From an uncultured Trueperaceae bacterium (GTDB taxonomy: Bacteria > Deinococcota > Deinococci > Deinococcales > Trueperaceae), in the NCBI GenBank assembly GCA_937873495.1, contig CALMXZ010000010.1:372001-436000 (forward strand): a stretch of 64,000 bases of DNA, written 5' to 3'. Of the stretch, positions 1 to 64,000 are shown piece by piece (the stretch's first letter is position 1; every line of letters starts with the position of its first letter). The notes under the pieces were generated by a model, which ran no database searches, was not told the origin of the DNA, and saw only the letters and a list, made by a program, of their open reading frames with translations. A program made the position numbers and the translations under genes.

Positions 1-1
1 G

Positions 2-223
2 GTGTTCGCGATCGGCGGCGGCTGGGTCGTGCAGCTCCCGGAGTGGCTCAAGGTCCTCGTCTACGCCAACCCCGTGAGCTACCAGCTCGACCTGCTGCGC
101 CACGCGCTGCTGCGCTTCCACCAGTTGCCCATGACCGCCGACGTGCTCGTCACGGTCCTGGCGCCGGTCCTGGCTGCCGTTGTGGCCGCCGCGCTGATGC
201 GGAGGATGACGGCCCAGCGGTGA
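2..223 (+). CDS. ABC-2 type transporter permease, C-terminal fragment
   Basis: Only the last 73 or so residues are in the window; the gene begins upstream, so the apparent GTG at base 2 is probably not its start. The fragment has a proline-flanked amphipathic stretch, the sequence YANPVSYQLDLLRHALL, and a final hydrophobic segment ending in a basic tail (RRMTAQR). The NPVSYQxDxLR signature followed by one last membrane helix is typical of the ABC-2 permeases of DrrB-like export systems. The ATPase partner would lie upstream, outside the window. The substrate cannot be inferred. Its end faces the end of the next, minus-strand ABC operon. Confidence 0.7.
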   Translation: MFAIGGGWVVQLPEWLKVLVYANPVSYQLDLLRHALLRFHQLPMTADVLVTVLAPVLAAVVAAALMRRMTAQR

Positions 224-289
224 GCGGCCCCGGCGGGGCCTACGCGCTCGGGGCGCTCGGCCGCGCACCGCGCGCGGCGCACGACCCCG

Positions 290-1039
290 TCAGGGGCCCG
301 CCGCTCCGCCGCGCAAGGCGGTCACGGCCTGCCGCGACAGCTCCCAGAGCCGCGGATCGTCCGCGTCCCGCGGGCGCGGCAGGCTGTCCGCCGGGCGGAT
401 CTCGCCGACGATGCGGCCCGGCCCTGGGCTCATGACGAGGATGCGATCGGCGAGGAACGCGGCCTCGAGCGGGTTGTGGGTCACGAACAGGACGGTGCAC
501 CGGAGCTCGGCCCAGAGCGCGAGCAGCTCGACGCGCATGCGCGAGGCCGTCAGCTCGTCGAGGGCCGAGAACGGTTCGTCCATGAGGAGCACGTCCGGTT
601 GCACGATCAGCGCGCGCGCGACCGCCACCCGCTGCCGCTGGCCGATGGAGAGCTGCCGAGGGTAGTCGTCGCCTCGGCCGCCCAACCCGACGCGCTCGAG
701 CCATGCGTCGACGAGCGCCTTCGCCCCACGGCGCTCGTCGAGCACGAAGCGCAGGTTCGCGCCGACCGTCGACCACGGCATGAGCCGCGGCTCCTGGAAC
801 ACGTAGCTGATCACGGGCTTGCGGCCACGACCGCGGAGGACCTCGACCGTACCGCCGTCCGGCGTGTCAAGCCCGGCCAACACGTTCAGGAGGGTCGTCT
901 TGCCGCAGCCGGACGGACCGATGATGCATACGAGCTCCCCGCTCGCGACGTCGAGGTCGACCCCGGCGATGGCGGGGCGCGCGCCGCCCGCGTTGGCGGC
1001 GTAAGACTTGGTGATGCCGCGTGCCCTCAGCTCCGCCAT
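290..1039 (-). CDS. ABC transporter ATP-binding protein, nitrate/sulfonate/taurine type
   Basis: A 249-residue ATPase expected to drive import through the permease encoded just upstream. Walker A GPSGCGKT is at about residues 41-48, a Q-loop lies in FQEPRLMPW, the signature is LSIGQRQR, and Walker B is VLLMDEPFSALD with a switch His in THNPLEAA. The FQEPRLMPW Q-loop and the overall length fit the SsuB/TauB/NrtD family. The ATG overlaps the permease stop by one base (TGATG), so the two are translationally coupled. It is the last gene of a three-gene minus-strand operon (binding protein, permease, ATPase). The substrate is not determined; sulfonates, nitrate, taurine or pyrimidine precursors are all known in this family. 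Confidence 0.9.
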   Translation of the reverse strand: MAELRARGITKSYAANAGGARPAIAGVDLDVASGELVCIIGPSGCGKTTLLNVLAGLDTPDGGTVEVLRGRGRKPVISYVFQEPRLMPWSTVGANLRFVLDERRGAKALVDAWLERVGLGGRGDDYPRQLSIGQRQRVAVARALIVQPDVLLMDEPFSALDELTASRMRVELLALWAELRCTVLFVTHNPLEAAFLADRILVMSPGPGRIVGEIRPADSLPRPRDADDPRLWELSRQAVTALRGGAAGP

Positions 1040-1821
1040 CAGCCGACCGCGCTGACCTTGACCGGCGCCCGCCAGCGGAAGGCGAAGTGCTGGATGGCGC
1101 CCATGAGCCCGAGGTCGACGACGGCCAGCAGGAGCATCATCGTCACGCCGTAGGCGAGGACGCCGGTCATGTTGAAGAACTGGAAGTAGAACGAGATCTG
1201 GTAACCGACGCCGGACGTGCGCCCGAGCAGCTCGCCGAGGACGACCATCTTCCACGTCAGCGCCAGCGCGCCGCGCGCGGTGCCTACCAGGTAGGGGGTC
1301 AGTTGGGGGAAGACGATGCGGCGCCAGATGGTCGCGCGCGAGCGGCGGAAGGCCACGGCCATCTCGACGAGCCCGCCGTCTATCGCCCGAGCGCCTTCGC
1401 GCACGGCGACCGTGACGGTGGGCATGATCGTGATGACGAGGGCAAGCACGAGCGCGCGGTCTGACAGGCCGATGCTCAAGTAGGCGACCACGAACAGGAC
1501 GATCCGCGGCACGGTCAGCGCGACGACCAGCCACGCCTGCAGCAGGTCGTCGACCTTGCGCGACAGCCCCATGGCGGCGCCGAGCGCCGTGCCGGCCAGC
1601 ATGCCGATCACGAAGGCCGTCAGCACCCGCTGGGCGGTGACCACGAGGTTCGGCACCAGCACGCCCCGCTCGGCCTCGCGCAGGATGAACGCGAACGTCT
1701 CGACCGGGCCCGGCAGCACGTTGGGTCCGAGGACGCGTCCGCCGACGAGCCACAGTCCGGCGATCGAGGCGTACGAGACCAAGCGGAGGGCGGTCCGTGC
1801 GCCCCTGGTAGGCGAACGCAC
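1039..1821 (-). CDS. ABC transporter permease, nitrate/sulfonate/taurine type
   Basis: A 260-residue integral membrane protein of the SsuC/TauC family (BPD_transp_1 fold) with about six hydrophobic segments and the cytoplasmic EAA-like loop around AVAFRRSRATIWRRIVFPQLTPY, which contacts the ATPase. I chose the GTG start because TAAGG lies about six bases before it; the frame stays open far upstream, but that part overlaps the binding-protein gene. It starts 12 bases after the binding-protein stop and overlaps the ATPase start by one base, so it belongs to one operon. It should form the membrane channel of a small-anion or aromatic-compound importer. The substrate is unknown. Confidence 0.88.
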   Translation of the reverse strand: MRSPTRGARTALRLVSYASIAGLWLVGGRVLGPNVLPGPVETFAFILREAERGVLVPNLVVTAQRVLTAFVIGMLAGTALGAAMGLSRKVDDLLQAWLVVALTVPRIVLFVVAYLSIGLSDRALVLALVITIMPTVTVAVREGARAIDGGLVEMAVAFRRSRATIWRRIVFPQLTPYLVGTARGALALTWKMVVLGELLGRTSGVGYQISFYFQFFNMTGVLAYGVTMMLLLAVVDLGLMGAIQHFAFRWRAPVKVSAVG

Positions 1822-1832
1822 CGCGGCCTTAC

Positions 1833-2828
1833 TCAGTCCGGCAGGAACTCGAGAGTGTAGGCGGCCGGGTCGACCCCGTCGACACCGACGACCTCGGGGC
1901 CGGCGAGTTCGACCAGGCGAGCGACCATCGCGGTCAGGCCGTCGATGGACGCCTGCGTCCACGTGGTGGTCGTGCCCATCTTCCAGCGCTCGACGACGCT
2001 CGGGAACAGGCTCGGGTCGGGCAGCGAGTAGAGGCCAAGGTCGAGGATCTCCTGCCAGAACGGGTCGTCGGCCGGCGTGGCCAGCATGGCCTCGAAGGTG
2101 TCGCGCAGCGCCGCGATGAAGGCGGTCTTGAGCTCCGCGGGCATGTCGTCGCGCGCCACGACCACCAGGTTGGGGAGGTCGGTCGGCAGGCCGAGGCCAC
2201 CGAGCATGTCGGCGACGCTCATCACCTCGCGCGCCCCGGTCGCTTCCATCCGCGGCACCCAGTGCCACAGGGGCAGGGCGGCGTCGACCTCGCCCCTGGC
2301 CGTCAGCTCGGCCATCAGCGGCGGGGCGGCCGCCACGACCTCGGCTCGCACCTGTGGGTCGAAGCCGTACTGCGAGACGGCGAGCGCCCTGAGGATGAGC
2401 AGGCTCTTGTCGCGCAGGCTGCCGGCCGCGATGGTCTTGCCTTCCAGGTCCGCGATGCTGGCGATCGCTGAGCCGGCCGGCACGACGAGACCGCCGACCG
2501 AGGTCGCGTAAGGGTAGATGCCGCTGGCCATGATGCCGGCGCCGCGCAGCAGCACCGGTCCGAGGAAGTCGTCGACCTTGACGTCCGCCTCGCCGGAGCG
2601 CAGGGCGATCTCCGTGGCCTGCTTCGAGGCGTACGGTGTGGCCACGACGCTGATGCCGTTGGCCTCGGCCGTGCCGAAGTGCTCCATGCCGTGTAAGACC
2701 CAGGAGAACGTCCCCGTGGCCTCCATGGCCGCGTTGACCACCGGTGGGGAGGACGTGCCCGCTTGGGCGTTCGCGAACGAGAGCTGAACAGTGAGGGTCG
2801 CGAGTAGTACGAGACGAAGTCCGGTCAC
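1833..2828 (-). CDS. ABC transporter substrate-binding protein, NMT1/SsuA-like
   Basis: A 331-residue secreted binding protein. The N-terminus is a signal peptide with hydrophobic core LRLVLLATLTVQLSF and a cleavage region near ANAQA. The mature part has features of the NMT1/THI5 and SsuA periplasmic fold (IAAGSLRDKSLLILRALA, an ALPLWHWVPRMEA region). I chose the GTG beginning VTGLRL because it puts the signal peptide at the N-terminus and has GGAAGGAG and AAGGA upstream; a GTG twelve bases upstream is an alternative. It is first in the operon with a permease and ATPase. A second importer of the same class sits at the other end of the window, so the two probably take different substrates. Confidence 0.87.
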   Translation of the reverse strand: MTGLRLVLLATLTVQLSFANAQAGTSSPPVVNAAMEATGTFSWVLHGMEHFGTAEANGISVVATPYASKQATEIALRSGEADVKVDDFLGPVLLRGAGIMASGIYPYATSVGGLVVPAGSAIASIADLEGKTIAAGSLRDKSLLILRALAVSQYGFDPQVRAEVVAAAPPLMAELTARGEVDAALPLWHWVPRMEATGAREVMSVADMLGGLGLPTDLPNLVVVARDDMPAELKTAFIAALRDTFEAMLATPADDPFWQEILDLGLYSLPDPSLFPSVVERWKMGTTTTWTQASIDGLTAMVARLVELAGPEVVGVDGVDPAAYTLEFLPD

Positions 2829-3126
2829 TATGTCCTTCACTCCTTCCCACACGTTCGAACCAGTGGTAGACCGAGGGGCGAACGAGTGACGCCGCGAGAG
2901 GCCACCGCGGTTGGAGGGCGCGTGACAGGCGCAATGATACAGCCCGCTCGGGCCACCGGAAGCGTTCCGGGGCGCCCCGGCCACCACGTGCCGCGGCCGG
3001 GCGGCCGCCAGGCAGCGCGGCCACGCGCGCCGCGGGGTCGCCACCCGGCCACCTGGCCGTTGCGCATACACTCTCCTTGAGAAGTACGTCAGCCAAGCCC
3101 TCTTGCCCCGGATAGGACCGGTGATC
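2829..3126. other. Divergent intergenic region between binding-protein operon and phosphodiesterase gene
   Basis: About 300 bases without a convincing gene. A TATCAT box on the minus strand (2939 to 2934) is a possible -10 for the binding-protein operon, and TACACT on the plus strand (3067-3072) is a possible -10 for the phosphodiesterase gene; neither has a good -35. A short perfect hairpin, CCGGAA-GCG-TTCCGG, lies at 2956-2970. I looked for a TPP-type riboswitch upstream of the NMT1-like gene and did not recognise one. Confidence 0.4.
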
Positions 3127-4065
3127 ATGCGCTTCCTCAAGGCCCTCCTCGCCATAGTCGTCATCCTGGCCGCCGCCTACGGCGTGCTGGCCATCGTCAA
3201 CGGGCCGCGCGCGCCTCACCCGTACTACTCGCGGCTCGGCGCCGGCCCTCTGGTCCTCGCGCACGGCGGCGGGCAGGGCCTATGGCCCGACAACACCATG
3301 CCGGCCTTCACCGGCTCGGCGGCGTTGGGGTCCGACGTGCTCGAGCTCGACGTCCAGCGCGACCGCGACGGCGTCTTCAGGGTCATCCACGACGCCACGG
3401 TCGACCGGACGACGGACGGCACGGGGCTCGTCGCCGGGCTGAGCGCCGCCCAGGTCGAGGCGCTCGACGACGGCTACCGCTGGACCGTCACGGGCAACCG
3501 CGCTTCGGGTCCGGAAGCCGACTTCGTGTACCGGGGTCAGGGGGTCGGCATCCCGACCCTCGGCGAGGTGCTCGCCGGCTTCCCCGCGGCGGCCGTCAAC
3601 GTCGAGATCAAGGAAGAGACCGCCGAGGCAGGCACCGCGCTCTGCGAGCTGCTGCGCCGCACCGGCAGCGGCGACCGGGTCCTCGTGGCCTCGTTCAACA
3701 GCGCCCCGATGAAGGCGTTCCGGCAAGCGTGCCCCGACGTCGCCACCTCCGCCACACGCTCCGAGGTGACCCTGTTCTACGTGCTGGCGCGCGCCCGGCT
3801 CAGCGCCGTCTACACGCCCCCGTTCGTCGCGGTGCAGGTGCCGGTGCAGCAGGGGAGCCTCACGGTCGTCACGCCGCACTTCATCGAGGCCGCCCACGCT
3901 CGCGGCGTGAAGGTCGAGGTGTGGACCGTGAACGACGCCGCCGAGATGCGCCGGCTCCTCGCCATGGGCGTCGACGGGCTCATCACCGATCGCCCCGACC
4001 GGGCGTTGGCGGTCCTCGGCCGCGCGTTCGACGCCGGGCTGGTGCCGGGTTTCGTGGCGCCGTGA
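3127..4065 (+). CDS. Glycerophosphodiester phosphodiesterase, membrane-anchored
   Basis: A 312-residue enzyme expected to hydrolyse glycerophosphodiesters to glycerol-3-phosphate and an alcohol. A single N-terminal hydrophobic segment (about residues 5-24) should anchor it with the catalytic domain outside the cytoplasm. The TIM-barrel GDPD motifs are present: LAHGGGQ..PDNT, where the family usually has HRG..PENT, then LELDVQRDRDG, VIHDATVDRTTDGTG, NVEIKEE, and near the end VWTVNDAAEMRRLLAMGVDGLITDRPD. The ATG is favoured because AGGA lies nine bases upstream; an in-frame GTG six bases earlier is possible. The Arg-to-Gly change in the first motif is unusual. It appears to be a single-gene unit. 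Confidence 0.9.
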   Translation: MRFLKALLAIVVILAAAYGVLAIVNGPRAPHPYYSRLGAGPLVLAHGGGQGLWPDNTMPAFTGSAALGSDVLELDVQRDRDGVFRVIHDATVDRTTDGTGLVAGLSAAQVEALDDGYRWTVTGNRASGPEADFVYRGQGVGIPTLGEVLAGFPAAAVNVEIKEETAEAGTALCELLRRTGSGDRVLVASFNSAPMKAFRQACPDVATSATRSEVTLFYVLARARLSAVYTPPFVAVQVPVQQGSLTVVTPHFIEAAHARGVKVEVWTVNDAAEMRRLLAMGVDGLITDRPDRALAVLGRAFDAGLVPGFVAP

Positions 4066-4146
4066 GCGGGGCGGTCGGTCTGCGGTCTCGCCACCTGCCC
4101 CGCCCGCCTCGCCCGCTCGCGGCCGCGGGCCGCGGCTAGGCCGGTC

Positions 4147-5373
4147 GTGCGCATGCTGGACGACCTCCTCGTCCTCGATATGACGCGGGTCCTCGCGGGC
4201 CCGTACTGCACCCTGCTGTTCTCGGACCTCGGAGCGCGCGTAGTGAAGGTCGAGTCGCCGTCCGGCGACGACACGCGGCGTTGGGGGCCGCCCTATCCGG
4301 GCGGCGAGAGCGGCTACTACCTCTCCGTCAACCGGGGTAAGGAGAGCGTGGTCGTCGACCTCAAGGACGAGCGGGGCGGCGCCATCGTCCGCGAGCTCGC
4401 GCGCAAGGCCGACGTGATCGTCGAGAACTTCAAGGTGGGCGACCTGGAACGTTACGGGCTCGACTACGCGAGCGTCGCCGCGACCAACCCGCGCGTCGTC
4501 TACGTGTCGATCACCGGCTTCGGGCAGGACGGGCCGCGGGCCAAGGAGCCCGGCTACGACGCCGCCATGCAGGCGCAGTCCGGCCTCCTCGCCATGACCG
4601 GCGAGCCGGACGGCCCGCCCGTCAAGCTCGGCGTGGCCTGGATCGACGTGCTGACGGGCCTGCACGCGGCCACCGGCGCGTTGGCCGCGCTGCACCGTCG
4701 GGAGAGGACGGGCGAGGGCGCCCGCCTGGACGTGTCGCTCTTCGACGTCGCGCTCGCGAGCCTCGTCAACCAGGCTCAGAACGCCTTGCTGACGGGCGAG
4801 GCGCCGCCGCGCCTCGGCAGCGGCCACCCGACGATCGTGCCGTACCAGTCGTTCGAGGCGGCGGACGGCGGCGTGGTGGTGGCGGTCGGTAACGACGGGC
4901 AGTTCGCGCGCCTCTGCGCGGTCCTCGGCACCGAGGGGCTGGTGGACGACCCGCGGTTCGCGACCAACGACGGGCGCGTTGCCAACCGTTCCGTCCTGGT
5001 CCCGTTGCTGGCGGGCATCATCAGGCAGCGCCAGGCTGCCGAGCTCCTGGCGGCCTGCCGCTCCGCCGGGGTGCCGGCCACCCCGGTCACGACGTTGCCT
5101 GACGCCCTGGCGGACGAGCAGGCCGTGGCTCGTGGCATGGTCGTCGAGGGTGTCCATCCGACGATCGGCGAGTTGCCGATGGTGGCGAGCCCCTTATGGC
5201 ATGCGCTTGGCGCGGACGGGCGCTCGCTCGGTCTGGCCCCCGCGCCCGGCGAGGCGGCCGTGCCACCGCTGCTCGGGCAGCACACGCGTGCGGTGTTGGG
5301 GCGCGAGCTGGGCTTGAGCGCCGCCGAGATCGACGCGCTCGCGGACGCCGGGGTCGTGCGGGTCCGCGGATAA
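4147..5373 (+). CDS. CaiB/BaiF (class III) CoA-transferase family protein
   Basis: A 408-residue protein across the full length of the family-III CoA-transferases, which move CoA between carboxylic acids through an aspartyl-CoA thioester. Recognisable parts are the N-terminal LDMTRVLAGPYCTLLFSDLGARVVKVE, then RGKESVVVDLK, and GPRAKEPGYDAAMQAQSG with the likely catalytic Asp at about residue 138. The C-terminal helical part (LAACRSAGVPATPV) is also typical. The gene starts at GTG or at an ATG two codons later; no strong ribosome site separates them. It is not in an operon with another catabolic gene, so the acyl groups it uses cannot be inferred. Confidence 0.9.
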   Translation: MRMLDDLLVLDMTRVLAGPYCTLLFSDLGARVVKVESPSGDDTRRWGPPYPGGESGYYLSVNRGKESVVVDLKDERGGAIVRELARKADVIVENFKVGDLERYGLDYASVAATNPRVVYVSITGFGQDGPRAKEPGYDAAMQAQSGLLAMTGEPDGPPVKLGVAWIDVLTGLHAATGALAALHRRERTGEGARLDVSLFDVALASLVNQAQNALLTGEAPPRLGSGHPTIVPYQSFEAADGGVVVAVGNDGQFARLCAVLGTEGLVDDPRFATNDGRVANRSVLVPLLAGIIRQRQAAELLAACRSAGVPATPVTTLPDALADEQAVARGMVVEGVHPTIGELPMVASPLWHALGADGRSLGLAPAPGEAAVPPLLGQHTRAVLGRELGLSAAEIDALADAGVVRVRG

Positions 5374-5399
5374 GCGCCGCCCGCTGCGCCGTGATCGCC

Positions 5400-5447
5400 C
5401 GTCTCGGCCATGGACGAGACGCACAAGTCTTGGTGGTAGCCGAGACG
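5400..5447. terminator. Inverted repeat between converging CoA-transferase and lexA genes
   Basis: CGTCTCGGC (5400-5408) and GCCGAGACG (5439-5447) form a nine-base perfect inverted repeat with a 30-base loop. It sits between two genes that end toward each other, so it may act as a weak bidirectional terminator. There is no T run, and the long loop makes this uncertain. Confidence 0.35.
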
Positions 5448-5465
5448 CGACCTCGGCCCCCCCGA

Positions 5466-6110
5466 TCACTCCTGGAGCAGCAACGCCTCCGCTACCGTGC
5501 CCCTGAGCAGGCCCCGGTAGACGCCGTCGACGGCCAACCGCTCCCCGGTCACCTCGAGCGTCGGGTAGTCGGGGTTGTGCGGCCGCAGCGCGAACCGGCC
5601 GCCGCCGAGCCGGTCGAGGTACTTCAAGGTCACTTCCTCCTCGCCGACCCTGACGGCGCAGATCTCGCCGCTCCGCTGCGGCTGCCGTTGGGCGAGGAGG
5701 ACCACGTCGTCGTTCTGCAGGAGGTCGGCCATGGAGTCGCCGTGGACGCGCAGCGCGAAGAGCGACTCGGAGCGGCCGCCCCCGGCAACGGCCGGCAAGT
5801 ACGCCTCAGCGTGGGCGGTGGCGAGGGCGAGGGGGCCGGCGGGGATCTCGCCAAGGAGCGGGATGCCAGTGGCGAGGGCGGGGAGTTCGAGCGACGGGGA
5901 GCGCCCCCGCCCGCGGCTCTCGAAGCGCAGGTAGCCCTTGGTGTGCAGCGCCTCGAGGTGTTGGCGGAGGGAGACGTAATGCATGCCGAGCTCGCGTGCG
6001 AACTCGGCCAGGTCGGGCGTGGCGCCCGTACGCCGCACCTGCTCGAGGAGGCGCTGGTAGACCCGCGCCTGCGCGGGGGGTAGGGGGCGGCTGCTCGGGG
6101 ACTGGTCCAT
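5466..6110 (-). CDS. lexA: LexA-type SOS repressor (self-cleaving S24 protein)
   Basis: A 214-residue protein with an N-terminal winged-helix-like DNA-binding region (about residues 12-68, including DLAEFARELGMHYVSLRQHLEAL) and a C-terminal S24 autoprotease domain. The scissile Ala-Gly is at residues 91-92 in LLGEIPAGPL, the nucleophile is Ser126 in VHGDSM, and the general-base Lys is Lys163 in EVTLKYLD, as in LexA. It should repress DNA-damage genes until RecA filaments trigger cleavage. The promoter region carries an inverted repeat over its -10 box, consistent with autoregulation. The N-terminal HTH is divergent from E. coli LexA, so the operator is likely different too. A LexA paralogue with another target set is possible. 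Confidence 0.85.
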   Translation of the reverse strand: MDQSPSSRPLPPAQARVYQRLLEQVRRTGATPDLAEFARELGMHYVSLRQHLEALHTKGYLRFESRGRGRSPSLELPALATGIPLLGEIPAGPLALATAHAEAYLPAVAGGGRSESLFALRVHGDSMADLLQNDDVVLLAQRQPQRSGEICAVRVGEEEVTLKYLDRLGGGRFALRPHNPDYPTLEVTGERLAVDGVYRGLLRGTVAEALLLQE

Positions 6111-6113
6111 CGT

Positions 6114-6132
6114 TACCTAAAATGCTAAGGTA
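6114..6132. promoter_or_regulatory. Putative LexA operator
   Basis: A 19-base imperfect inverted repeat, TACCTAA-AATGC-TAAGGTA, with one mismatch between the arms. It covers the -10 hexamer and likely transcription start of the lexA promoter, the expected place for an autorepressor site. It does not match the E. coli (CTGT-N8-ACAG) or Bacillus (GAAC-N4-GTTC) SOS boxes. Confidence 0.6.
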
Positions 6133-6150
6133 GTGGCCGTGGCTTGTCAA
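6122..6150 (-). promoter_or_regulatory. lexA promoter
   Basis: On the minus strand a consensus -35 TTGACA (6150 to 6145), a 17-base spacer and -10 TAGCAT (6127 to 6122) point toward lexA. The predicted start of transcription is about five bases before the ATG, so the mRNA would be almost leaderless. Confidence 0.75.
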
Positions 6151-6221
6151 CCGGTGGTCGGGAGGTGCGCCGGGGCCGTCCAGAACGGCTCTAATGCGAT
6201 TCTCACCCTGGAGGCGGGCTG

Positions 6222-6250
6222 TGGACAAAGCCGGGTCGCCCTGCTATAGT
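6222..6250 (+). promoter_or_regulatory. Promoter of the Crp/Fnr gene
   Basis: TGGACA (6222-6227), a 17-base spacer and TATAGT (6245-6250), with an extended -10 TG one base before the hexamer. A ribosome site AAAGGA follows about ten bases before the ATG of the Crp/Fnr gene. Confidence 0.75.
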
Positions 6251-6325
6251 TTCTGTAGTTGAGCGCACCCCCCTCACCCGGGCCGGTCGCCCGGGGCCGC
6301 GCCGACTCGAAAGGAACCGCGAACA

Positions 6326-7009
6326 ATGCTCGAAACGTTCGAACGACTCGATACGGCGAGCACCTGTCAGGTAGCAAGCATCGTTCCCTCCGGCCTGGCG
6401 CTGCCAACGCGCACGCTGGAGCCCGGTCAGGTGCTATACGAAGCCGACCGCGAGGCTAGCAGCCTCTACATCGTCAACCAGGGCGTCCTCAAGGCGGTCG
6501 TCCCCACCAGCCTCGGCCGCGATCGCATCGCGGACCTGTACGGTCCGGGAGACGTCCTCGGCCTCTCCTCGCTGGACGGCGGTAACCACGCCGAGACGGT
6601 AGTGGCCGTTCATGAGGCGTGCCTCACGCCCATCGACCCGCAGCAGGCCATGAACGACCGCGGCCTACGCGACTACGTCCTGCGCAGCCTGGCGCGCCAA
6701 CTGCGCCGCAGCCGCGAGATGCTCGACGAGGCCGAGATGCCGGTCGGCGCCCGCGTCACGCGCGCGCTCCTGCGCCTCGCCAAGCAGTTCGGCCTGCCGG
6801 CCGACGACCAGCAGGGCGGCATCAAGCTCCCGCTGGCGCTCACGCACGAGGACCTGGCGGACCTCACCGGCTCCAGCCGCGTGACGATCACGCGCATCCT
6901 CGGGGAGCTCCGCAGCGAGGGCGCGCTGTCCGGCACGCGCGGCGTGTACGTGGCCGACGTGCCCGGCCTCGAGCGCGCCACGGACCACTACGTCATGCAG
7001 GTTCTGTAG
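6326..7009 (+). CDS. Crp/Fnr family transcriptional regulator
   Basis: A 227-residue regulator with an N-terminal cyclic-nucleotide-binding-like beta-barrel (about residues 20-115, LEPGQVLYEADREASSLYIVNQGVLKAVV) and a C-terminal winged helix (LTHEDLADLTGSSRVTITRILGELRSEGAL) whose recognition helix resembles that of CRP. There is no FNR-type N-terminal cysteine cluster; the only cysteines are isolated. The canonical cAMP-pocket arginine motif is not obvious, so the ligand is uncertain. It has its own good promoter and a clear ribosome site, and is followed after 22 bases by nfuA, so the two may be cotranscribed. A role in oxidative, nitrosative or energy control is only inference. Confidence 0.88.
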   Translation: MLETFERLDTASTCQVASIVPSGLALPTRTLEPGQVLYEADREASSLYIVNQGVLKAVVPTSLGRDRIADLYGPGDVLGLSSLDGGNHAETVVAVHEACLTPIDPQQAMNDRGLRDYVLRSLARQLRRSREMLDEAEMPVGARVTRALLRLAKQFGLPADDQQGGIKLPLALTHEDLADLTGSSRVTITRILGELRSEGALSGTRGVYVADVPGLERATDHYVMQVL

Positions 7010-7031
7010 TGAACGGAGTACGCTTCTTGCC

Positions 7032-7616
7032 ATGCTGAAGTTCACCGATATCGCCAAGGAACGCGTCCTTCGCTTCTTGGACGCGCAGAGCAGCCAAGGG
7101 ATGCGCGCGCTGCGCATCGCAGGCAACCGTGCCGAACAGCGCCTGTGGCTGGTCAGGGAAGAGGACAAGCGTCCCGACGACGACGTCCTGTCGGAGGCGG
7201 GCTTCGCGGTCTTCCTCGATCCGGCGACGGCCGGTCAGCTGGACGGCGCCGTCGTCGACTTCGTCGAGGGCGTCATGCAGTCCGGTTTCCGCATCTATCA
7301 CCCCAGCCCCAGCTGGGACGACCCGCTCGCGCAGCGCGTGCAGGACGTCATCGACCAGCACATCAACCCGGGCGTGGCCGGCCACGGCGGCACGGTTACG
7401 CTCGAGGGGGTCGAGGACGGCATGGCCATCATCCGCTTCGGCGGCGGCTGCCACGGCTGCGGGGCCGCCGACCTGACCCTCAAGCAGGGTATAGACCGCA
7501 TCCTCAAAGAGCAGGTCCCCGAGATCCGCGGGGTGATGGACGCCACGGACCACGCCACGGGCGAGAACCCGTACTACGAGCGCGATACGCGCCGGGCCGA
7601 GTCGCCCCTGACCTGA
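7032..7616 (+). CDS. nfuA: NfuA-like Fe-S cluster carrier protein
   Basis: A 194-residue protein with the NfuA plan: an N-terminal degenerate A-type (HesB/IscA-like) domain, about residues 1-92, without the usual cysteines, and a C-terminal NifU domain, about residues 95-175. The NifU domain keeps the cluster-binding pair Cys140-x-x-Cys143 in FGGGCHGCGAADLTLKQGI. NfuA receives 4Fe-4S clusters and passes them to apoproteins, particularly under oxidative stress. It follows the Crp/Fnr gene closely, so that regulator may control it. Many Fe-S clients are plausible in this window, including the Rieske protein and AddB. Confidence 0.9.
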   Translation: MLKFTDIAKERVLRFLDAQSSQGMRALRIAGNRAEQRLWLVREEDKRPDDDVLSEAGFAVFLDPATAGQLDGAVVDFVEGVMQSGFRIYHPSPSWDDPLAQRVQDVIDQHINPGVAGHGGTVTLEGVEDGMAIIRFGGGCHGCGAADLTLKQGIDRILKEQVPEIRGVMDATDHATGENPYYERDTRRAESPLT

Positions 7617-7658
7617 GCTGAGCCCCGGGTCCGGGCGCCGGCCCGCCGGCGCACCGTG

Positions 7659-7667
7659 TGTTACCTT
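7659..7667 (+). promoter_or_regulatory. Extended -10 promoter, likely leaderless, of the BMP-type importer
   Basis: TGT-TACCTT matches an extended -10 (TGnTANNNT). The hexamer (7662-7667) ends six bases before the GTG at 7674 and no ribosome site or -35 is visible, the arrangement known for leaderless mRNAs in Deinococcus. Confidence 0.5.
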
Positions 7668-7673
7668 GACGAG

Positions 7674-9224
7674 GTGCGACCGCCCGACGACATGCCGGGC
7701 GTTCGTTCCGTCCCGCTGATAAGCGTTCGCGACCTCACCAAGCGCTTCCCAGGAGTGGTAGCGAACGACTCCGTGAGCCTCGACCTTCTCCCGGGCGAGG
7801 TGCACGCCCTGTTGGGCGAGAACGGCGCCGGCAAGACCACGCTCATCAGCATGCTCTACGGGTTGCTGCAGCCCGACGGCGGCAGCATCGCCATGGACGC
7901 CCAGCGCGTGACCATCAGGAACCCCAGGCACGCCATGGACCTGGGTATCGGCCTGGTAGCTCAACACTTCAACCTCGCCAGGCGCCACAGCGTGGCCGAG
8001 AACCTCGCCGTCGGCCTGCGCGGAACACCGTTCTGGCGGCCCACCAAGGCCCTGCAGAAGCGCGCGGCCGAACTCACCGAGCGCTACGGACTCGAGGTGC
8101 GCATGAACGCGCAGGTCGCCGGGCTGTCACCGGGCGAGCGGCAGCGCGTCGAGATCCTCAAGGCCGTCATGCAGGGCGCGCGCGTCCTCATCCTCGACGA
8201 GCCGACCAGCGTGCTCACCCCGCAGGAGGCCGACGCGCTGCTGAAGGTCGTCGCCGACATGCGCAGGGACGGGCGCGGCATCCTCTTCATCAGCCACAAG
8301 CTCGGCGAGGTCCTGCGCATCGCTGATCGCATCACGGTGCTCAGGGGCGGCAAGGTCGTCGGGCGACGTGCCGGCGGCGGAGCCGAGGCGAGCGACCTGG
8401 CGCGCCTCATGGTCGGCGCGCCGACGGCCACGCCGCAGCGGCTCGGCATCCCGCCGGAAGGGGAGCCCGTGCTCCGCGTGAACGGCGTGTGGGTCCGCGG
8501 TCGACGGGGGCAGGCGCTGCGCGGCCTCGACCTGGCGGTCCGCCCCGGCGAGATCCTCGGTGTCGCGGGCGTGGCGGGCAACGGCCAGAGCGAGCTCGCC
8601 CAGGTGCTGACGGGCCTGGCGCGGCCGGACAAGGGCACCGTCACCCTGGCCGGCCTCGACATCGGCCGCCTCTCGCCAAGGGAGGTGCGGAAGCTCGGCG
8701 TCGCCTACATCCCGGAGGACCGGCGCGCCGAGGGCGTGGCAGGCAGCATGAGCGTCACCGAGAACCTGGTGCTCAGGCAGGTGCGCGACAAGGAGTTCGC
8801 CCGCGGCCCTGTCATCGACTGGCGTAAGGCGGAGGCGTTCGCCGCGGCGGCGGTCGCGCGCTTCGACGTCCGCACCCCCTCCCTCGCCACCGCCGCGCGC
8901 ACCCTCTCCGGCGGCAACGTGCAGAAGATCGTGCTGGCGCGCGAGCTCTCGGGCAGACCCAGCCTGGTCGTCGCCTCCCATCCGACCTACGGGCTCGACG
9001 TTGGGAGCACCGCCATGACCCACGAGCGGCTCCTGGCGCAGCGCGAGCGCGGCGCGGCCGTGGTCCTCGTCAGCGAGGACCTGGACGAGCTCAGGGCGCT
9101 TTCCGACAACATCGCCGTCCTGTTCGCCGGCCGCGTCGTCGGCACCCTGCCGATCAGCGAAGCGATCACCGAGGCCGGCTGGGAACGCCTCGGCCTCCTG
9201 ATGGGTGGGAGCGCGGCGGCATGA
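7674..9224 (+). CDS. BMP-family nucleoside/sugar ABC importer, double ATP-binding protein
   Basis: About 516 residues with two tandem ABC domains, as in the NupO/YufO and RbsA group. The first domain has Walker A GENGAGKT (about residues 49-56), signature LSPGERQR and Walker B VLILDEPTSVLTPQEAD. The second has a degenerate Walker A (GVAGNGQSE), signature LSGGNVQK and a Walker B region SHPTYGLDVGS, with the loss of consensus normal for this family. The start is uncertain: GTG at 7674 is chosen for the -10 box just before it; GTG at 7656 and ATG at 7692 are in frame. It energises import with the two permeases and BmpA-like protein that follow, probably of purine nucleosides. Its end overlaps the first permease (ATGA). 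Confidence 0.9.
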   Translation: MRPPDDMPGVRSVPLISVRDLTKRFPGVVANDSVSLDLLPGEVHALLGENGAGKTTLISMLYGLLQPDGGSIAMDAQRVTIRNPRHAMDLGIGLVAQHFNLARRHSVAENLAVGLRGTPFWRPTKALQKRAAELTERYGLEVRMNAQVAGLSPGERQRVEILKAVMQGARVLILDEPTSVLTPQEADALLKVVADMRRDGRGILFISHKLGEVLRIADRITVLRGGKVVGRRAGGGAEASDLARLMVGAPTATPQRLGIPPEGEPVLRVNGVWVRGRRGQALRGLDLAVRPGEILGVAGVAGNGQSELAQVLTGLARPDKGTVTLAGLDIGRLSPREVRKLGVAYIPEDRRAEGVAGSMSVTENLVLRQVRDKEFARGPVIDWRKAEAFAAAAVARFDVRTPSLATAARTLSGGNVQKIVLARELSGRPSLVVASHPTYGLDVGSTAMTHERLLAQRERGAAVVLVSEDLDELRALSDNIAVLFAGRVVGTLPISEAITEAGWERLGLLMGGSAAA

Positions 9225-10348
9225 TGCGCCTGAGGTGGGTGAGGCGCGACGCGGAGCCGCCGTTCCTCACGTTCGGCGTGAGCGCCGCTTCGTTCCTGCT
9301 GGCCGTTGGCGCGGCGCTCGTCGCGTTCGCGGCGTACGGCCTCGACCCGTGGGTGGCGGGCGCCACCGTCGTCAAGCGCACCCTCCTCGACGGCCGTGGG
9401 CTCGGCGAGGTCGTCAGGCGCAGCATCCCGCTCCTCCTCACGGGTGCCGGCCTGGTCGTCGCGCTGCGGGCGCGCTTCTGGAACATCGGCGCCGAGGGGC
9501 AGATCCTGGCAGGCGCGGTGGCGGCGAGCGCCGTCGCGCTCTTCGCGCCCGGCCTCGGCGCGCTGACCGTCCCCGCCCTCTTCGCGGCGGCGTTCGTGGG
9601 CGCCGCCCTCTATGGCCTCGTGCCCGCGCTACTCAAGGCGCGCCTCGGCGTGAACGAGATCATCACGACCCTGATGTTCAACTACGTCGCCCTGTACGCC
9701 GTTCGCTGGCTCATCAACGGGCCGTGGCGCGGGAAGTCCGTCACTGGCTTCAGCTACTCGGACCGCTTCCCGCGCGAGACCTACTTGAGCGTGCTCGACG
9801 GGACCCGCGTCCACGTCCCGACGCTGGTGATAGGCATCGTTCTCGCCCTCGGCCTGACGTGGCTCCTGCGCTACACGCGCCTTGGCTTCTCCATCCGGCT
9901 GCTCGGCGAGGCGCCGGACGCGGCGCGCTACGCCGGCGTCAAGCTCCTGCCGACCACGTTGGCCCTCGCCGCGCTCTCGGCCGGCGCGGCCGGCATGGCC
10001 GGCGCGGGCGAGGTCGCCGGCATCCACCACCGCCTCATCGAACCGACGAGCATCTCGATGGGCTTCGGCTACACGGCCATCCTCGTGGCGCTCCTGGCCC
10101 GCGGTAACGCCTGGGCGACCCTGATCACCGCCCCGCTCCTCGGCTGGGTGCTGGCCGCCGGCGACGTCGTCAAGGTGAGCTTGCAGTTGCCGTTCCAACT
10201 CACCGACGTCATGACCGGGCTCACGCTCCTGCTCCTCGTCGCCTCAGAGCCGCTCCTCACCTACCGCCCCGTGCTCGTGCGGCGTTCCGCGCCGCCCGAC
10301 ACCAACCAGGCGAGCAGGCCGGCCCCGCGCGCCTCCGGGAGCGAGTGA
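9221..10348 (+). CDS. BMP-family ABC importer permease 1
   Basis: A 375-residue membrane protein of the BPD_transp_2 (LivHM/RbsC-like) family, close to NupP. It has about eight to ten hydrophobic segments. Characteristic pieces are the Arg-rich motif VALRARFWNIGAEGQILAGA, KARLGVNEIITTLMFNYVALY and the C-terminal GFGYTAILVALLARGNAW. It pairs with the next permease as a heterodimer. The start overlaps the ATPase stop by four bases (ATGA), showing translational coupling. The last 25 or so residues are polar and Pro/Ala-rich and probably cytoplasmic. Confidence 0.92.
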   Translation: MMRLRWVRRDAEPPFLTFGVSAASFLLAVGAALVAFAAYGLDPWVAGATVVKRTLLDGRGLGEVVRRSIPLLLTGAGLVVALRARFWNIGAEGQILAGAVAASAVALFAPGLGALTVPALFAAAFVGAALYGLVPALLKARLGVNEIITTLMFNYVALYAVRWLINGPWRGKSVTGFSYSDRFPRETYLSVLDGTRVHVPTLVIGIVLALGLTWLLRYTRLGFSIRLLGEAPDAARYAGVKLLPTTLALAALSAGAAGMAGAGEVAGIHHRLIEPTSISMGFGYTAILVALLARGNAWATLITAPLLGWVLAAGDVVKVSLQLPFQLTDVMTGLTLLLLVASEPLLTYRPVLVRRSAPPDTNQASRPAPRASGSE

Positions 10349-11277
10349 TGGAGCTCGAGCTGCTGACCACCACGCTGGCGCGCGCGCTCGCCTTCGGCAC
10401 GCCGCTCCTCCTCGCCGCGCTGGGGGAGGTCGTGGCCGAGCGGGCCGGGGTCGTCAACCTCGGCATGGAAGGCATGATGATGCTCGGCGCCGTCGCCGGC
10501 TTCATCGTCGCCGCCGCTACCGGCTCGCTGCCCCTCGCGCTGCTCGTCGCCATGCTGGCGGGCGTGGCCGTCGCCGCGCTGCACGGCGTGATCGCCACCT
10601 TCCTCCTTGCCAACCAGTTCGTCAGCGGGCTCGCCATCACGATCGGTGGGGTGGGGCTCGCCAACCTCCTCGGCAAGGAGTGGGTCGGCAAGCCGCTCGC
10701 CGCGCCCATGCTGCCGTTCGACGTGCCCGTCCTGTCCGACATCCCGCTGCTCGGGCCGGCGTTCTTCACCCGGCAGTACGCGCTCACCTACGCGGCGCTC
10801 GTCCTCGCGCTCGTGGTCTGGCTCGTCCTCTTCCGCTCGCGCCCCGGCCTGACGCTGCGCACGGTGGGGGAGTCGCCCGCCGCGGCCGATGCCGCCGGGG
10901 CGAACGTGCGGCGCGTGCGCTTCCTGGCCGTCCTGGTCGGCGGGGCCATGGCTGGGCTGGCCGGCGCCTACCTCTCCCTCGCCTACCGGCCGGCGTGGGG
11001 CGAGAACATCACCAACGGCATGGGCTGGATCGCGCTGGGTCTCACGATCCTGGCGCTCTGGCACCCGCTGCGCGCCGTGCCTGCCGCGCTCCTCTTCGGC
11101 GCCTTCTTCACCCTTTCCTTCCGGCTCCAGGCCGTGTTGCCGCCGGAACTCCTCACGCTCCTCCCGTACCTCGTAACGGTGCTCGCGCTCACCCTCATCG
11201 CCTGGCGCGGTGGGCGGGGCGCGGTCGGCGCCCCGGAGGCCCTAGGCCTGCCTTACCGGCGCGGGGAGCGCGAATGA
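10348..11277 (+). CDS. BMP-family ABC importer permease 2
   Basis: A 309-residue permease of the same family, resembling NupQ/YufQ. It opens with a hydrophobic stretch, then the family motif AERAGVVNLGMEGMMMLGAVAGF, QFVSGLAITIGGVGLANLLG, and GEN(I/T) and GLGWI-like pieces (WGENITNGMGWIALGLTILALWHP) near the C-terminus. The ATG overlaps the stop of the first permease by one base (TGATG); a GTG one codon earlier is also in frame. It is followed not directly by the binding protein but by 130 bases containing two strong hairpins. Confidence 0.92.
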   Translation: MELELLTTTLARALAFGTPLLLAALGEVVAERAGVVNLGMEGMMMLGAVAGFIVAAATGSLPLALLVAMLAGVAVAALHGVIATFLLANQFVSGLAITIGGVGLANLLGKEWVGKPLAAPMLPFDVPVLSDIPLLGPAFFTRQYALTYAALVLALVVWLVLFRSRPGLTLRTVGESPAAADAAGANVRRVRFLAVLVGGAMAGLAGAYLSLAYRPAWGENITNGMGWIALGLTILALWHPLRAVPAALLFGAFFTLSFRLQAVLPPELLTLLPYLVTVLALTLIAWRGGRGAVGAPEALGLPYRRGERE

Positions 11278-11290
11278 ACATCAGCTACGA

Positions 11291-11340
11291 CCGCCGACGG
11301 AGGGTCGGCGGTGGGCGAGTCGGACGCGGCGCGTCCGACT
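11291..11340 (+). promoter_or_regulatory. Two tandem hairpins between permease and binding-protein genes
   Basis: The first hairpin pairs CCGCCGAC (11291-11298) with GTCGGCGG (11304-11311). The second pairs AGTCGGACGC (11318-11327) with GCGTCCGACT (11331-11340) around a three-base loop. Neither is followed by a T run. They may protect or process the mRNA, or partly stop transcription, to set the ratio of binding protein to transporter. Confidence 0.55.
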
Positions 11341-11408
11341 TGGCAGTCATGGCGCGTCGTTACCGGGAGACGAGAGCCCCGGCCGGCCCGACCTCGGAGG
11401 TCTTCATA

Positions 11409-12566
11409 ATGCGGTTCGCCCGTCAACTAGCCGTCTTGGCACTCATCACCGTCTTCTACGGCGCTGCAGCGCAGGTCAGCGAGACCGACGTCAAGGCTTG
11501 CTGGCTCTACGTCGGTCCGGTAGGCGACTACGGCTTCTCATACGCCCAGGACCTCGGTCGCAAGGCCACCGCCGCCGACCTGCCGGGCATCACCACCGCC
11601 TACGTCGAGGCGGTCGCCGAGGCCGACGTAGAGGCCACGGTCGATCAGCTCGTCGCCGACGGCTGCAACGTCGTGCTGGGCACCTCCTTCGGCTTCGGCG
11701 ACGGCCTGCTTGCCGCTGCCGAGCGCTACCCCGACGTGATCTTCGGGCACGCGACCGGCGTCGAGCGCGCCCCGAACCTCCTCACGTACATGGCCGACTT
11801 CTACCAGGTCTATTACGTCAACGGCCTGATCGCCGGGGGCTTGAGCAGCTCTGGCATCGTCGGCTACATCGGCGCGTTCCCCATCCCGGAGGTCAAGCGC
11901 CACATCGACGCCTTCGCCATCGGCGTCAAGGAGGCCAACCCCGACGCGAAGGTCGTCGTGCGCTGGCTCTACAACTGGTTCGATCCCGCCGGGGCCAAGG
12001 AGGCCACCGAGGCCCTCATCGCCGACGGCGCCGACGTCTTCGCCTTCACCGAGGACACCCCGACCGTCGCCCAGACGGCCGCCGCGCACGGCTATCCGAG
12101 CTTCTCCCACTACGCCTCCATGCTGCCCTACGCGCCCGACACGATCGCTTCCGGCCAGCTCGTGAACTGGGGCGTCCTGACGACCGACATCCTCGGCAAG
12201 GTCATCGACGGCACCTACACGAGCACGAACCTCCAGGACGTCGATTACTTCTGGCTCCTCTCGCAAGGCGCCGTCGAGGTGGGCGCCGAGCCGGGCATGG
12301 TCATCAACCCGGCGTACGAGGAGGCGCTCAAGGAGCGGACGGTCGAGCTCGCGAACGGCGACAGGCTCTCCGTCTACGACCTCGCGCTGCTGCGCATCGA
12401 GCAGATGTCGAGCGACCCCGTGGCGTTCGACCCGTTCACCGGCCCCGTCTACGACCGCAAGGGCAACCTCGTGTACGCCGCCGGCGTGACCCCGAGCGTG
12501 GCCGAGCTGCTCGGCCTGCAGTGGGCGGCCGACAACGTCGAGGGCCCATGGGAAGGCGAGCCCTGA
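11409..12566 (+). CDS. BMP/BmpA-family nucleoside-binding protein
   Basis: A 385-residue secreted protein with an N-terminal signal peptide (core LAVLALITVFYGAA, cleavage near AAAQ) and no lipobox cysteine. The mature part has BMP-family motifs: WLYVGPVGDYGFSYAQDLGR, CNVVLGTSFGFGDG, the IIGYIGAFPIPEV-like segment, WFDPAGAKEATEALIADGADVFAFTEDTP and the C-terminal GPVYDRKGNLVYAAG. This family binds purine nucleosides or related ligands in Bacillus and spirochaetes. The ATG has a perfect GGAGG eight bases upstream. It completes the importer with the double ATPase and two permeases. Unlike many Gram-positive members it appears to be soluble in the periplasm rather than lipid-anchored. Confidence 0.92.
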   Translation: MRFARQLAVLALITVFYGAAAQVSETDVKACWLYVGPVGDYGFSYAQDLGRKATAADLPGITTAYVEAVAEADVEATVDQLVADGCNVVLGTSFGFGDGLLAAAERYPDVIFGHATGVERAPNLLTYMADFYQVYYVNGLIAGGLSSSGIVGYIGAFPIPEVKRHIDAFAIGVKEANPDAKVVVRWLYNWFDPAGAKEATEALIADGADVFAFTEDTPTVAQTAAAHGYPSFSHYASMLPYAPDTIASGQLVNWGVLTTDILGKVIDGTYTSTNLQDVDYFWLLSQGAVEVGAEPGMVINPAYEEALKERTVELANGDRLSVYDLALLRIEQMSSDPVAFDPFTGPVYDRKGNLVYAAGVTPSVAELLGLQWAADNVEGPWEGEP

Positions 12567-12629
12567 GCCCGGATCGGACCAGGCGCCCGGCCGGGCCGGG
12601 CAAGCGGCCTTGAACAGGACCACGTAGCG

Positions 12630-12665
12630 AGAGGGTCGGCTCCCTGGGTAGGGAGCCGACCCTCT
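12630..12665. terminator. Strong bidirectional hairpin terminator
   Basis: A perfect 16-base stem, AGAGGGTCGGCTCCCT (12630-12645) with its complement (12650-12665), around loop GGGT. It lies between the converging bmpA-like and YciI genes. There is no poly-T tract, so intrinsic termination would rest on stem strength. Confidence 0.75.
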
Positions 12666-12708
12666 GCCATGCCGACGCTCTCGCGAGCGGCGCGGTCCTT
12701 ACCGAGCG

Positions 12709-12993
12709 TCAGAACGCGCGCTTGAAGGGCCAGACGTCGTACCTGACCCATACGCCCTGCTTCGTGTACGGGTCGTTCTCGACGATGGCGCGCGCCTCGG
12801 CCTCGTCGGCCGCCTCGACGACCATGGCGGAGCCGATCATCGCTCCGGCGCCGTCCAGGATGGCGCCGCCGATGGGCATGCCGCCGGCTTCGAAGCGCAC
12901 CTTGGCGCTCTCGAGGTGGGACGGGCGGGCTGCTGCGCGGCGCTCCTTGGCGCCGGCGTCGGTGCCGTCGTGAGCAACGATGAGGAAGAGCAT
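12709..12993 (-). CDS. YciI family protein
   Basis: A 94-residue small cytoplasmic protein of the YciI fold (dimeric alpha-beta ferredoxin-like). It shows the family pattern: LFLIVAHDG at the start, a central conserved His (RPSHLESAKVRFEAGG), GGAILD, then GSAMVVEAADEAEARAIVENDPYTKQGVWVRYDVWPF. The conserved His and Asp are thought to be functional, but the reaction is not established for most members. It stands alone, converging with the BMP-type importer and diverging from the peptide importer. Confidence 0.88.
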   Translation of the reverse strand: MLFLIVAHDGTDAGAKERRAAARPSHLESAKVRFEAGGMPIGGAILDGAGAMIGSAMVVEAADEAEARAIVENDPYTKQGVWVRYDVWPFKRAF

Positions 12994-13299
12994 GCGACCT
13001 CCAGGGCCCCGAGCCGCGGGCGGCGCAGTGGGAGCGCCGCCGGGCCTGCGAGGCGGTTCAGCCAGGACGATACCGCGAGCGCGAAGCTCGCGTCCTGGTG
13101 AAGGTTCGCGGAAGAACGCGACCTTTACCGCGTCAATGCACTTTGATACACTTCGCCCACTTCGTCCGTTCGGACCAGCGTCTCGACGGCTGTAGGGCTG
13201 CTGTGCCGTTGCCCCCGTAAGCAGCGCCCGGTAGCCGGCGCGGCCGTTACGGAACGAAGCGGTGCCCGCGCCAAACCGGGCGCCTGGGAGGAGAAGCCC
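12994..13299. other. Divergent intergenic region with hairpins before the peptide importer
   Basis: About 300 bases without a gene. A compound hairpin runs from 13062 to 13098: outer arms CCAGGAC and GTCCTGG, inner arms GCGAGC and GCTCGC. A second, weaker one lies at about 13103-13123 (GGTTCGCG with CGCGACC). Both are just upstream of the plus-strand promoter at 13124-13152 and might be protein-binding sites. I see no confident promoter for the YciI gene. Confidence 0.45.
13124..13152 (+). promoter_or_regulatory. Promoter of the peptide importer
   Basis: TTTACC (13124-13129), 17-base spacer, TACACT (13147-13152), with an extended -10 TG one base before the hexamer. This leaves a leader of about 140 bases before the GTG of the binding protein, which has an excellent GGGAGGAGAA ribosome site. 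Confidence 0.6.
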
Positions 13300-14865
13300 G
13301 TGCTACATCGCCGACTTCTGCTTATCGCCGCCGCTGTGCTCGCCCTCGTCGGGAGCGCCTCGGCCGCCGGTACGCTGAACTACCCGATCAAGGCCGACCC
13401 GGAGCACCTCGATGCGTGGCGTTCGACCACGACCGCCACGCGCCAGATTCTCGTCAACGTGCTCGAGGGCCTCACGACGTTCGACGGCAACAGCGGCGAC
13501 ATCATCCCGGCGCTCGCCGAGTCGTGGGACATCTCCGACGACGGCCTGACCTACACGTTCCACCTCCGCCACGGCGTCCTCTTCCACGCGGTTCCCGGCG
13601 TCACCTATGCCGACCGCGAGATGAAGGCCGACGACGTCCTGTGGTCGCTAAAGCGCTTCCTGACGGAAGACACGTCGATCTCGGAGCACCCTGAGTACGT
13701 CTCGGCCGTGAGCGGCTCCGACGCGGTGCTGGCCGGCGAGACCGACGAGTGGGCCGGGTTCGAGATCGTCGACGACTACACGGTCAAGCTGACGCTCGGC
13801 GCCCCCAACCACCGGTTCCTCGCCGACCTCGTCAACGCGTACGTCGTCCCGCAGGAGGCGCTCGAGGCGCTCGGCTCCGACCTCTCGAACAAGCCCGTCG
13901 GCACGGGCGCCTTCCTGTTCGACCGGTGGACGCGTGACGACCAGCTCGTCCTCAAGGCCAACCCCGACTACTGGGACGGCCGCCCCAGCCTCGACGGCGT
14001 CACGTTCTGGAACGTGCCGGACGACACCACCGGCCTGCTCATGTACCGCCAGGGCGACCTCGACGTTCTCGTGAGCTTCCCCGACGGCCAGCTCCAGTCG
14101 ATCAAGAACGAGTTCGCCGCCGATTACCACGAGGGCGCCGGCCTCAACGTCGCGTACTGGGGCTTCAAGATGACGGAGCCGCCGTTCGCGGACAACGTCA
14201 AGCTGCGTCAGGCCTTCAACTACGCCATCGATCGCGACCTCATCTGGAACGTCCTGATGGAAGGCGGCCGCGTACCGGGCAACCTCGGCGTCCTGCCGCC
14301 CGACATGCCGGCCGCGAACGTCCAGGGCTACGCGTACGACCTCGAGAAGGCCAAGGAACTCCTCGCGGAGGCCGGCTACCCGAACGGCCAGGGCCTCGAG
14401 CCGATCACCCTCTTCTACTACGGCTCCTCCTCCGACGCGCCGAACATCGCGGTCCAGGACATGCTCGCCCAGATCGGCGTGCAGATCAGCCTGCAGAAGG
14501 AAGACAACAGCACGTACTGGTCGCACGTCGGCGAGCCGGACGTCAAGCTCTTCCTCTCCGGCTGGAGCTCCGACTTCCTCGATCCTAGCGAGGTCTTCGA
14601 CTTCCTCTTCGCGCACGGTCGCGACGACACCAAGTACGACGTCGCCGCGGTGAACGACCTGCTCGACGCCGCCAGGGCCGAGAGCGACCCCGTGGCGCGC
14701 GAGGCCATCTACCTCCAGGCGCACGAGCTGATCATGGCCGACGCGCCGTGGATCGTCTCCGGCTACTCCAAGGTCTCCTACCTGGTGAAGCCGAACATCG
14801 AGAACTTCCAGGTCTCGGCGGCCGGCACCTACCGTTCGCCGCTCTGGACCATCGAGAAGAAGTAA
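13300..14865 (+). CDS. Peptide/solute-binding protein, family 5 (DppA/OppA-like)
   Basis: A 521-residue secreted binding protein. The signal peptide is RRLLLIAAAVLALVGSASA, followed by a mature start AGTLNYPIKADPEHLD. SBP_bac_5 features are clear: ILVNVLEGLTTFDGNSGDIIPALAESWDISDDGLTYTFHLRHGVLF near the N-terminus, the KADDVLWSLKR segment, KPVGTGAFLFDRW and LRQAFNYAIDRDLIWNVLMEG. The GTG start has GGGAGGAGAA just upstream. It is followed by DppB- and DppC-like permeases but no ATPases, which must be encoded elsewhere. The family takes di- and oligopeptides, nickel or sugars; a peptide ligand is favoured by the neighbouring peptidase-like gene. Confidence 0.92.
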   Translation: MLHRRLLLIAAAVLALVGSASAAGTLNYPIKADPEHLDAWRSTTTATRQILVNVLEGLTTFDGNSGDIIPALAESWDISDDGLTYTFHLRHGVLFHAVPGVTYADREMKADDVLWSLKRFLTEDTSISEHPEYVSAVSGSDAVLAGETDEWAGFEIVDDYTVKLTLGAPNHRFLADLVNAYVVPQEALEALGSDLSNKPVGTGAFLFDRWTRDDQLVLKANPDYWDGRPSLDGVTFWNVPDDTTGLLMYRQGDLDVLVSFPDGQLQSIKNEFAADYHEGAGLNVAYWGFKMTEPPFADNVKLRQAFNYAIDRDLIWNVLMEGGRVPGNLGVLPPDMPAANVQGYAYDLEKAKELLAEAGYPNGQGLEPITLFYYGSSSDAPNIAVQDMLAQIGVQISLQKEDNSTYWSHVGEPDVKLFLSGWSSDFLDPSEVFDFLFAHGRDDTKYDVAAVNDLLDAARAESDPVAREAIYLQAHELIMADAPWIVSGYSKVSYLVKPNIENFQVSAAGTYRSPLWTIEKK

Positions 14866-14873
14866 AGGAGCGC

Positions 14874-14909
14874 GGGTCGCCTCCGCTCGCGGATGGGCGG
14901 AGGCGACCC
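14874..14909 (+). terminator. Hairpin after the peptide-binding protein gene
   Basis: A perfect 13-base stem, GGGTCGCCTCCGC (14874-14886) with GCGGAGGCGACCC (14897-14909), and a ten-base loop. It begins nine bases after the stop codon inside the operon. It probably acts as a partial terminator or 3'-end stabiliser that keeps the binding protein more abundant than the permeases. Confidence 0.6.
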
Positions 14910-15027
14910 GGCTGCACCAAGCGGGCGGCCGGCTAGCGGGAGCAGGGTCGGCCGCCCCGCCTGGGTCGAGGACCAGGGGCGAGGCGACGCAGCCCCGAGT
15001 CCGTGAGGCCCGAGAGGACGCGCCCGC

Positions 15028-15972
15028 ATGTTCCAGTACGTTCTTCGCCGTGGCCTGTGGGCGATCCCCACGCTCCTCGGTGTCTTCACGATCATCTTCC
15101 TGCTGACGTACCTCATGCCCGGCGACCCCGTCAGGGCGGTGATGGGCGAGCAGTACAAGCGCGCCGACCCGGCGACCATCCAGCGCGTGCGCGACTCCCT
15201 CGGGCTCAACGACCCGTGGTTAGTGCAGTACGGGCGCTTCCTCGTCAAGACGGTCAGCGGCGATCTCGGCAAGAGCTTCGTGCTCGACGAGCAGGTGACC
15301 GGCATCATCGGTTACCGCTTCCCCCGCACCCTGCAGCTCATGTCCGCCGCCCTCCTCGTCGCGATCCTCATCGGCATCCCGTCCGGCATCCTGGCCGCGC
15401 GCTTCCAGTACACCTGGATCGATCACACCCTCATGCTGGTCGCGCTGCTCGGCGTGGCCATGCCCGTCTTCTGGCAGGCGGTCCTCGCCAAGATCTTCCT
15501 GACGCAGGACACCTACGGCATCGCGCTCTTCCCGGTGGCCGGTTACGGCGGGGGCAGTCCGCTCTACCTCGTCCTGCCTGCCCTCGTGCTCGGCACGCAG
15601 CTCTCCGCGACGATCGCGCGCGTCATGCGCTCCTCGCTCCTCGAGGAGCGGCGCAAGGACTACTCCCGGACCGCGCGCTCGAAGGGCCTCGGCGAGCCGG
15701 GCGTCATCTTCAGGCACGAGCTGCGCAACGCCATGATCCCCGTCGTGACCATCATCGGTCTCGACATCGGCTATCTTCTCGGCGGCTCCGTCGTCACGGA
15801 GACCGTGTTCAACTGGCCCGGCCTCGGCCGCGCCGTCGTGACGGCTATCTCGCGCCGCGACGCCCCCGTCATCATCGGTACGCTCGTCTTCGGGGCGCTG
15901 CTCTTCGTGGCCGTCAACATCCTGGTAGATATCTTCTACGCGGTGATCAACCCGCAGATCAGGTACGCATGA
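15028..15972 (+). CDS. Peptide ABC transporter permease, DppB-like
   Basis: A 314-residue membrane protein with six predicted hydrophobic segments and the DppB N-terminal hallmark: one helix, then LMPGDPVRAVMGEQY and RVRDSLGLNDPWLVQYGRFL. The EAA loop is RTARSKGLGEPGVIFRHELRNAMIPVVT, followed by SVVTETVFNWPGLGRAVVTAI, characteristic of this subfamily. It forms the channel with the DppC-like protein encoded next, whose ATG overlaps its stop by four bases. GAGAGGA lies upstream of the ATG at a slightly long distance. Confidence 0.93.
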   Translation: MFQYVLRRGLWAIPTLLGVFTIIFLLTYLMPGDPVRAVMGEQYKRADPATIQRVRDSLGLNDPWLVQYGRFLVKTVSGDLGKSFVLDEQVTGIIGYRFPRTLQLMSAALLVAILIGIPSGILAARFQYTWIDHTLMLVALLGVAMPVFWQAVLAKIFLTQDTYGIALFPVAGYGGGSPLYLVLPALVLGTQLSATIARVMRSSLLEERRKDYSRTARSKGLGEPGVIFRHELRNAMIPVVTIIGLDIGYLLGGSVVTETVFNWPGLGRAVVTAISRRDAPVIIGTLVFGALLFVAVNILVDIFYAVINPQIRYA

Positions 15973-16847
15973 GCGCCACCACCTCGACCGTCGGCAGCGT
16001 TCCCCGCGCCGTACGCTACCGCCGCCTGCGCGCCTTCGCCAGGCACCGCCTCGGCCTCGTCGGCCTGGTGATCATCGTGGTGTTCACGCTGATCGCCTTC
16101 TTCGCCCCGCAGATCGCCCCGTACGATCCGACGACGCAGCGCATCGCCACCGCCAGGCTCGTGCCACCGAGCGGCGAGTTCTGGTTCGGCACGGACGAGC
16201 TCGGCCGCGACCTCTTCTCGCGCATCGTGTACGGCGCGCGCATCAGCATGCGCATCGGGGTGATAGCCGAGGGGATCGCGCTCCTGGTCGGTATCGCGCT
16301 CGGCGCGGCCGCCGGTTTCTTCGGCGGTTGGGTCGACAACCTCGTCATGCGCATCGCCGATGTGTTCTTCGCCATCCCGGGGCTGCTCTTCCTCATCGTC
16401 GTCGTCGCCATCTTCGGCTCGAGCGCCACCACCATCTTCCTCGCGCTCGGCCTCATCAGTTGGCCGGGGGAGGCGCGCGTGATGCGCTCGGAGGTGTTGA
16501 GGGTCAGGGAGCGAGAGTACGTCGTGGCCGCCAAGGCGCTCGGCCTGCGCGACTTCGGCATCATCTTGCGCCACGTCATGCCGAACGCCCTCGCCTCGAT
16601 GATCGTCATCGGCTCGCTCGGCGTAGCGGGCGCCATCCTCTCCGAGGCGACGCTCTCCTTCCTCGGCCTCGGCATCCAGGAGCCGCTGGCGAGCTGGGGC
16701 ACCATGATCAACCGCGGTCAGCAATACATCTTCAACGCCTGGTGGTACTCGGTGTTCCCCGGCGCCGTGATCATGATCGTCGTGCTCGGCTTCAACTTCC
16801 TCGGCGACGCGGTCCGCGACGCCCTGGCCGTCGAGGAGGGGCGCTGA
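15969..16847 (+). CDS. Peptide ABC transporter permease, DppC-like
   Basis: A 292-residue permease with the DppC plan: a short cytoplasmic N-terminus with RRLRAFARHRLGLVGLVIIVVF, an external loop with FWFGTDELGRDLFSRIVYGARISMRIG, and the EAA loop AAKALGLRDFGIILRHVMPNALASMIVI. The segment EATLSFLGLGIQEPLASWGTMI is nearly invariant in this subfamily. It is translationally coupled to the DppB-like gene (ATGA) and followed after one base by a serine-hydrolase gene, so all belong to one operon. No DppD/F-type ATPases are present here. Confidence 0.93.
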   Translation: MSATTSTVGSVPRAVRYRRLRAFARHRLGLVGLVIIVVFTLIAFFAPQIAPYDPTTQRIATARLVPPSGEFWFGTDELGRDLFSRIVYGARISMRIGVIAEGIALLVGIALGAAAGFFGGWVDNLVMRIADVFFAIPGLLFLIVVVAIFGSSATTIFLALGLISWPGEARVMRSEVLRVREREYVVAAKALGLRDFGIILRHVMPNALASMIVIGSLGVAGAILSEATLSFLGLGIQEPLASWGTMINRGQQYIFNAWWYSVFPGAVIMIVVLGFNFLGDAVRDALAVEEGR

Positions 16848-16848
16848 C

Positions 16849-18279
16849 ATGGGGCAGGTGATCGAACCGGCGGCCGGCTGGCTGGAGCGCTTCGACGCCT
16901 TCGCCGACGAGTTCATGGCACGGCACAAGGTGCCGGGGGCGGCCGTGATCGTCGTGCACGGCGACGAGACCGCCTACGGGCGGGCCTTCGGGCACCGCGA
17001 CCGCGAGGCCGCGGCGGCGGCCGGCATGGACACGCTCTTCGGCCTGGCGTCCGTCACGAAGGCGTTCACCGCGCTGACGCTCTTGGCCCTCGAGGCGCGG
17101 GGCGTGCTGAGCCTCGAGGACCCCGTCACGCGCTACCTGCCCGGGTTCGCATACCCGGGGCTCACGCCGGAGGCGCCCGTGCGCATCTGGCACCTCGCCA
17201 GCCACACGAGCGGGCTCCCGCCCGTGCGCGGCCTCGACTACGCCATCTACCCGAGCCAGGTCGGCGACCCGGCCGACGCCTTCAACACGCGCGACTACAC
17301 GGGCGCCCCCCGGTTGGACGACTACCCGGCCCTCGTCGCCTACCTGGCGTCCGAGACTCGGCCGGCCCTGGCCGCCCCGGGGAGCGTGGTGAGCTACTCG
17401 AACGACGGCTACGGGCTCCTCGGCGCCGTCATCGAGGCCGCCACCGGCGACGCGTACCCGGCGGTCGTGAGGCGGGAGGTGCTCGCCCCCCTTGGCTTGA
17501 GCGCGCTGTTCGACACGGCCGAGGCCCGGGCCACGGGCAAGCTCACCGAGCTGTACACGAGCACGCCGAGCGGGGACGTCATCCACTCGCCCCAGTGGGA
17601 GGAGGCGCCCGCCTACCTCGCCACGGGCTTCCTCAAGGCGAGCGCCACCGACCTCGGCGTCTACCTGCGCTACCTGCTCAGGCCGGAGCCCGGCCGGCTG
17701 GCCGTCGCGCAGGAGGCGCTCGGGGAGCTGTGGCGTTCGCGCGCCTGGGCCGAGCATCTCACGGGCTACGGCCTCGGTTGGATGCTGCGCGAGGGCTTCA
17801 ACGGCCTGACCCTGCGGCGTCACGGCGGGTCGCTCAAGGGCATCTCGTCGCACGTCGGAACCGTGGCCGGGCTGGACCTGGGGGTGGCGGTGCTCGCCAA
17901 CCTCGACGAGGTGCCGGTGAAGCGCCTCTGGTACGCGGCCGTCAACGCCTACCTCGGGCTGCCGCTCGGCGCGGCGCCGTTCGCGCACGGCACGCCGCCG
18001 GTTGAGGACGAGGCGGCGCTCCTGGCGGGCGTCTTCGAGTCGGGCGAGCCCTGGGGGCGGCTCGAGCTGGTGCGCGATGGCGCGAGCCTGCGGGCGCTCT
18101 CGGGCGAGAACGCTACGAGCATCGGGTGCCTCGAGCTGCTGCCGGACGGCGAGTTCGTCGTCGTGGACGAGACGGGGCCATGGGACAGCGGCCGCTTCGT
18201 GTGGGACGGGCCGCGCTCCCGCAAGCCCGTGGCGGTGCAGTTCGGCATGCGCTGGTACGACCGCGCGCCGGAGGCCTGA
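16849..18279 (+). CDS. Serine hydrolase of the class C beta-lactamase/D-aminopeptidase fold
   Basis: A 476-residue protein with a beta-lactamase (PF00144) domain over about residues 15-370 and an extra C-terminal beta-rich part. The catalytic motifs are SVTK (Ser68, Lys71), YSN (Tyr183-Asn185) and HGG at about residues 325-327. No signal peptide is visible, so it is probably cytoplasmic. The ATG lies two bases after the DppC-like stop, in the peptide importer operon; together with the absent signal peptide this suggests a peptidase or esterase acting on the imported substrate, for example D-amino-acid peptides. A true beta-lactamase role is unlikely because such enzymes are secreted. The exact substrate is unknown. 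Confidence 0.87.
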   Translation: MGQVIEPAAGWLERFDAFADEFMARHKVPGAAVIVVHGDETAYGRAFGHRDREAAAAAGMDTLFGLASVTKAFTALTLLALEARGVLSLEDPVTRYLPGFAYPGLTPEAPVRIWHLASHTSGLPPVRGLDYAIYPSQVGDPADAFNTRDYTGAPRLDDYPALVAYLASETRPALAAPGSVVSYSNDGYGLLGAVIEAATGDAYPAVVRREVLAPLGLSALFDTAEARATGKLTELYTSTPSGDVIHSPQWEEAPAYLATGFLKASATDLGVYLRYLLRPEPGRLAVAQEALGELWRSRAWAEHLTGYGLGWMLREGFNGLTLRRHGGSLKGISSHVGTVAGLDLGVAVLANLDEVPVKRLWYAAVNAYLGLPLGAAPFAHGTPPVEDEAALLAGVFESGEPWGRLELVRDGASLRALSGENATSIGCLELLPDGEFVVVDETGPWDSGRFVWDGPRSRKPVAVQFGMRWYDRAPEA

Positions 18280-18320
18280 GTAGCGGCGAGGCGGCGCGCG
18301 TGGGTCGCCTCGGGAAAGTT

Positions 18321-18340
18321 GATACGAGCACGCTCATATC
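18321..18340. promoter_or_regulatory. Perfect inverted repeat upstream of dnaK, putative heat-shock operator
   Basis: GATAnGAGCnnGCTCnTATC, a 20-base dyad with no mismatch among the defined positions, ending two bases before the -35 of the dnaK promoter. It does not match CIRCE (HrcA), HAIR (HspR) or the CtsR site. The position suits a repressor or activator of the chaperone operon; the protein is not identified here. Confidence 0.55.
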
Positions 18341-18342
18341 TC

Positions 18343-18372
18343 TTGACACGACATAGCCAGCCTGGGTATACT
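18343..18372 (+). promoter_or_regulatory. dnaK operon promoter
   Basis: Consensus -35 TTGACA (18343-18348), an 18-base spacer and -10 TATACT (18367-18372). This is a housekeeping-type promoter and implies a leader of about 100 bases before dnaK, in which GGTGAGGAG supplies the ribosome site. Confidence 0.8.
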
Positions 18373-18481
18373 CCCCGCCAGTGACCGGTTCGCGGACCGT
18401 CCGCCGTTCGAGCGTGCATGCTCGGGGCGAGGGTGAGCCGGTCGGCACGATCCCCATAGACCAGGTGAGGAGCTCTACAAC

Positions 18482-20374
<1,893 letters not shown>

Positions 20375-20401
20375 GAGGCGCGAGGCGCGTAGCGCCCGTC
20401 G

Positions 20402-20439
20402 AGCGAGGCCTGGTCATCAGCACGCGGCCAGGCCTCGCT
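20402..20439 (+). terminator. Hairpin between dnaK and grpE
   Basis: A perfect 12-base stem, AGCGAGGCCTGG (20402-20413) with CCAGGCCTCGCT (20428-20439), and a 14-base loop. It lies 27 bases after dnaK and 74 before grpE. A partial terminator or mRNA processing site would explain lower GrpE and DnaJ amounts. Confidence 0.55.
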
Positions 20440-20513
20440 GTTAAGCGCCGTGACCCGATGGCGGCGCGCTCCCCCGAAAGACGAGGTTCGACGACGATGA
20501 ACGGTGACCTAAC

Positions 20514-21137
20514 ATGAGAACCGACCAGGACGAACGCATGAGCACGTCCGGTTGGCCGGCCGAGCCCGGCGAGGAGCAGACGCCCTCGGACCGGGAAGGC
20601 CAGGAGCCAAGCCAGGCGGACGCCAAGGACACGGAGGCAGACATCCTACGCACCGAGCTGAGACGCGTCCGCGAGAAGACCGCGGCACTTGAGCAGGAGC
20701 TCGGCGAGACCAAGGACCGCGTCCTCAGGTGCCGGGCCGAGATGGAGACGATGCGCCGCCGCCTGCAAGGCGAGCTCCAACAGGCCCGCGACCAGGGCAA
20801 GGACGAGACCATCATGCCGGTGCTGGCCGTGTACGACGACTTGGAGCGCGCCCTCGCCGCGGCCGCCTCCAGCGAGGACCAGGGCGGCATCGTCGCGGGC
20901 GTGAAGCTCGTCAAGGAGAACCTCGAGCGGCAGCTCGCGCACTTGGGCATCAGGCGCACGGGGACCGTCGGCGAGGAGTTCGATCCGCAGGTGCACGAAG
21001 CGCTCAGCACCGTCCCGGCAGGCCAGGGGCGTGCGCCGGGTACCATCTTCCAGGTGTTCGAACCGGGCTTCCTCCAGGGCGAGCGGCTGATACGCGTGGC
21101 CCGCGTGGTCGTGGTGGCGGACGACGGCGCGAACTGA
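20514..21137 (+). CDS. grpE: Nucleotide exchange factor GrpE
   Basis: A 207-residue protein with the GrpE plan: an acidic, disordered N-terminus (residues 1-40), a long coiled coil (DILRTELRRVREKTAALEQELGETKDRVLRCRAEMETMRRRLQ...) and a C-terminal beta domain with LGIRRTGTVGEEFDPQVHEALS and VARVVVVAD. It releases ADP from DnaK. The first ATG has GGTGA five bases upstream; a second in-frame ATG at 20538 (MSTSGW) has AGGA upstream and is a real alternative. The order dnaK-grpE-dnaJ is that of Deinococcota. Confidence 0.96.
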   Translation: MRTDQDERMSTSGWPAEPGEEQTPSDREGQEPSQADAKDTEADILRTELRRVREKTAALEQELGETKDRVLRCRAEMETMRRRLQGELQQARDQGKDETIMPVLAVYDDLERALAAAASSEDQGGIVAGVKLVKENLERQLAHLGIRRTGTVGEEFDPQVHEALSTVPAGQGRAPGTIFQVFEPGFLQGERLIRVARVVVVADDGAN

Positions 21138-21213
21138 AGCGAGCGGCGGCGTGACGAGGGCTGGAGGAGCGGCGCGGGCGGCCGCTCGAGCCCTCGGCGC
21201 CTAGGAGAGCGAC

Positions 21214-22128
21214 GTGGCAGCCTTCAAGGACTACTACAAGACGTTGGGTGTCGCGAAGGACGCCGGGCTGGAGGAGATCCGTCGCGCCTTCCGCAAGCTC
21301 GCGGCCAAGCACCACCCTGATCGCAACCAGGGCGACAAGGGCGCCGAGGAGCGCTTCAAGGAGATCAACGAGGCGTACACGGTCCTCTCCGACGAGGAGA
21401 AGCGCAAGTTCTACGACCAGTACGGCACGGGCTCCCCGCCACCCTTCGAACAGGCGGCCCAGCAGTACGGCGGCGCGCAGTTCCGTGACGCGTCGCCGGA
21501 GGAGTTCGCAGGCTTCTCCGACTTCTTCCAGTCGCTCTTCGGCGGTTCGGGCGGCTTCGGCGGCGGCCGCGCCGTGTACTCGAGCGACTTCGGCGGCCGC
21601 TCCGTCAGGAGCGACCCGTTCGACTTCGGGGCGCCGCGTCCGCAGAACGTCGAGGCGCGCCTCGACATGGGCGTCCTCGACGCCTACCGCGGCGGCCCGA
21701 CGTCCATCCGCGTCGGCGACAACAGCCTCGAGGTCACCATCCCAAAGGGCACGCGCGATGGCGCCAAGCTCAGGCTCCGCGGGCAGGCCCCCGGCGGGGG
21801 CGACCTCATCCTGCACGTGCGCCACTTGCCGAGCCCGACCTTCACGGTCGAGGGCGACTCCGTGCGGGTCAAGCTCCGCGTCCCCGACTACCTGGCGGCC
21901 CTGGGCGGCACCGTCAGGGTGCCGACCCTGGACGGCGAGGTCGACATGACCTTGCCCGCCGGCTCCTCCAGCGGCCGCGTCCTGCGGCTGCGCGGTCAGG
22001 GCTGGCCGACGGCGGACGGCCGCGGCGACGAGTTCGCCGAGGTGCGCGTCGGCGTGCCTGAGCAGCTGAGCGCGGAGCAGAGGCGGCTCTACGAGGAGCT
22101 GAGAGGGCTAGGGCAGGACACGGCCTGA
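21214..22128 (+). CDS. dnaJ: DnaJ/CbpA-type co-chaperone without zinc finger
   Basis: A 304-residue Hsp40. The J domain is at residues 5-70 with the HPD motif at His34-Asp36, followed by a Gly/Phe-rich stretch (FGGSGGFGGGRA) and two C-terminal beta-sandwich peptide-binding domains (IRVGDNSLEVTIPKGTRDGAKLRLRGQ, AALGGTVRVPTLDGEVDMTLPAG). The CxxCxGxG zinc-finger repeats of classical DnaJ are absent, so it is a type II Hsp40 like Thermus DnaJ. It stimulates the DnaK ATPase. The GTG start has GGAGAG five bases upstream. No gene for DafA, the assembly factor that follows dnaJ in Thermus, was seen. Confidence 0.95.
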   Translation: MAAFKDYYKTLGVAKDAGLEEIRRAFRKLAAKHHPDRNQGDKGAEERFKEINEAYTVLSDEEKRKFYDQYGTGSPPPFEQAAQQYGGAQFRDASPEEFAGFSDFFQSLFGGSGGFGGGRAVYSSDFGGRSVRSDPFDFGAPRPQNVEARLDMGVLDAYRGGPTSIRVGDNSLEVTIPKGTRDGAKLRLRGQAPGGGDLILHVRHLPSPTFTVEGDSVRVKLRVPDYLAALGGTVRVPTLDGEVDMTLPAGSSSGRVLRLRGQGWPTADGRGDEFAEVRVGVPEQLSAEQRRLYEELRGLGQDTA

Positions 22129-22176
22129 AGCCGACCGACACGGCGGTGCGGGTCGACCATACCGGCGCGGCGCAGG

Positions 22177-22185
22177 TGTTAGCCT
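22177..22185 (+). promoter_or_regulatory. Extended -10 promoter, likely leaderless, of the prolyl isomerase gene
   Basis: TGT-TAGCCT, with the hexamer (22180-22185) ending seven bases before the ATG. No -35 and no ribosome site are visible, which fits a leaderless transcript. Confidence 0.5.
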
Positions 22186-22192
22186 GCCTGCC

Positions 22193-23182
22193 ATGACTCG
22201 ATCCCCGGCCTTCCGCCGCGTACTCAAGACCATCACGCTCCTCGCGACGTGCCTCCTCCTGACCGGAGCCTTCGCCCAGAACGGAGCCGACGCCGCTACC
22301 ACGTCGACCGACCCCGTCGTCTTGCGCCTCGGCTCCTACGAGGAGCGGGCCAGCGACCTCGCCTGGCGCTTCGGCGTGACCCTCCGCGGCGTCGCCGCCC
22401 AGCAGGGCCAGCCGTACAGCGCCGAGTTCGCGGCGAGCCTGTGGAGCCTGATCCCCTACTACCTCGACCAGCGGACGCAGGAAGTCGCGCTCGTGGCCGA
22501 GGCGCGCCGCCGCGGCCTCACGCCCGACGCGGGCAAACTCGAGTCGACGCTCGAGAACGTCAAGGCCGGCTTGGCCGAGGGCGAGGAGTTCGACGCCGTC
22601 GTCCGGCAGGCCGGCTTCCCCGGCGAGGCGGCCCTCGTCTCGATGATCGAGGAGTCCGACCTCATCGCGCAGCTCCTCACCGCCGTCCACGACGAGGCCG
22701 CGGCCGGCGTGACCGACCAGCAGGTGCGGGTGCGCTACCTGGCCGAGCGCGCCCGCTTCACGCAGCCCGAGCAGTACTGCGCCAAGCACATCCTCGTGCC
22801 GGAGGAGGCCACCGCGCGCGACCTGCTGGCCAGGCTCGCGGCGGGCTCGGACTTCGGGGAGCTGGCGGCCGAGTTCGGCACGGACGGCACCAAGAGCCGC
22901 GGCGGCGACCTCGGCTGCTTCGGGCTCGGCGCCATGGTGCCCGAGTTCGAGGCCGCGGTCGTGGCCGCGCCGGTCGGCGAGAGCGTAGGCCCCGTGGCGA
23001 CCCAGTTCGGCTATCATCTCGTCCTCGTCTACGACCACACGCCCGCGCGCGTCAGGCCGCTGAGCGAGGTCGAGGGGTCGGCTCGCGAGCTCGTCGTTGC
23101 CACCGCCACGGACGCCCTGCTGAACGGCATCATCGACGGCGCCGGCGTGCTCACCTACCCGGAGAACCTGCCGGCCTTCTGA
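22193..23182 (+). CDS. Secreted parvulin-type peptidyl-prolyl cis-trans isomerase
   Basis: A 329-residue exported protein. The signal peptide is at residues 10-28 (LKTITLLATCLLLTGAFA); there is no clear lipobox, although a Cys lies inside the hydrophobic core. An N-terminal SurA/PrsA-like helical region (about 45-190) precedes a PPIC domain of about 90 residues: QYCAKHILVPEEATARDLLARLAAGSDFGELAAEFGTD, GGDLGCFGLGAMVPEFEAAV and PVATQFGYHLVLVYD. It should fold outer-membrane or periplasmic proteins. It follows the dnaK-grpE-dnaJ group but has its own promoter-like element and no ribosome site. Confidence 0.92.
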   Translation: MTRSPAFRRVLKTITLLATCLLLTGAFAQNGADAATTSTDPVVLRLGSYEERASDLAWRFGVTLRGVAAQQGQPYSAEFAASLWSLIPYYLDQRTQEVALVAEARRRGLTPDAGKLESTLENVKAGLAEGEEFDAVVRQAGFPGEAALVSMIEESDLIAQLLTAVHDEAAAGVTDQQVRVRYLAERARFTQPEQYCAKHILVPEEATARDLLARLAAGSDFGELAAEFGTDGTKSRGGDLGCFGLGAMVPEFEAAVVAAPVGESVGPVATQFGYHLVLVYDHTPARVRPLSEVEGSARELVVATATDALLNGIIDGAGVLTYPENLPAF

Positions 23183-23378
23183 CCTCGCCGACCGTGATAG
23201 CCCCCGCTCGACGGCTCGGGCTGTAAGAGGGCCGTCAGCGCACCGCGCCTAATGTGGTGGTGCGCGCTGGAGGCGAGGCGCATTGGCCTTCCCCTTCCCG
23301 TTGCGTCGCGGACCCTGGCGCGCGCCAAACAGCGGCGGCGGCGTGTCCCCTGGTCAAGGGGCGCGCCGCCGCCCGCGT

Positions 23379-23384
23379 TAGGCT
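23379..23384 (+). promoter_or_regulatory. TANNNT -10 box, likely leaderless, before the YyaL-like gene
   Basis: TAGGCT ends six bases before the ATG at 23391, with no ribosome site. The rest of the 208-base gap after the prolyl isomerase gene shows nothing else that I can identify. Confidence 0.45.
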
Positions 23385-23390
23385 CGCCGA

Positions 23391-25460
23391 ATGAGCAGCC
23401 ACAACCGCCTGGTAGGCGAGCCGAGCCCGTACCTCCGGCAGCATGCGCACGACCCCGTCGCCTGGTACCCATGGGGCGAGGCCGCGTTCGCCGTGGCGCG
23501 CGCGACCGACAAGCCCGTCCTCCTGTCCATCGGCTACTCCTCCTGCCACTGGTGCCACGTCATGGCGCGGGAGTCGTTCCGCGACCCTGCCGTGGCGGAA
23601 CTCATGAACCGCGAGTTCGTGAACGTCAAGGTGGATCGGGAGGAGCGACCCGACGTCGACGCCGTCTACATGGCGGCCGTCCAGGCCATGACGGGCGGCG
23701 GCGGCTGGCCCCTCACCGTGATCACCACGCCAGGCGGCGAACCGTTCTACGGCGGCACCTACTTCCCGCCGCACGATCGCCCCGGCATGCCGTCCTTCAG
23801 GCAGGTGCTCGAGTCGCTCGCCTCCGCGTGGCGTGACCGACGCGCCGACGTGCTCGCCGCCGCCGCGGACCTGACGGGCGCGCTGCAGCGCCTCGAGGAC
23901 CCCGGGTTCGCGCCGGCGCAGGTCGGCGGCGCGGCGGTGGCGCGGGCGGCCACGGCGCGGTTGGTAGCCGGCGAGGACCGTGAGAACGGCGGCTTCGGCG
24001 GCGCCCCGAAGTTCCCCATGCACGAGGCGCTCCGCCTGCTGCTTGAGGCCGACGACGACGAGGGCAGGAGCGCTGCGCTGCGCGCCCTGGACGCCATGGC
24101 GGCCGGCGGCATCTTCGACCAGCTGGGCGGCGGGTTCTTCCGCTACTCGGTCGACGAAGGTTGGCGCGTCCCACATTTCGAGAAGATGCTCTACGACAAC
24201 GCGGCGTTCGTACGGGCCTACGCTCTGGCCTACCGGCTCACCGGCGTGGAGCGGTACCGCGAGGTGGCGCTCGCCACTGTCGCCTGGCTGGAACGGGACC
24301 TGCTGGCCGCGGACGGCGCCTTCTACAGCGCGCTCGACGCGGAGTCGGAAGGTGCGGAGGGGAGGTACTACGTCTGGACCGGCGCCGAGCTCGAGGCCGT
24401 GTTGGGCGGCGAGCTCGGGCGGCTCGCGGCGCTGCGCTACGGACTGGCCGGTAGCGTGGTCGACGGCCTGACCGGCGGCGTGCCGCGCGTCGCCGCGAGC
24501 GTAGCGGCCGTGGCGGGCGCGGCGACCATGGGTCGGGCCGAGACCGAGCGGCTGCTGGCGCTGGCGCGCGACCGGCTGCTGGAACGCCGGTCGCTGCGCC
24601 CCAAGCCCGCCACGGACGACAAGGTCCTCGCCTCGTGGAACGGCCTGATCATCGGCGCCCTCGCCGAGGCGGCCGTGGCGCTGGGCGAGCCGCGCCTCGC
24701 CGCGCTGGCGGTCGGGGCGGCGGACGCGGTGCGAGGGCGCCTGTGGGTCGACGGGCGCCTCTGGCACTCGTCGTGCGGCGGCGAGCGGCGCGTGGAGGGG
24801 TTGCTCGAGGACTACGCCTACCTGGGGCTCGGCCTGCTCGCCTTGCACCACGCCACGCTCGACTGGCGCCACCTCGCTTGGGCGCTCCTGCTCGCCGACG
24901 CCGTCGCTGCCCGCTTCGCGGACGGGGTCGGCGGCGGCTTCTTCAGCGCGGCCGAAGGCGATGCAGGGCTGATCGCGCGCCCGAAGGGGTTCCTCGACGG
25001 CGCCACCCCGAGCGAGAACGCCGCGGCCGCGGAGCTCACGTGGTGGGCGGCGCGCTACCGGGACGACCCGGCTGCCGCGGCACGCGCGGCGGCGGCCGTC
25101 GACGGGCCGGCCGCCGCCGCGGCCGAGGCGCCGCAAGCCCTGGCCTCCAGCGCCCGGCTCGCGCGCCTCCAGGCCGCTCCGCAGCGCGAGGTCGTGATCG
25201 TGGGCGCCACGCCGGCGGCCCTCGCGGACCTGCGCGGGGCGCTGGCGACCACCGTCGACCCGGGGCTGCTGGTCCTGGCCGTGGATGCGACGGCGCCGGC
25301 AGACCTCCTGGGCCTCCCCCTCCTGGCAGGGCGCCTCGGCGCGCTGGCGGGCGGGGCGCCGCAGGCCTACGTGTGCCGCGCGGGCGCCTGCCGGCTACCA
25401 GTCGGCACGGCGGAGGGGCTCGCCGGAGCGTTGGCGACCGAGGAGGAGCACCGTCCCTGA
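23391..25460 (+). CDS. Thioredoxin-domain protein YyaL / SSP411 (DUF255) family
   Basis: A 689-residue cytoplasmic protein with an N-terminal thioredoxin-like domain (about residues 1-165) and a C-terminal (alpha/alpha)6-barrel resembling N-acylglucosamine epimerases. The start [29 protein letters not shown] is a signature of the family, followed by Cys52-x-x-Cys55 in [24 protein letters not shown] and [10 protein letters not shown]. In the barrel, [33 protein letters not shown] is typical. Its role is not established in bacteria; a redox or sugar-related function is proposed. Its last 66 bases overlap the convergent methyltransferase gene. Confidence 0.92.
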
Positions 25461-26180
25461 CGGCTCCTGCGCTGCTACGCTCCAACCGGCCGGGGCGAGT
25501 TCTGCCCGCAACCCTTCGGCGGTGATGGGCGTCCAGTGCCCTGCGAAACGTTCGGCGCGCAGCAGCTGATCATCCGCGCCACGCACCTCGTACTCGCTGC
25601 CGGGCCTGCCGTCCGGACCCGGCGGCAGGTACCTGGCGATGTAACGGTGCTCGCCGATCCGGCGTTCCTCGACGAACGTCTCCGAACGCGGTTCGGCCGT
25701 CGCGTTCACTGTGACGACCCCGACCCCGCCCTCCGCGAGACGCGCCGTCAGCGCGGCGAACGTCCGCGCGCGTTCGGCGGGGCTCAGATGGCCGAGCATG
25801 TGCGCGCACACGAACCCCGCCACCTCGTCGGGCAGCTCGTCGAACACGGCGGGAACGTACCCGGCGACGACGGTGACCCTGCTCGTCAACTCGGGGTCGT
25901 CCACGACCCTGGCGAGCAGCACCGCCCGCATCGTCAGCGACGGCTCCACCGCGACGATCCGCGCGCGCGTGGCCTGGGCGAGCTGGCGCACGCCCAGCCC
26001 TGTACCGGCACCGAGGTCGAGCACGACGGCATCGGGCGGGAGGCCGCCGAACGCCGCGGCCAGCGCCGGCCGGAGGCGCCGGCGGGCCTCCTCCACGAAC
26101 AGGTCGTGGAACTCACCCAGCCGGTCGTAGCCGGCCGCCGGCGCGCTGGGGACGGGTTCATCGGAAGCAGGCGTCGGCAT
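25395..26180 (-). CDS. Class I SAM-dependent methyltransferase
   Basis: A 261-residue Rossmann-fold methyltransferase. Motif I is [17 protein letters not shown] (about residues 50-66), motif II ends in the acidic residue of RIVAVEPS, and [35 protein letters not shown] carries the later motifs. The substrate is not evident. The ATG beginning MPTPASDE is favoured because GGAGG lies directly upstream (GGAGGCCCC-ATG); a longer frame upstream has no such support. It converges on and overlaps the YyaL-like gene by 66 bases at the 3' ends, while its 5' end diverges from a small membrane-protein gene. Confidence 0.83.
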
Positions 26181-26353
26181 GGGGCCTCCTCGGGCGCTCG
26201 GGCCTCGGGGAGCGGCGCAATGCCCCGGCGCCCAAGACGAAGCAGCGTAACCGATGATCGCCAGCGAGTTGACACCCCGGCCGGGGTGGCCGATGCTTAG
26301 GGCCGTCGCCCGGCCGTTGCCCGGCCGTGAGGCAAGAGTTCTCGGAGGAACCC

Positions 26354-26782
26354 GTGTACGACTTCGTACTGACACTGCACAACTACCTGCGCTGGGCGCT
26401 GCTCCTCGTCGGCGTGGCGGCCGTGGCGCTCGCCTGGATCGGCGCGGCCTCGCGCGGCCGCTGGACCCCGCCCCAGGTCAACCTTGGCCGGCTGTTCACG
26501 GGCCTCTTCGACCTGCAGGTCCTGGTCGGCGTCCTGTTGTACGCCGTGCTGAGCCCCCTCACGACCGGCGCGTTCAAGAACATGGGCGCGGCAATGAAGA
26601 ACCCGGACCTGCGCTTCTTCGTCGCCGAGCACCTGGTGGGCATGGTCATCGCGGCGGTGCTCGTGCACATCGGGGCGGCGCGTGCCAAGCGCAAGGACTC
26701 CCCGCTGCAGGCCGCCATCTTCTACACGCTCGCCTTCATCGTCGTCATCGTCTCCATCCCGTGGGAGCGCCCCCTCTTCTGA
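26354..26782 (+). CDS. Small four-helix membrane protein, conserved, function unknown
   Basis: A 142-residue protein with four hydrophobic segments. Its pattern matches a small membrane-protein family that I recognise from other bacteria but cannot assign: LHNYLRWALLLVG near the start, a QVLVGVLLYAVLSP segment, MKNPDLRFFVAEHLVGMVIAAVLVHIGAARAKRK, and an end in IPWERPLF. Paired His residues in helices (LHNY, EHLVG, LVHIG) would suit heme or metal binding, but this is a guess. The GTG start has GGAGGAA just upstream; an upstream in-frame GTG has no ribosome site. Confidence 0.75.
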   Translation: MYDFVLTLHNYLRWALLLVGVAAVALAWIGAASRGRWTPPQVNLGRLFTGLFDLQVLVGVLLYAVLSPLTTGAFKNMGAAMKNPDLRFFVAEHLVGMVIAAVLVHIGAARAKRKDSPLQAAIFYTLAFIVVIVSIPWERPLF

Positions 26783-26842
26783 CCGCCCGCTCGGCCCGGC
26801 GCCGGACCCGCGCTTCCGCGCGCGGCGCCAGGCCTTCGCAGA

Positions 26843-26910
26843 CCGCTCGCCACGCGTTCTGACGCGCCCCTTTAGCGCGTCCGGGGCGCGTCAGGACGTG
26901 TCGCGAGCGG
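26843..26910. repeat. Long near-perfect inverted repeat before addB
   Basis: Two 28-base arms (26843-26870 and 26883-26910) match at 25 positions without gaps, around a 12-base centre. The inner 12 bases, CTGACGCGCCCC and complement, and the outer eight, CCGCTCGC and complement, are perfect. It starts 60 bases after the small membrane-protein gene and ends four bases before the addB -10 box, covering its -35 region. It may be a terminator for the upstream gene, an operator for addAB, or both. Confidence 0.7.
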
Positions 26911-26914
26911 CTCG

Positions 26915-26920
26915 TATGAT
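26915..26920 (+). promoter_or_regulatory. TANNNT -10 box, likely leaderless, of addB
   Basis: TATGAT ends six bases before the GTG start of addB. No ribosome site separates them, and the -35 region is occupied by the right arm of the long inverted repeat. Confidence 0.5.
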
Positions 26921-26926
26921 GCTCGG

Positions 26927-29260
26927 GTGAAGCTAACCGTCACGGTCGGGCCGCCCGGTTCTGGTCGCACCGAGCGCATGCTCGTGGCCGCCAGGGCGGC
27001 GTGCGACGCGGGCAAGCGGGTCTGGTGGGTGGGGCTCCCGGCGCAGCGCGCCCACGTCCTCCACCGCCTCACGGCCGACGGTTACGCGGCGCTCGGCTTC
27101 GAGTTCATGAGCGCCCAGCAGCTCTACTACCGGCTGCTGACGCAAGCCACCGAGATCCTGCCCCTCGTGGTCGGCAGCGCGCGGCTCGTGCGCGTCGTGG
27201 AGGCGCTTCACGCGGTCGGCCACGCCCTGCCGACGCCGGGCGAGGCGCGCCTCTTCGCCGCCGCCATCGCCGAGGCCAAGCGCTTCGGCGTCGACGTGGA
27301 GGCCTACGAGCGCCTCGCCGTCGACCCCGAGCAGCGCCGCTTCGCCGCCGTCTACCGCGCCTACCAGGCCGGCATGCGCGGGGTGTGGGACTACGACGAC
27401 GCCCGCAGCGCCGCGGTCGGCCTCGTCGGCGGGGAACGGTGCGAGGTCGGGGCCGACCTCGTCATCGTGGACGGCCTGCGGGAGGTCGGTCCGCTCGAAC
27501 TGCGCTTCCTACGCGGGCTCGCCAAGCATGTGGACGTACGCCTCACCCTGCCGGCCCTCCCGCCCGGCCTGACGGCCGACGAGGAGCTGCCGGCGCGGTC
27601 AGGCGCGGTCTTGGAACGTTACGCCGCTCCGAACCCGGTCACCGAGGCGAGATGGGTCATGAGCTCGCTCAAGCGCGACCTCTTCGAGGGCCGTTTCCGG
27701 CCCCTCGACCTCGCGGTCATCGCCCCGCCGGAGCGGGCGCGGGCGCTCACCGTGCTGGCCGAGGAGTACGGGGTGCCGCTGATGGACGAGTCCCCTCTGG
27801 CGCTGGCCGACGGGGGGCCGGGCCGGGCGCTCGTCGACCTCCTCGAGCTCCCGGAGCTGCCGACGGCTTCGCGCCTGCTGGCCGTCCCCGAGCTAGTGCC
27901 GCTCGGCCGCCTGGCGCTGGAGGCCGGTGTGGCTGGCAACGACGCCGTCGCCGAGCTCGCGCGCCTGCACGACCTGGGCGGGGTGTGGCGCGCCTGGCGG
28001 GAGCGCCTCGAGGTCAGTGGTGACCCGGTCGCGTGGGCGCGCGGTCTCATCGAGGAGGCGGTGCCTGGCGCGGCGCCCACGTTCGTCGCCGCCGCGCTGG
28101 CCAGGGCGCAGGAGGCGGCACGCCTCGGCTCTGGAGCCGGCTTCAGGGCCTGGTGGGCGGCGTTGCTGTATGACGCCCGCGAAGCGCGGCGCGAGCCGGT
28201 CGGCGTGGCGCTGCTCGACACCACGCTCGCCTCCGGCCGGCGCTACCGCAAGGCCTACCTGCTCGGCGCCGTCGAGGGGGCGTACGGCGCCGGCGAACAC
28301 GAGGACTACTTCCTGCCGGAGGAGCGCCGCTCCGAGCAGAGCGACTCCTTCGAGCGCCTCGGCCTGCCAAGGCGCTTCCAGGGCCGGGGGCGGGAGGTGG
28401 CCGCCGAGCTGCTTCAGCGCGCCGACCACCTCGTCGTCACGGCGCCGCACGGGGATCAGGGAGGCCAGTTCGTGCCGGACGCCGCGCTCATGGGTGAGGC
28501 GCCACCGGCGACCCTCCCCGTCGTGCCCGCGGGCAGCCCGGTCGAGCTGGGCGCCGCCGCCTACTTCACGGCCGACCTGAGCGCCGTTGCCCTCGGCGAG
28601 CCGTACGTCGAGAGCCTGAGGCGGTACCGCGAGTGCTCGTTCCGTTACTGGGGCGAAGCGCTCGTGCGTGACGAGCAGCCCCCCGACGCGGCGCGCGCGC
28701 TGCGCACGTCCCTCGTGCGCAGCGGGCCGGAGCCGTTGACCCCGGAGCGCGTGGCCGGCCTGGCCGCCGACCACCCCGCCTACGCCGGGTGGCTGGAGCG
28801 CCACGCCGAGCGCCTCGCGCGCCTCACGTACGGCGTAACGCTCGGCGGACGGCAGGGGTACGCGCTCGCGAGGCTAGACGCGACCGAGCGGGAGGAGCTG
28901 CATGACGGTCGTAGGAAGGTGACGATCTACCGCTTCGTCGCGTGGGGCGAAGCGTGGGACGCCGAGAGCGCCGAGCAGGCCATGCGCGACCGCTGGACGG
29001 AGTACTGGGCCGTGGGAGCGCTGTTCGCGCAGCCGTCCTTCCGGGTCGCGGAGGCGCACATAGTGGTGTGGCCGATCGGGGGAGAGCCCATCGACCTGGC
29101 GCCGCGCGGCGTGCGGCCGGAGTGGCGGCGCGTCGGTGACCGTCGGCGCCTGGTGGAGGAGACGCTCCCCGGCTTCAAGCGCGGTGAGGTGCGGCCCAAC
29201 CCCGGCTTCGTGTGCCGCACGTGCCCCGTCTTCGACCTGTGCCGGGAGGGCGTGCGGTGA
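26927..29260 (+). CDS. addB: AddB-like subunit of the AddAB helicase-nuclease
   Basis: A 777-residue protein, short for AddB (usually over 1,000). The N-terminus has a P-loop-like GPPGSGRTERM (residues 8-18) and an inactivated helicase fold. The C-terminus keeps the AddB iron-sulfur cysteines: Cys570 in YRECSFRYWG, then Cys763-x2-Cys766-x5-Cys772 in VCRTCPVFDLC. In AddAB the cluster holds the nuclease domain on DNA ends. I cannot find the usual RecB-nuclease residues (GxxDRxD, DYK, QxxxY) between these cysteines, so its own nuclease is probably degenerate. The stop overlaps the addA start (GTGA). The complex should process double-strand breaks for RecA repair. Confidence 0.87.
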   Translation: MKLTVTVGPPGSGRTERMLVAARAACDAGKRVWWVGLPAQRAHVLHRLTADGYAALGFEFMSAQQLYYRLLTQATEILPLVVGSARLVRVVEALHAVGHALPTPGEARLFAAAIAEAKRFGVDVEAYERLAVDPEQRRFAAVYRAYQAGMRGVWDYDDARSAAVGLVGGERCEVGADLVIVDGLREVGPLELRFLRGLAKHVDVRLTLPALPPGLTADEELPARSGAVLERYAAPNPVTEARWVMSSLKRDLFEGRFRPLDLAVIAPPERARALTVLAEEYGVPLMDESPLALADGGPGRALVDLLELPELPTASRLLAVPELVPLGRLALEAGVAGNDAVAELARLHDLGGVWRAWRERLEVSGDPVAWARGLIEEAVPGAAPTFVAAALARAQEAARLGSGAGFRAWWAALLYDAREARREPVGVALLDTTLASGRRYRKAYLLGAVEGAYGAGEHEDYFLPEERRSEQSDSFERLGLPRRFQGRGREVAAELLQRADHLVVTAPHGDQGGQFVPDAALMGEAPPATLPVVPAGSPVELGAAAYFTADLSAVALGEPYVESLRRYRECSFRYWGEALVRDEQPPDAARALRTSLVRSGPEPLTPERVAGLAADHPAYAGWLERHAERLARLTYGVTLGGRQGYALARLDATEREELHDGRRKVTIYRFVAWGEAWDAESAEQAMRDRWTEYWAVGALFAQPSFRVAEAHIVVWPIGGEPIDLAPRGVRPEWRRVGDRRRLVEETLPGFKRGEVRPNPGFVCRTCPVFDLCREGVR

Positions 29261-32211
29261 GAGTACGCGTCGCCTCCGCCGGCACGGGCAAGACGACGTC
29301 GCTGGTGCTCCGCTACCTCGAGCTGATCGACTCCGGCGTCCCCTTGGGCCGCATCGCCGGCGTGACCTTCACGCGCGCGGCCGCCGGCGAATTGCGGCAA
29401 CGCGTGGCGGCCGGCATCGACGAGGTCCTCGGCGAGGGCGCGTACCTCGGCGGGCTCTTCGCGCCAACGGCGGACGCGGCGGCCTTCGAGCGGGCCAGGG
29501 CCGAACTGGGCGGCGCCGTGGTGAGCACCATCCACGGCTTCATGATCGAAGCCCTGCGCTTGAACGCCCCGAGCCTCGGCCTCGACCCGGGCTTCGGCCT
29601 CCTGGGCGAGTGGGAGGCGGCGGCCGTCTTCGAGGAGGAGTGCTCCGCTGTCCTCATGCTCGCGCAGGACGGGGCGCACCCACTCAACGCGGCCGCGGCG
29701 GCGCTCGGCGCCGAGGCCATGGAGCTGCTCGTGCTGCTCTTCGGGAAGCGCTCGCTTGCGCCCGAGCTGACCTTCGGCACCACGCCGAGGGAGGCCGCGC
29801 TCGCGCGGCTCTACCGAGCCGCCCTCGCCGCTTACGACGCGCGCCTCGGCGCCACCAGCCTCGCGCCAGGCGAGGTCGAGCGCCGCGCCATCACCTTGCT
29901 GGAGCGGGAGCCGGCGCGGCGGCGCCTCGTCGAGCGCTTCCCGCGCGTGCTCGTCGACGAGTACCAGGACGTCAACCCGCTCCAGGGCGAGTTCTTCGAG
30001 CGCCTGGCCGCCGCCGGCGCCATGCTCGAGCTGGTCGGCGACCCGAAGCAGTCCATCTACGGCTTCCGTAACGCCGACGTCGCGGTCTTCCGCCGGGCCC
30101 TCGGCGCCGCCGAGGCGCACGGCGAGGTGCAGCCGCCGCTGCGCGAGAGTAGGCGCCACGCCCGCGCGCCGGTGGCGTTCCTCAACCGCCTCACCTCCGC
30201 CCTCGGGCGGGGCGGGCAGGGCTTCACGGAGCGCGAGGCCCCGGTCGTGGCGGCCGCCGGCGACCAGGCGCGGGTGCTCGGCAGCGTCGAGCTCATCGTG
30301 GTCGAGGGCGATGCGCCCCTCGACCGGCTGCGCGACCGGGAGGCCGAACTCCTCGCCGAGCGGTTGCTTCGGCACCACACCGCCGGGATCGCCTTCGAGG
30401 AGATGGCCGTCATCGCGCGCGGGCACGCCGCGCTGGCGCGCGTGGCCGTGGCCCTGGCCGCCAAGGGCGTGCCGGGCGTGATCCTCCAGGGGCGCGGATA
30501 CTACGAGCGCAGCGAGATCCGCGACGTGTACCACGCCCTGTCCGTCGGCATCGACCCGGAGGGCGCCGGGCTCCTGCCGTTCCTCCGTGGGCCGTTCGCC
30601 GGCTTGGAACTCGGCGAGCTGGCCGAAGTCGCGCGCTCGGAGCCGCCGGCACGCCTGCCGCTCATCCGCGAGCGCTGGCCGGCCGTAGCCCGGCGCATCG
30701 AGCGCATGACGGAGCTGGCGCGCGCCACCCCCCTCGCGGCGGTGACCGGCCTCCTCCGCGAGCCGATCCTGGACGGCAGGCGGTTCCAGGAGTACCTGCC
30801 GAGGCGCGGCCGCGAGAACGTCGACGCGCTGCTCTTCGAGGTGGCCGGCCAGGCGCCGCGTGACGTGGCCCTGTTCCTCGACCGCCTCGACCTCCTCGCC
30901 AGGCTGGGCGACGCCGGCGACGTGCCGCAGAGCGGCAGCGGCGTGCGGCTGCTCACCATCCACGCGTCCAAAGGCCTGGAGTTCCGCTTGGCGGCCGTGT
31001 TCGACACGGGCGCTTGGCGCGGCGACCGCGGCGAGCCACTCCTCGTCGAGCCTGGCACGGGCGCCGTGCGCCTGGCGGGGGAGCCCGGCTTCGATGAGGC
31101 CCAGGCGGCCGCGGCGCTGCGCGGCGAGCAGGAGGGTTACCGCCTCCTGTACGTGGCGGCGAGCCGGTCCCGCGACGTCCTCGTCCTGACCGGCAGTCTG
31201 GCCCGGCGTCCCGGTCCGTGGCTCGCGGCGCTCTTGGGGCTGGGGTTGGAAGACGGTGGCGCGGTCGAGGGGATCCGCGTCGAGCGTCACCCTTACACCC
31301 CTTCCGCCCCCGGCCCCGGTGCGCTCGACGAGGTCGCGGCCACCGCCGCGGTCCCTACCGTGGACCCTGCCGCGGCCCGGGCCACGACCGGTGCCGCGGC
31401 AGTGGCCGCGACCGCCGTCGTCGGCGCGGCCGCGCCGGCCCCGTGGCTGGCCGAGCGCTACCCGCGCCCCGAGCTGCCGCCCGTGATGAGCCCGTCCGCG
31501 CTCGCGCGTTTGCGCGACGGGCGGGGCTGGGCGCCGGTGGGGTCCGGTCCGGGGCGCGCGCCCGACGACGAGGCCGACGCGCTCGCTGGGGAGGAGCCCC
31601 TCTCGGCGAGCGAGGGGGCGGCGACGTACGCCGAACCGGACCTCTCGTTCGCCGAGCGCGCGGCGGTGGCGGGCGAGGTGGAAGCCGGTCGGGTCGGGTG
31701 GGGCCGGGCGCTCGGGACTCTCGTGCACTACGCCATCGGACAGGATTGGCGACCGGGCGAGGCGAGCACGCGCCGCACCCTGATGGCGCAGGAGGTCCTC
31801 TTCGCGTTCAGCGACGAGCAGCGCGCTCGGCTCGTCACCGAGGTCAGCGAGCTGCTGGGCGGCTACTGGCGGTTGGTGGGCGAGGCGTTACCCGCGCTCG
31901 ACGCGCGGCAGGTGGATCGCGCCGAGCTCCCCTTGGCCGTGCGCTACGACGAGATCGTGTGGGAGGGGGTCATCGACCGGCTCTACCTGGTCGCTGGCGA
32001 GTGGTACCTGGACGATTACAAGACCGACCGCCGGGTCGCCCCCGAGCGTTACCACCTGCAGCTCGCCCACTACGCGCGGGCCGCGGAGCGCGCGCTCGGC
32101 GTGCGGCCGCGGCCGCGGCTCGTCTACCTGCGCAGCGGGCTGGTCATCGAGCCGACCCCGGACGTCCTCGACGAGGCGTTCGCCGCCGCGTCGCTTGGCG
32201 CGCTCAGGTGA
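29257..32211 (+). CDS. addA: AddA-like UvrD-family helicase-nuclease
   Basis: A 984-residue superfamily 1A helicase with a C-terminal nuclease. Helicase motifs: Walker A ASAGTGKT at about residues 6-13, motif Ia GVTFTRAAAGEL, motif II VDEYQD at about 233, motif III GDPKQSIYGFR at about 260, motif V LTIHASKGLEF at about 570, and motif VI RLLYVAASR at about 630. The nuclease has His in LVHYAIGQDW, DR in VIDRLYLV, the core LDDYKTD with Lys at about 922, and QLAHY at about 935, so it looks active. An Ala/Thr-rich linker (about 690-740) separates the parts. The GTG overlaps the addB stop, with GGAGG seven bases before it. Confidence 0.92.
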   Translation: MRVRVASAGTGKTTSLVLRYLELIDSGVPLGRIAGVTFTRAAAGELRQRVAAGIDEVLGEGAYLGGLFAPTADAAAFERARAELGGAVVSTIHGFMIEALRLNAPSLGLDPGFGLLGEWEAAAVFEEECSAVLMLAQDGAHPLNAAAAALGAEAMELLVLLFGKRSLAPELTFGTTPREAALARLYRAALAAYDARLGATSLAPGEVERRAITLLEREPARRRLVERFPRVLVDEYQDVNPLQGEFFERLAAAGAMLELVGDPKQSIYGFRNADVAVFRRALGAAEAHGEVQPPLRESRRHARAPVAFLNRLTSALGRGGQGFTEREAPVVAAAGDQARVLGSVELIVVEGDAPLDRLRDREAELLAERLLRHHTAGIAFEEMAVIARGHAALARVAVALAAKGVPGVILQGRGYYERSEIRDVYHALSVGIDPEGAGLLPFLRGPFAGLELGELAEVARSEPPARLPLIRERWPAVARRIERMTELARATPLAAVTGLLREPILDGRRFQEYLPRRGRENVDALLFEVAGQAPRDVALFLDRLDLLARLGDAGDVPQSGSGVRLLTIHASKGLEFRLAAVFDTGAWRGDRGEPLLVEPGTGAVRLAGEPGFDEAQAAAALRGEQEGYRLLYVAASRSRDVLVLTGSLARRPGPWLAALLGLGLEDGGAVEGIRVERHPYTPSAPGPGALDEVAATAAVPTVDPAAARATTGAAAVAATAVVGAAAPAPWLAERYPRPELPPVMSPSALARLRDGRGWAPVGSGPGRAPDDEADALAGEEPLSASEGAATYAEPDLSFAERAAVAGEVEAGRVGWGRALGTLVHYAIGQDWRPGEASTRRTLMAQEVLFAFSDEQRARLVTEVSELLGGYWRLVGEALPALDARQVDRAELPLAVRYDEIVWEGVIDRLYLVAGEWYLDDYKTDRRVAPERYHLQLAHYARAAERALGVRPRPRLVYLRSGLVIEPTPDVLDEAFAAASLGALR

Positions 32212-32875
32212 GCCGGTAGAGGTGGGCGTTCCCGCGCTTGCCGACGCGTTCGATCAGCTCGAGCTCGTGCAGGCAGTACGCCGTCTGCTGGGCTAGGCGC
32301 AGGGGCAGGCCGGCCGCGGCGGCGTGGTCGGCCGTCGTGAAGGTCGTCGGCAGGCCGGCGGGCAGCAGGGCGAGCAGGTCTTCCGGCCGGCTGAACGTCC
32401 GCCGCTCCAGGACCGCGACGAGGCGCCTGCCGCTCACCACCCACCCCCGCCTGCGCCACGCCATGCCTGCCACGAAGACGCGCTCCTCCACGTCCTCCAC
32501 GAGCGCGACCTCGAGTTCGAGGTTCGGATGCGCCAGGAAGGTCGGCGCGTAGACGAGCTCGGCGAAGAGCTGCTCGACGCGCCCGGCCTTGGGGGAGCGC
32601 CTGCGCTCGACGCGCCCGTCCGGGTGCGCCTTCTCGAGCCAGCGGGTGCGCGGTACGGGCAGCACGAGCCGGACACGGTTCTCGGGCAGCAAGGCGGCGA
32701 GCTTCGTGCGCATGTTGCCCAGGTGGCGCGTCTGGACCTCGATCAGTAGGCCGTCCGCCACGGCGTCGACGACGTAGCCGCCCACCTCCACCTCGAAGGC
32801 GCTCCCCGGCGGCGCCACGCGGCGCTTCAACTCCGCGTGCAGCGGCGTCTCGTTGAGGGAGCCGATGGCGCTCAT
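32204..32875 (-). CDS. Uncharacterised protein with possible PD-(D/E)xK-like fold and C-terminal winged helix
   Basis: A 223-residue protein I cannot name. The N-terminal part (LHAELKRRV..FEVEVGGYVVDAVADGLLIEVQTRHLGNMRTKL) has the spacing of a restriction-endonuclease-like core: a Glu in the first helix, Asp in VVDAV, and EVQ in place of the usual ExK. BglII is a known nuclease with ExQ. A basic middle region follows (RWLEKAHPDGRVERRRSPK), and the C-terminus (TTADHAAAAGLPLRLAQQTAYCLHELELIERVGKRGNAHLYRL) looks like a winged helix. The ATG at MSAIGSLNE is preferred over longer starts by content. Its 3' end overlaps addA by eight bases. A link to AddAB repair is possible but rests on position only. 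Confidence 0.7.
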   Translation of the reverse strand: MSAIGSLNETPLHAELKRRVAPPGSAFEVEVGGYVVDAVADGLLIEVQTRHLGNMRTKLAALLPENRVRLVLPVPRTRWLEKAHPDGRVERRRSPKAGRVEQLFAELVYAPTFLAHPNLELEVALVEDVEERVFVAGMAWRRRGWVVSGRRLVAVLERRTFSRPEDLLALLPAGLPTTFTTADHAAAAGLPLRLAQQTAYCLHELELIERVGKRGNAHLYRLT

Positions 32876-32973
32876 GAGCGCACGATACCCAAGCCTAGGC
32901 TCGAGCCTAGGCAGGCTAGGCAGGAACCCCGTAAGGCGCCTCGCGGACCTCGGCGCGCCCACATGCTGGTCGA

Positions 32974-33234
32974 ATGGAAGCCATACGCGGTGAGGCAACG
33001 GTTGCAGGTAGGCGCGGCATGCTCGTCGCCGATGAGCGCTTGGGCTTGGTCTGGGAAGCTGCCGTCGCGGTCGGCGAGTTCAAGGAGCTCATCGAGCACT
33101 GCGGGCTCGGCAACCTGCTCGAGGTGTCGGGCGCCTCGGGCTCCTACAGGGCCCTCGCTCGTCGGTGGTGGGTCCTGCCGCAGGGCGACGAGATGCTCGT
33201 GCGCATCGCGCTGGAGCGGGTCGTGGCGGCGTGA
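32974..33234 (+). CDS. Small hypothetical protein
   Basis: An 86-residue open frame with codon use like its neighbours in its second half (G/C at nearly all third positions). It is mildly acidic, has no membrane segment or signal peptide, and contains VWEAAVAVGEFKELIEHCGLGNLLEVSGASG and WWVLPQGDEMLVRIAL. I do not recognise the family. The start may instead be the ATG at 33019 (MLVADERLG), which has GGTAGG upstream. It is divergent from the possible nuclease gene. It could be spurious, but the opposite-strand frame looks less gene-like. Confidence 0.5.
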   Translation: MEAIRGEATVAGRRGMLVADERLGLVWEAAVAVGEFKELIEHCGLGNLLEVSGASGSYRALARRWWVLPQGDEMLVRIALERVVAA

Positions 33235-33327
33235 GCAGCCGGGCCGCGCCGCCGCATGAAGCGGTGCGACCCGCTCGGCATGCGAGGCGCTGGCGCTCGG
33301 CTGCCTGCCGCCGCCCCGGAACGTCCG

Positions 33328-34299
33328 TCAGGCCAGGCGTTCGACGACTTCTGCCGCCGCCCAGCCCACGACGCGCGCGCCGAGGTTATCGGAGTGGAAG
33401 CGCTCGTCGACGCACCCCTTGGTCATGATGGCGATCACGAAGGGCCTGGCGCCATGCGCGGCGGCCGTGACGGGCTCGAACACCCCAGCGTCGTTGCGGG
33501 TGCCTCGGATGGAGCCGCTCTTCGAGGCGATGAGCCAAGGCGCCTCGCCGATGGACGCATCGTACGAGTCGTAGCCGATGCTCCGGCCCATCTCGCAGAA
33601 CTGCTGCTTGCGGTAGATGGCCTTCGCCTCCTCCGTGAGGGGCGCGGGGAGCAGTTCGCCGCGCCAGAGCCGGGCGAAGTAGTCCGCCAGGTCGCCGGCC
33701 GTGGTGGTCGAAGGTGAACGCCGCGGACCGCCGTCGACCGGCGCGACCTGCAACTTGCCCGCGCTGCGGGTGCCGCGCCAGCCGTGGGCCTGGATCGACG
33801 CGTTGAGGTTCTCCAGGCCGACGTACTCGATGAGGACGTTGGTGGCCGTGTTGTCGCTGACCACGATCATCAGGGTGGCGATGTCCCTGAGCGTGTAGTG
33901 CCGGCCGGGCGTGAGGGCTTTCAGGATGCCCGAACCGGACACTTGGTCGTGCGCGTTCACCGGCAGCTCGTCGTCCAGGTCGGCGTCTCCGGCCGCCACG
34001 CGCTCGAACAACGCCTGCAGCACGTAGACCTTGATGGTGCTGGCCGAAGGGAACGGTTCGTCGGCCCGGTAGCTGATGGCGTTCCCCTCGCCCGCGACCC
34101 CGTCGAGCGGGAACGCCACCACGGCGAGCGCCCCCGGCGCGCCGGTCCCCTCGGCCACCCTGGGCGGCGTGCCCGGCGCCTCGTCCTCGGCCGGCTCCAG
34201 TCCGCCGAGCACGCGCTCGAGCTGCTCGAAGCGTCGCCGCAGGTCCTGGGAGTCCGGGACGGAGGAGTCGGTCGCGCGGGTGGTCGGGTCGTCTGGCAT
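33328..34299 (-). CDS. Class A beta-lactamase-like serine hydrolase, no signal peptide
   Basis: A 323-residue protein of the beta-lactamase2 fold. Motifs are SASTIK (Ser87, Lys90), SDN at 148-150 and KSGS in LIASKSGSIRG. The omega-loop Glu-x-x-Asn that deacylates penicillins in class A enzymes is missing; that region reads GKLQVAPVDGG. The N-terminus is hydrophilic, with many Asp, Glu and Arg over residues 1-50, and shows no signal peptide. A role as a peptidase or esterase, or a penicillin-binding-protein-like function, is therefore more likely than antibiotic resistance. The ATG has GAGGTG just upstream. It is divergent from the cold-shock gene. Confidence 0.85.
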   Translation of the reverse strand: MPDDPTTRATDSSVPDSQDLRRRFEQLERVLGGLEPAEDEAPGTPPRVAEGTGAPGALAVVAFPLDGVAGEGNAISYRADEPFPSASTIKVYVLQALFERVAAGDADLDDELPVNAHDQVSGSGILKALTPGRHYTLRDIATLMIVVSDNTATNVLIEYVGLENLNASIQAHGWRGTRSAGKLQVAPVDGGPRRSPSTTTAGDLADYFARLWRGELLPAPLTEEAKAIYRKQQFCEMGRSIGYDSYDASIGEAPWLIASKSGSIRGTRNDAGVFEPVTAAAHGARPFVIAIMTKGCVDERFHSDNLGARVVGWAAAEVVERLA

Positions 34300-34358
34300 G
34301 CTGCACCTCGTATCCGGGATATCAGCCCAAGTGTTACACGCTTTCGTCGCGGGCCATC

Positions 34359-34387
34359 TTGCGAGGTACGCCCACAAGCCCTACACT
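34359..34387 (+). promoter_or_regulatory. Promoter and long leader of the cold-shock gene
   Basis: TTGCGA (34359-34364), 17-base spacer, TACACT (34382-34387). Transcription from here gives a leader of about 115 bases before the cold-shock ATG. Long structured leaders are known to act as temperature sensors in csp mRNAs; whether this one does is inference. Confidence 0.55.
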
Positions 34388-34511
34388 TCACTCGTCCGAC
34401 CATGGTGCCAGCAAGGACCACCGGCGGGTCCGGGTGTAGGGCGGGTGTACGCCTGCTCGTGCCCGGTAGTCACTGACGGCCCACTCTCGAGAGGGGCCAG
34501 TAGGGATGGAA

Positions 34512-34964
34512 ATGGCTACAGGCAAGGTCAAGTGGTTCAGCGGCGAGAAAGGCTACGGCTTCATCGCACAAGACGACGGCGGCGCGGATGTGTTCGTCCA
34601 CTTCTCGGCCATCCGGGGCGACGGGTTCCGGACGCTCAACGAGGGTGACGTCGTCTCTTTCGATGTCGAGCAGGGCCAGAAAGGTCCGCAGGCGCAGAAC
34701 GTCGTGGTGACTAGTGCCGCGGCGCCACGCCCTGGCAGCGAGGATCGCGGGGGCCGCGACAACCGCTCGTTCGGCGCGCGCCCGGCCGGCGGCTTCGGCG
34801 ACCGTCCGAGCGGCGACCGCTCGTTCGGCGACCGCTCGTTCGGCGACCGACCAAGCGGCGATCGCTCGTTCGGCGACCGTGGCGGCGACCGCAACGGTGG
34901 CCGCGGCCGTGGCGACAACCGTGGCGGTGGCCGTGACCGCGGCGGCCGGCGCGATCGTTACTGA
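34512..34964 (+). CDS. Cold-shock domain protein with Arg/Gly-rich repeat tail
   Basis: A 150-residue protein. Residues 1-70 are a complete cold-shock domain that binds single-stranded RNA and DNA, with RNP1 KGYGFIAQ and RNP2 VFVHFSAI. Residues 80-150 are a disordered tail of [10 protein letters not shown] pentapeptides followed by [20 protein letters not shown], like eukaryotic RGG boxes. Most bacterial Csp proteins stop at about 70 residues. The ATG beginning MATGKVKWF is chosen because TAGGG lies six bases upstream and the family starts this way; another ATG two codons earlier is in frame. An RNA-chaperone role is likely; the tail would add nonspecific RNA affinity. Confidence 0.93.
34796..34885 (+). 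repeat. 15-base tandem repeats in the cold-shock gene
   Basis: Six head-to-tail 15-base units of the type CGGCGACCGCTCGTT, in frame, encode [25 protein letters not shown] and GDRGG. Two adjacent units (34811-34825, 34826-34840) are identical. Such an array can change copy number by slippage. Confidence 0.85.
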
Positions 34965-35021
34965 CGAGTCGCGACCGTTCACTCCAGTACCTGCCGGTAG
35001 TGCAGGCTAGCTAGAAAGGCC

Positions 35022-35047
35022 GCGGGCCCCCGGTTACGGGGGCCCGC
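35022..35047. terminator. Hairpin terminator between cold-shock and DoxX genes
   Basis: A perfect 11-base stem, GCGGGCCCCCG with its complement, around loop GTTA, followed on the plus strand by CTTCCTTC. It lies between converging genes and probably serves both. Confidence 0.75.
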
Positions 35048-35095
35048 CTTCCTTCAGGGGCCGCGTTGCTACGCGCCGGCCCGGTCGCGCGAGCG

Positions 35096-35677
35096 TCAGA
35101 CCTTGGCTGCTCGCGGTGAGGTGCTCTGCGGTTTGTCTTTGTCGAACTCGCCTCGAGGGGCGCCGAGGTAGGGGAGGACCCAGTAGTCGAGCCCGTAGTA
35201 GCCCGCGATGCGCCAGGCGAGGACGAGCCAGGTAGCGAGCAGGAACATGATCGGGTTGGTCGAGAGCGTGCCGGCGAGGAGGAAGGCGGCGTTCATCAGG
35301 CCGCCGAAGAAGGCGGCGGCGCCGGTGAGGAAGCCGACGATGAGAGCGAGCCCGACGAGCACCTCGCCGAAGGCGACCGCGTACGACATGAAGGTCGACA
35401 TGGGCAGGAAGATCTTCTCGATCAGCCAGGCGTACCAACCGGACACGCTCGGGTTGTCGCCCTGCGAGAGGCTGATGGCGCGGTTCAGGAAGCCGCGGAT
35501 CGACGTACCGGCCTCCGCACCGACCCACTTGGGTTCCATGACCTTGTGCCAGCCGGCCTGCAGCCAGAGCCAACCTAGGTAGACGCGGACGACCGTCCAG
35601 AAGGGCGCCATGTACTTGGACGCGAAGATGAACTTGCTGATCTGCGGTTCAGGGTAGTAAGTGGTGCTACGTGCCAT
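35096..35677 (-). CDS. DoxX family membrane protein
   Basis: A 193-residue protein with four hydrophobic segments, as in the DoxX family: VVRVYLGWLWLQAGWHKVMEP, then AYAVAFGEVLVGLALIVGFLTGAAAFFGGLMNAAFLLAG, NPIMFLLATWLVLAWRIAGYYGLDYW. DoxX proteins were first seen as part of a thiosulfate:quinone oxidoreductase in Acidianus, and others take part in redox stress; the role here is unknown. The ATG has GGTTGAGGAGC directly upstream. It stands alone between the cold-shock gene and nagA. Confidence 0.85.
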   Translation of the reverse strand: MARSTTYYPEPQISKFIFASKYMAPFWTVVRVYLGWLWLQAGWHKVMEPKWVGAEAGTSIRGFLNRAISLSQGDNPSVSGWYAWLIEKIFLPMSTFMSYAVAFGEVLVGLALIVGFLTGAAAFFGGLMNAAFLLAGTLSTNPIMFLLATWLVLAWRIAGYYGLDYWVLPYLGAPRGEFDKDKPQSTSPRAAKV

Positions 35678-35713
35678 GCTCCTCAACCCCTTTCACGTGC
35701 CAGTATGCCGGTC

Positions 35714-35722
35714 TGGTAGGCT
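35714..35722 (+). promoter_or_regulatory. Extended -10 promoter upstream of nagA
   Basis: TGG-TAGGCT matches the extended -10 seen elsewhere in the window. The leader of about 100 bases contains a small dyad, AGGAC-GTAT-GTCCT (35745-35758), which might bind a regulator. Confidence 0.4.
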
Positions 35723-35833
35723 CCCCACCAGGGACAAGCGACCTAGGACGTATGTCCTGCACGGGCATAGCGCGCTTCGCCCTTCGCCGGCCCGAGCCGG
35801 GCGGGCGCAGCGGGTGCTGGACGGAGGCACGGC

Positions 35834-37003
35834 GTGAGGACGATCAGAGGGACGGTGGTGCTGCCGGGAGGCGCCTTCGAGGGATCCGTCACGTTCGGGG
35901 AACGTATCGCGGCGCTCGAGGTCGAACGCGAGGCGACCGCAGTGGCGGCGACCGCGGAGGGCGCCACGGCGGCCCCCCTGATCCTCCCCGGGTTCATCGA
36001 CACGCACGTCCACGGCGGCGGTGGCGCAGACACGATGGACGGCGCTGCCGGCGTGGCCGAGCTGGCTGCGTTCCACGCCCGCCACGGGGTGACGACCCTG
36101 CTCCCCACGACCATCACGCACCCTTGGCCTGATGTCGTCAGGGCTCTGCATGGCGTCGCCGACGTGATGGCCGAGCAGGCGGCCGCGCGCGGCGCGGCCG
36201 GCGCGGGCGTGGCCGGCGCCTCGGTGGTCGGCGCGCACCTCGAGGGCCCCTTCATCAACCCGCATCGGCTCGGCGCGCAGCCTCCGCACGCGGTCGAGCC
36301 GACGCCGGAGCTGGTCGAGGAGGCCGTCGGCACGGGCGTCGTCCGCGTCGTGACCATGGCGCCCGAGCTGGTGCATGCGCCGGCGGCCGCCCAGGCGTTC
36401 GCGGCGGGTGGCGCGCGCGTGTCGTTCGGGCACACCAACGCCACGGCCGCTCAGGTGGCGGCGGTGGCAGAGGCCGTGCGCGCGGCGGGCGGCACCGTCG
36501 GTTTCACCCACCTCTTCAACGCCATGACCCAGCTCGGTAGCCGCGAGCCTGGCGCCGTCGGGGCCGCCCTCGCCGACCCGGAGGCGTTCGCCGAGCTCAT
36601 CCTCGACCTCCACCACGTTCACGCCACGACGTTCCTGGCCGCGCACGCCGCGAAACCCGGCCGTCTGCACCTGATAACCGACGCCATCCGCGCTTGCGGC
36701 ATGCCGGAGGGCGTCAGCGAGCTGGGCGGGCAACGGGTCGTGGTGCGTGGGGGTGCCGCGCGGTTGGAGGACGGCACGTTGGCCGGCAGCGTCCTGACCC
36801 TCGACCAGGCCTTACGCAACGCGGTCGGGAGCGGCCTGAGCGTGGTCGCCGCCAGCCGCGCCCTCTCGGCCGTGCCGGCTGCCTATCTAGGGCTGACGGA
36901 CCGCGGGGCCATCGCGCTTGGCGCGCGCGCCGACCTGGTGGTCATGAGCGCCGACCTACGCGTGCTCGAGGTGATCGTCGCGGGCACGCCGGTGGCCGGC
37001 TGA
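35834..37003 (+). CDS. nagA: N-acetylglucosamine-6-phosphate deacetylase
   Basis: A 389-residue amidohydrolase that removes acetate from GlcNAc-6-phosphate in amino-sugar and cell-wall recycling. Metal and substrate motifs: ILPGFIDTHVHGG (His58, His60), HLEGPF with the metal Glu, SFGHTNAT, GFTHLFNAMTQLGSREPG, and LITDAI with the catalytic Asp. Further conserved parts are AGSVLTLDQALRNAV and the C-terminal ADLVVM. The HxH pair makes it more like the Bacillus enzyme than that of E. coli. The GTG has GGAGG seven bases upstream. No nagB or transporter is next to it; the next gene converges after nine bases. Confidence 0.93.
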   Translation: MRTIRGTVVLPGGAFEGSVTFGERIAALEVEREATAVAATAEGATAAPLILPGFIDTHVHGGGGADTMDGAAGVAELAAFHARHGVTTLLPTTITHPWPDVVRALHGVADVMAEQAAARGAAGAGVAGASVVGAHLEGPFINPHRLGAQPPHAVEPTPELVEEAVGTGVVRVVTMAPELVHAPAAAQAFAAGGARVSFGHTNATAAQVAAVAEAVRAAGGTVGFTHLFNAMTQLGSREPGAVGAALADPEAFAELILDLHHVHATTFLAAHAAKPGRLHLITDAIRACGMPEGVSELGGQRVVVRGGAARLEDGTLAGSVLTLDQALRNAVGSGLSVVAASRALSAVPAAYLGLTDRGAIALGARADLVVMSADLRVLEVIVAGTPVAG

Positions 37004-37012
37004 CGGCCTACC

Positions 37013-39433
<2,421 letters not shown>

Positions 39434-39495
39434 GTCTACTCGAGCTCCTCGTTTGGGTCGTGCACCGCCGCCGGCGGCCACACGCGTCGCGCGTA

Positions 39496-39528
39496 GCGCA
39501 AGACACGCACCTTGCGCGAAGCGCAAGG
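39496..39528 (-). promoter_or_regulatory. Alternative hairpins in the glnS leader
   Basis: CCTTGCGC (39510-39517) can pair with GCGCAAGG (39521-39528) around a three-base loop, or seven of its bases can pair with GCGCAAG at 39496-39502. The two structures exclude each other. They lie between a possible -10 (TACAGT on the minus strand, about 39540-39535) and the glnS start, and could form an attenuation switch. Confidence 0.4.
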
Positions 39529-39572
39529 CGCCTACTGTACCGCGAGCGAGGCGTCACCCGCGCTTCGGGGGC

Positions 39573-40463
39573 TCAGCGCAGTATGACGAGGGTGACGAAG
39601 AAGTAGGTCATCGGCAGCGCGACGAGCATGCTGTCGAGCCTGTCCAGCACGCCGCCGTGGCCGGGGAGGAAGACGCCGGCGTCCTTCACCCCGGCCCAGC
39701 GCTTGAGGAGCGACTCGAAGAGGTCGCCCAGCTGCGCCGAGCTGCTCACGAGCAGGCTGAAGAGCAGGCCGTCGTAGACGTTGACGTGCAGCCCCGTGTG
39801 GTCCTCGAGGAGGAAGAGCACGGCGCCCACCACGGCGACGGCGAGCACGAGGCCCCCGATCGAGCCTTCGACGGTCTTGTTGGGAGAGATGGACGGTGCG
39901 AGCTTGCGCCTGCCGAGGAGCGAGCCGAAGGTGAACGCCCCCACGTCGGTGGCGACGACGGCCAACGCGGGCAGCATGATGTACCACAGCCCGAGCACCG
40001 GGTCGGGCGTGTAGCGCAGGGTTATCACGAAGCCGAAGAACCAGGGGATGTAGAGGTAGCCGAACAGGGAGAAGACGACCGCTTGCAGCGAGTTCTCGTT
40101 GGGGTTCGCCAGCTCGAGCGCCACTAGGTAGAGGGCGACGAGCCCGATGAGGGCCTCCCGCCAGCTCACGCCCGCCACCAGCTGCTGCATGCCGGGGTAG
40201 GTGATCGGCAGCGAGGCAGGCAGGGTCAGCACCGTGGCGACCCACAGGCTGCGCTTGCGGATGGGGATGCCGCGCAGGCCGACGAGGGACGTGTACTCCT
40301 GGATGGCCACGAAGCACAAGAAGAGGTAGGCGGGCGCCAACAGCGGCAAGCCCACCCACAAGACCACGAGCGTCACGCCGAACGCCAGGAGGGCCGAGAT
40401 GATGCGCGGCAGATGACCGCGCCCCCGCGCTCGCCTCGTGGTGTCCGAAGCGGACGCGCTCAC
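39573..40463 (-). CDS. cdsA: Phosphatidate cytidylyltransferase
   Basis: A 296-residue membrane enzyme that makes CDP-diacylglycerol from CTP and phosphatidate, the entry to phospholipid synthesis. It has about eight hydrophobic segments and the family signature near the C-terminus: SAQLGDLFESLLKRWAGVKD, then PGHGGVLDRLDS. The GTG overlaps the frr stop by four bases (GTGA), making it the last gene of the rpsB-tsf-pyrH-frr-cdsA operon. In many bacteria uppS lies between frr and cdsA; it is absent here. Confidence 0.95.
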   Translation of the reverse strand: MSASASDTTRRARGRGHLPRIISALLAFGVTLVVLWVGLPLLAPAYLFLCFVAIQEYTSLVGLRGIPIRKRSLWVATVLTLPASLPITYPGMQQLVAGVSWREALIGLVALYLVALELANPNENSLQAVVFSLFGYLYIPWFFGFVITLRYTPDPVLGLWYIMLPALAVVATDVGAFTFGSLLGRRKLAPSISPNKTVEGSIGGLVLAVAVVGAVLFLLEDHTGLHVNVYDGLLFSLLVSSSAQLGDLFESLLKRWAGVKDAGVFLPGHGGVLDRLDSMLVALPMTYFFVTLVILR

Positions 40464-41020
40464 ACCGCTAGGATGTCCGTCTCCTTGGACTTGGCGCGAG
40501 CGTCGATCTTGGCGATGAACTCGTCGGTGAGCTTCTGCACCTCGCCCTCTTGGCGACGTAGGTCGTCCTCGCCCAGGTCGCCTTCCTTCTGCATGGCGCG
40601 CAGGTCGGAGAGGCAGTCGCGACGGATGTTGCGGACCCCGACCTTGGCTTCCTCACCGAGGTGGTGGACGGACTTCACCAGGTCGCGGCGCCGCTCGTCG
40701 TTGAGGGGCGGGACGGAGATGAAGATGCTGTCGCCCTGGTTGCTTGGGTTGAAGCCGAGGTCCGCCTCGAGGATGGCCTTCTCGATGCCCTTCACGGCGC
40801 TCTTGTCGAACGGTGCGATCAGCAGCGTCCTGGCGTCGGGCGTGGAGACGTTCGCCACCTGGTTGAGCGGCACCGTGGTGCCGTAGTACTCCACCACCAC
40901 CCGACCGAGCACGGCCGGGTTCGCGCGGCCGGTGCGCACCGTCGAGAGGTTGGTCTCGAACGCGTCGAGGCTCTTCTGCATGCGCTCACGCGCGTCGTTG
41001 AGGCCGTCAAACATTTCCAC
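40460..41020 (-). CDS. frr: Ribosome recycling factor
   Basis: A 186-residue protein along the whole RRF family: DARERMQKSLDAFETNLSTVRTGRANPAVL in the three-helix bundle, VEYYGTTVPLNQVANVSTPDARTLLIAPFDKSAVKGIEKAI in the second domain, and LGFNPSNQGDSIFISVPPLNDERRRDLVK followed by the C-terminal helix. With EF-G it splits post-termination ribosomes. It lies 78 bases after pyrH and overlaps cdsA in the translation operon. Confidence 0.98.
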   Translation of the reverse strand: MEMFDGLNDARERMQKSLDAFETNLSTVRTGRANPAVLGRVVVEYYGTTVPLNQVANVSTPDARTLLIAPFDKSAVKGIEKAILEADLGFNPSNQGDSIFISVPPLNDERRRDLVKSVHHLGEEAKVGVRNIRRDCLSDLRAMQKEGDLGEDDLRRQEGEVQKLTDEFIAKIDARAKSKETDILAV

Positions 41021-41098
41021 TACCTCCGGGGCCTGCAGGCGCCTTGGAAGAGTAGTTTACCCCGGTCTACCGCGGCGTACCCCGTGCGCCGCCGGCGC

Positions 41099-42434
<1,336 letters not shown>

Positions 42435-42500
42435 CTTGCATCTTCCCTTCGTTGCCACCCGCTAGGGTGGCGCCCACGTCCGGGGGCGAGCGGTGCGCGC

Positions 42501-43328
<828 letters not shown>

Positions 43329-43458
43329 GTTGTTCCTCCATGGCGGGATGTTGAGGTGGATGTCGGTGCGCCGGGCGGTGATGCCTATCACGGCGGTCCG
43401 GCCGCGCCCAAGACAGATGGCCGCGCGGACATCCCGCTGCCGCGGACCAAACCTATGG

Positions 43459-43487
43459 ATTATATAGGAGGACGCCGGCGCAGTCCA
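43459..43487 (-). promoter_or_regulatory. rpsB operon promoter
   Basis: On the minus strand -35 TGGACT (43487 to 43482), a 17-base spacer and a consensus -10 TATAAT (43464 to 43459). The -35 hexamer is exactly the six-base loop of the terminator hairpin that ends the upstream TPR gene. Confidence 0.8.
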
Positions 43488-43498
43488 GCGCCGGCGTC
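43471..43498 (-). terminator. Terminator hairpin of the TPR gene, overlapping the rpsB promoter
   Basis: A perfect 11-base stem, GACGCCGGCGC (43471-43481) with GCGCCGGCGTC (43488-43498), and loop AGTCCA. It begins 34 bases after the TPR gene stop and is followed on the minus strand by a T/A-rich stretch that is also the rpsB -10. Confidence 0.7.
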
Positions 43499-43531
43499 AC
43501 CGATCTCGTGTAGGGGCTCGGCGGCCCGGCG

Positions 43532-44668
43532 TCAGCGCCCGAGGGCCTCGCGCGCGTCCGCGTAGTCGGGGTCGAGCTCGAGGGCGCGTTCGAAGGCGCG
43601 TTTGGCGCTCTCGGCGTCCGTGGCGTTGTTCCGCCGCTGGTACGTCTTGCCGAGCCAGAAGAAGGCGTCGGCGCTCGGGGGCGGAAGGACCGCGCCCTGC
43701 TGGGCGTACTTGACGGCCTCGTCGACGCGCCCGACGGTCAGGTAGGCGCGCGCTAGGTAGGTGTAGATGGGTGGCAGGAAGACGGCGCCGTCCAGGGTGA
43801 CGGCCTTCTCCAGCCACGGCACGCTGCCCGCCACGTCGCCGCACTCGAAGAGCGCGATGCCGAGCTGCGAGACGGGGGAGACGCGGTCCGGCGCGAGGCT
43901 GGCGGCCTGCGACAGCTCGTACTCCGCCGTGCCGCAGTCGTTGAGCCGGTAGGCGATGTTGCCGAGGTTGTTGTGCGCCGCCCAGCTCGACGGGTCGAGG
44001 ACGACCGCGCGGCGGAACGCCTGCAACGCCAGCTCCAGCTCGGAGAGGTCGCGGTAGACGCGCCCGAGGTTGACCTGGACGGTGCTCTTCTCGTTGGCCG
44101 AGCGGGCCGTCGTGCTCGTGTCGGCGCTGACCAGGGTGGCGGCGCGCTCCAAGGTCGTGCGGGCGCCGCCCAGGTCGCCGAGGAGGTACTGGATGACGCC
44201 CTTGGTGTTCTGGACGCGCCAGTCGTCCGGCTTGGTCCGTTCGGCGCGCTGGATGGTGTCGAGCGCGTCGGCCAGGCGGCCGGAGTACGTGTTCGGGTCG
44301 GCCTGATACTGGTTCTGATAGGTGATGGCCAGGTAGATGTTGGCGTCTACGAGGTTGGAATCGGCTGCCTGGGCCGCCTGGAAGGTCTCGATGGCGGCGG
44401 GGTAGGCGCCCTGGCAAGCCAGGGACCGCCCCTTGCCGACGAGGGCGACGGCGTTGTTCGGCTCGCTGCGCAGAGCTTCTTGATAGAAGAACTGGGCTAG
44501 CGCGCAGTCGCCCCTGTCGAGGTAGAAGGCGCCGTTCTCTATCAGGGTCGAGGCGTCAAGGGTCTCCTGATCGGTCCCCTGCGCCGACGCGAAGCCGACG
44601 GCCGCGACGAGCAACGCGGCCAACGCGTGCTTGAGCGAGATGGTGCTCGTGAACCAGGTCCTGATCAA
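43532..44668 (-). CDS. Secreted TPR-repeat protein
   Basis: A 378-residue exported protein with a signal peptide (LKHALAALLVAAVGFASAQ, residues 12-30). The rest is a series of about seven to eight TPR units (for example GDCALAQFFYQEALRSEPNNAVALVGKGRSL, LELALQAFRRAVVLDPSSWAAHNNLGNIA, AKRAFERALELDPDYADAREALG). It should be a periplasmic or surface scaffold for protein-protein contacts; the partner is unknown. Two cysteines recur in repeats (GDCALAQ, ACQGAY) and two more near NDCGTAE and ECGDVAG, perhaps disulfides. The start is TTG, supported by GGAGG six bases upstream. It precedes, but probably does not share a transcript with, rpsB. Confidence 0.88.
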   Translation of the reverse strand: MIRTWFTSTISLKHALAALLVAAVGFASAQGTDQETLDASTLIENGAFYLDRGDCALAQFFYQEALRSEPNNAVALVGKGRSLACQGAYPAAIETFQAAQAADSNLVDANIYLAITYQNQYQADPNTYSGRLADALDTIQRAERTKPDDWRVQNTKGVIQYLLGDLGGARTTLERAATLVSADTSTTARSANEKSTVQVNLGRVYRDLSELELALQAFRRAVVLDPSSWAAHNNLGNIAYRLNDCGTAEYELSQAASLAPDRVSPVSQLGIALFECGDVAGSVPWLEKAVTLDGAVFLPPIYTYLARAYLTVGRVDEAVKYAQQGAVLPPPSADAFFWLGKTYQRRNNATDAESAKRAFERALELDPDYADAREALGR

Positions 44669-45028
44669 CGTGTCCTCCGGAAGACCTCAATGCTGTGCGG
44701 CGAGTCTAACATCGCCCCGAGAGACGGTAGAAACCAGCGAAGCGGCTCTTCGCCCCCCGCCGTCCTTCATCCCGGACATCATCGCCAGACAGTGTGAGAG
44801 CGCCGTGTGCCGTGTGGCGCGGCAAGTCCGGCTGCGCGAAGCCGCGCGGCTACCGACCCGGCCACCGTACCGCCCGCATGGGTCACCCGCGGCCGGTACG
44901 CCGCTTCGCGCCCTTTGGTAGCATGAACGAGTTGTCGTCACGGCCCGCTCTTCGCGGTCTCGAGCCGCCGTCGACCTCGCCTCGTGCCTGCCCGGCGCGA
45001 GCGGGAAGGAAGCAGGTAGAAGCCCCAC
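44669..45028. other. Divergent intergenic region between TPR gene and ctaA
   Basis: About 360 bases without a convincing gene. Two extended -10 elements face outward: TGT-TAGACT on the minus strand (hexamer 44708 to 44703) for the TPR gene, and TGG-TAGCAT on the plus strand (44914-44922) for ctaA. A perfect seven-base inverted repeat, GCGCGGC (44817-44823) and GCCGCGC (44841-44847), lies between them. The ctaA leader would be about 100 bases. Confidence 0.5.
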
Positions 45029-45997
45029 GTGAAAGGCCCATCAATAGCGCTGCTGGCCTGGTCGGCGCTCGTAGGCAACACCATAGTCATCCTCCAAGGG
45101 GCCATCGTCCGGGGCACCGGCTCGGGGGCCGGCTGCGGGAGCCACTGGCCGACGTGCAACGGCACCGTCGTACCCGTCGACCCCTCGCTCTCCACGATCA
45201 TCGAGTTCAGCCACCGCCTGCTCTCGGCTGCGGTCCTCGCGCTGGGCGCCTGGCTGCTGGTCAGAGGGTTGCGCGCCCGTAAGGAGCGGCCCGGTCTGGC
45301 CGCTTACGCGACGCTCGCGTTCGGCTTCCTCGTGCTCGAGGCCCTGATCGGCGGCGCCACCGTGCTGCTCAGGATGACGGGCGAGAACACCTCCGTGGCG
45401 CGCGGCGTGTGGGTGGCCTCCCACCTCGTCAACTCGCTCCTCCTCATCGGCGCCCTGGCGGGGACCGTCGTCTACGCGCGGCGCGACGCCCCCGCTTACC
45501 CCTTGCGCCTCGGCGCGCAGGCGAACCTGACCGTCGCGCTGACCGTCGGGCTCGGCGCCATGCTCCTGGTCATGTTCACGGGCGGCATCGCGGCGATGGG
45601 TAACACCATCTTCCCGTCCGAATCGTTGGCGGCCGGCCTGCGCGCCGACTTCGACCCCGCCTCCCACCTGCTCATCCGCCTGCGGGTGCTGCACCCCCTC
45701 ATCGCCATCGCGGCGGGCACGTACCTGTTCGTGTCCCTTGGGCTGGCCTGGTGGCTGAAGCCCGTGCCTGCCGCCCGGCGCGCGGCGCAGGCACTGCTGA
45801 TCGTCTACCTGGTCCAGCTCGTGATCGGCGTGGCCAACCTCGCCTTCCTCGCGCCGCTGGCGGTGCAAGTGCTCCACCTGAGCGTGGCCGTGGCGGCCTA
45901 TGCCCTCCTGGCCGCCACGAGCATCCAGATCCTCGGCGGGCAACCGGTGCCTAGAGCAGTGCTGCGGGGCGCCGCAGTCGGGAGCGCAGAAGGATGA
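45029..45997 (+). CDS. ctaA: Heme A synthase
   Basis: A 322-residue membrane protein of the COX15/CtaA family that oxidises heme O to heme A for cytochrome oxidase. It has about eight hydrophobic segments. The N-terminal half has TGSGAGCGSHWPTCNG with the paired cysteines Cys36 and Cys43 of Bacillus-type CtaA, and the catalytic ExxHR motif as Glu59, His62-Arg63 in IIEFSHRLLS. Further His residues (VASHLVNSLLLIG, LRVLHPLIA, QVLHLSVA) are placed as heme ligands. The GTG start has only weak ribosome sites upstream. Its stop overlaps ctaB by four bases, so heme O and heme A synthesis are coupled. Confidence 0.94.
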   Translation: MKGPSIALLAWSALVGNTIVILQGAIVRGTGSGAGCGSHWPTCNGTVVPVDPSLSTIIEFSHRLLSAAVLALGAWLLVRGLRARKERPGLAAYATLAFGFLVLEALIGGATVLLRMTGENTSVARGVWVASHLVNSLLLIGALAGTVVYARRDAPAYPLRLGAQANLTVALTVGLGAMLLVMFTGGIAAMGNTIFPSESLAAGLRADFDPASHLLIRLRVLHPLIAIAAGTYLFVSLGLAWWLKPVPAARRAAQALLIVYLVQLVIGVANLAFLAPLAVQVLHLSVAVAAYALLAATSIQILGGQPVPRAVLRGAAVGSAEG

Positions 45998-46920
45998 CGA
46001 CGGACACCGGTGATCACATGACGAACGCTCAGGACCGACCGCGGGCGACGGCGCGCGACTACCTCATCCTCACGAAGCCCAAGGTCATCTCGCTCCTGCT
46101 CCTTACGGCCGTCGGCGCCATGTTCATCGCGGCGGGCGGCATGCCGAACTGGCTGGCGCTTCTCGGCATGCTCGTCGGCGGTTTCATGTCGGCGGGAGCC
46201 GCCGGCGTCTACAACATGGTCTACGACGCCGACATAGACGTGAACATGAAGCGCACGGCCAAGCGGCCGATGGTCAAGGGCTCCGTCACGCCGCGCAACG
46301 CCCTCGTCTTCGCCGTGACGCTGACGGTCCTGTCGTTCGTGGTCATCGCCCTGACGAGCAACGTGCTCGCCGCCCTGCTCTCCTGGGCGGGCATCGCCTT
46401 CTACGTCCTCATCTACACGATGTGGTTGAAGCGCAGCACGTGGCAGAACATCGTCATCGGCGGCGCGGCGGGCGCCATCCCCCCGCTCGTCGGCTGGGCG
46501 GCCGTCACTAACGACCTGAGCCTCCTCGCCTGGATCCTCTTCGCCGTAGTGTTCGCCTGGACGCCCGTGCACTTCTGGGCGCTGGCGCTGATGGTCAAGA
46601 AGGACTATGCCAACGTCGGCGTGCCCATGGCCCCCGCCGTGATCGGCGACCGCGCCACGGTCATGCAGATGGTCTTCTACACCTTCCTGACCATCGTGCT
46701 GACCGTGCTGCCGTTCTTCTTGCACCAGTTCAGCCTCGCCTACTTCCTCGCCGCGCTCGTCCTCAACCTCGTCCTGGCCGTGCGCATGGCGCGCGTCTTC
46801 CAGGTCGTGCGCTCCGGGCGCACGGTCGACCGGGTCACGGCTCTGCCCCTCTACCTGTACTCCATGAGCTACCTGGCCCTGCTCTTCGTCGTGATGGCGC
46901 TCGACCGCGCCATCTTCTAG
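45994..46920 (+). CDS. ctaB: Protoheme IX farnesyltransferase (heme O synthase)
   Basis: A 308-residue UbiA-family prenyltransferase that adds a farnesyl group to heme B. Motif 1 is AAGVYNMVYDADIDVNMKRTAKRPMVKG with the NxxxDxxxD Asp residues and the TxxRP Arg; motif 2 is YTMWLKRSTWQNIVIGGAAGAIPPLVGW. HFWALALMVKKDYANVGVPM is also typical of CyoE/COX10. About nine hydrophobic segments are visible. The ATG overlaps the ctaA stop (ATGA); a second ATG eight codons later is possible. SURF1 follows after 37 bases. Confidence 0.96.
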   Translation: MTTDTGDHMTNAQDRPRATARDYLILTKPKVISLLLLTAVGAMFIAAGGMPNWLALLGMLVGGFMSAGAAGVYNMVYDADIDVNMKRTAKRPMVKGSVTPRNALVFAVTLTVLSFVVIALTSNVLAALLSWAGIAFYVLIYTMWLKRSTWQNIVIGGAAGAIPPLVGWAAVTNDLSLLAWILFAVVFAWTPVHFWALALMVKKDYANVGVPMAPAVIGDRATVMQMVFYTFLTIVLTVLPFFLHQFSLAYFLAALVLNLVLAVRMARVFQVVRSGRTVDRVTALPLYLYSMSYLALLFVVMALDRAIF

Positions 46921-46957
46921 CCGTGGCCGCAGCCGAGACCGCCGGCGGAGCCGGCCG

Positions 46958-47734
46958 ATGAGCTCCAAGCCGGTGCTGCTGCGGGGCCGGTGGTTGGTCG
47001 GTCACGTGCTCGCGCTCGTGATGGTAGGCCTGTTCGTCAACTTCGGCTTCTGGCAGCTGCGGCGCCTCGAGCAGCGCAGGGCGAGGAACGCCGTCATCGA
47101 CTCGCGGATCCATCTCCCGCCCCGGCCCCTGGCCGACGTGCTCGTGCCCGGCGCGGAGGTGCCGGAGTATACGAAGGTCACGGTGGTCGGCACGTTCGAC
47201 GCCGAGCACGAGGTGCTCCTGCGCGGGCGCTCCCTCGACGGGCGACCGGGTTTCAACCTGCTCACGCCGCTCGTGCTCGACGACTCCGCCGGCGAGCGCC
47301 GCGGGAGCGCCGTGCTCGTCGAGCGTGGCTGGGTGCCGTACGACCGCGACTCGGTCCCGGTCACGGACGCCCTGCCGCCCGCCGGCAGCGTGAGCGTCAC
47401 CGGCGAGCTCAGGGCGCCGCAGACGCCTCCCACCGGGCCGCTCGCCTCCATCGCCGCCCACGACCCGCCCGAGGGCGTCCTAGTGCAGAGCTTCTACGTC
47501 GACGTCGCGCGCCTGGCGCCGCAGATGCCATACCCGCTCGTCGACGCTTACGTCGTGCTGAGGCAGCAGACGCCCCCCAACCAGCAGCGGCTCCCCGAGC
47601 CGCTCCCGGCCATGGAGATGGGGGAGGGGCCGCACCTTGGCTACGCGCTGCAATGGTTCGGCATGGCGCTCGTCGGCGCGATCGGCTACGTGTTCCTGCT
47701 CCGCTCGACGGCGCGCCAGAAGACCCGAGCATAG
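46958..47734 (+). CDS. SURF1 family cytochrome oxidase assembly protein
   Basis: A 258-residue protein with the SURF1 plan: an N-terminal membrane helix (about residues 12-32) followed by FGFWQLRRLEQRRARN, a large external domain, and a C-terminal helix (about 232-250) preceded by GPHLGYALQWFGMAL. The motif GFNLLTPL and VERGWVP are also family features. SURF1 helps insert heme a into cytochrome oxidase subunit I, which suits its position after ctaA and ctaB. No oxidase subunit genes follow; the next gene converges. Confidence 0.93.
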   Translation: MSSKPVLLRGRWLVGHVLALVMVGLFVNFGFWQLRRLEQRRARNAVIDSRIHLPPRPLADVLVPGAEVPEYTKVTVVGTFDAEHEVLLRGRSLDGRPGFNLLTPLVLDDSAGERRGSAVLVERGWVPYDRDSVPVTDALPPAGSVSVTGELRAPQTPPTGPLASIAAHDPPEGVLVQSFYVDVARLAPQMPYPLVDAYVVLRQQTPPNQQRLPEPLPAMEMGEGPHLGYALQWFGMALVGAIGYVFLLRSTARQKTRA

Positions 47735-47779
47735 GGTGCCTGGCGCCGCAGGGCGCCCGTCGCCGCCGTGGTCGTGCGG

Positions 47780-48898
47780 TCAGTGCGTGGCCAGCGCCCC
47801 TGCCAGGGCCGCCATGATGTCCTCGAACGCCTTGACGAACTTGACGACGCCCTCCTCCTCGAGCTTGGCGGTCACGGCGTCAAGGTCGATGCCGACGCCG
47901 GAGAGCGCCTGCAACATGGCCCTGGCGTCCGCCCCGCCCTCGCCGATGCGCGAGGCCGGGTCGCCGTGGTCGCGGTACGCCTCGAGCGTGGCGAGCGGCA
48001 GCGTGTTGATGGTGTCCGGCCCTACGAGCGGCTCGACGTACTTGAGGTCGGGGTAGTTGGGGTCCTTCGTGCTGGTCGAGGCCCACAGCAAGCGCTGCGG
48101 CCGCGCGCCGGCCGCGCGCAGGCGGGCGAAGCGCTCGTTCGCGGCGCCGAAGAGCCCCTCGTAGATGACGTAGGCGCCCTTGGCGCTCGCCACCGCCGCG
48201 GTGCCGCGCAGCTGCCGCGCCGCGTGCGCCTGCGGCACGGGCTGCCTGGCGAGCTCGTCGAGCCGCGGGTCGATCATCACGTCGATGCGGCTCAGGAAGA
48301 AGCTCGCGACCGACTCGACGTTGACGCTCTTGCCCGCGGCGAGGCGCTCCTCCAGGCCGGCGAGGTAGGCCTCCGCCACCTGGCGGTAACGCTCGAGCGA
48401 GAAGAGCAGCGTGACGTTGACGTTGACGCCCGCCGCGATGAGGCGCCTGATCGCCGGTACCCCGGCATCGGTGGCAGGCACCTTTATGAACACGTTGGGG
48501 CGCTCGAGCCGCTGCCACAGGTGCATGGCCTCCGCGACCGTGCCTTCCTCGTCGTTGGCGAGGTGCGGGGAGACCTCGAGGGAGACGAAGCCGTCTACCC
48601 GGTTCGAGGCGTCGTACATGGGGCGGAAGAGGTCGGCGGCGGCGCGGATGTCCGCGACCGTCAGCTCCTCGTAGGTCGCGTACGGCGTCGAGCCGGACCG
48701 CGCCAGCGCCGCGATGGCGTCGTCGTAGTCGTGGCTCTCGACGATGGCCTTCTGGAAGATGGCGGGGTTGGAGGTGACCCCAGCCAGCCCATCCTCGTCG
48801 ATCATGCCTTGCAGCGTGCCGTTCGTGAGCCACGAGCGGCGGAACTCGTCAAGGTAGACCGTCTGTCCGAACTGCCTCAAGCGCAGTAGTGGGTTCAT
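47780..48898 (-). CDS. tal: Transaldolase
   Basis: A 372-residue long-form transaldolase of the pentose phosphate pathway, exchanging a three-carbon unit between sugar phosphates. Motifs: GVTSNPAIFQKAI near the start, GFVSLEVSP, NVFIKVPATDAGVPAIRRLIAAGVNVNVTLLFSLERY with the Schiff-base Lys, VASFFLSRIDVMID, and LWASTSTKDPNYPDLKYVEPLVGPDTINTLP. The ATG has GGAGG six bases upstream. It follows the Rieske gene on the same strand after 75 bases; a TATCAT box there (48969 to 48964) suggests a separate promoter. Confidence 0.96.
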   Translation of the reverse strand: MNPLLRLRQFGQTVYLDEFRRSWLTNGTLQGMIDEDGLAGVTSNPAIFQKAIVESHDYDDAIAALARSGSTPYATYEELTVADIRAAADLFRPMYDASNRVDGFVSLEVSPHLANDEEGTVAEAMHLWQRLERPNVFIKVPATDAGVPAIRRLIAAGVNVNVTLLFSLERYRQVAEAYLAGLEERLAAGKSVNVESVASFFLSRIDVMIDPRLDELARQPVPQAHAARQLRGTAAVASAKGAYVIYEGLFGAANERFARLRAAGARPQRLLWASTSTKDPNYPDLKYVEPLVGPDTINTLPLATLEAYRDHGDPASRIGEGGADARAMLQALSGVGIDLDAVTAKLEEEGVVKFVKAFEDIMAALAGALATH

Positions 48899-48973
48899 GC
48901 TCGACCTCCAGTCGGGAAATGGCGCAGGGCGATGACGAGGGCCCGGGCGCGTCGCCACCGAAGATGATAAGGC

Positions 48974-49609
48974 TCAAGCCCGCTCGATGCCCGTAGCCAC
49001 CACGGAGCCGCCGCGCAGCTCGAGCCGCACCCGGGGCAGCGGCAGGACGGCAGGGCCGCTCACCGCGCGACCGCCGCGCATGGGATCGAAGACGCTCAGG
49101 TGGCATGGGCAGGTGAGCTTCGGGCCGTCGGTCTCGTAGTTGAAGCCGAAGTTGATGGCGTCGACGTCGCGGTTGAGGACCACTATGCAGTGCTGGTGCG
49201 TGCAGATGCGGCTGAAGGCTGCCAGGTGGGCGCTGGGCGTGCCGACGCCGCTGTCCACCGTCACGCCGCCCGCGACGGGGCCCGGCAGGCGTACTGCCAG
49301 CGCCGGCGCCGGCCCGCCGTTGGGCCCGCCGGAGGGCAGCTCGAAGGAGACCTCGTCCCACACGTTGGCGAAGGCGGCGACGGTGCCGACCGCGACCTCA
49401 GGGACCTGGTCGAACTCCGGGTCGGAGGCAGGGTCGCGCTTCAGGAAGTGGACGGTGATGGCCTCGTAGACGCCGTAACCGCCGCCAAGGAGCGCCGCGA
49501 GCACGGGCACGCGCCACAGCCACTTGACCAGTTCCCGGCGGGAGACGCGCTCCCGGTGCGAGCCCGGCTCCCGGCCGGCCGGGTCGGCCGTTTCGCCAGG
49601 CTGCGGCAC
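48974..49609 (-). CDS. Rieske 2Fe-2S protein, probable Tat substrate
   Basis: A 211-residue membrane-anchored Rieske protein. A twin-arginine motif, SRRELVKW, precedes one hydrophobic helix (about residues 32-50). The cluster motifs are CTHQHC (Cys136, His138, with Cys141) and CPCHLS (Cys168, His170, with Cys167 not being one since it is Thr). This fits the Rieske subunit of a bc-type quinol:cytochrome c oxidoreductase or a related complex. The GTG five bases after the upstream stop is chosen to include the Tat signal. It follows directly the CcmI-cytochrome c fusion gene, suggesting that both serve the same electron path; no cytochrome b gene is in the window. Confidence 0.87.
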   Translation of the reverse strand: MPQPGETADPAGREPGSHRERVSRRELVKWLWRVPVLAALLGGGYGVYEAITVHFLKRDPASDPEFDQVPEVAVGTVAAFANVWDEVSFELPSGGPNGGPAPALAVRLPGPVAGGVTVDSGVGTPSAHLAAFSRICTHQHCIVVLNRDVDAINFGFNYETDGPKLTCPCHLSVFDPMRGGRAVSGPAVLPLPRVRLELRGGSVVATGIERA

Positions 49610-49614
49610 GGTCG

Positions 49615-51135
49615 CTAGAGCCCGCTCTGGGAGAGGACCTGGGTCACGTACGCCACCACGGCGTCGAGCTGTTCGGGCGCCAGGGCCGCCTGGAAGGCCG
49701 GCATCATGCCGCGGCCGAAGCGCACGGCGTCTCGCACGTTGGCTTCGCTGGCGGCGCGCTGGTTGCCTGCCAGCCGGACGCCGACGCCGCCCTCGCCCCG
49801 CTGGCCGTGGCACTCGGCGCAGGTGGTGGAGAAGACCTGCCGTCCGACGGCGGCGAGGCTCGTCGCGTCCGGCGCGCCGACCGCGGCACCGCTCGCTTGC
49901 GTGCGGGCCGATTCGGCGAGGGCCCGCGCCGGCGCGCCCAGCTCGGGGCCGACGAGCTCGGCGTAGAGGTCGTAGTTACGGGCCGCCGCCTCCCATGCGC
50001 CGGTCTGGGCGTAGGCGTCGGCGAGCGTCATGACGGCGTCCGGCTCGAGCTCGGCCACGCCACCGGCGGCCACGGCCGCGCGCTCGATGGCGCCGACGGC
50101 GTCGCCCGGTCGGCCGGCGACGTAGAGGAGCTGGCCCGTGCGGGCGAGGGCCCGCGGCTGCGTCTGGTCGTGATCGGTGAGGACCTTGAAGTAGCTCTCG
50201 ACGGCTTTCTGCGGCTCGCTCGCCTCCCAGTAAGCGTCGCCGAGGGCGAGGAGGTTCTCCTCCGACGGGTCGGCGAGGACGGCGGCCTGGAGGGGGCGGA
50301 CGCGCTCGATGAGCGCGAGGCGCCGCTGCGCCGTCGGCTCGCCCGCCCCGTCGGGGGTGGCGGTGAACGCGGTGAAGGCGTCCGCGGCGCGCTCTAGGTC
50401 GCCGCGTGCGAACGCGACCTCGCCGAGCAGGTAGAGCGTCTCGGCGTCGCCCGGCTCCGCGCCGCGGGCGAGTTCGAGCCACCCTTGGGCCTGCGTGAGG
50501 TCGCGCTGCAGGGCGAGGATGGCGAGGCGCTTGTAGGCGGCGCCCGGCACGGGGCTCACCTCGTCGACGATGCGCCGGTAGGTGGTCTCGGCCTCGTCGA
50601 GGCGTTGCAGACCGAGGTACATGTCGCCGAGCGTCAGGAGGTTCTCGGGGGAAGGGTCGGACTGCGCGGCGCGCTGTGCCGCCTGCAGCTGCTGGGCCAC
50701 GTCGACGTCGGTCGTCGTGATCGTGTCGGTGCTGCTGACGCGGGGTAGGACGTAGGTCGGGACGGCGGCCGCGAGCAGCAAGAAGGCGGCGAGGACGACG
50801 ACGGCGCCGACGGGGACCCGCTTCGCCTCGGTCCGCTCGCGCTTCGGGGCCCTGCCGGCCAGGGCGGCCTCGCGCTCGTCGATGGAGGCGAGGACCTTGG
50901 CGGCCTTCGCCTCGTAACGCTCATGCAGCTGGCGGCGGCGCTCCAACGGCAGGTCGACGCGCGCGTCCAGCTCCTGGATGGCGCGCAGGAGGGCGGCCTT
51001 CTCCTCGCCGAGGTCGACGAGCTGCGGGTCGCGGTCGTCGGGGAGTTGGTCGACCTGCTCGGGTGCCAGCAGCGGGATGGCGACGTAGAAGAACGCGATC
51101 AGGACGAGAAGCCCTATGACGATGGTGGTAAGCAT
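49615..51135 (-). CDS. CcmI-like TPR protein fused to a cytochrome c domain
   Basis: A 506-residue protein with two parts. The first resembles CcmI: a helix (residues 3-24), a cytoplasmic coiled-coil loop with EEKAALLRAIQELDARVDLPLERRRQLHERYE, a second helix (about 109-128), then external TPR repeats up to about 400. The second is a mono-heme c-type cytochrome: Cys439-Ala-Glu-Cys442-His443, GxGG, and a likely Met ligand at 478 in GRGMMPAF, ending in VVAYV. The topology puts TPR and heme on the same, external side. CcmI normally presents apocytochrome c to CcmF/H; a fused cytochrome is unusual. It lies three bases after ccmH and five before the Rieske gene. Confidence 0.88.
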   Translation of the reverse strand: MLTTIVIGLLVLIAFFYVAIPLLAPEQVDQLPDDRDPQLVDLGEEKAALLRAIQELDARVDLPLERRRQLHERYEAKAAKVLASIDEREAALAGRAPKRERTEAKRVPVGAVVVLAAFLLLAAAVPTYVLPRVSSTDTITTTDVDVAQQLQAAQRAAQSDPSPENLLTLGDMYLGLQRLDEAETTYRRIVDEVSPVPGAAYKRLAILALQRDLTQAQGWLELARGAEPGDAETLYLLGEVAFARGDLERAADAFTAFTATPDGAGEPTAQRRLALIERVRPLQAAVLADPSEENLLALGDAYWEASEPQKAVESYFKVLTDHDQTQPRALARTGQLLYVAGRPGDAVGAIERAAVAAGGVAELEPDAVMTLADAYAQTGAWEAAARNYDLYAELVGPELGAPARALAESARTQASGAAVGAPDATSLAAVGRQVFSTTCAECHGQRGEGGVGVRLAGNQRAASEANVRDAVRFGRGMMPAFQAALAPEQLDAVVAYVTQVLSQSGL

Positions 51136-51138
51136 GCT

Positions 51139-51633
51139 TCAGCCGTCCTCGCTGCTCTCGTCGCCCGTGCCGGGCCCGTCCGGCCCGGCCGCGGCGCCGG
51201 CGAGAGCCGCCCTGACCCTGTCGAGGTCGGCCTGGCTCACGGGCTCCGTCCTGGCCGAGGCCGCCAGCCAGCGCCTCGTCATGCTCACGACGACGACGAC
51301 GGCCGCCGCCCCGATCAGGACGGGCAGCAGCCAGACGAGGAGGTGGACGCCGCGCTTGGGCGGGTCGAGGAGGATCCAGTCGCCGTAGCGCTCTTGGAAG
51401 AACGCGTAGATCTGGGCGTCGCTCAACCCCTCTTCGATCTTCTCCTGGATTAGGCCCCGCATCTGCTGCGCGATCTCCGCGCTGGAGTCCGCGACGCTCT
51501 CGGAAGTGCAGACCGGGCAGCGCAGGTTGCGGGAGATGTCGAACGCCCGCGAGCCGATCTGGACGTCCTGGGCGCCGGCGAAGGGCGCCGCGGCCAGGAC
51601 GGCGGCGATGAGCAGGACCGCGAGGCGCCTCAC
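51139..51633 (-). CDS. ccmH: Cytochrome c maturation protein CcmH
   Basis: A 164-residue thioredoxin-like protein with signal peptide (LAVLLIAAVLAAAPFAGA), the LRCPVC motif (Cys39, Cys42) in ISRNLRCPVCTSESVADSSAEIAQQMRGLI, the AFFQERYGDWILLDPP region, and one C-terminal membrane helix (about 105-125). It reduces the apocytochrome CXXCH cysteines, with CcmF and CcmI, before heme attachment. The GTG overlaps the ccmG stop by four bases. Confidence 0.95.
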   Translation of the reverse strand: MRRLAVLLIAAVLAAAPFAGAQDVQIGSRAFDISRNLRCPVCTSESVADSSAEIAQQMRGLIQEKIEEGLSDAQIYAFFQERYGDWILLDPPKRGVHLLVWLLPVLIGAAAVVVVVSMTRRWLAASARTEPVSQADLDRVRAALAGAAAGPDGPGTGDESSEDG

Positions 51634-52181
51634 CTGAGCAGCGCTCCGAGCTGCTGGTCCAGTACGGCGGCCGTCACGGGTCCGATGTGCTTGGCCACGA
51701 CCTTGCCGCTCGCGTCGACGAAGAACGTCTCCGGCACGCCGTACAGCGCCCAATCGACGCCCACGAGGCTGTCGTTGTCGAGCACGTTGGGGAAGCCGAG
51801 GTTGAAGCGGGCTATGAACGTCCGACCCTCGTCGCGCTTGTCGCGGTCTTGCGTCTGGATGCCGACGAACTGCACGCCCTGCGGACCGTACGTCTGCCAG
51901 GCCTGCTGCAGGATGGGCGCCTCGTCGTAACAGGGGAGGCACCACGACGCCCAGAAGTTCACGACCAGCGGTTGGCCGACGTGCTCTTGCAGCGAGAACG
52001 TCTCGCCGTAGTCGGGCCAGTAGCGCTCGTAGAGGGGCAGGGTGAAGCCGGGGGCGGGTCTGCCGAGGAGGTTGGACGTGATGTTGCGGTCGTCCGGGTT
52101 GCCCCGCAGGAGCCCGAACGCGAAGAGCGCGCCGATGGCGGTGACGACGATGGCGATCAGGGCGGTGCGGCTGGCCTTCAT
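51630..52181 (-). CDS. ccmG: Thiol:disulfide interchange protein CcmG/DsbE
   Basis: A 183-residue membrane-anchored thioredoxin. An N-terminal helix (about 6-25) is followed by PAPGFTLPL, VVNFWASWCLPCYDEAPIL with active-site Cys81 and Cys84, and GVPETFFVDASGKV with the cis-Pro. It takes electrons from CcdA and passes them to CcmH and apocytochrome c. The start overlaps the ccmF stop by four bases (ATGA), and its stop overlaps ccmH. Confidence 0.95.
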   Translation of the reverse strand: MKASRTALIAIVVTAIGALFAFGLLRGNPDDRNITSNLLGRPAPGFTLPLYERYWPDYGETFSLQEHVGQPLVVNFWASWCLPCYDEAPILQQAWQTYGPQGVQFVGIQTQDRDKRDEGRTFIARFNLGFPNVLDNDSLVGVDWALYGVPETFFVDASGKVVAKHIGPVTAAVLDQQLGALLR

Positions 52182-54181
52182 GCCGGCGCGCCCTCGCGCT
52201 TCTCGCCGGCGACGGCCCGGGCCGGCACCGTTCTGCGGCCGCCGCCGAGCGAGTAGACGGTGCCGAGCAGGAGGATCGCGCCGCCCAGCCAGATCCAGGT
52301 GACCAGCGGGCTCTTGACGACGCGCAGCACGACGAAGGTCGTGTCCGGGCCGACGCTGCTGTTCAGGTTCAGGTAGAGGTCGTGCGTCGCCGTGTAGTAG
52401 ACGGCCGGGGTGGGAACGGTGCGGCCCGCCTCACCGAAGAGGTTGAGGCGCGGGCGCAGGGTGGTGACGGGCTTGCCGCCGCGCGTCACCTCGATGACCG
52501 CGCCGGCGCTGATGCGCGCCGGGGTGCGCTCCATGAAGCGGTCGACGGCCGTCAGCGTGTAGCCGGAGAACTCCGCGCTGCCGCCGAAATCGAGCCGGAT
52601 CTGCTCGTCGACCCGGTAACCGGAGCTGAAGGCGACGCCGAGCGCGATGATCACGACGGCGAAGTGGACGATCATGCTCCCGACGCGCCGGCGGCTCTCG
52701 ACAGCGTACGAGCGGATGACCTGCAAGGCGCCGCGATTGGCGAGGCGGAGGCGCGGGGCCAGGGCGCCGGACAGGAGCAGGTAGAGGCTCATGAGGTTGT
52801 AGCCGGCCAGCGCGACGGTGAGCGCGGGGTAGACCTTGTGCACCCCGAGCAGCCACGCGAGCGCGCCAGAGACGACGAACGCGGCCGCGAGCAGCGCGAG
52901 GTTGCGCGACAGGCGCTGCTGCTCCGCGCGCCGCCACGGCAGGAGCGGCCCGATGCCCATCAGGAGGAGCACGAGCATCCACAGGGGCAGCGTCGTCTGG
53001 TCGAAGAACGGGGCGCCCACCGTGACCTTGTCGCCCGTCAGCGCCTCGACGATCAGGGGGAAGAGGGTGCCGAGCAGCACGGCGGCCGTTAGCGTTACGA
53101 AGAGGATGTTCACGCCGAGGAAGCTGCCCTCCCGGCTCACGACGGAGTCGAGGTCGGCGCGGTCCTTGACGTCGTCCCAGCGCATGGCGAGCAGGCCGAA
53201 GGCGGCCAACGTCACCAGCAGGAAGAAGACGAGGAAGGCCGGCCCGACGGGCCCGTTGCCGAACGCGTGGACGGAGGAGACGACGCCGGAGCGGGTCAGG
53301 AACGTGCCGAGGATCGAGAGCGAGAACGTGGCGACGATGAGCAGCACGTTCCACGGCTTGAGCATGCGCCGCCGCTCCTGGACCTGCACGCTATGGATGA
53401 ACGCGGTCGCCGTCAACCACGGCATGAAGCTCACGTTCTCGACGGGGTCCCACGCCCAATAGCCGCCCCAGCCGAGCACCTCGTAGCTCCACCAGCCCCC
53501 TGCCACGATGGCGCCGGAGAGGAACCCCCAGCCCGTCAAGGTCCAGCGGCGCGTCTGAGCCATCCACTCGGTACCGGGCCGGCGCGTGATGAGCGCGGCC
53601 ATGGCGTACGCGAACGGCACGGTCAGCCCGACGAAGCCCAAGTACATGAGCAGCGGGTGCACGGCCATCATCCAATGGTTCTGGAGCAGTTCGTTGGGTC
53701 CGGGGCCGTCGAGCGGCGGGAGCGGCACGACCTTGAACGGGTTGGCGATGAACGCGAGCACGCCTAGGAAGAAGACCTGGACGGCCTGCATGATCGAGAT
53801 GGCGTACGGGCGCAACGGGCTCAACGGGGCCGTGACGGCCAGCAACGCCGTGTAGCCGGTGAGGAGCCAGGCCCAGAGGAGGATGGAGCCTTCCAGGGCG
53901 GCCCACATCGTCACGACCTTCACCCACGTCGGGGAGGCGATGCGCGAGTGCCCCGCCACGTAGGACACGCTGAAGTCGTTCGTGAGGAGCGCGGCCTGCA
54001 TGACGACGACCGCGGCGGTGGCGAGGATGAACCCGGCCACGGCGGCGAGCCGGGCGGACGTCTGGAGGCGGGCGTCCCGCCGGGCGGCGCCGATGACGCC
54101 GGCCACCGCCCCGTAGAGGGCCAAACCGAACGCCAGGAAGACGCTGGCGCCGCCGAGGGGACCGAGTTGCAGCTCGAACAT
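52178..54181 (-). CDS. ccmF: Heme lyase subunit CcmF
   Basis: A 667-residue membrane protein with about 15 hydrophobic segments. The tryptophan-rich WWD motif GWGGYWAWDPVENVSFMPWL is present, as are HSRIASPTWVKVVTMWAALEGSILLWAW, NHWMMAVHPLLMYLGFVG with a heme-ligand His, and VHAFGNGPVGPAFLVFF. It joins heme to apocytochrome c with CcmH and CcmI. An ATG is chosen; a GTG one codon earlier is in frame. It starts 13 bases after ccmE and overlaps ccmG. Confidence 0.97.
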   Translation of the reverse strand: MFELQLGPLGGASVFLAFGLALYGAVAGVIGAARRDARLQTSARLAAVAGFILATAAVVVMQAALLTNDFSVSYVAGHSRIASPTWVKVVTMWAALEGSILLWAWLLTGYTALLAVTAPLSPLRPYAISIMQAVQVFFLGVLAFIANPFKVVPLPPLDGPGPNELLQNHWMMAVHPLLMYLGFVGLTVPFAYAMAALITRRPGTEWMAQTRRWTLTGWGFLSGAIVAGGWWSYEVLGWGGYWAWDPVENVSFMPWLTATAFIHSVQVQERRRMLKPWNVLLIVATFSLSILGTFLTRSGVVSSVHAFGNGPVGPAFLVFFLLVTLAAFGLLAMRWDDVKDRADLDSVVSREGSFLGVNILFVTLTAAVLLGTLFPLIVEALTGDKVTVGAPFFDQTTLPLWMLVLLLMGIGPLLPWRRAEQQRLSRNLALLAAAFVVSGALAWLLGVHKVYPALTVALAGYNLMSLYLLLSGALAPRLRLANRGALQVIRSYAVESRRRVGSMIVHFAVVIIALGVAFSSGYRVDEQIRLDFGGSAEFSGYTLTAVDRFMERTPARISAGAVIEVTRGGKPVTTLRPRLNLFGEAGRTVPTPAVYYTATHDLYLNLNSSVGPDTTFVVLRVVKSPLVTWIWLGGAILLLGTVYSLGGGRRTVPARAVAGEKREGAPA

Positions 54182-54194
54182 CACCGTGCCCCCG

Positions 54195-54623
54195 TCAGCG
54201 GAGCGACTCCTTGAGAGCCTCTACGTCGATCGGCTCGCCATCCGCGGGCGGATGGTAGTCGCTGCTGTGCTTCACGAGCAGGTTGTCGCCTACGAAGACG
54301 CCGTCGTGGAAGCGCCCCTCGATGACGACCCCGCCGTTCTCCTGGAAGAGGTCGGGCGGCGCTCCGTCGTACTGGACCGGGTAGTCCTTGAGGTGATCCG
54401 TTATCTGGAACGTCAGGTGGAGGTTCGCGTCGTCGAACCTGACGCTCCCGGCCTGCACGAGCCCGCCGAGGCGGACGCGCTTGCCCTCGAAGGCCGCCGT
54501 GTCGCGGGCGTACTCGCTCGGCAGGATGAAGTAGACGAGCGAGGACTGCAGGGCCTTCGAGATGAGGAACCCCGCCACCGCCAGCACCGCGACGCCTAGG
54601 AGGGCGTAGACGATCTTCTTCAT
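54195..54623 (-). CDS. ccmE: Heme chaperone CcmE
   Basis: A 142-residue periplasmic protein with one N-terminal membrane helix (about 5-24) and an OB fold. The covalent heme-binding His is His119 with Tyr123 in VKHSSDYHPP, matching the HxxxY motif of E. coli CcmE (His130, Tyr134). VRLGGLVQAGSV and YDGAPPDLFQENGGVVIEGRF are conserved. It carries heme from CcmC to CcmF. Its ATG overlaps the stop of the tiny ccmD (TGATG). Confidence 0.95.
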   Translation of the reverse strand: MKKIVYALLGVAVLAVAGFLISKALQSSLVYFILPSEYARDTAAFEGKRVRLGGLVQAGSVRFDDANLHLTFQITDHLKDYPVQYDGAPPDLFQENGGVVIEGRFHDGVFVGDNLLVKHSSDYHPPADGEPIDVEALKESLR

Positions 54624-54751
54624 CAGCTCTTGCTCTTGGCCCTCGCCTGGCGTTCGCGCCAGTTCAGGTACACGAGGTAAGCGCCGTAAGCGACGAGGAC
54701 TTCCAACCAGGCGATGGCCACCCAGGCCCAGGGGCTCAAGCTACCGGACAC
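54623..54751 (-). CDS. ccmD: Heme exporter protein CcmD
   Basis: A 42-residue membrane peptide between ccmC and ccmE, where ccmD lies in other System I clusters. One hydrophobic helix (WAWVAIAWLEVLVAYGAYLVY) is followed by the typical basic end LNWRERQARAKSKS. It starts at GTG, overlapping the ccmC end by 11 bases, and its stop overlaps the ccmE ATG. CcmD helps release heme-loaded CcmE from CcmC. Identification rests on position, length and topology because the family has little sequence conservation. Confidence 0.85.
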   Translation of the reverse strand: MSGSLSPWAWVAIAWLEVLVAYGAYLVYLNWRERQARAKSKS

Positions 54752-55472
54752 TGACTACCTCCCGCGCTACGCCCTTGACCGAGTCGAAGGTCTTGTCGTC
54801 GGCGAGCGAGAGCCGGCCGATGCGTATGCGTTCCGAGATGAAGTAGACGAAGACCATGGCCCCGCCCAGGACGTTGAGGAGGAGCACCCGCAGCATCGTC
54901 GGGTCCATGGTCACGCCGCTGCCGTCGAGGTTGACGCTCTTGGCGGGGTGCAGCGTCCTGAACCATTCGGCCGCCAGGTAGTTGAAGGGCAGGCTGGCGA
55001 GCACGACGATCATGATGACCGCGCTGACGCGGGCGCGCCGCTGCGGGTCGTCGATGAGCGCGCGCACGATGAAGTAGCCGACCACGAGCGCGACCATGAG
55101 GGCCGTGAGCGTCAGCTTGGCGTCCCACGTCCAGTACGTGTTGAGGGTCGGCTTGCTGTACGTCATGCCGCCGACCACGGTGAGGATGGAGTAAAGGAGG
55201 GCGGCCTCGGCCGTGCCCTGCGCGCGCACGTCGTCGATGGCGCGGCCGCGCCATAGGTAGAGCATGCCCCAGACCGCCGAGACGGCGACCGCGGCGAAGC
55301 CGATCCACGCGACGGGGACGTGGGCGTACATCACCCTGATGAGGTCGCCCTGGTTGACGTCCGGCGGGCTCATGATCAGCGCCCCGTAGAGGCCGACGCC
55401 GACCACTGCGAGCGTGACCAGTCCGAAGACGGTCAGCCAGCGCGGCCTTCTCGTTCTGCTCGTGTCAGTCAT
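54741..55472 (-). CDS. ccmC: Heme delivery protein CcmC
   Basis: A 243-residue membrane protein with six hydrophobic segments and the tryptophan-rich motif near TYWTWDAKLTLTAL. Heme-ligand His residues lie in YAHVPVAWIGF and RTLHPAKSV, flanking the motif as in other CcmC proteins. It loads heme onto CcmE. GGAGAACGAGCAC precedes the ATG. A 194-base gap separates it from ccmB, with a possible -10 (TAGACT, 55519 to 55514), so ccmC-to-Rieske may have its own promoter. Confidence 0.95.
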   Translation of the reverse strand: MTDTSRTRRPRWLTVFGLVTLAVVGVGLYGALIMSPPDVNQGDLIRVMYAHVPVAWIGFAAVAVSAVWGMLYLWRGRAIDDVRAQGTAEAALLYSILTVVGGMTYSKPTLNTYWTWDAKLTLTALMVALVVGYFIVRALIDDPQRRARVSAVIMIVVLASLPFNYLAAEWFRTLHPAKSVNLDGSGVTMDPTMLRVLLLNVLGGAMVFVYFISERIRIGRLSLADDKTFDSVKGVAREVVSVR

Positions 55473-55513
55473 GTGCTCGTTCTCCTTCGAGGCTCATGGC
55501 CTTCAGTGCGGAT

Positions 55514-55519
55514 AGTCTA
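55514..55519 (-). promoter_or_regulatory. Possible internal promoter before ccmC
   Basis: TAGACT (minus strand) about 40 bases before ccmC is a candidate -10 box in the only long gap of the cluster. No good -35 is visible. The rest of the 194-base gap is GC-rich and shows no gene. Confidence 0.3.
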
Positions 55520-55666
55520 CGACCGGTTGGGTAGCTCGTGCGTTTCGCATGGGCGCGCCGGGTCGTTCGAGCGGGCCGGCCTGCAGGGCCGTTCGGCCAC
55601 CCGCCGTCAGGTGCACGCGCGGCGTGCTGCCACCCCGGTCCTCGCGCCCGCTCGATCGTAGAGCGC

Positions 55667-56350
55667 TCAATCATCGACGACGAAGTGGAAGATGCTGGCG
55701 CATACGACGAGGTAGACGAGGTCGAACCCCCCGAGCAGCTGCACCCATGAGAGGGCGAGGGGCGCGTCGGCGCTGCCCATGAGCGCGGCCTCCGTCGCCC
55801 GGACGGCCCCGAGCATGATGGGCACGATCACGGGGAACATGAGCACGGGGAGGAGCGCCTCCCGCGCCTGCAGGTTCGCCGTGAGCCCGGCGTAGAAGGT
55901 GGCGATGATGGCCAGCCCGAGCGTGCCGAGCAGCAGCACGAGGCCGAGCAGCCACCAGGTGCCTGCCGGTGCGGTTGCCCCGTAGAGGCCGAGGGCGATG
56001 GGCACCATGAGCACCCCGAGCGCGAAGAGGTAGAGCCAGCTCGCGGCGAGCTTGCCCAGGTAGATGGCCGCTCGGGAGGCCGGTAGGAGCAGGAGCTGCT
56101 CGAAGGCCCCTTCCTCGAGGTCGGCCTGGAAGCTCTGGGCGGCGGCGATGACGCCGGCGAAGGCCAACGCCACCCACAGGACGCCCGGCGCCGCGCTGCG
56201 CATGAGCTCCGGTTCACGCCCGAGCCCGAAGGCCATCATCACGAGGGTTATCGCCGAGAAGAACAGCGTGGCCACCGTGGTGGCGCGTGAGCGGAGCTCC
56301 TGGAGGAAGTCCTTGCGCGCGACGGTCAGGGCGGCGATCAGGTCGTTCAT
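55667..56350 (-). CDS. ccmB: Heme ABC transporter permease CcmB
   Basis: A 227-residue membrane protein with six hydrophobic segments, of the usual CcmB length. Conserved parts: VARKDFLQELRSRATTVATLFFSAITLVMMAFGLG at the start, GVLWVALAFAGVIAAAQSFQADLEEGAFEQLLLLPASRAAIYLGKLAASWLYLF, and LPVLMFPVIVPIMLGAV. With CcmA it forms the ATPase-dependent step that frees holo-CcmE from CcmCD. Its ATG overlaps the ccmA stop (ATGA). Confidence 0.95.
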   Translation of the reverse strand: MNDLIAALTVARKDFLQELRSRATTVATLFFSAITLVMMAFGLGREPELMRSAAPGVLWVALAFAGVIAAAQSFQADLEEGAFEQLLLLPASRAAIYLGKLAASWLYLFALGVLMVPIALGLYGATAPAGTWWLLGLVLLLGTLGLAIIATFYAGLTANLQAREALLPVLMFPVIVPIMLGAVRATEAALMGSADAPLALSWVQLLGGFDLVYLVVCASIFHFVVDD

Positions 56351-57042
56351 GCCCCGAACATCCGCAACGTCCCGCCCCTGAGCTCGATGACGGCGTCGGG
56401 GCCGAGGTGGTCGCGGTCGGACTCGTGCGACGCCATGAACACCGTGCGCCCCCTGGCCTTGGCGGCCGTGACGCATTCGTCCATGAGGCGCTTGCCGAGG
56501 TCGTCGAGCGCAGCGTACGGCTCGTCGAGGAGCCAGAGGTCGGGGTCGAGGAGGAGCAGGCGCGCGAGCCCCAAGCGCTTCTTCATGCCGCTCGAGTAGG
56601 TCCGCACGAGCTTGTCGGCCGCCTGCTCGAGCCCGACGCCGGCGAGCGGCCCCTCGAACCCGGCCCCGCCGGCCGCCATGTCGCTCCGAGGTGCCCCCTC
56701 GCGGGGTCCTGGCGCGAGGGCGGCGGCCAGCTCGAGGTTCTCGCGTCCGGTCAGCAGGGGGAAGCTGCCGCCCATGACGCTCAGGAGGCCGAGCCGGGCG
56801 CGGGCGGCCGCGCCGTCGCGCGTGAGGTCGTGGCCGAAGACGAAGGCCTGGCCGCCGGCCGGCCTCAGGCGGGTGGCCAGCAGCCGCAGGAGCGTCGTCT
56901 TGCCGGTGCCGTTCGAACCGCGGAGCACGACGAGCCTCCCGGCCGCCACCTCGAGGTTGACGCCGCGCAGGACGTACTCGCCGCCCATGCGCCTGGTCAC
57001 TTCCCTGAGCTCGATGGCGAGCTCGTCGGTGCCGCCGCTCAT
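56347..57042 (-). CDS. ccmA: Heme ABC transporter ATP-binding protein CcmA
   Basis: A 231-residue ATPase with Walker A GSNGTGKTT, signature YSSGMKKRLGLARLLLLDPDLWLLDEPYAALDD with Walker B, and the switch His in MASHE. The YSSGMKKR signature is characteristic of CcmA. A Gly/Ala/Pro-rich insert of about 25 residues (PGPREGAPRSDMAAGGAG) lies before the signature. Its ATG overlaps the ccdA stop and its stop overlaps ccmB, so the three genes are tightly coupled. Confidence 0.94.
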   Translation of the reverse strand: MSGGTDELAIELREVTRRMGGEYVLRGVNLEVAAGRLVVLRGSNGTGKTTLLRLLATRLRPAGGQAFVFGHDLTRDGAAARARLGLLSVMGGSFPLLTGRENLELAAALAPGPREGAPRSDMAAGGAGFEGPLAGVGLEQAADKLVRTYSSGMKKRLGLARLLLLDPDLWLLDEPYAALDDLGKRLMDECVTAAKARGRTVFMASHESDRDHLGPDAVIELRGGTLRMFGA

Positions 57043-57743
57043 AGCTTGTCGAGGAGCCAGGCGGGCGTGATGTTGATGAGGTAGCCGTTCAGCACGGTGT
57101 ACAGGCCGGTGACCATGAGGACGCCGGCCACGAGGAGGAGTGCGCCCGCCACCCGCTCGACCCACGGCAGGAACCGGCGGAACCGGCGCGAGAAGCGCAT
57201 GAAGGGGTCGAGGAGCAGCGCGGCGGCGAGGAAGGGCACGGCCAGGCCGAGCGCGTAGACGGCGAGCAGCCCGACGCCGGCGCTCAGCGTGCCCGCCGCG
57301 CTCGCCATCGTGAGGATGGCGCCGAGGATCGGCCCGATGCACGGCGTCCAACCCGCCGCGAACGCCATGCCGAGGAGCACGGCGCCGAAGGGCGTGCGGG
57401 TCTCGCCCGAGTACTGCATGCGCGTGTCGCGGTAGAGCCACGGCAGCTTGATGACCCCGAGCATCACGAGCCCGAAGAGGATCACCAGGACTCCGCCGCC
57501 GAGGGTGAGGGCGCGCTGGTTGGTGCGCAGGAGCGAGCCGAGCGCGCTGGCGCCCGCCCCGAGCGCGATGAACACGAGCGAGAAGCCGAGCACGAAGGCA
57601 AGGGCGTTGCGGATGAGCACCGCCCGCTTGGCCTCGGCGCTGCCACCGACGTACGCCAGGTAGGACGGCACGAGGGGGAGCACGCACGGCGAGAGGAACG
57701 ACAGCACCCCCGCCACGAACGCGACGCCGATGCCCGGCGTCAT
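57039..57743 (-). CDS. ccdA: Cytochrome c biogenesis transmembrane protein CcdA
   Basis: A 234-residue membrane protein with six hydrophobic segments that passes electrons from cytoplasmic thioredoxin to CcmG. The redox cysteines are Cys20 in LSFLSPCVLPLVPSYLAYVGG and Cys134 in FAAGWTPCIGPILGAIL, both in the standard CcdA setting. It is first in the ccm cluster. No strong ribosome site precedes the ATG; a short upstream frame on the same strand ends overlapping it (ATGA). Confidence 0.95.
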   Translation of the reverse strand: MTPGIGVAFVAGVLSFLSPCVLPLVPSYLAYVGGSAEAKRAVLIRNALAFVLGFSLVFIALGAGASALGSLLRTNQRALTLGGGVLVILFGLVMLGVIKLPWLYRDTRMQYSGETRTPFGAVLLGMAFAAGWTPCIGPILGAILTMASAAGTLSAGVGLLAVYALGLAVPFLAAALLLDPFMRFSRRFRRFLPWVERVAGALLLVAGVLMVTGLYTVLNGYLINITPAWLLDKL

Positions 57744-58055
57744 GGCGCCCCGGCGGCCGCTGGACGCAGCGGGCGCGCCGGCCCGCGCGCGCTGCGGGCG
57801 GGTCTGGTGCTCGTGGGGGGAAGGAGGTCCATGGCGGCCCAAGCATGATACGAGAACCTCCCGCCGCGCGGGGAGGACATTGCTCCTTGGCGCCGCTCCT
57901 TGGTACCTGCGGTTCCGGGTCGGTTCCCACGCGGGTGCCACCGGGCGCCCGTCGTTAAGTTCGCCGCCGCCCGACGGCGCGCCGGGGGTAACATGACCCC
58001 CTGACGTTCTCACGGACCCGTCGCGCTGCGGCCGTCCGACCCGTGGAGGCTTTCG
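57744..58055. other. Divergent intergenic region between ccdA and the second NMT1-type importer
   Basis: About 310 bases. On the minus strand TATCAT (about 57850 to 57845) may be the -10 for ccdA. On the plus strand TAACAT (57989-57994) may be the -10 for the binding protein, and is spanned by the dyad GGGGGT-AACATG-ACCCCC (57984-58001), which could be an operator. A 30-codon frame on the minus strand from about 57833 ends at the ccdA ATG; it is Pro/Arg/Ala-rich and I do not call it a gene. Confidence 0.45.
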
Positions 58056-59096
58056 ATGTTCGCTCACACGAGAAAGTTGTTCGCCGCGCTGCTGGTGGCC
58101 GCGCTGGCGCTCGGCGCCGCTGCCGCCCAGGACACGCACGGCGTCGCGCCGCTCGCGCCGGCCCAGAAGGTGCGCGTCGCGTACGTTCCCATCCTCAAGT
58201 TCGCCACGCTCTACGTGGCCGCCGACCGGGGGCTGTTCGCCCAGTACGGCCTCGACGTCGATCTCGAGTCGGTGGCTTCCGGCACAGAGGCCATCGCGTT
58301 CCTCGAACAAGGGCAGATCGACGTCGGCGGCATCGCGATCGTGACGTCGCTCTGGAACGGCTGGAACCAGGGGATCGACATCCGCGTCTTCGCCCCCGGC
58401 GGTCTCGAGCCGTTCGTCGACAGCCCGACCAAGGTCCTGGCTCGCAAGGACCTGTACGACTCCGGCGCCGTGACGAACGCGGGCGACCTCAGGGGGCGCA
58501 CCGTCGCCTTCGCGGGTGGCCCCGGCAGCGGCGGCGAGTACCTCACGGCCAAGGCGCTCGAGGCCTACGGCCTCACCATCCGCGACGTCGAGATCGTGTC
58601 GATGGGCAACGGCGACATCCCCGCCGCGTTCGAGAACGGCTCCATCGACGCCGCCCTCCTCGGCTCCCCGTACGCCGACCAGGTGGAGGAGGCCCAGACG
58701 GCCGTCGCCATCGCGACCGACCTCGTCCCTGGCCTCATGACCGTGGCGTTCGTCGGTTCGGGCAAGTTCCTCAACGAGCGTTCCGAGGTCGCCGAGCGCT
58801 TCGCCCTCGCCCTCCTCGACGCGGCGCGCCTCATGCAGGGCGACGACTACTACGCGCCCGAGAACATCGCCGCCTACCTCCACTACGTGAACTCGACGGA
58901 GGACGCGATCGTCAACGGCACCCCCGTCCTCTACGACCCGAACCTGACCATCCCGGTCGAGGGCCTCGCCGACGTCGAGCGCGTGCACCGCGAGAACGGC
59001 CGCACCGACTACGACACGCCCATCGACCTGAACGTCGTGATCACCACGGCGTTCGCCGAGCGCGCCCTCGCCGCGGCCGGCACCTACCAGCCCTAG
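58056..59096 (+). CDS. ABC transporter substrate-binding protein, NMT1/SsuA-like (second system)
   Basis: A 346-residue exported protein with signal peptide KLFAALLVAALALGAAAAQ. The mature part has the NMT1/SsuA pattern: VRVAYVPILKFATLYVAADRGLFAQYGLDVDLE, ASGTEAIAFLEQGQIDVGGIA, DLRGRTVAFAGGPGSGGEYLTAKALEAYGL and GSIDAALLGSPYADQVE. GTGGAGG lies six bases before the ATG. It is the first gene of a plus-strand operon with an ATPase and a permease. Relative to the importer at the start of the window, it is closer to the SsuA consensus in the first domain. Substrate unknown. Confidence 0.9.
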   Translation: MFAHTRKLFAALLVAALALGAAAAQDTHGVAPLAPAQKVRVAYVPILKFATLYVAADRGLFAQYGLDVDLESVASGTEAIAFLEQGQIDVGGIAIVTSLWNGWNQGIDIRVFAPGGLEPFVDSPTKVLARKDLYDSGAVTNAGDLRGRTVAFAGGPGSGGEYLTAKALEAYGLTIRDVEIVSMGNGDIPAAFENGSIDAALLGSPYADQVEEAQTAVAIATDLVPGLMTVAFVGSGKFLNERSEVAERFALALLDAARLMQGDDYYAPENIAAYLHYVNSTEDAIVNGTPVLYDPNLTIPVEGLADVERVHRENGRTDYDTPIDLNVVITTAFAERALAAAGTYQP

Positions 59097-59137
59097 GCCC
59101 GCGCCGAAGCCTCAGCGCGCGCTAAAGACAAGCAGGC

Positions 59138-59920
59138 ATGACGCCCAAGATCGTCGCGGTCAAGGCGACCAAGAGGTACCCCTCGAAGGCAGGGATGGTG
59201 ACTGCCCTCGAGGGGTTCGACCTCGAGGTCGCCGAGGGCGAGTTCGTCTGTCTCGTCGGTCCGTCCGGCTGCGGTAAATCGACGTTCCTGCGCATCCTGG
59301 CCGGTCTGGACGACCTCACCGCCGGCGAGGCGCGCATCGTGCCGGGCGCGGACCCGCGCCGGCCGCTCAACAACGTCGTTTTCCAGGAGTACGCGGTCTT
59401 CCCCTGGAAGACGGTCCGCGACAACGTCGCCTTCGGCCTCCAGATGCGCGGGCTCGGCAAGGCCGAGCGCTACGCCGTCGTGGAGCGGTGGCTCTCGAAG
59501 GTCGGTCTGAAGCGCTTCGCCGACTACTACCCGTCGCAGATCTCCGGCGGCATGAAGCAGCGCGTCTCGATAGCGCGCGCGCTGGCCAACGACCCGGAGG
59601 TCCTCCTGATGGACGAGCCGCTCGGCGCGCTCGACGCGCAGACGCGCGCCGTGCTGCAAGAGGAGCTGCTGCGCATCTGGGAGGAGACCCACAAGACGGT
59701 GCTGTACGTGACCCACTCCATCGAGGAGGCCGTGCTGCTCGGCGACAGGGTCGTGCTCATGACGGCCCACCCCGGCACGAAGAAGTCCGAGTTCGTCGTC
59801 GACCTCCCCAGACCACGCGACCTCGCCACCACCGCCACCCCGGAGTTCGCCGCGCTCACGGGCGCCATCTGGGAGGACCTCAGGGACGAGGTCCGCCGCG
59901 CCATGGAGGCCCAGGCGTGA
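59138..59920 (+). CDS. ABC transporter ATP-binding protein, nitrate/sulfonate/taurine type (second system)
   Basis: A 260-residue ATPase with Walker A GPSGCGKST (residues 41-49), Q-loop FQEYAVFPWKTV, signature ISGGMKQR, Walker B VLLMDEPLGALDAQTR and switch His in VTHSIEEAVLLGDRV. These fit SsuB/TauB/NrtD. It ends by overlapping the permease start (GTGA). It lies 41 bases after the binding-protein gene. Confidence 0.92.
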   Translation: MTPKIVAVKATKRYPSKAGMVTALEGFDLEVAEGEFVCLVGPSGCGKSTFLRILAGLDDLTAGEARIVPGADPRRPLNNVVFQEYAVFPWKTVRDNVAFGLQMRGLGKAERYAVVERWLSKVGLKRFADYYPSQISGGMKQRVSIARALANDPEVLLMDEPLGALDAQTRAVLQEELLRIWEETHKTVLYVTHSIEEAVLLGDRVVLMTAHPGTKKSEFVVDLPRPRDLATTATPEFAALTGAIWEDLRDEVRRAMEAQA

Positions 59921-60954
59921 GCGCCGGGCCGACCGCCGGCCGCGGGGCGGGCGCGTGGCTCACGCCGCTCGTGGTCCTGGCCGCCCTGCTGGCGGCCGCC
60001 GGTCTCCTGGGGTTGTGGCGGTCGTGGTGGTGGGCGCTCCTCGGCGCCGGCTTCGTGCTCGTGGTCCTGGCCGCCGAGGGCGCCTCGCGCCGCCTGCCGT
60101 TCCGCTTCCAGACGCCCTTCGAACGGGCCCTGGCCTGGCTCTTCCCGCTCCTGGTCCTGGCGGCGTGGGAGTGGCTTAGCACGAGCGGGGTCCTGAACCC
60201 GCGCTGGTTCCCTCCGCCCAGCCGCATCCTTGGCGCCCTCTGGGACCTGACGATCAACTACGACCGCTTCTCGGGCACGTCGCTCGTCGGCCGCCCGTGG
60301 CTCATCCCTGCGCGCTTGGCGGAGCAGGGCTGGCCGGGCGTCGTGGCCCTCTTCAACGAGAGCCATGTCTGGGCGACGCTCTCGCGCGTCATCATCGGCT
60401 TCGCGCTCGGGGCCGTGCCCGCCCTCCTCGTCGGGATGGTCATGGGGCTCAACCGCACGGTGCGCACCATGCTCGACTCGACGATGTCGGCGATCTACGT
60501 GCTGCCCAAGATCGCCATCTTCCCGATCCTCATGCTCGTGTTCCCCGACCCGTTCGGCGAGGGGCCGAAGGTGACGGTCGTCGCCATCTCGGCGTTCTTC
60601 CTCGTCGCCCTCTCGACCATGGCCGGCGTCCAGGGGATAGACAAGGTCCTGTTGCAGGCGGGGCGCAACTTCGGCGCCAACCGCTGGCAGATGCTCAGGC
60701 ACGTCATCCTGCCAGGCGCCCTTCCCATCGTCTTCAACGGCCTCAGGCTCGCGCTCGGCACGGCGCTCATCGTCATCGTGGCGGTGGAGTTCGTGCGCGC
60801 CAAGACGGGGGTCGGTTACCTCGTCTACTACCACTGGCAGGTCCTCGGCACGCCGAAGATGTACGCGGCGCTGCTGGTCGTCATGGTGCTCGGGGTGGGT
60901 CTCACGGCGCTCCTGCAGCTCGTAGAGCGCCTAGCTATGCCATGGCGCCGCTAG
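59917..60954 (+). CDS. ABC transporter permease, nitrate/sulfonate/taurine type (second system)
   Basis: A 345-residue permease, longer than most of its family (about 260) because of an extra N-terminal part with two hydrophobic helices (about residues 14-50) and a longer external loop (about 115-150). The core has FALGAVPALLVGMVMGLNRTVRTMLD, the proline-rich VLPKIAIFPILMLVF and the EAA loop FGANRWQMLRHVILPGALPIVFNGLRLALG. The GTG overlaps the ATPase stop by four bases. Its last codons run into the first copy of a palindromic repeat. Confidence 0.9.
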   Translation: MSAGPTAGRGAGAWLTPLVVLAALLAAAGLLGLWRSWWWALLGAGFVLVVLAAEGASRRLPFRFQTPFERALAWLFPLLVLAAWEWLSTSGVLNPRWFPPPSRILGALWDLTINYDRFSGTSLVGRPWLIPARLAEQGWPGVVALFNESHVWATLSRVIIGFALGAVPALLVGMVMGLNRTVRTMLDSTMSAIYVLPKIAIFPILMLVFPDPFGEGPKVTVVAISAFFLVALSTMAGVQGIDKVLLQAGRNFGANRWQMLRHVILPGALPIVFNGLRLALGTALIVIVAVEFVRAKTGVGYLVYYHWQVLGTPKMYAALLVVMVLGVGLTALLQLVERLAMPWRR

Positions 60955-61046
60955 GCGCCATCGTATAGCCGCTATGCCATGGCGCCGTTAGGCGCCGCCG
61001 CAATGGTCGCCATGCCATGGCACCACTAGACGCCGTCGCATAGCGG
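60934..61046. repeat. Three tandem palindromic repeat units
   Basis: Three degenerate units of 37-38 bases begin at 60934, 60971 and 61009. Each has ATGCCATGGC followed by GCGCC-n-CTAGGCGCC-like halves that can fold back (GGCGCC with GGCGCC), then a variable TCGTATAGCC-type end. The first unit covers the last codons of the permease gene; the array ends before the convergent membrane-protein gene. It may act as a terminator or be a REP-like element. Confidence 0.7.
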
Positions 61047-61062
61047 CCACGCCGTCGAGGGG

Positions 61063-62169
61063 CTAGCCGGCCGGTGCGTCCTCGTCGGACCCCGCGCCGC
61101 GGCGCCAGGCCGCTCCGCTCAACACCGGACCTACGAGCATGCGCAGGTAGAACGTGAAGATGCGCCACGCCAGGATGGCGGCCGCCACCGGCGCGCGCGC
61201 TTTCGAGGCGTCATCGACGCCGGCCACGATCATCGCCCCGCCGGCCGGGCCGTTCAGGTCCTCGGCGCGCTCCGGCTCGTGCTCCGCCACCGGCGCGGCC
61301 GCGGCGACGGCGCTGCGGTTGCTGAGGCGCATGAGGCTGGCCGTGCCGAGCTCCAGCAGCCCGACGCCGCCGGGGGTGGGGAAGAACGACGACGCTACGG
61401 ACGGTACCTGGGCGCTGGCCATGGTCGGGAGCAGCGGCGCCGCCGGTCGCATGGAGGCGACCATCACGTAGAACGTGAAGTAGGTGGTGAAGTACACGAG
61501 GAAGGTCGCGGAGTGGAGCGCGGCCTGCAGCCGCAGCGGCGCGCGCTGCAACCCCGTGCTGGCGCTCTCGACCCGCTCGAGGAAGCCGGTCGCCTTGCCG
61601 TGCCACCGCCGCAGGCCCGGCAGCCGCAGGGCGCTCGCGGCCAGGCCCGTCAACCAGCGCAGCCTGAAGGTCAGGACGGCCACGACGAGCAGCGCGCAGA
61701 CGAACGTGGCGACGGCCACCAGCTCGGGGCGGGCGTTGCCGAGCAGGCGTGTCGAGCGTCCGAGGACGAGGACGCTGACGGGGAAGGACCAGCCGAGGAA
61801 CACGAGGTCGAGGGCCCAGACGCGGACGTTGATCGTCCAGGCCGTCGCGGCCGGCATGCCGCCTGAGGTGAGGGAGAACGCCACGGCCGGCGCCTGACCG
61901 GCCGAGCTCGGCGTGATCGCCGCGCTCGTCAGGCCGAGGGCGTACGCCCGCAGCGCCCGCATGAAGGCGAGGTCGGCGCCGGCGTGGCGCGCCAGCCAGC
62001 GCAGCCGCAGTGCCCCGGACAGGTAGTTGAGGCAGGCGAGCCCGAAGCCGCAGAGGTACGCCCAATACGGCACGCCAAGCGCCGTGCGGATGTCTTCCCC
62101 CAGCGCCCAGAAGGTGATGCCGACACTGCCGAGGCCGATGACTACGGCTATGACGACGGCCCTGATCAC
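61063..62169 (-). CDS. UPF0104 / lysylphosphatidylglycerol-synthase-TM (YbhN-like) membrane protein
   Basis: A 368-residue membrane protein with about eight hydrophobic segments. Family features: LNYLSGALRLRWLARHAGADLAFMRALRAYALGLTSAAITPSSAGQAPAVAFSL near the N-terminus and SSFFPTPGGVGLLELGTASLM near the C-terminus (the PGGxGxxE motif). Related proteins include the flippase-like part of MprF and AglD-like proteins; some may move lipids or glycolipids. No catalytic synthase domain is attached. An Ala/Pro/Glu-rich loop (about 295-335) is unusual. The GTG has AAGG five bases before it. It starts 14 bases after the GGDEF gene and is probably cotranscribed with it. Confidence 0.82.
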   Translation of the reverse strand: MIRAVVIAVVIGLGSVGITFWALGEDIRTALGVPYWAYLCGFGLACLNYLSGALRLRWLARHAGADLAFMRALRAYALGLTSAAITPSSAGQAPAVAFSLTSGGMPAATAWTINVRVWALDLVFLGWSFPVSVLVLGRSTRLLGNARPELVAVATFVCALLVVAVLTFRLRWLTGLAASALRLPGLRRWHGKATGFLERVESASTGLQRAPLRLQAALHSATFLVYFTTYFTFYVMVASMRPAAPLLPTMASAQVPSVASSFFPTPGGVGLLELGTASLMRLSNRSAVAAAAPVAEHEPERAEDLNGPAGGAMIVAGVDDASKARAPVAAAILAWRIFTFYLRMLVGPVLSGAAWRRGAGSDEDAPAG

Positions 62170-62183
62170 GCGACCTTGACGCC

Positions 62184-63869
62184 CTACGCGCCGACGCGGT
62201 TCTTGCCGAGGCGCTTGGCTTCGTAGAGGTTCGTGTCGGCCCGCATCAGGACGGTCGACTGGTCGTCGAGCTCCTCGGAGGTCGCGACGCCGACGCTCAC
62301 CGTCACGTGGAGGCGATGGGCCTCCATCGCCTTGCGCGGCACGATCGCTAGCACCTTGTTGGCGACCTCGAGCGCTCCGCGCAGGTCCGTCTCGGGCAGG
62401 AGGATCACGAACTCCTCGCCCCCGAGCCGCGCGACGACGTCGACCTCGCGCGTGCACTCAGTGAGGGCTTGCGCGGCCGTGCGGAGGACGGCGTCGCCGA
62501 CGACGTGGGTATAAGTGTCGTTGAGGCGCTTGAAGTCGTCCAGGTCGACCATAAGCAAGCTGAAGGGGTGCCCGCCGCGGCGGAAGCGCAAGAGCTCGAT
62601 CGACAGGGCGTCCTCGAACGCCCTGCGGTTGGGGACGCCGGTCAGGGAGTCGGTGCGCGAGAGGCGTTCGAGGTGGGCGGCCTGGGCCTCCAACCGCTCG
62701 TGCAGCTGGCGCAGGTCCGTGTAGGCGTGCGCGAGCTCGACGTTGCGCAGCCGGTCGATCTCGCGGTCCTTGCGCATGCGCTCGACATCGAACTGGACCT
62801 GGAGCAGCTGGGTCCTGCGGTCGGAGAGCTGCATCAGCGTCTGCTGGTTGAGCTCGAAGAAGCTCTCGAAGTGCGTCAGCGCCTCCTCCCACCGCCCCAG
62901 GCGCTTGAGGGCGTCGGCCATGGCCCTATGCGCCGCGGCCGCGTCGACCGGGGCGCCGCTCGCGGTGCTCCGCTCGAGGGCGTGCGCGAGGGGGACGAGC
63001 GCCAGCTCCGGCTCGCCGTGGGCGAGGTGGACGCGACCGAGGCCGACGAGCGCCTGGCCGTCCGCCTGCTCGACCGACTCGCCCCGCAAGCTGATGCACT
63101 TCTCGAACGATTGGCGGGCCTCGTCCAGCTTCCCTTCCTCGAGGCTCAGGTCGCCGAGGCCGAGCAGGGCGAAGCGCTTGCCGTAGGCGTCGGAGCGCTC
63201 GAAGCACTCTTCGAAGGCGCGCCGCGCCGCGGCGCCGTCGCCCTGCTGCTGATGGGCGAGGCCGATGATGCGCAGGGCGGTGGAGGTGTCGCGGACGGCG
63301 TGCCGGGAGACGGAGGCCGCCTCCAGCCCGCGCAGCGCGTACTCGAGCGCCAGCTCCGGCTGACCGAGGTCGAGGTAGACGCGCGCGATGCCGTTGAGCG
63401 GCCCCGCGACCGCCTCGGGCGCCGAGCGCTCCAGGATGTCGAGGGCGACGGAGTGGTGGGCGAGCGCGTGTTGATAGAGCCCCACGGCGTGGTGACACCA
63501 GCCGAGGCCGACGGAGGCGAAGGCCTCGCCTCTCTCGTCGCCGATGTGGCGCCTGAGGTGGGCCTCGAGCTGCGCCACCTGGAGGGACGCGACGTAGTCG
63601 CTGCGTCTGAACAGGCTGATAGCCAGGGTCGTGGCAGCGTTCGCCAGGCTGGCCGCCGTCGCCGGGTCCAGTTCGGCGACGCAGGCGTCCCACTCGCGCG
63701 GGTCCGCCGTCGGGTCGAGGCCGACATGCGCCAAGGCTTCGCGGCCGTGGCGCATCGCCTCGTCGTAGTTGAACTCGTGGTTAGCCGCCGCCGCCGCTGC
63801 CGATAGCTCGCGCAAACGGGCGTCGGGTGGGAGCACGCTCTGCGCCATGGCCGTGTACCCGTCCTCCAC
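62184..63869 (-). CDS. TPR-containing diguanylate cyclase (GGDEF)
   Basis: A 561-residue cytoplasmic protein. Residues 30-330 hold about seven TPR-like repeats (for example PLNGIARVYLDLGQPELALEYALRGLEAA, ALLGLGDLSLEEGKLDEARQSFEKCISL), then a coiled coil (about 345-405) and a GGDEF domain (about 405-561). The active site is GGEEF at 483-487, so c-di-GMP synthesis is expected, and an RxxD inhibitory site lies at 474-477, exactly five residues before it. SLTGVPNRRAFEDAL and VDLDDFKRLNDTYTHVVGDAVL are typical. The TPRs probably sense a protein partner. The start may be this GTG or the ATG at 63848; neither has a well-spaced ribosome site. Confidence 0.92.
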   Translation of the reverse strand: MEDGYTAMAQSVLPPDARLRELSAAAAAANHEFNYDEAMRHGREALAHVGLDPTADPREWDACVAELDPATAASLANAATTLAISLFRRSDYVASLQVAQLEAHLRRHIGDERGEAFASVGLGWCHHAVGLYQHALAHHSVALDILERSAPEAVAGPLNGIARVYLDLGQPELALEYALRGLEAASVSRHAVRDTSTALRIIGLAHQQQGDGAAARRAFEECFERSDAYGKRFALLGLGDLSLEEGKLDEARQSFEKCISLRGESVEQADGQALVGLGRVHLAHGEPELALVPLAHALERSTASGAPVDAAAAHRAMADALKRLGRWEEALTHFESFFELNQQTLMQLSDRRTQLLQVQFDVERMRKDREIDRLRNVELAHAYTDLRQLHERLEAQAAHLERLSRTDSLTGVPNRRAFEDALSIELLRFRRGGHPFSLLMVDLDDFKRLNDTYTHVVGDAVLRTAAQALTECTREVDVVARLGGEEFVILLPETDLRGALEVANKVLAIVPRKAMEAHRLHVTVSVGVATSEELDDQSTVLMRADTNLYEAKRLGKNRVGA

Positions 63870-63922
63870 CTCTCCCGGATCTGTTCCTATTATGCCCGAT
63901 GGGGGCGGCGCCTGGTCGTTGC

Positions 63923-64000
63923 TCAGCGCTGCCAGCGGTCTGCGTACTCGGGGCTGGCGGTCACGGGCAGGCGCCCCCTGAGGAAGTCGCGCTCGCTCTC
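63923..64000 (-). CDS. C-terminal end of an unidentified gene
   Basis: The last 25 codons of a minus-strand frame that enters from beyond the window, ending FLRGRLPVTASPEYADRWQR and stop. The frame is open to the window edge with codon use like its neighbours. It is too short to identify. It lies 53 bases before the GGDEF gene on the same strand. Confidence 0.4.
   Translation of the reverse strand, partial: ESERDFLRGRLPVTASPEYADRWQR

Follow-up and report, generated by a model that had tools for sequence, protein, structure and literature searches.

A CcmI-type protein with a C-terminal cytochrome c domain, co-encoded with a Rieske protein in the System I operon of Deinococcota

Gene content of the ccm locus

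The window analyzed here, a stretch of 64,000 nucleotides from an uncultured Trueperaceae bacterium, carries on its minus strand the genes ccdA, ccmA, ccmB, ccmC, probable ccmD, ccmE, ccmF, ccmG and ccmH, followed by a gene for a CcmI-cytochrome c fusion protein, a Rieske gene and then a transaldolase gene (Table 1). The predicted products are those of a complete System I set (ccdA, ccmABCDEFGH). The transaldolase gene (47780 to 48958) lies on the same strand directly after the Rieske gene, likewise in loci L042 and L043; in the Thermus-like loci inspected it does not directly follow. Beside the ccm operon lie consecutive plus-strand genes for CtaA, a CtaB-type protein and SURF1 (45029 to 47734), so that oxidase and cytochrome assembly genes adjoin. 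Elsewhere in the window, an ORF at 62184 to 63869 appears by eye to encode TPR-like repeats and, after them, a GGDEF-like domain (GGEEF).

Table 1. Features of the ccm operon, the fusion gene and the Rieske gene in window coordinates
Feature	Position	Strand	Basis
Rieske [2Fe-2S] protein, one N-terminal membrane helix (RR motif)	48974..49609	-	PF00355, 27.7 bits; GTG start at 49609 or 49546
ccmI::cytochrome c fusion gene, 506 aa	49615..51135	-	ORF and translation, domains, AlphaFold2 model, homologues
CcmI N-terminal module, residues 1-135	50731..51135	-	TM1 2-23, cytoplasmic helical loop, TM2 109-128
Periplasmic TPR solenoid, residues 141-414	49894..50715	-	Pfam TPR_16 and others, AlphaFold2 helices, profile-profile match
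Class-I cytochrome c, C-terminal, residues 424-500	49636..49866	-	PF13442, 1.6e-13; PF00034, 1.1e-6
Haem c attachment motif C439-A-E-C442-H443	49807..49821	-	direct reading
Met478, predicted distal haem ligand	49702..49704	-	34 residues past motif; invariant in 33-sequence alignment
ccmH, RCPVC thiol motif	51139..51633	-	PF03918, 6.1e-33
ccmG/dsbE, thioredoxin-like, WCLPC	51630..52181	-	TIGR00385, AhpC-TSA
ccmF, haem lyase subunit	52178..54184	-	PF16327, 9.2e-59; TIGR00353, 3.6e-126
ccmE, haem chaperone	54195..54623	-	PF03100, 5.1e-30
Probable ccmD, 38 aa, one membrane helix, TTG start	54623..54739	-	position (ccmC/ccmE gap) and hydrophobicity only
ccmC	54741..55472	-	PF01578, 8.4e-16
ccmB	55667..56350	-	PF03379, 4.6e-41
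ccmA, ABC ATPase	56347..57042	-	PF00005, 2e-25
ccdA-type thiol electron importer	57039..57743	-	PF02683 (DsbD_TM), 1.2e-16

The fusion gene was read as one minus-strand ORF from an ATG at 51135 to a TAG stop at 49615, the coordinates that the first-pass annotation had given. The end of ccmH (51139) lies immediately 5' of this ORF and the GTG of the Rieske gene (49609) 6 nt 3' of it, in agreement with the proposed position between these two genes. In the AlphaFold2 model of the protein, obtained with a 33-sequence alignment (mean pLDDT, 89.3; pTM, 0.65), both transmembrane helices and the TPR solenoid have the limits listed in Table 1, a cytoplasmic helical hairpin occupies residues 37 to 93, and a separate small helical domain is found at 424 to 499. 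The cytoplasmic loop of the N-terminal module is conserved (EExxAL.AI.EL...RYEAKAA), with 21 invariant columns in module alignment A1. Pfam places TPRs at residues about 148 to 400 and, in the same ORF, Cytochrome_CBB3 (PF13442) at 428 to 497; together with C439-AECH and Met478, this bears out the earlier assignment of residues 430 to 506 to a c-type cytochrome with CAECH and a Met ligand. The domain also matches CcoP, c550 and c6, a common class of carriers. Foldseek matches to the full model are dominated by TPR proteins. Both halves of the protein are under purifying selection (dN/dS mostly 0.1 to 0.5 within genus).

Assignment of the N-terminal and TPR parts

In other organisms, CcmI hands immature cytochromes c to the machinery that attaches haem. 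The window protein itself falls below the cut-off of the NCBIfam model of the CcmI N terminus (TIGR03142; E = 0.37), and its own TPRs match only generic TPR models in Pfam. TIGR03142 is matched by 5 of 13 members of the window's family (best, 8.7e-4). A relative from another family, G043, scores 29.9 bits in the genome search, with a cut-off of 29.3, and 29.1 bits as a whole protein; it is linked to the window's family through alignment A1 (1.8e-11). A further relative, G048, which we take to be Oceanithermus profundus, passes PF23914, the CcmH/CycH TPR domain (45.7 bits; cut-off, 42), and the same ORF also passes PF13442. TPR alignment A3 matches the CcmI proteins of D. shibae and P. aeruginosa in hhalign (98.1%, E = 1.2e-13), and the profile-profile match of the transmembrane module alone to the same two proteins is weak (7.8%). 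A CcmH-type ORF with its motif lies immediately upstream of CcmI in 103 of 106 loci.

The N-terminal and TPR parts are taken as CcmI because of the TIGR03142 and PF23914 matches in relatives, the TPR profile match and the invariant place after ccmH, an assignment that rests on relatives and gene order. The CcmI identity initially proposed for residues 1 to 400 is supported by one relative that exceeds the TIGR03142 cut-off in the genome search (0.2 bits short of it as a whole protein) and another over that of PF23914. A general TPR protein unrelated to CcmI is ruled out by the same matches and the gene order, generic as the TPRs of the window protein are.

Distribution and history of the fusion

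The survey covered 111 Deinococcota genomes, with phylum, class and order searches giving an identical set; Thermus, Meiothermus and Marinithermus are presumably among them, and the control list names Thermus composti and Deinobacterium chartae. A CcmI-type sequence was found in 107 genomes and CcmF in 108; one genome (G026) has neither, and the remaining gaps are in fragmented genomes. Across these genomes, the presence of CcmI tracks that of CcmF. The homologue search of the 111 genomes returned no second CcmI-like gene of comparable score.

In total, 106 CcmI ORFs were read and three cut by contig ends were left out. CxxCH and a Met 30 to 45 residues later, nearly always at a spacing of 34, are present in 100 of the 103 untruncated ORFs, and 99 of these 100 have no further cysteine in the 250 residues preceding the motif. 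The three ORFs lacking a cytochrome in frame belong to G036 and G037, both of genus g16, and to G093. In G093 (Thermus-like; locus L135, ~2579 to 3710), CcmI and the cytochrome lie in two neighboring frames, through either a sequencing error or a true break. In g16, presumably Truepera (with G036 taken to be Truepera radiovictrix), CcmI ends in a Pro/Ala/Thr-rich tail at the place of the cytochrome and the Rieske gene follows directly (loci L038 and L035), a natural deletion. A tree built from the CcmI part places genus g16 within the window's family. Relocation of the cytochrome in these genomes is rejected: the search of G036 gave no close cytochrome, and the single G037 cytochrome placed in the tree groups with ordinary ones.

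In a tree with 28 other Deinococcota cytochromes c, the fused domains group in a single clade (support, 91/90; 0 of 500 shuffles). Since they do so, the fusion looks like one ancient event early in Deinococcota, which, with one later loss in g16, best explains the distribution; recent gain of the cytochrome by recombination is ruled out by the same clade. Judged from the homologues, the architecture is phylum-wide and not peculiar to the window genome. The first-pass annotation, which did not know this fusion as an established one, had picked out something real, but with CxxCH and Met in 100 of 103 Deinococcota ORFs it is no oddity of one genome. The scan of genome contigs returned one close relative, and tblastn of the window fusion protein against plasmids gave no match. 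A decayed System I remnant, consisting of ccmE, a ccmF fragment, a TlpA/ccmG-like gene and the start of ccmH, is present on Deinococcus aetherius plasmid pDAETH-3 (L205:8379-10420) and closes with a cytochrome c piece containing an in-frame stop.

An artificial join of two genes, through an error of sequencing or assembly, has a negligible probability. The window genome is a 17-contig assembly, but the same joint occurs in about 100 independent genomes, single-contig ones included, and this reading is now refuted. A frameshift or error had been set beforehand as what would overturn the fusion; the result is one ORF, with the joint repeated throughout those genomes. Chance or error is excluded because CxxCH and Met are retained in 100 of 103 untruncated homologues and purifying selection acts on each half.

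The downstream Rieske protein

The Rieske gene lies directly downstream of CcmI in 96 of 103 testable genomes. All 96 sequences contain the C-x-H-x2-C and C-x-C-H boxes, with all six C/H residues invariant in a 26-sequence alignment (A4), and the AlphaFold2 model has a pLDDT of 96.2. In the Thermus-like genomes inspected it is the last gene of the operon, the next large gene being on the other strand. The gene is not downstream in G040 (L140), g28 (L055-L082 set) or G051 (L137), where the cytochrome-bearing CcmI is kept. Because the cytochrome has been lost in g16 and the Rieske gene is missing in g28, G040 and G051, the two are not strictly coupled; their link is strong but not absolute.

The closest match of this Rieske protein, by both sequence (1e-18) and fold, is AioB; the match to the bc-complex Rieske protein (Thermus 1nyk) is weaker (6e-10). 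The window genome has no detectable cytochrome b; the PF00033 search gave none in G000, G021, G036, G037 or G024, and in genomes that do have a cytochrome b a separate Rieske protein adjoins it. A bc-complex Rieske subunit is ruled out by the lack of a detected cytochrome b in these five genomes, and the Rieske complex originally suggested as electron partner is, with AioB closest, not of the bc type. A subunit of arsenite oxidase is likewise ruled out for most genomes, as no large subunit was found in 12 of the 14 tested; AioA (TIGR02693) is over the cut-off in one and gives a sub-cut-off match in a second, and the window genome is negative.

On Metabacillus plasmid pB218 (L207:4466-4966), ccmE-ccmF-ccmH is immediately preceded by a Rieske gene of opposite strand, and short CcmI-like proteins are encoded after ccmH. 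The Rieske product matches the profile of the Deinococcota ccm-linked Rieske proteins weakly (16.5 bits), a hint that the association of Rieske and ccm genes may reach beyond Deinococcota.

Proposed function and alternative explanations

The interpretation that we favor, with moderate confidence, is that of a CcmI protein serving the haem-lyase complex that also carries a tethered His/Met cytochrome c as electron carrier and as client in cis, with the Rieske protein as its likely redox partner. The CcmI part would still present apocytochromes with CcmFH, and the attached domain would be matured in cis by the same haem-ligation complex, yielding a membrane-held, single-haem His/Met carrier. Its nearest redox partner may be the co-encoded AioB-like Rieske protein, and electrons would then pass from the Rieske protein to the cytochrome c domain, and from there to an oxidase or a soluble cytochrome. 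The elements of this proposal that we take from the sequence itself are one polypeptide, a CcmI module with TPRs, a conserved cytochrome c, a single ancient fusion with one loss, and a position at the end of a complete ccm operon, as its final gene or the one before it. The retained CxxCH and Met (100 of 103) and purifying selection favor a carrier function for the cytochrome domain. The Rieske protein is a likely partner, given its presence at 96 of 103 loci, its invariant ligands and its retention where no cytochrome b and, in 12 of 14 genomes, no large subunit of arsenite oxidase is found; co-location in the operon could, however, reflect co-regulation only.

The two parts could instead form a redox arm of maturation itself, in which the Rieske protein and the CcmI-borne cytochrome take electrons from a System I step, such as the oxidation of haem to Fe3+ that precedes formation of the CcmE adduct by CcmC, or removal of the second quinol electron when the first goes to the membrane haem of CcmF. 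In its favor are the covalent attachment to a machine subunit, an operon position shared across the phylum and retention of the Rieske gene where no cytochrome b is found. Both how haem becomes oxidized before adduct formation and what reduces the CcmF membrane haem (-147 mV) are stated to be open in work whose structural model is Thermus CcmF (PMC10663686), and in Shewanella a cytochrome c, NapB, rescues Ccm and feeds its thiol pathway, which gives a precedent for contact between a cytochrome c and the redox chemistry of Ccm (PMC8782879). We nevertheless consider it unlikely, as Proteobacteria run System I with neither the cytochrome part nor the Rieske protein, the cytochrome is missing from the Truepera-like genomes and the Rieske gene from g28, G040 and G051, and a high-potential pair fits the oxidizing steps only, not reduction of the CcmF haem. 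The narrower proposal that the cytochrome and the AioB-like Rieske protein serve System I as its own dedicated outlet for electrons, for haem oxidation at CcmC or for the second quinol electron, is improbable; if true, the maturation of cytochromes c would include a bifurcation-like step.

It is rather unlikely that the cytochrome is a respiratory carrier only, with the former CcmI as anchor or docking scaffold, no role in maturation and a place in the ccm operon for co-expression. The common carrier class to which it belongs (CcoP, c550, c6) and the cytochrome oxidase assembly genes next door would suit such a role, but the cytoplasmic loop and transmembrane module, useless for docking, are among the most conserved parts, and a second CcmI-like gene of comparable score was not found. 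An anchor role alone for CcmI, which would fit the earlier suggestion of a carrier anchored by the former CcmI helices, is also argued against by g16, which lost the cytochrome and kept CcmI intact. More doubtful still, and very improbable in our judgment, is an internal client or sensor, in which the attached apocytochrome fills or monitors the place where the TPRs bind apocytochromes, gating the machine until it has itself been matured. The geometry in cis would allow this, and TPR proteins of this kind bind the C-terminal ends of their clients (PMC3884852). A mere decoy is disfavored because the Met ligand and fold residues are conserved, with the spacing of a working carrier, none of which a decoy would need; moreover, g16 lost the cytochrome without replacement.

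A putative electron-transfer pair at the end of a haem-attachment operon would have a testable role, in respiration or in maturation. Natural variation in Deinococcota allows genomes that have both parts to be compared with the Truepera-like ones, which lack the cytochrome, and with g28, G040 and G051, which lack the Rieske gene. Thermus CcmF is a structural reference for System I, but in the same phylum a predicted haem protein is attached to CcmI and an iron-sulfur protein is encoded with it; this is relevant to the interpretation of System I, whose electron source and sink are stated to be unknown (PMC10663686).

Comparison with known systems

In the open-access literature on CcmI with Thermus or Deinococcus, represented mostly by titles, abstracts and search terms, neither the fusion nor the ccm-linked Rieske protein is mentioned. 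The fusion is provisionally regarded as a previously undescribed variant of CcmI rather than a new kind of system, provisionally because the literature was open access only and the comparison outside Deinococcota consists of four plasmid loci.

With CcmI (CycH; TIGR03142 N-terminal, PF23914 TPR), the fusion protein shares two transmembrane helices, a cytoplasmic loop, periplasmic TPRs and a gene directly after ccmH. The proteobacterial CcmI proteins described earlier end in an alpha/beta C-terminal region (PMC3884852), whereas the Deinococcota fusion has a cytochrome c there; CxxCH is absent from the CcmI loci of D. shibae, P. aeruginosa, Pseudonocardia and Metabacillus, the four non-Deinococcota loci read. 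CxxCH, the Met ligand and a C-terminal helix are shared with class-I monohaem cytochromes c (PF13442/PF00034; cbb3 CcoP, c550, c6), but those are soluble or subunits of an oxidase, whereas the fused domains sit behind CcmI TPRs and form their own clade. NapB of Shewanella differs in being a separate nitrate reductase cytochrome with two haem-attachment sites, neither fused to nor co-encoded with the machinery (PMC8782879).

The downstream Rieske protein has its Cys/His ligand set and disulfide pair in common with the bc-complex Rieske protein (Thermus 1nyk). AioB, the small subunit-type match by sequence and fold, also shares its single N-terminal RR-type signal or anchor. AioB of arsenite oxidase docks cytochrome c (PDB 8ed4) as its natural electron acceptor. 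The ccm-linked Rieske protein differs from it in occurring without AioA in 12 of 14 genomes, in having about 28 residues between the ligand boxes and in being tied to ccm genes.
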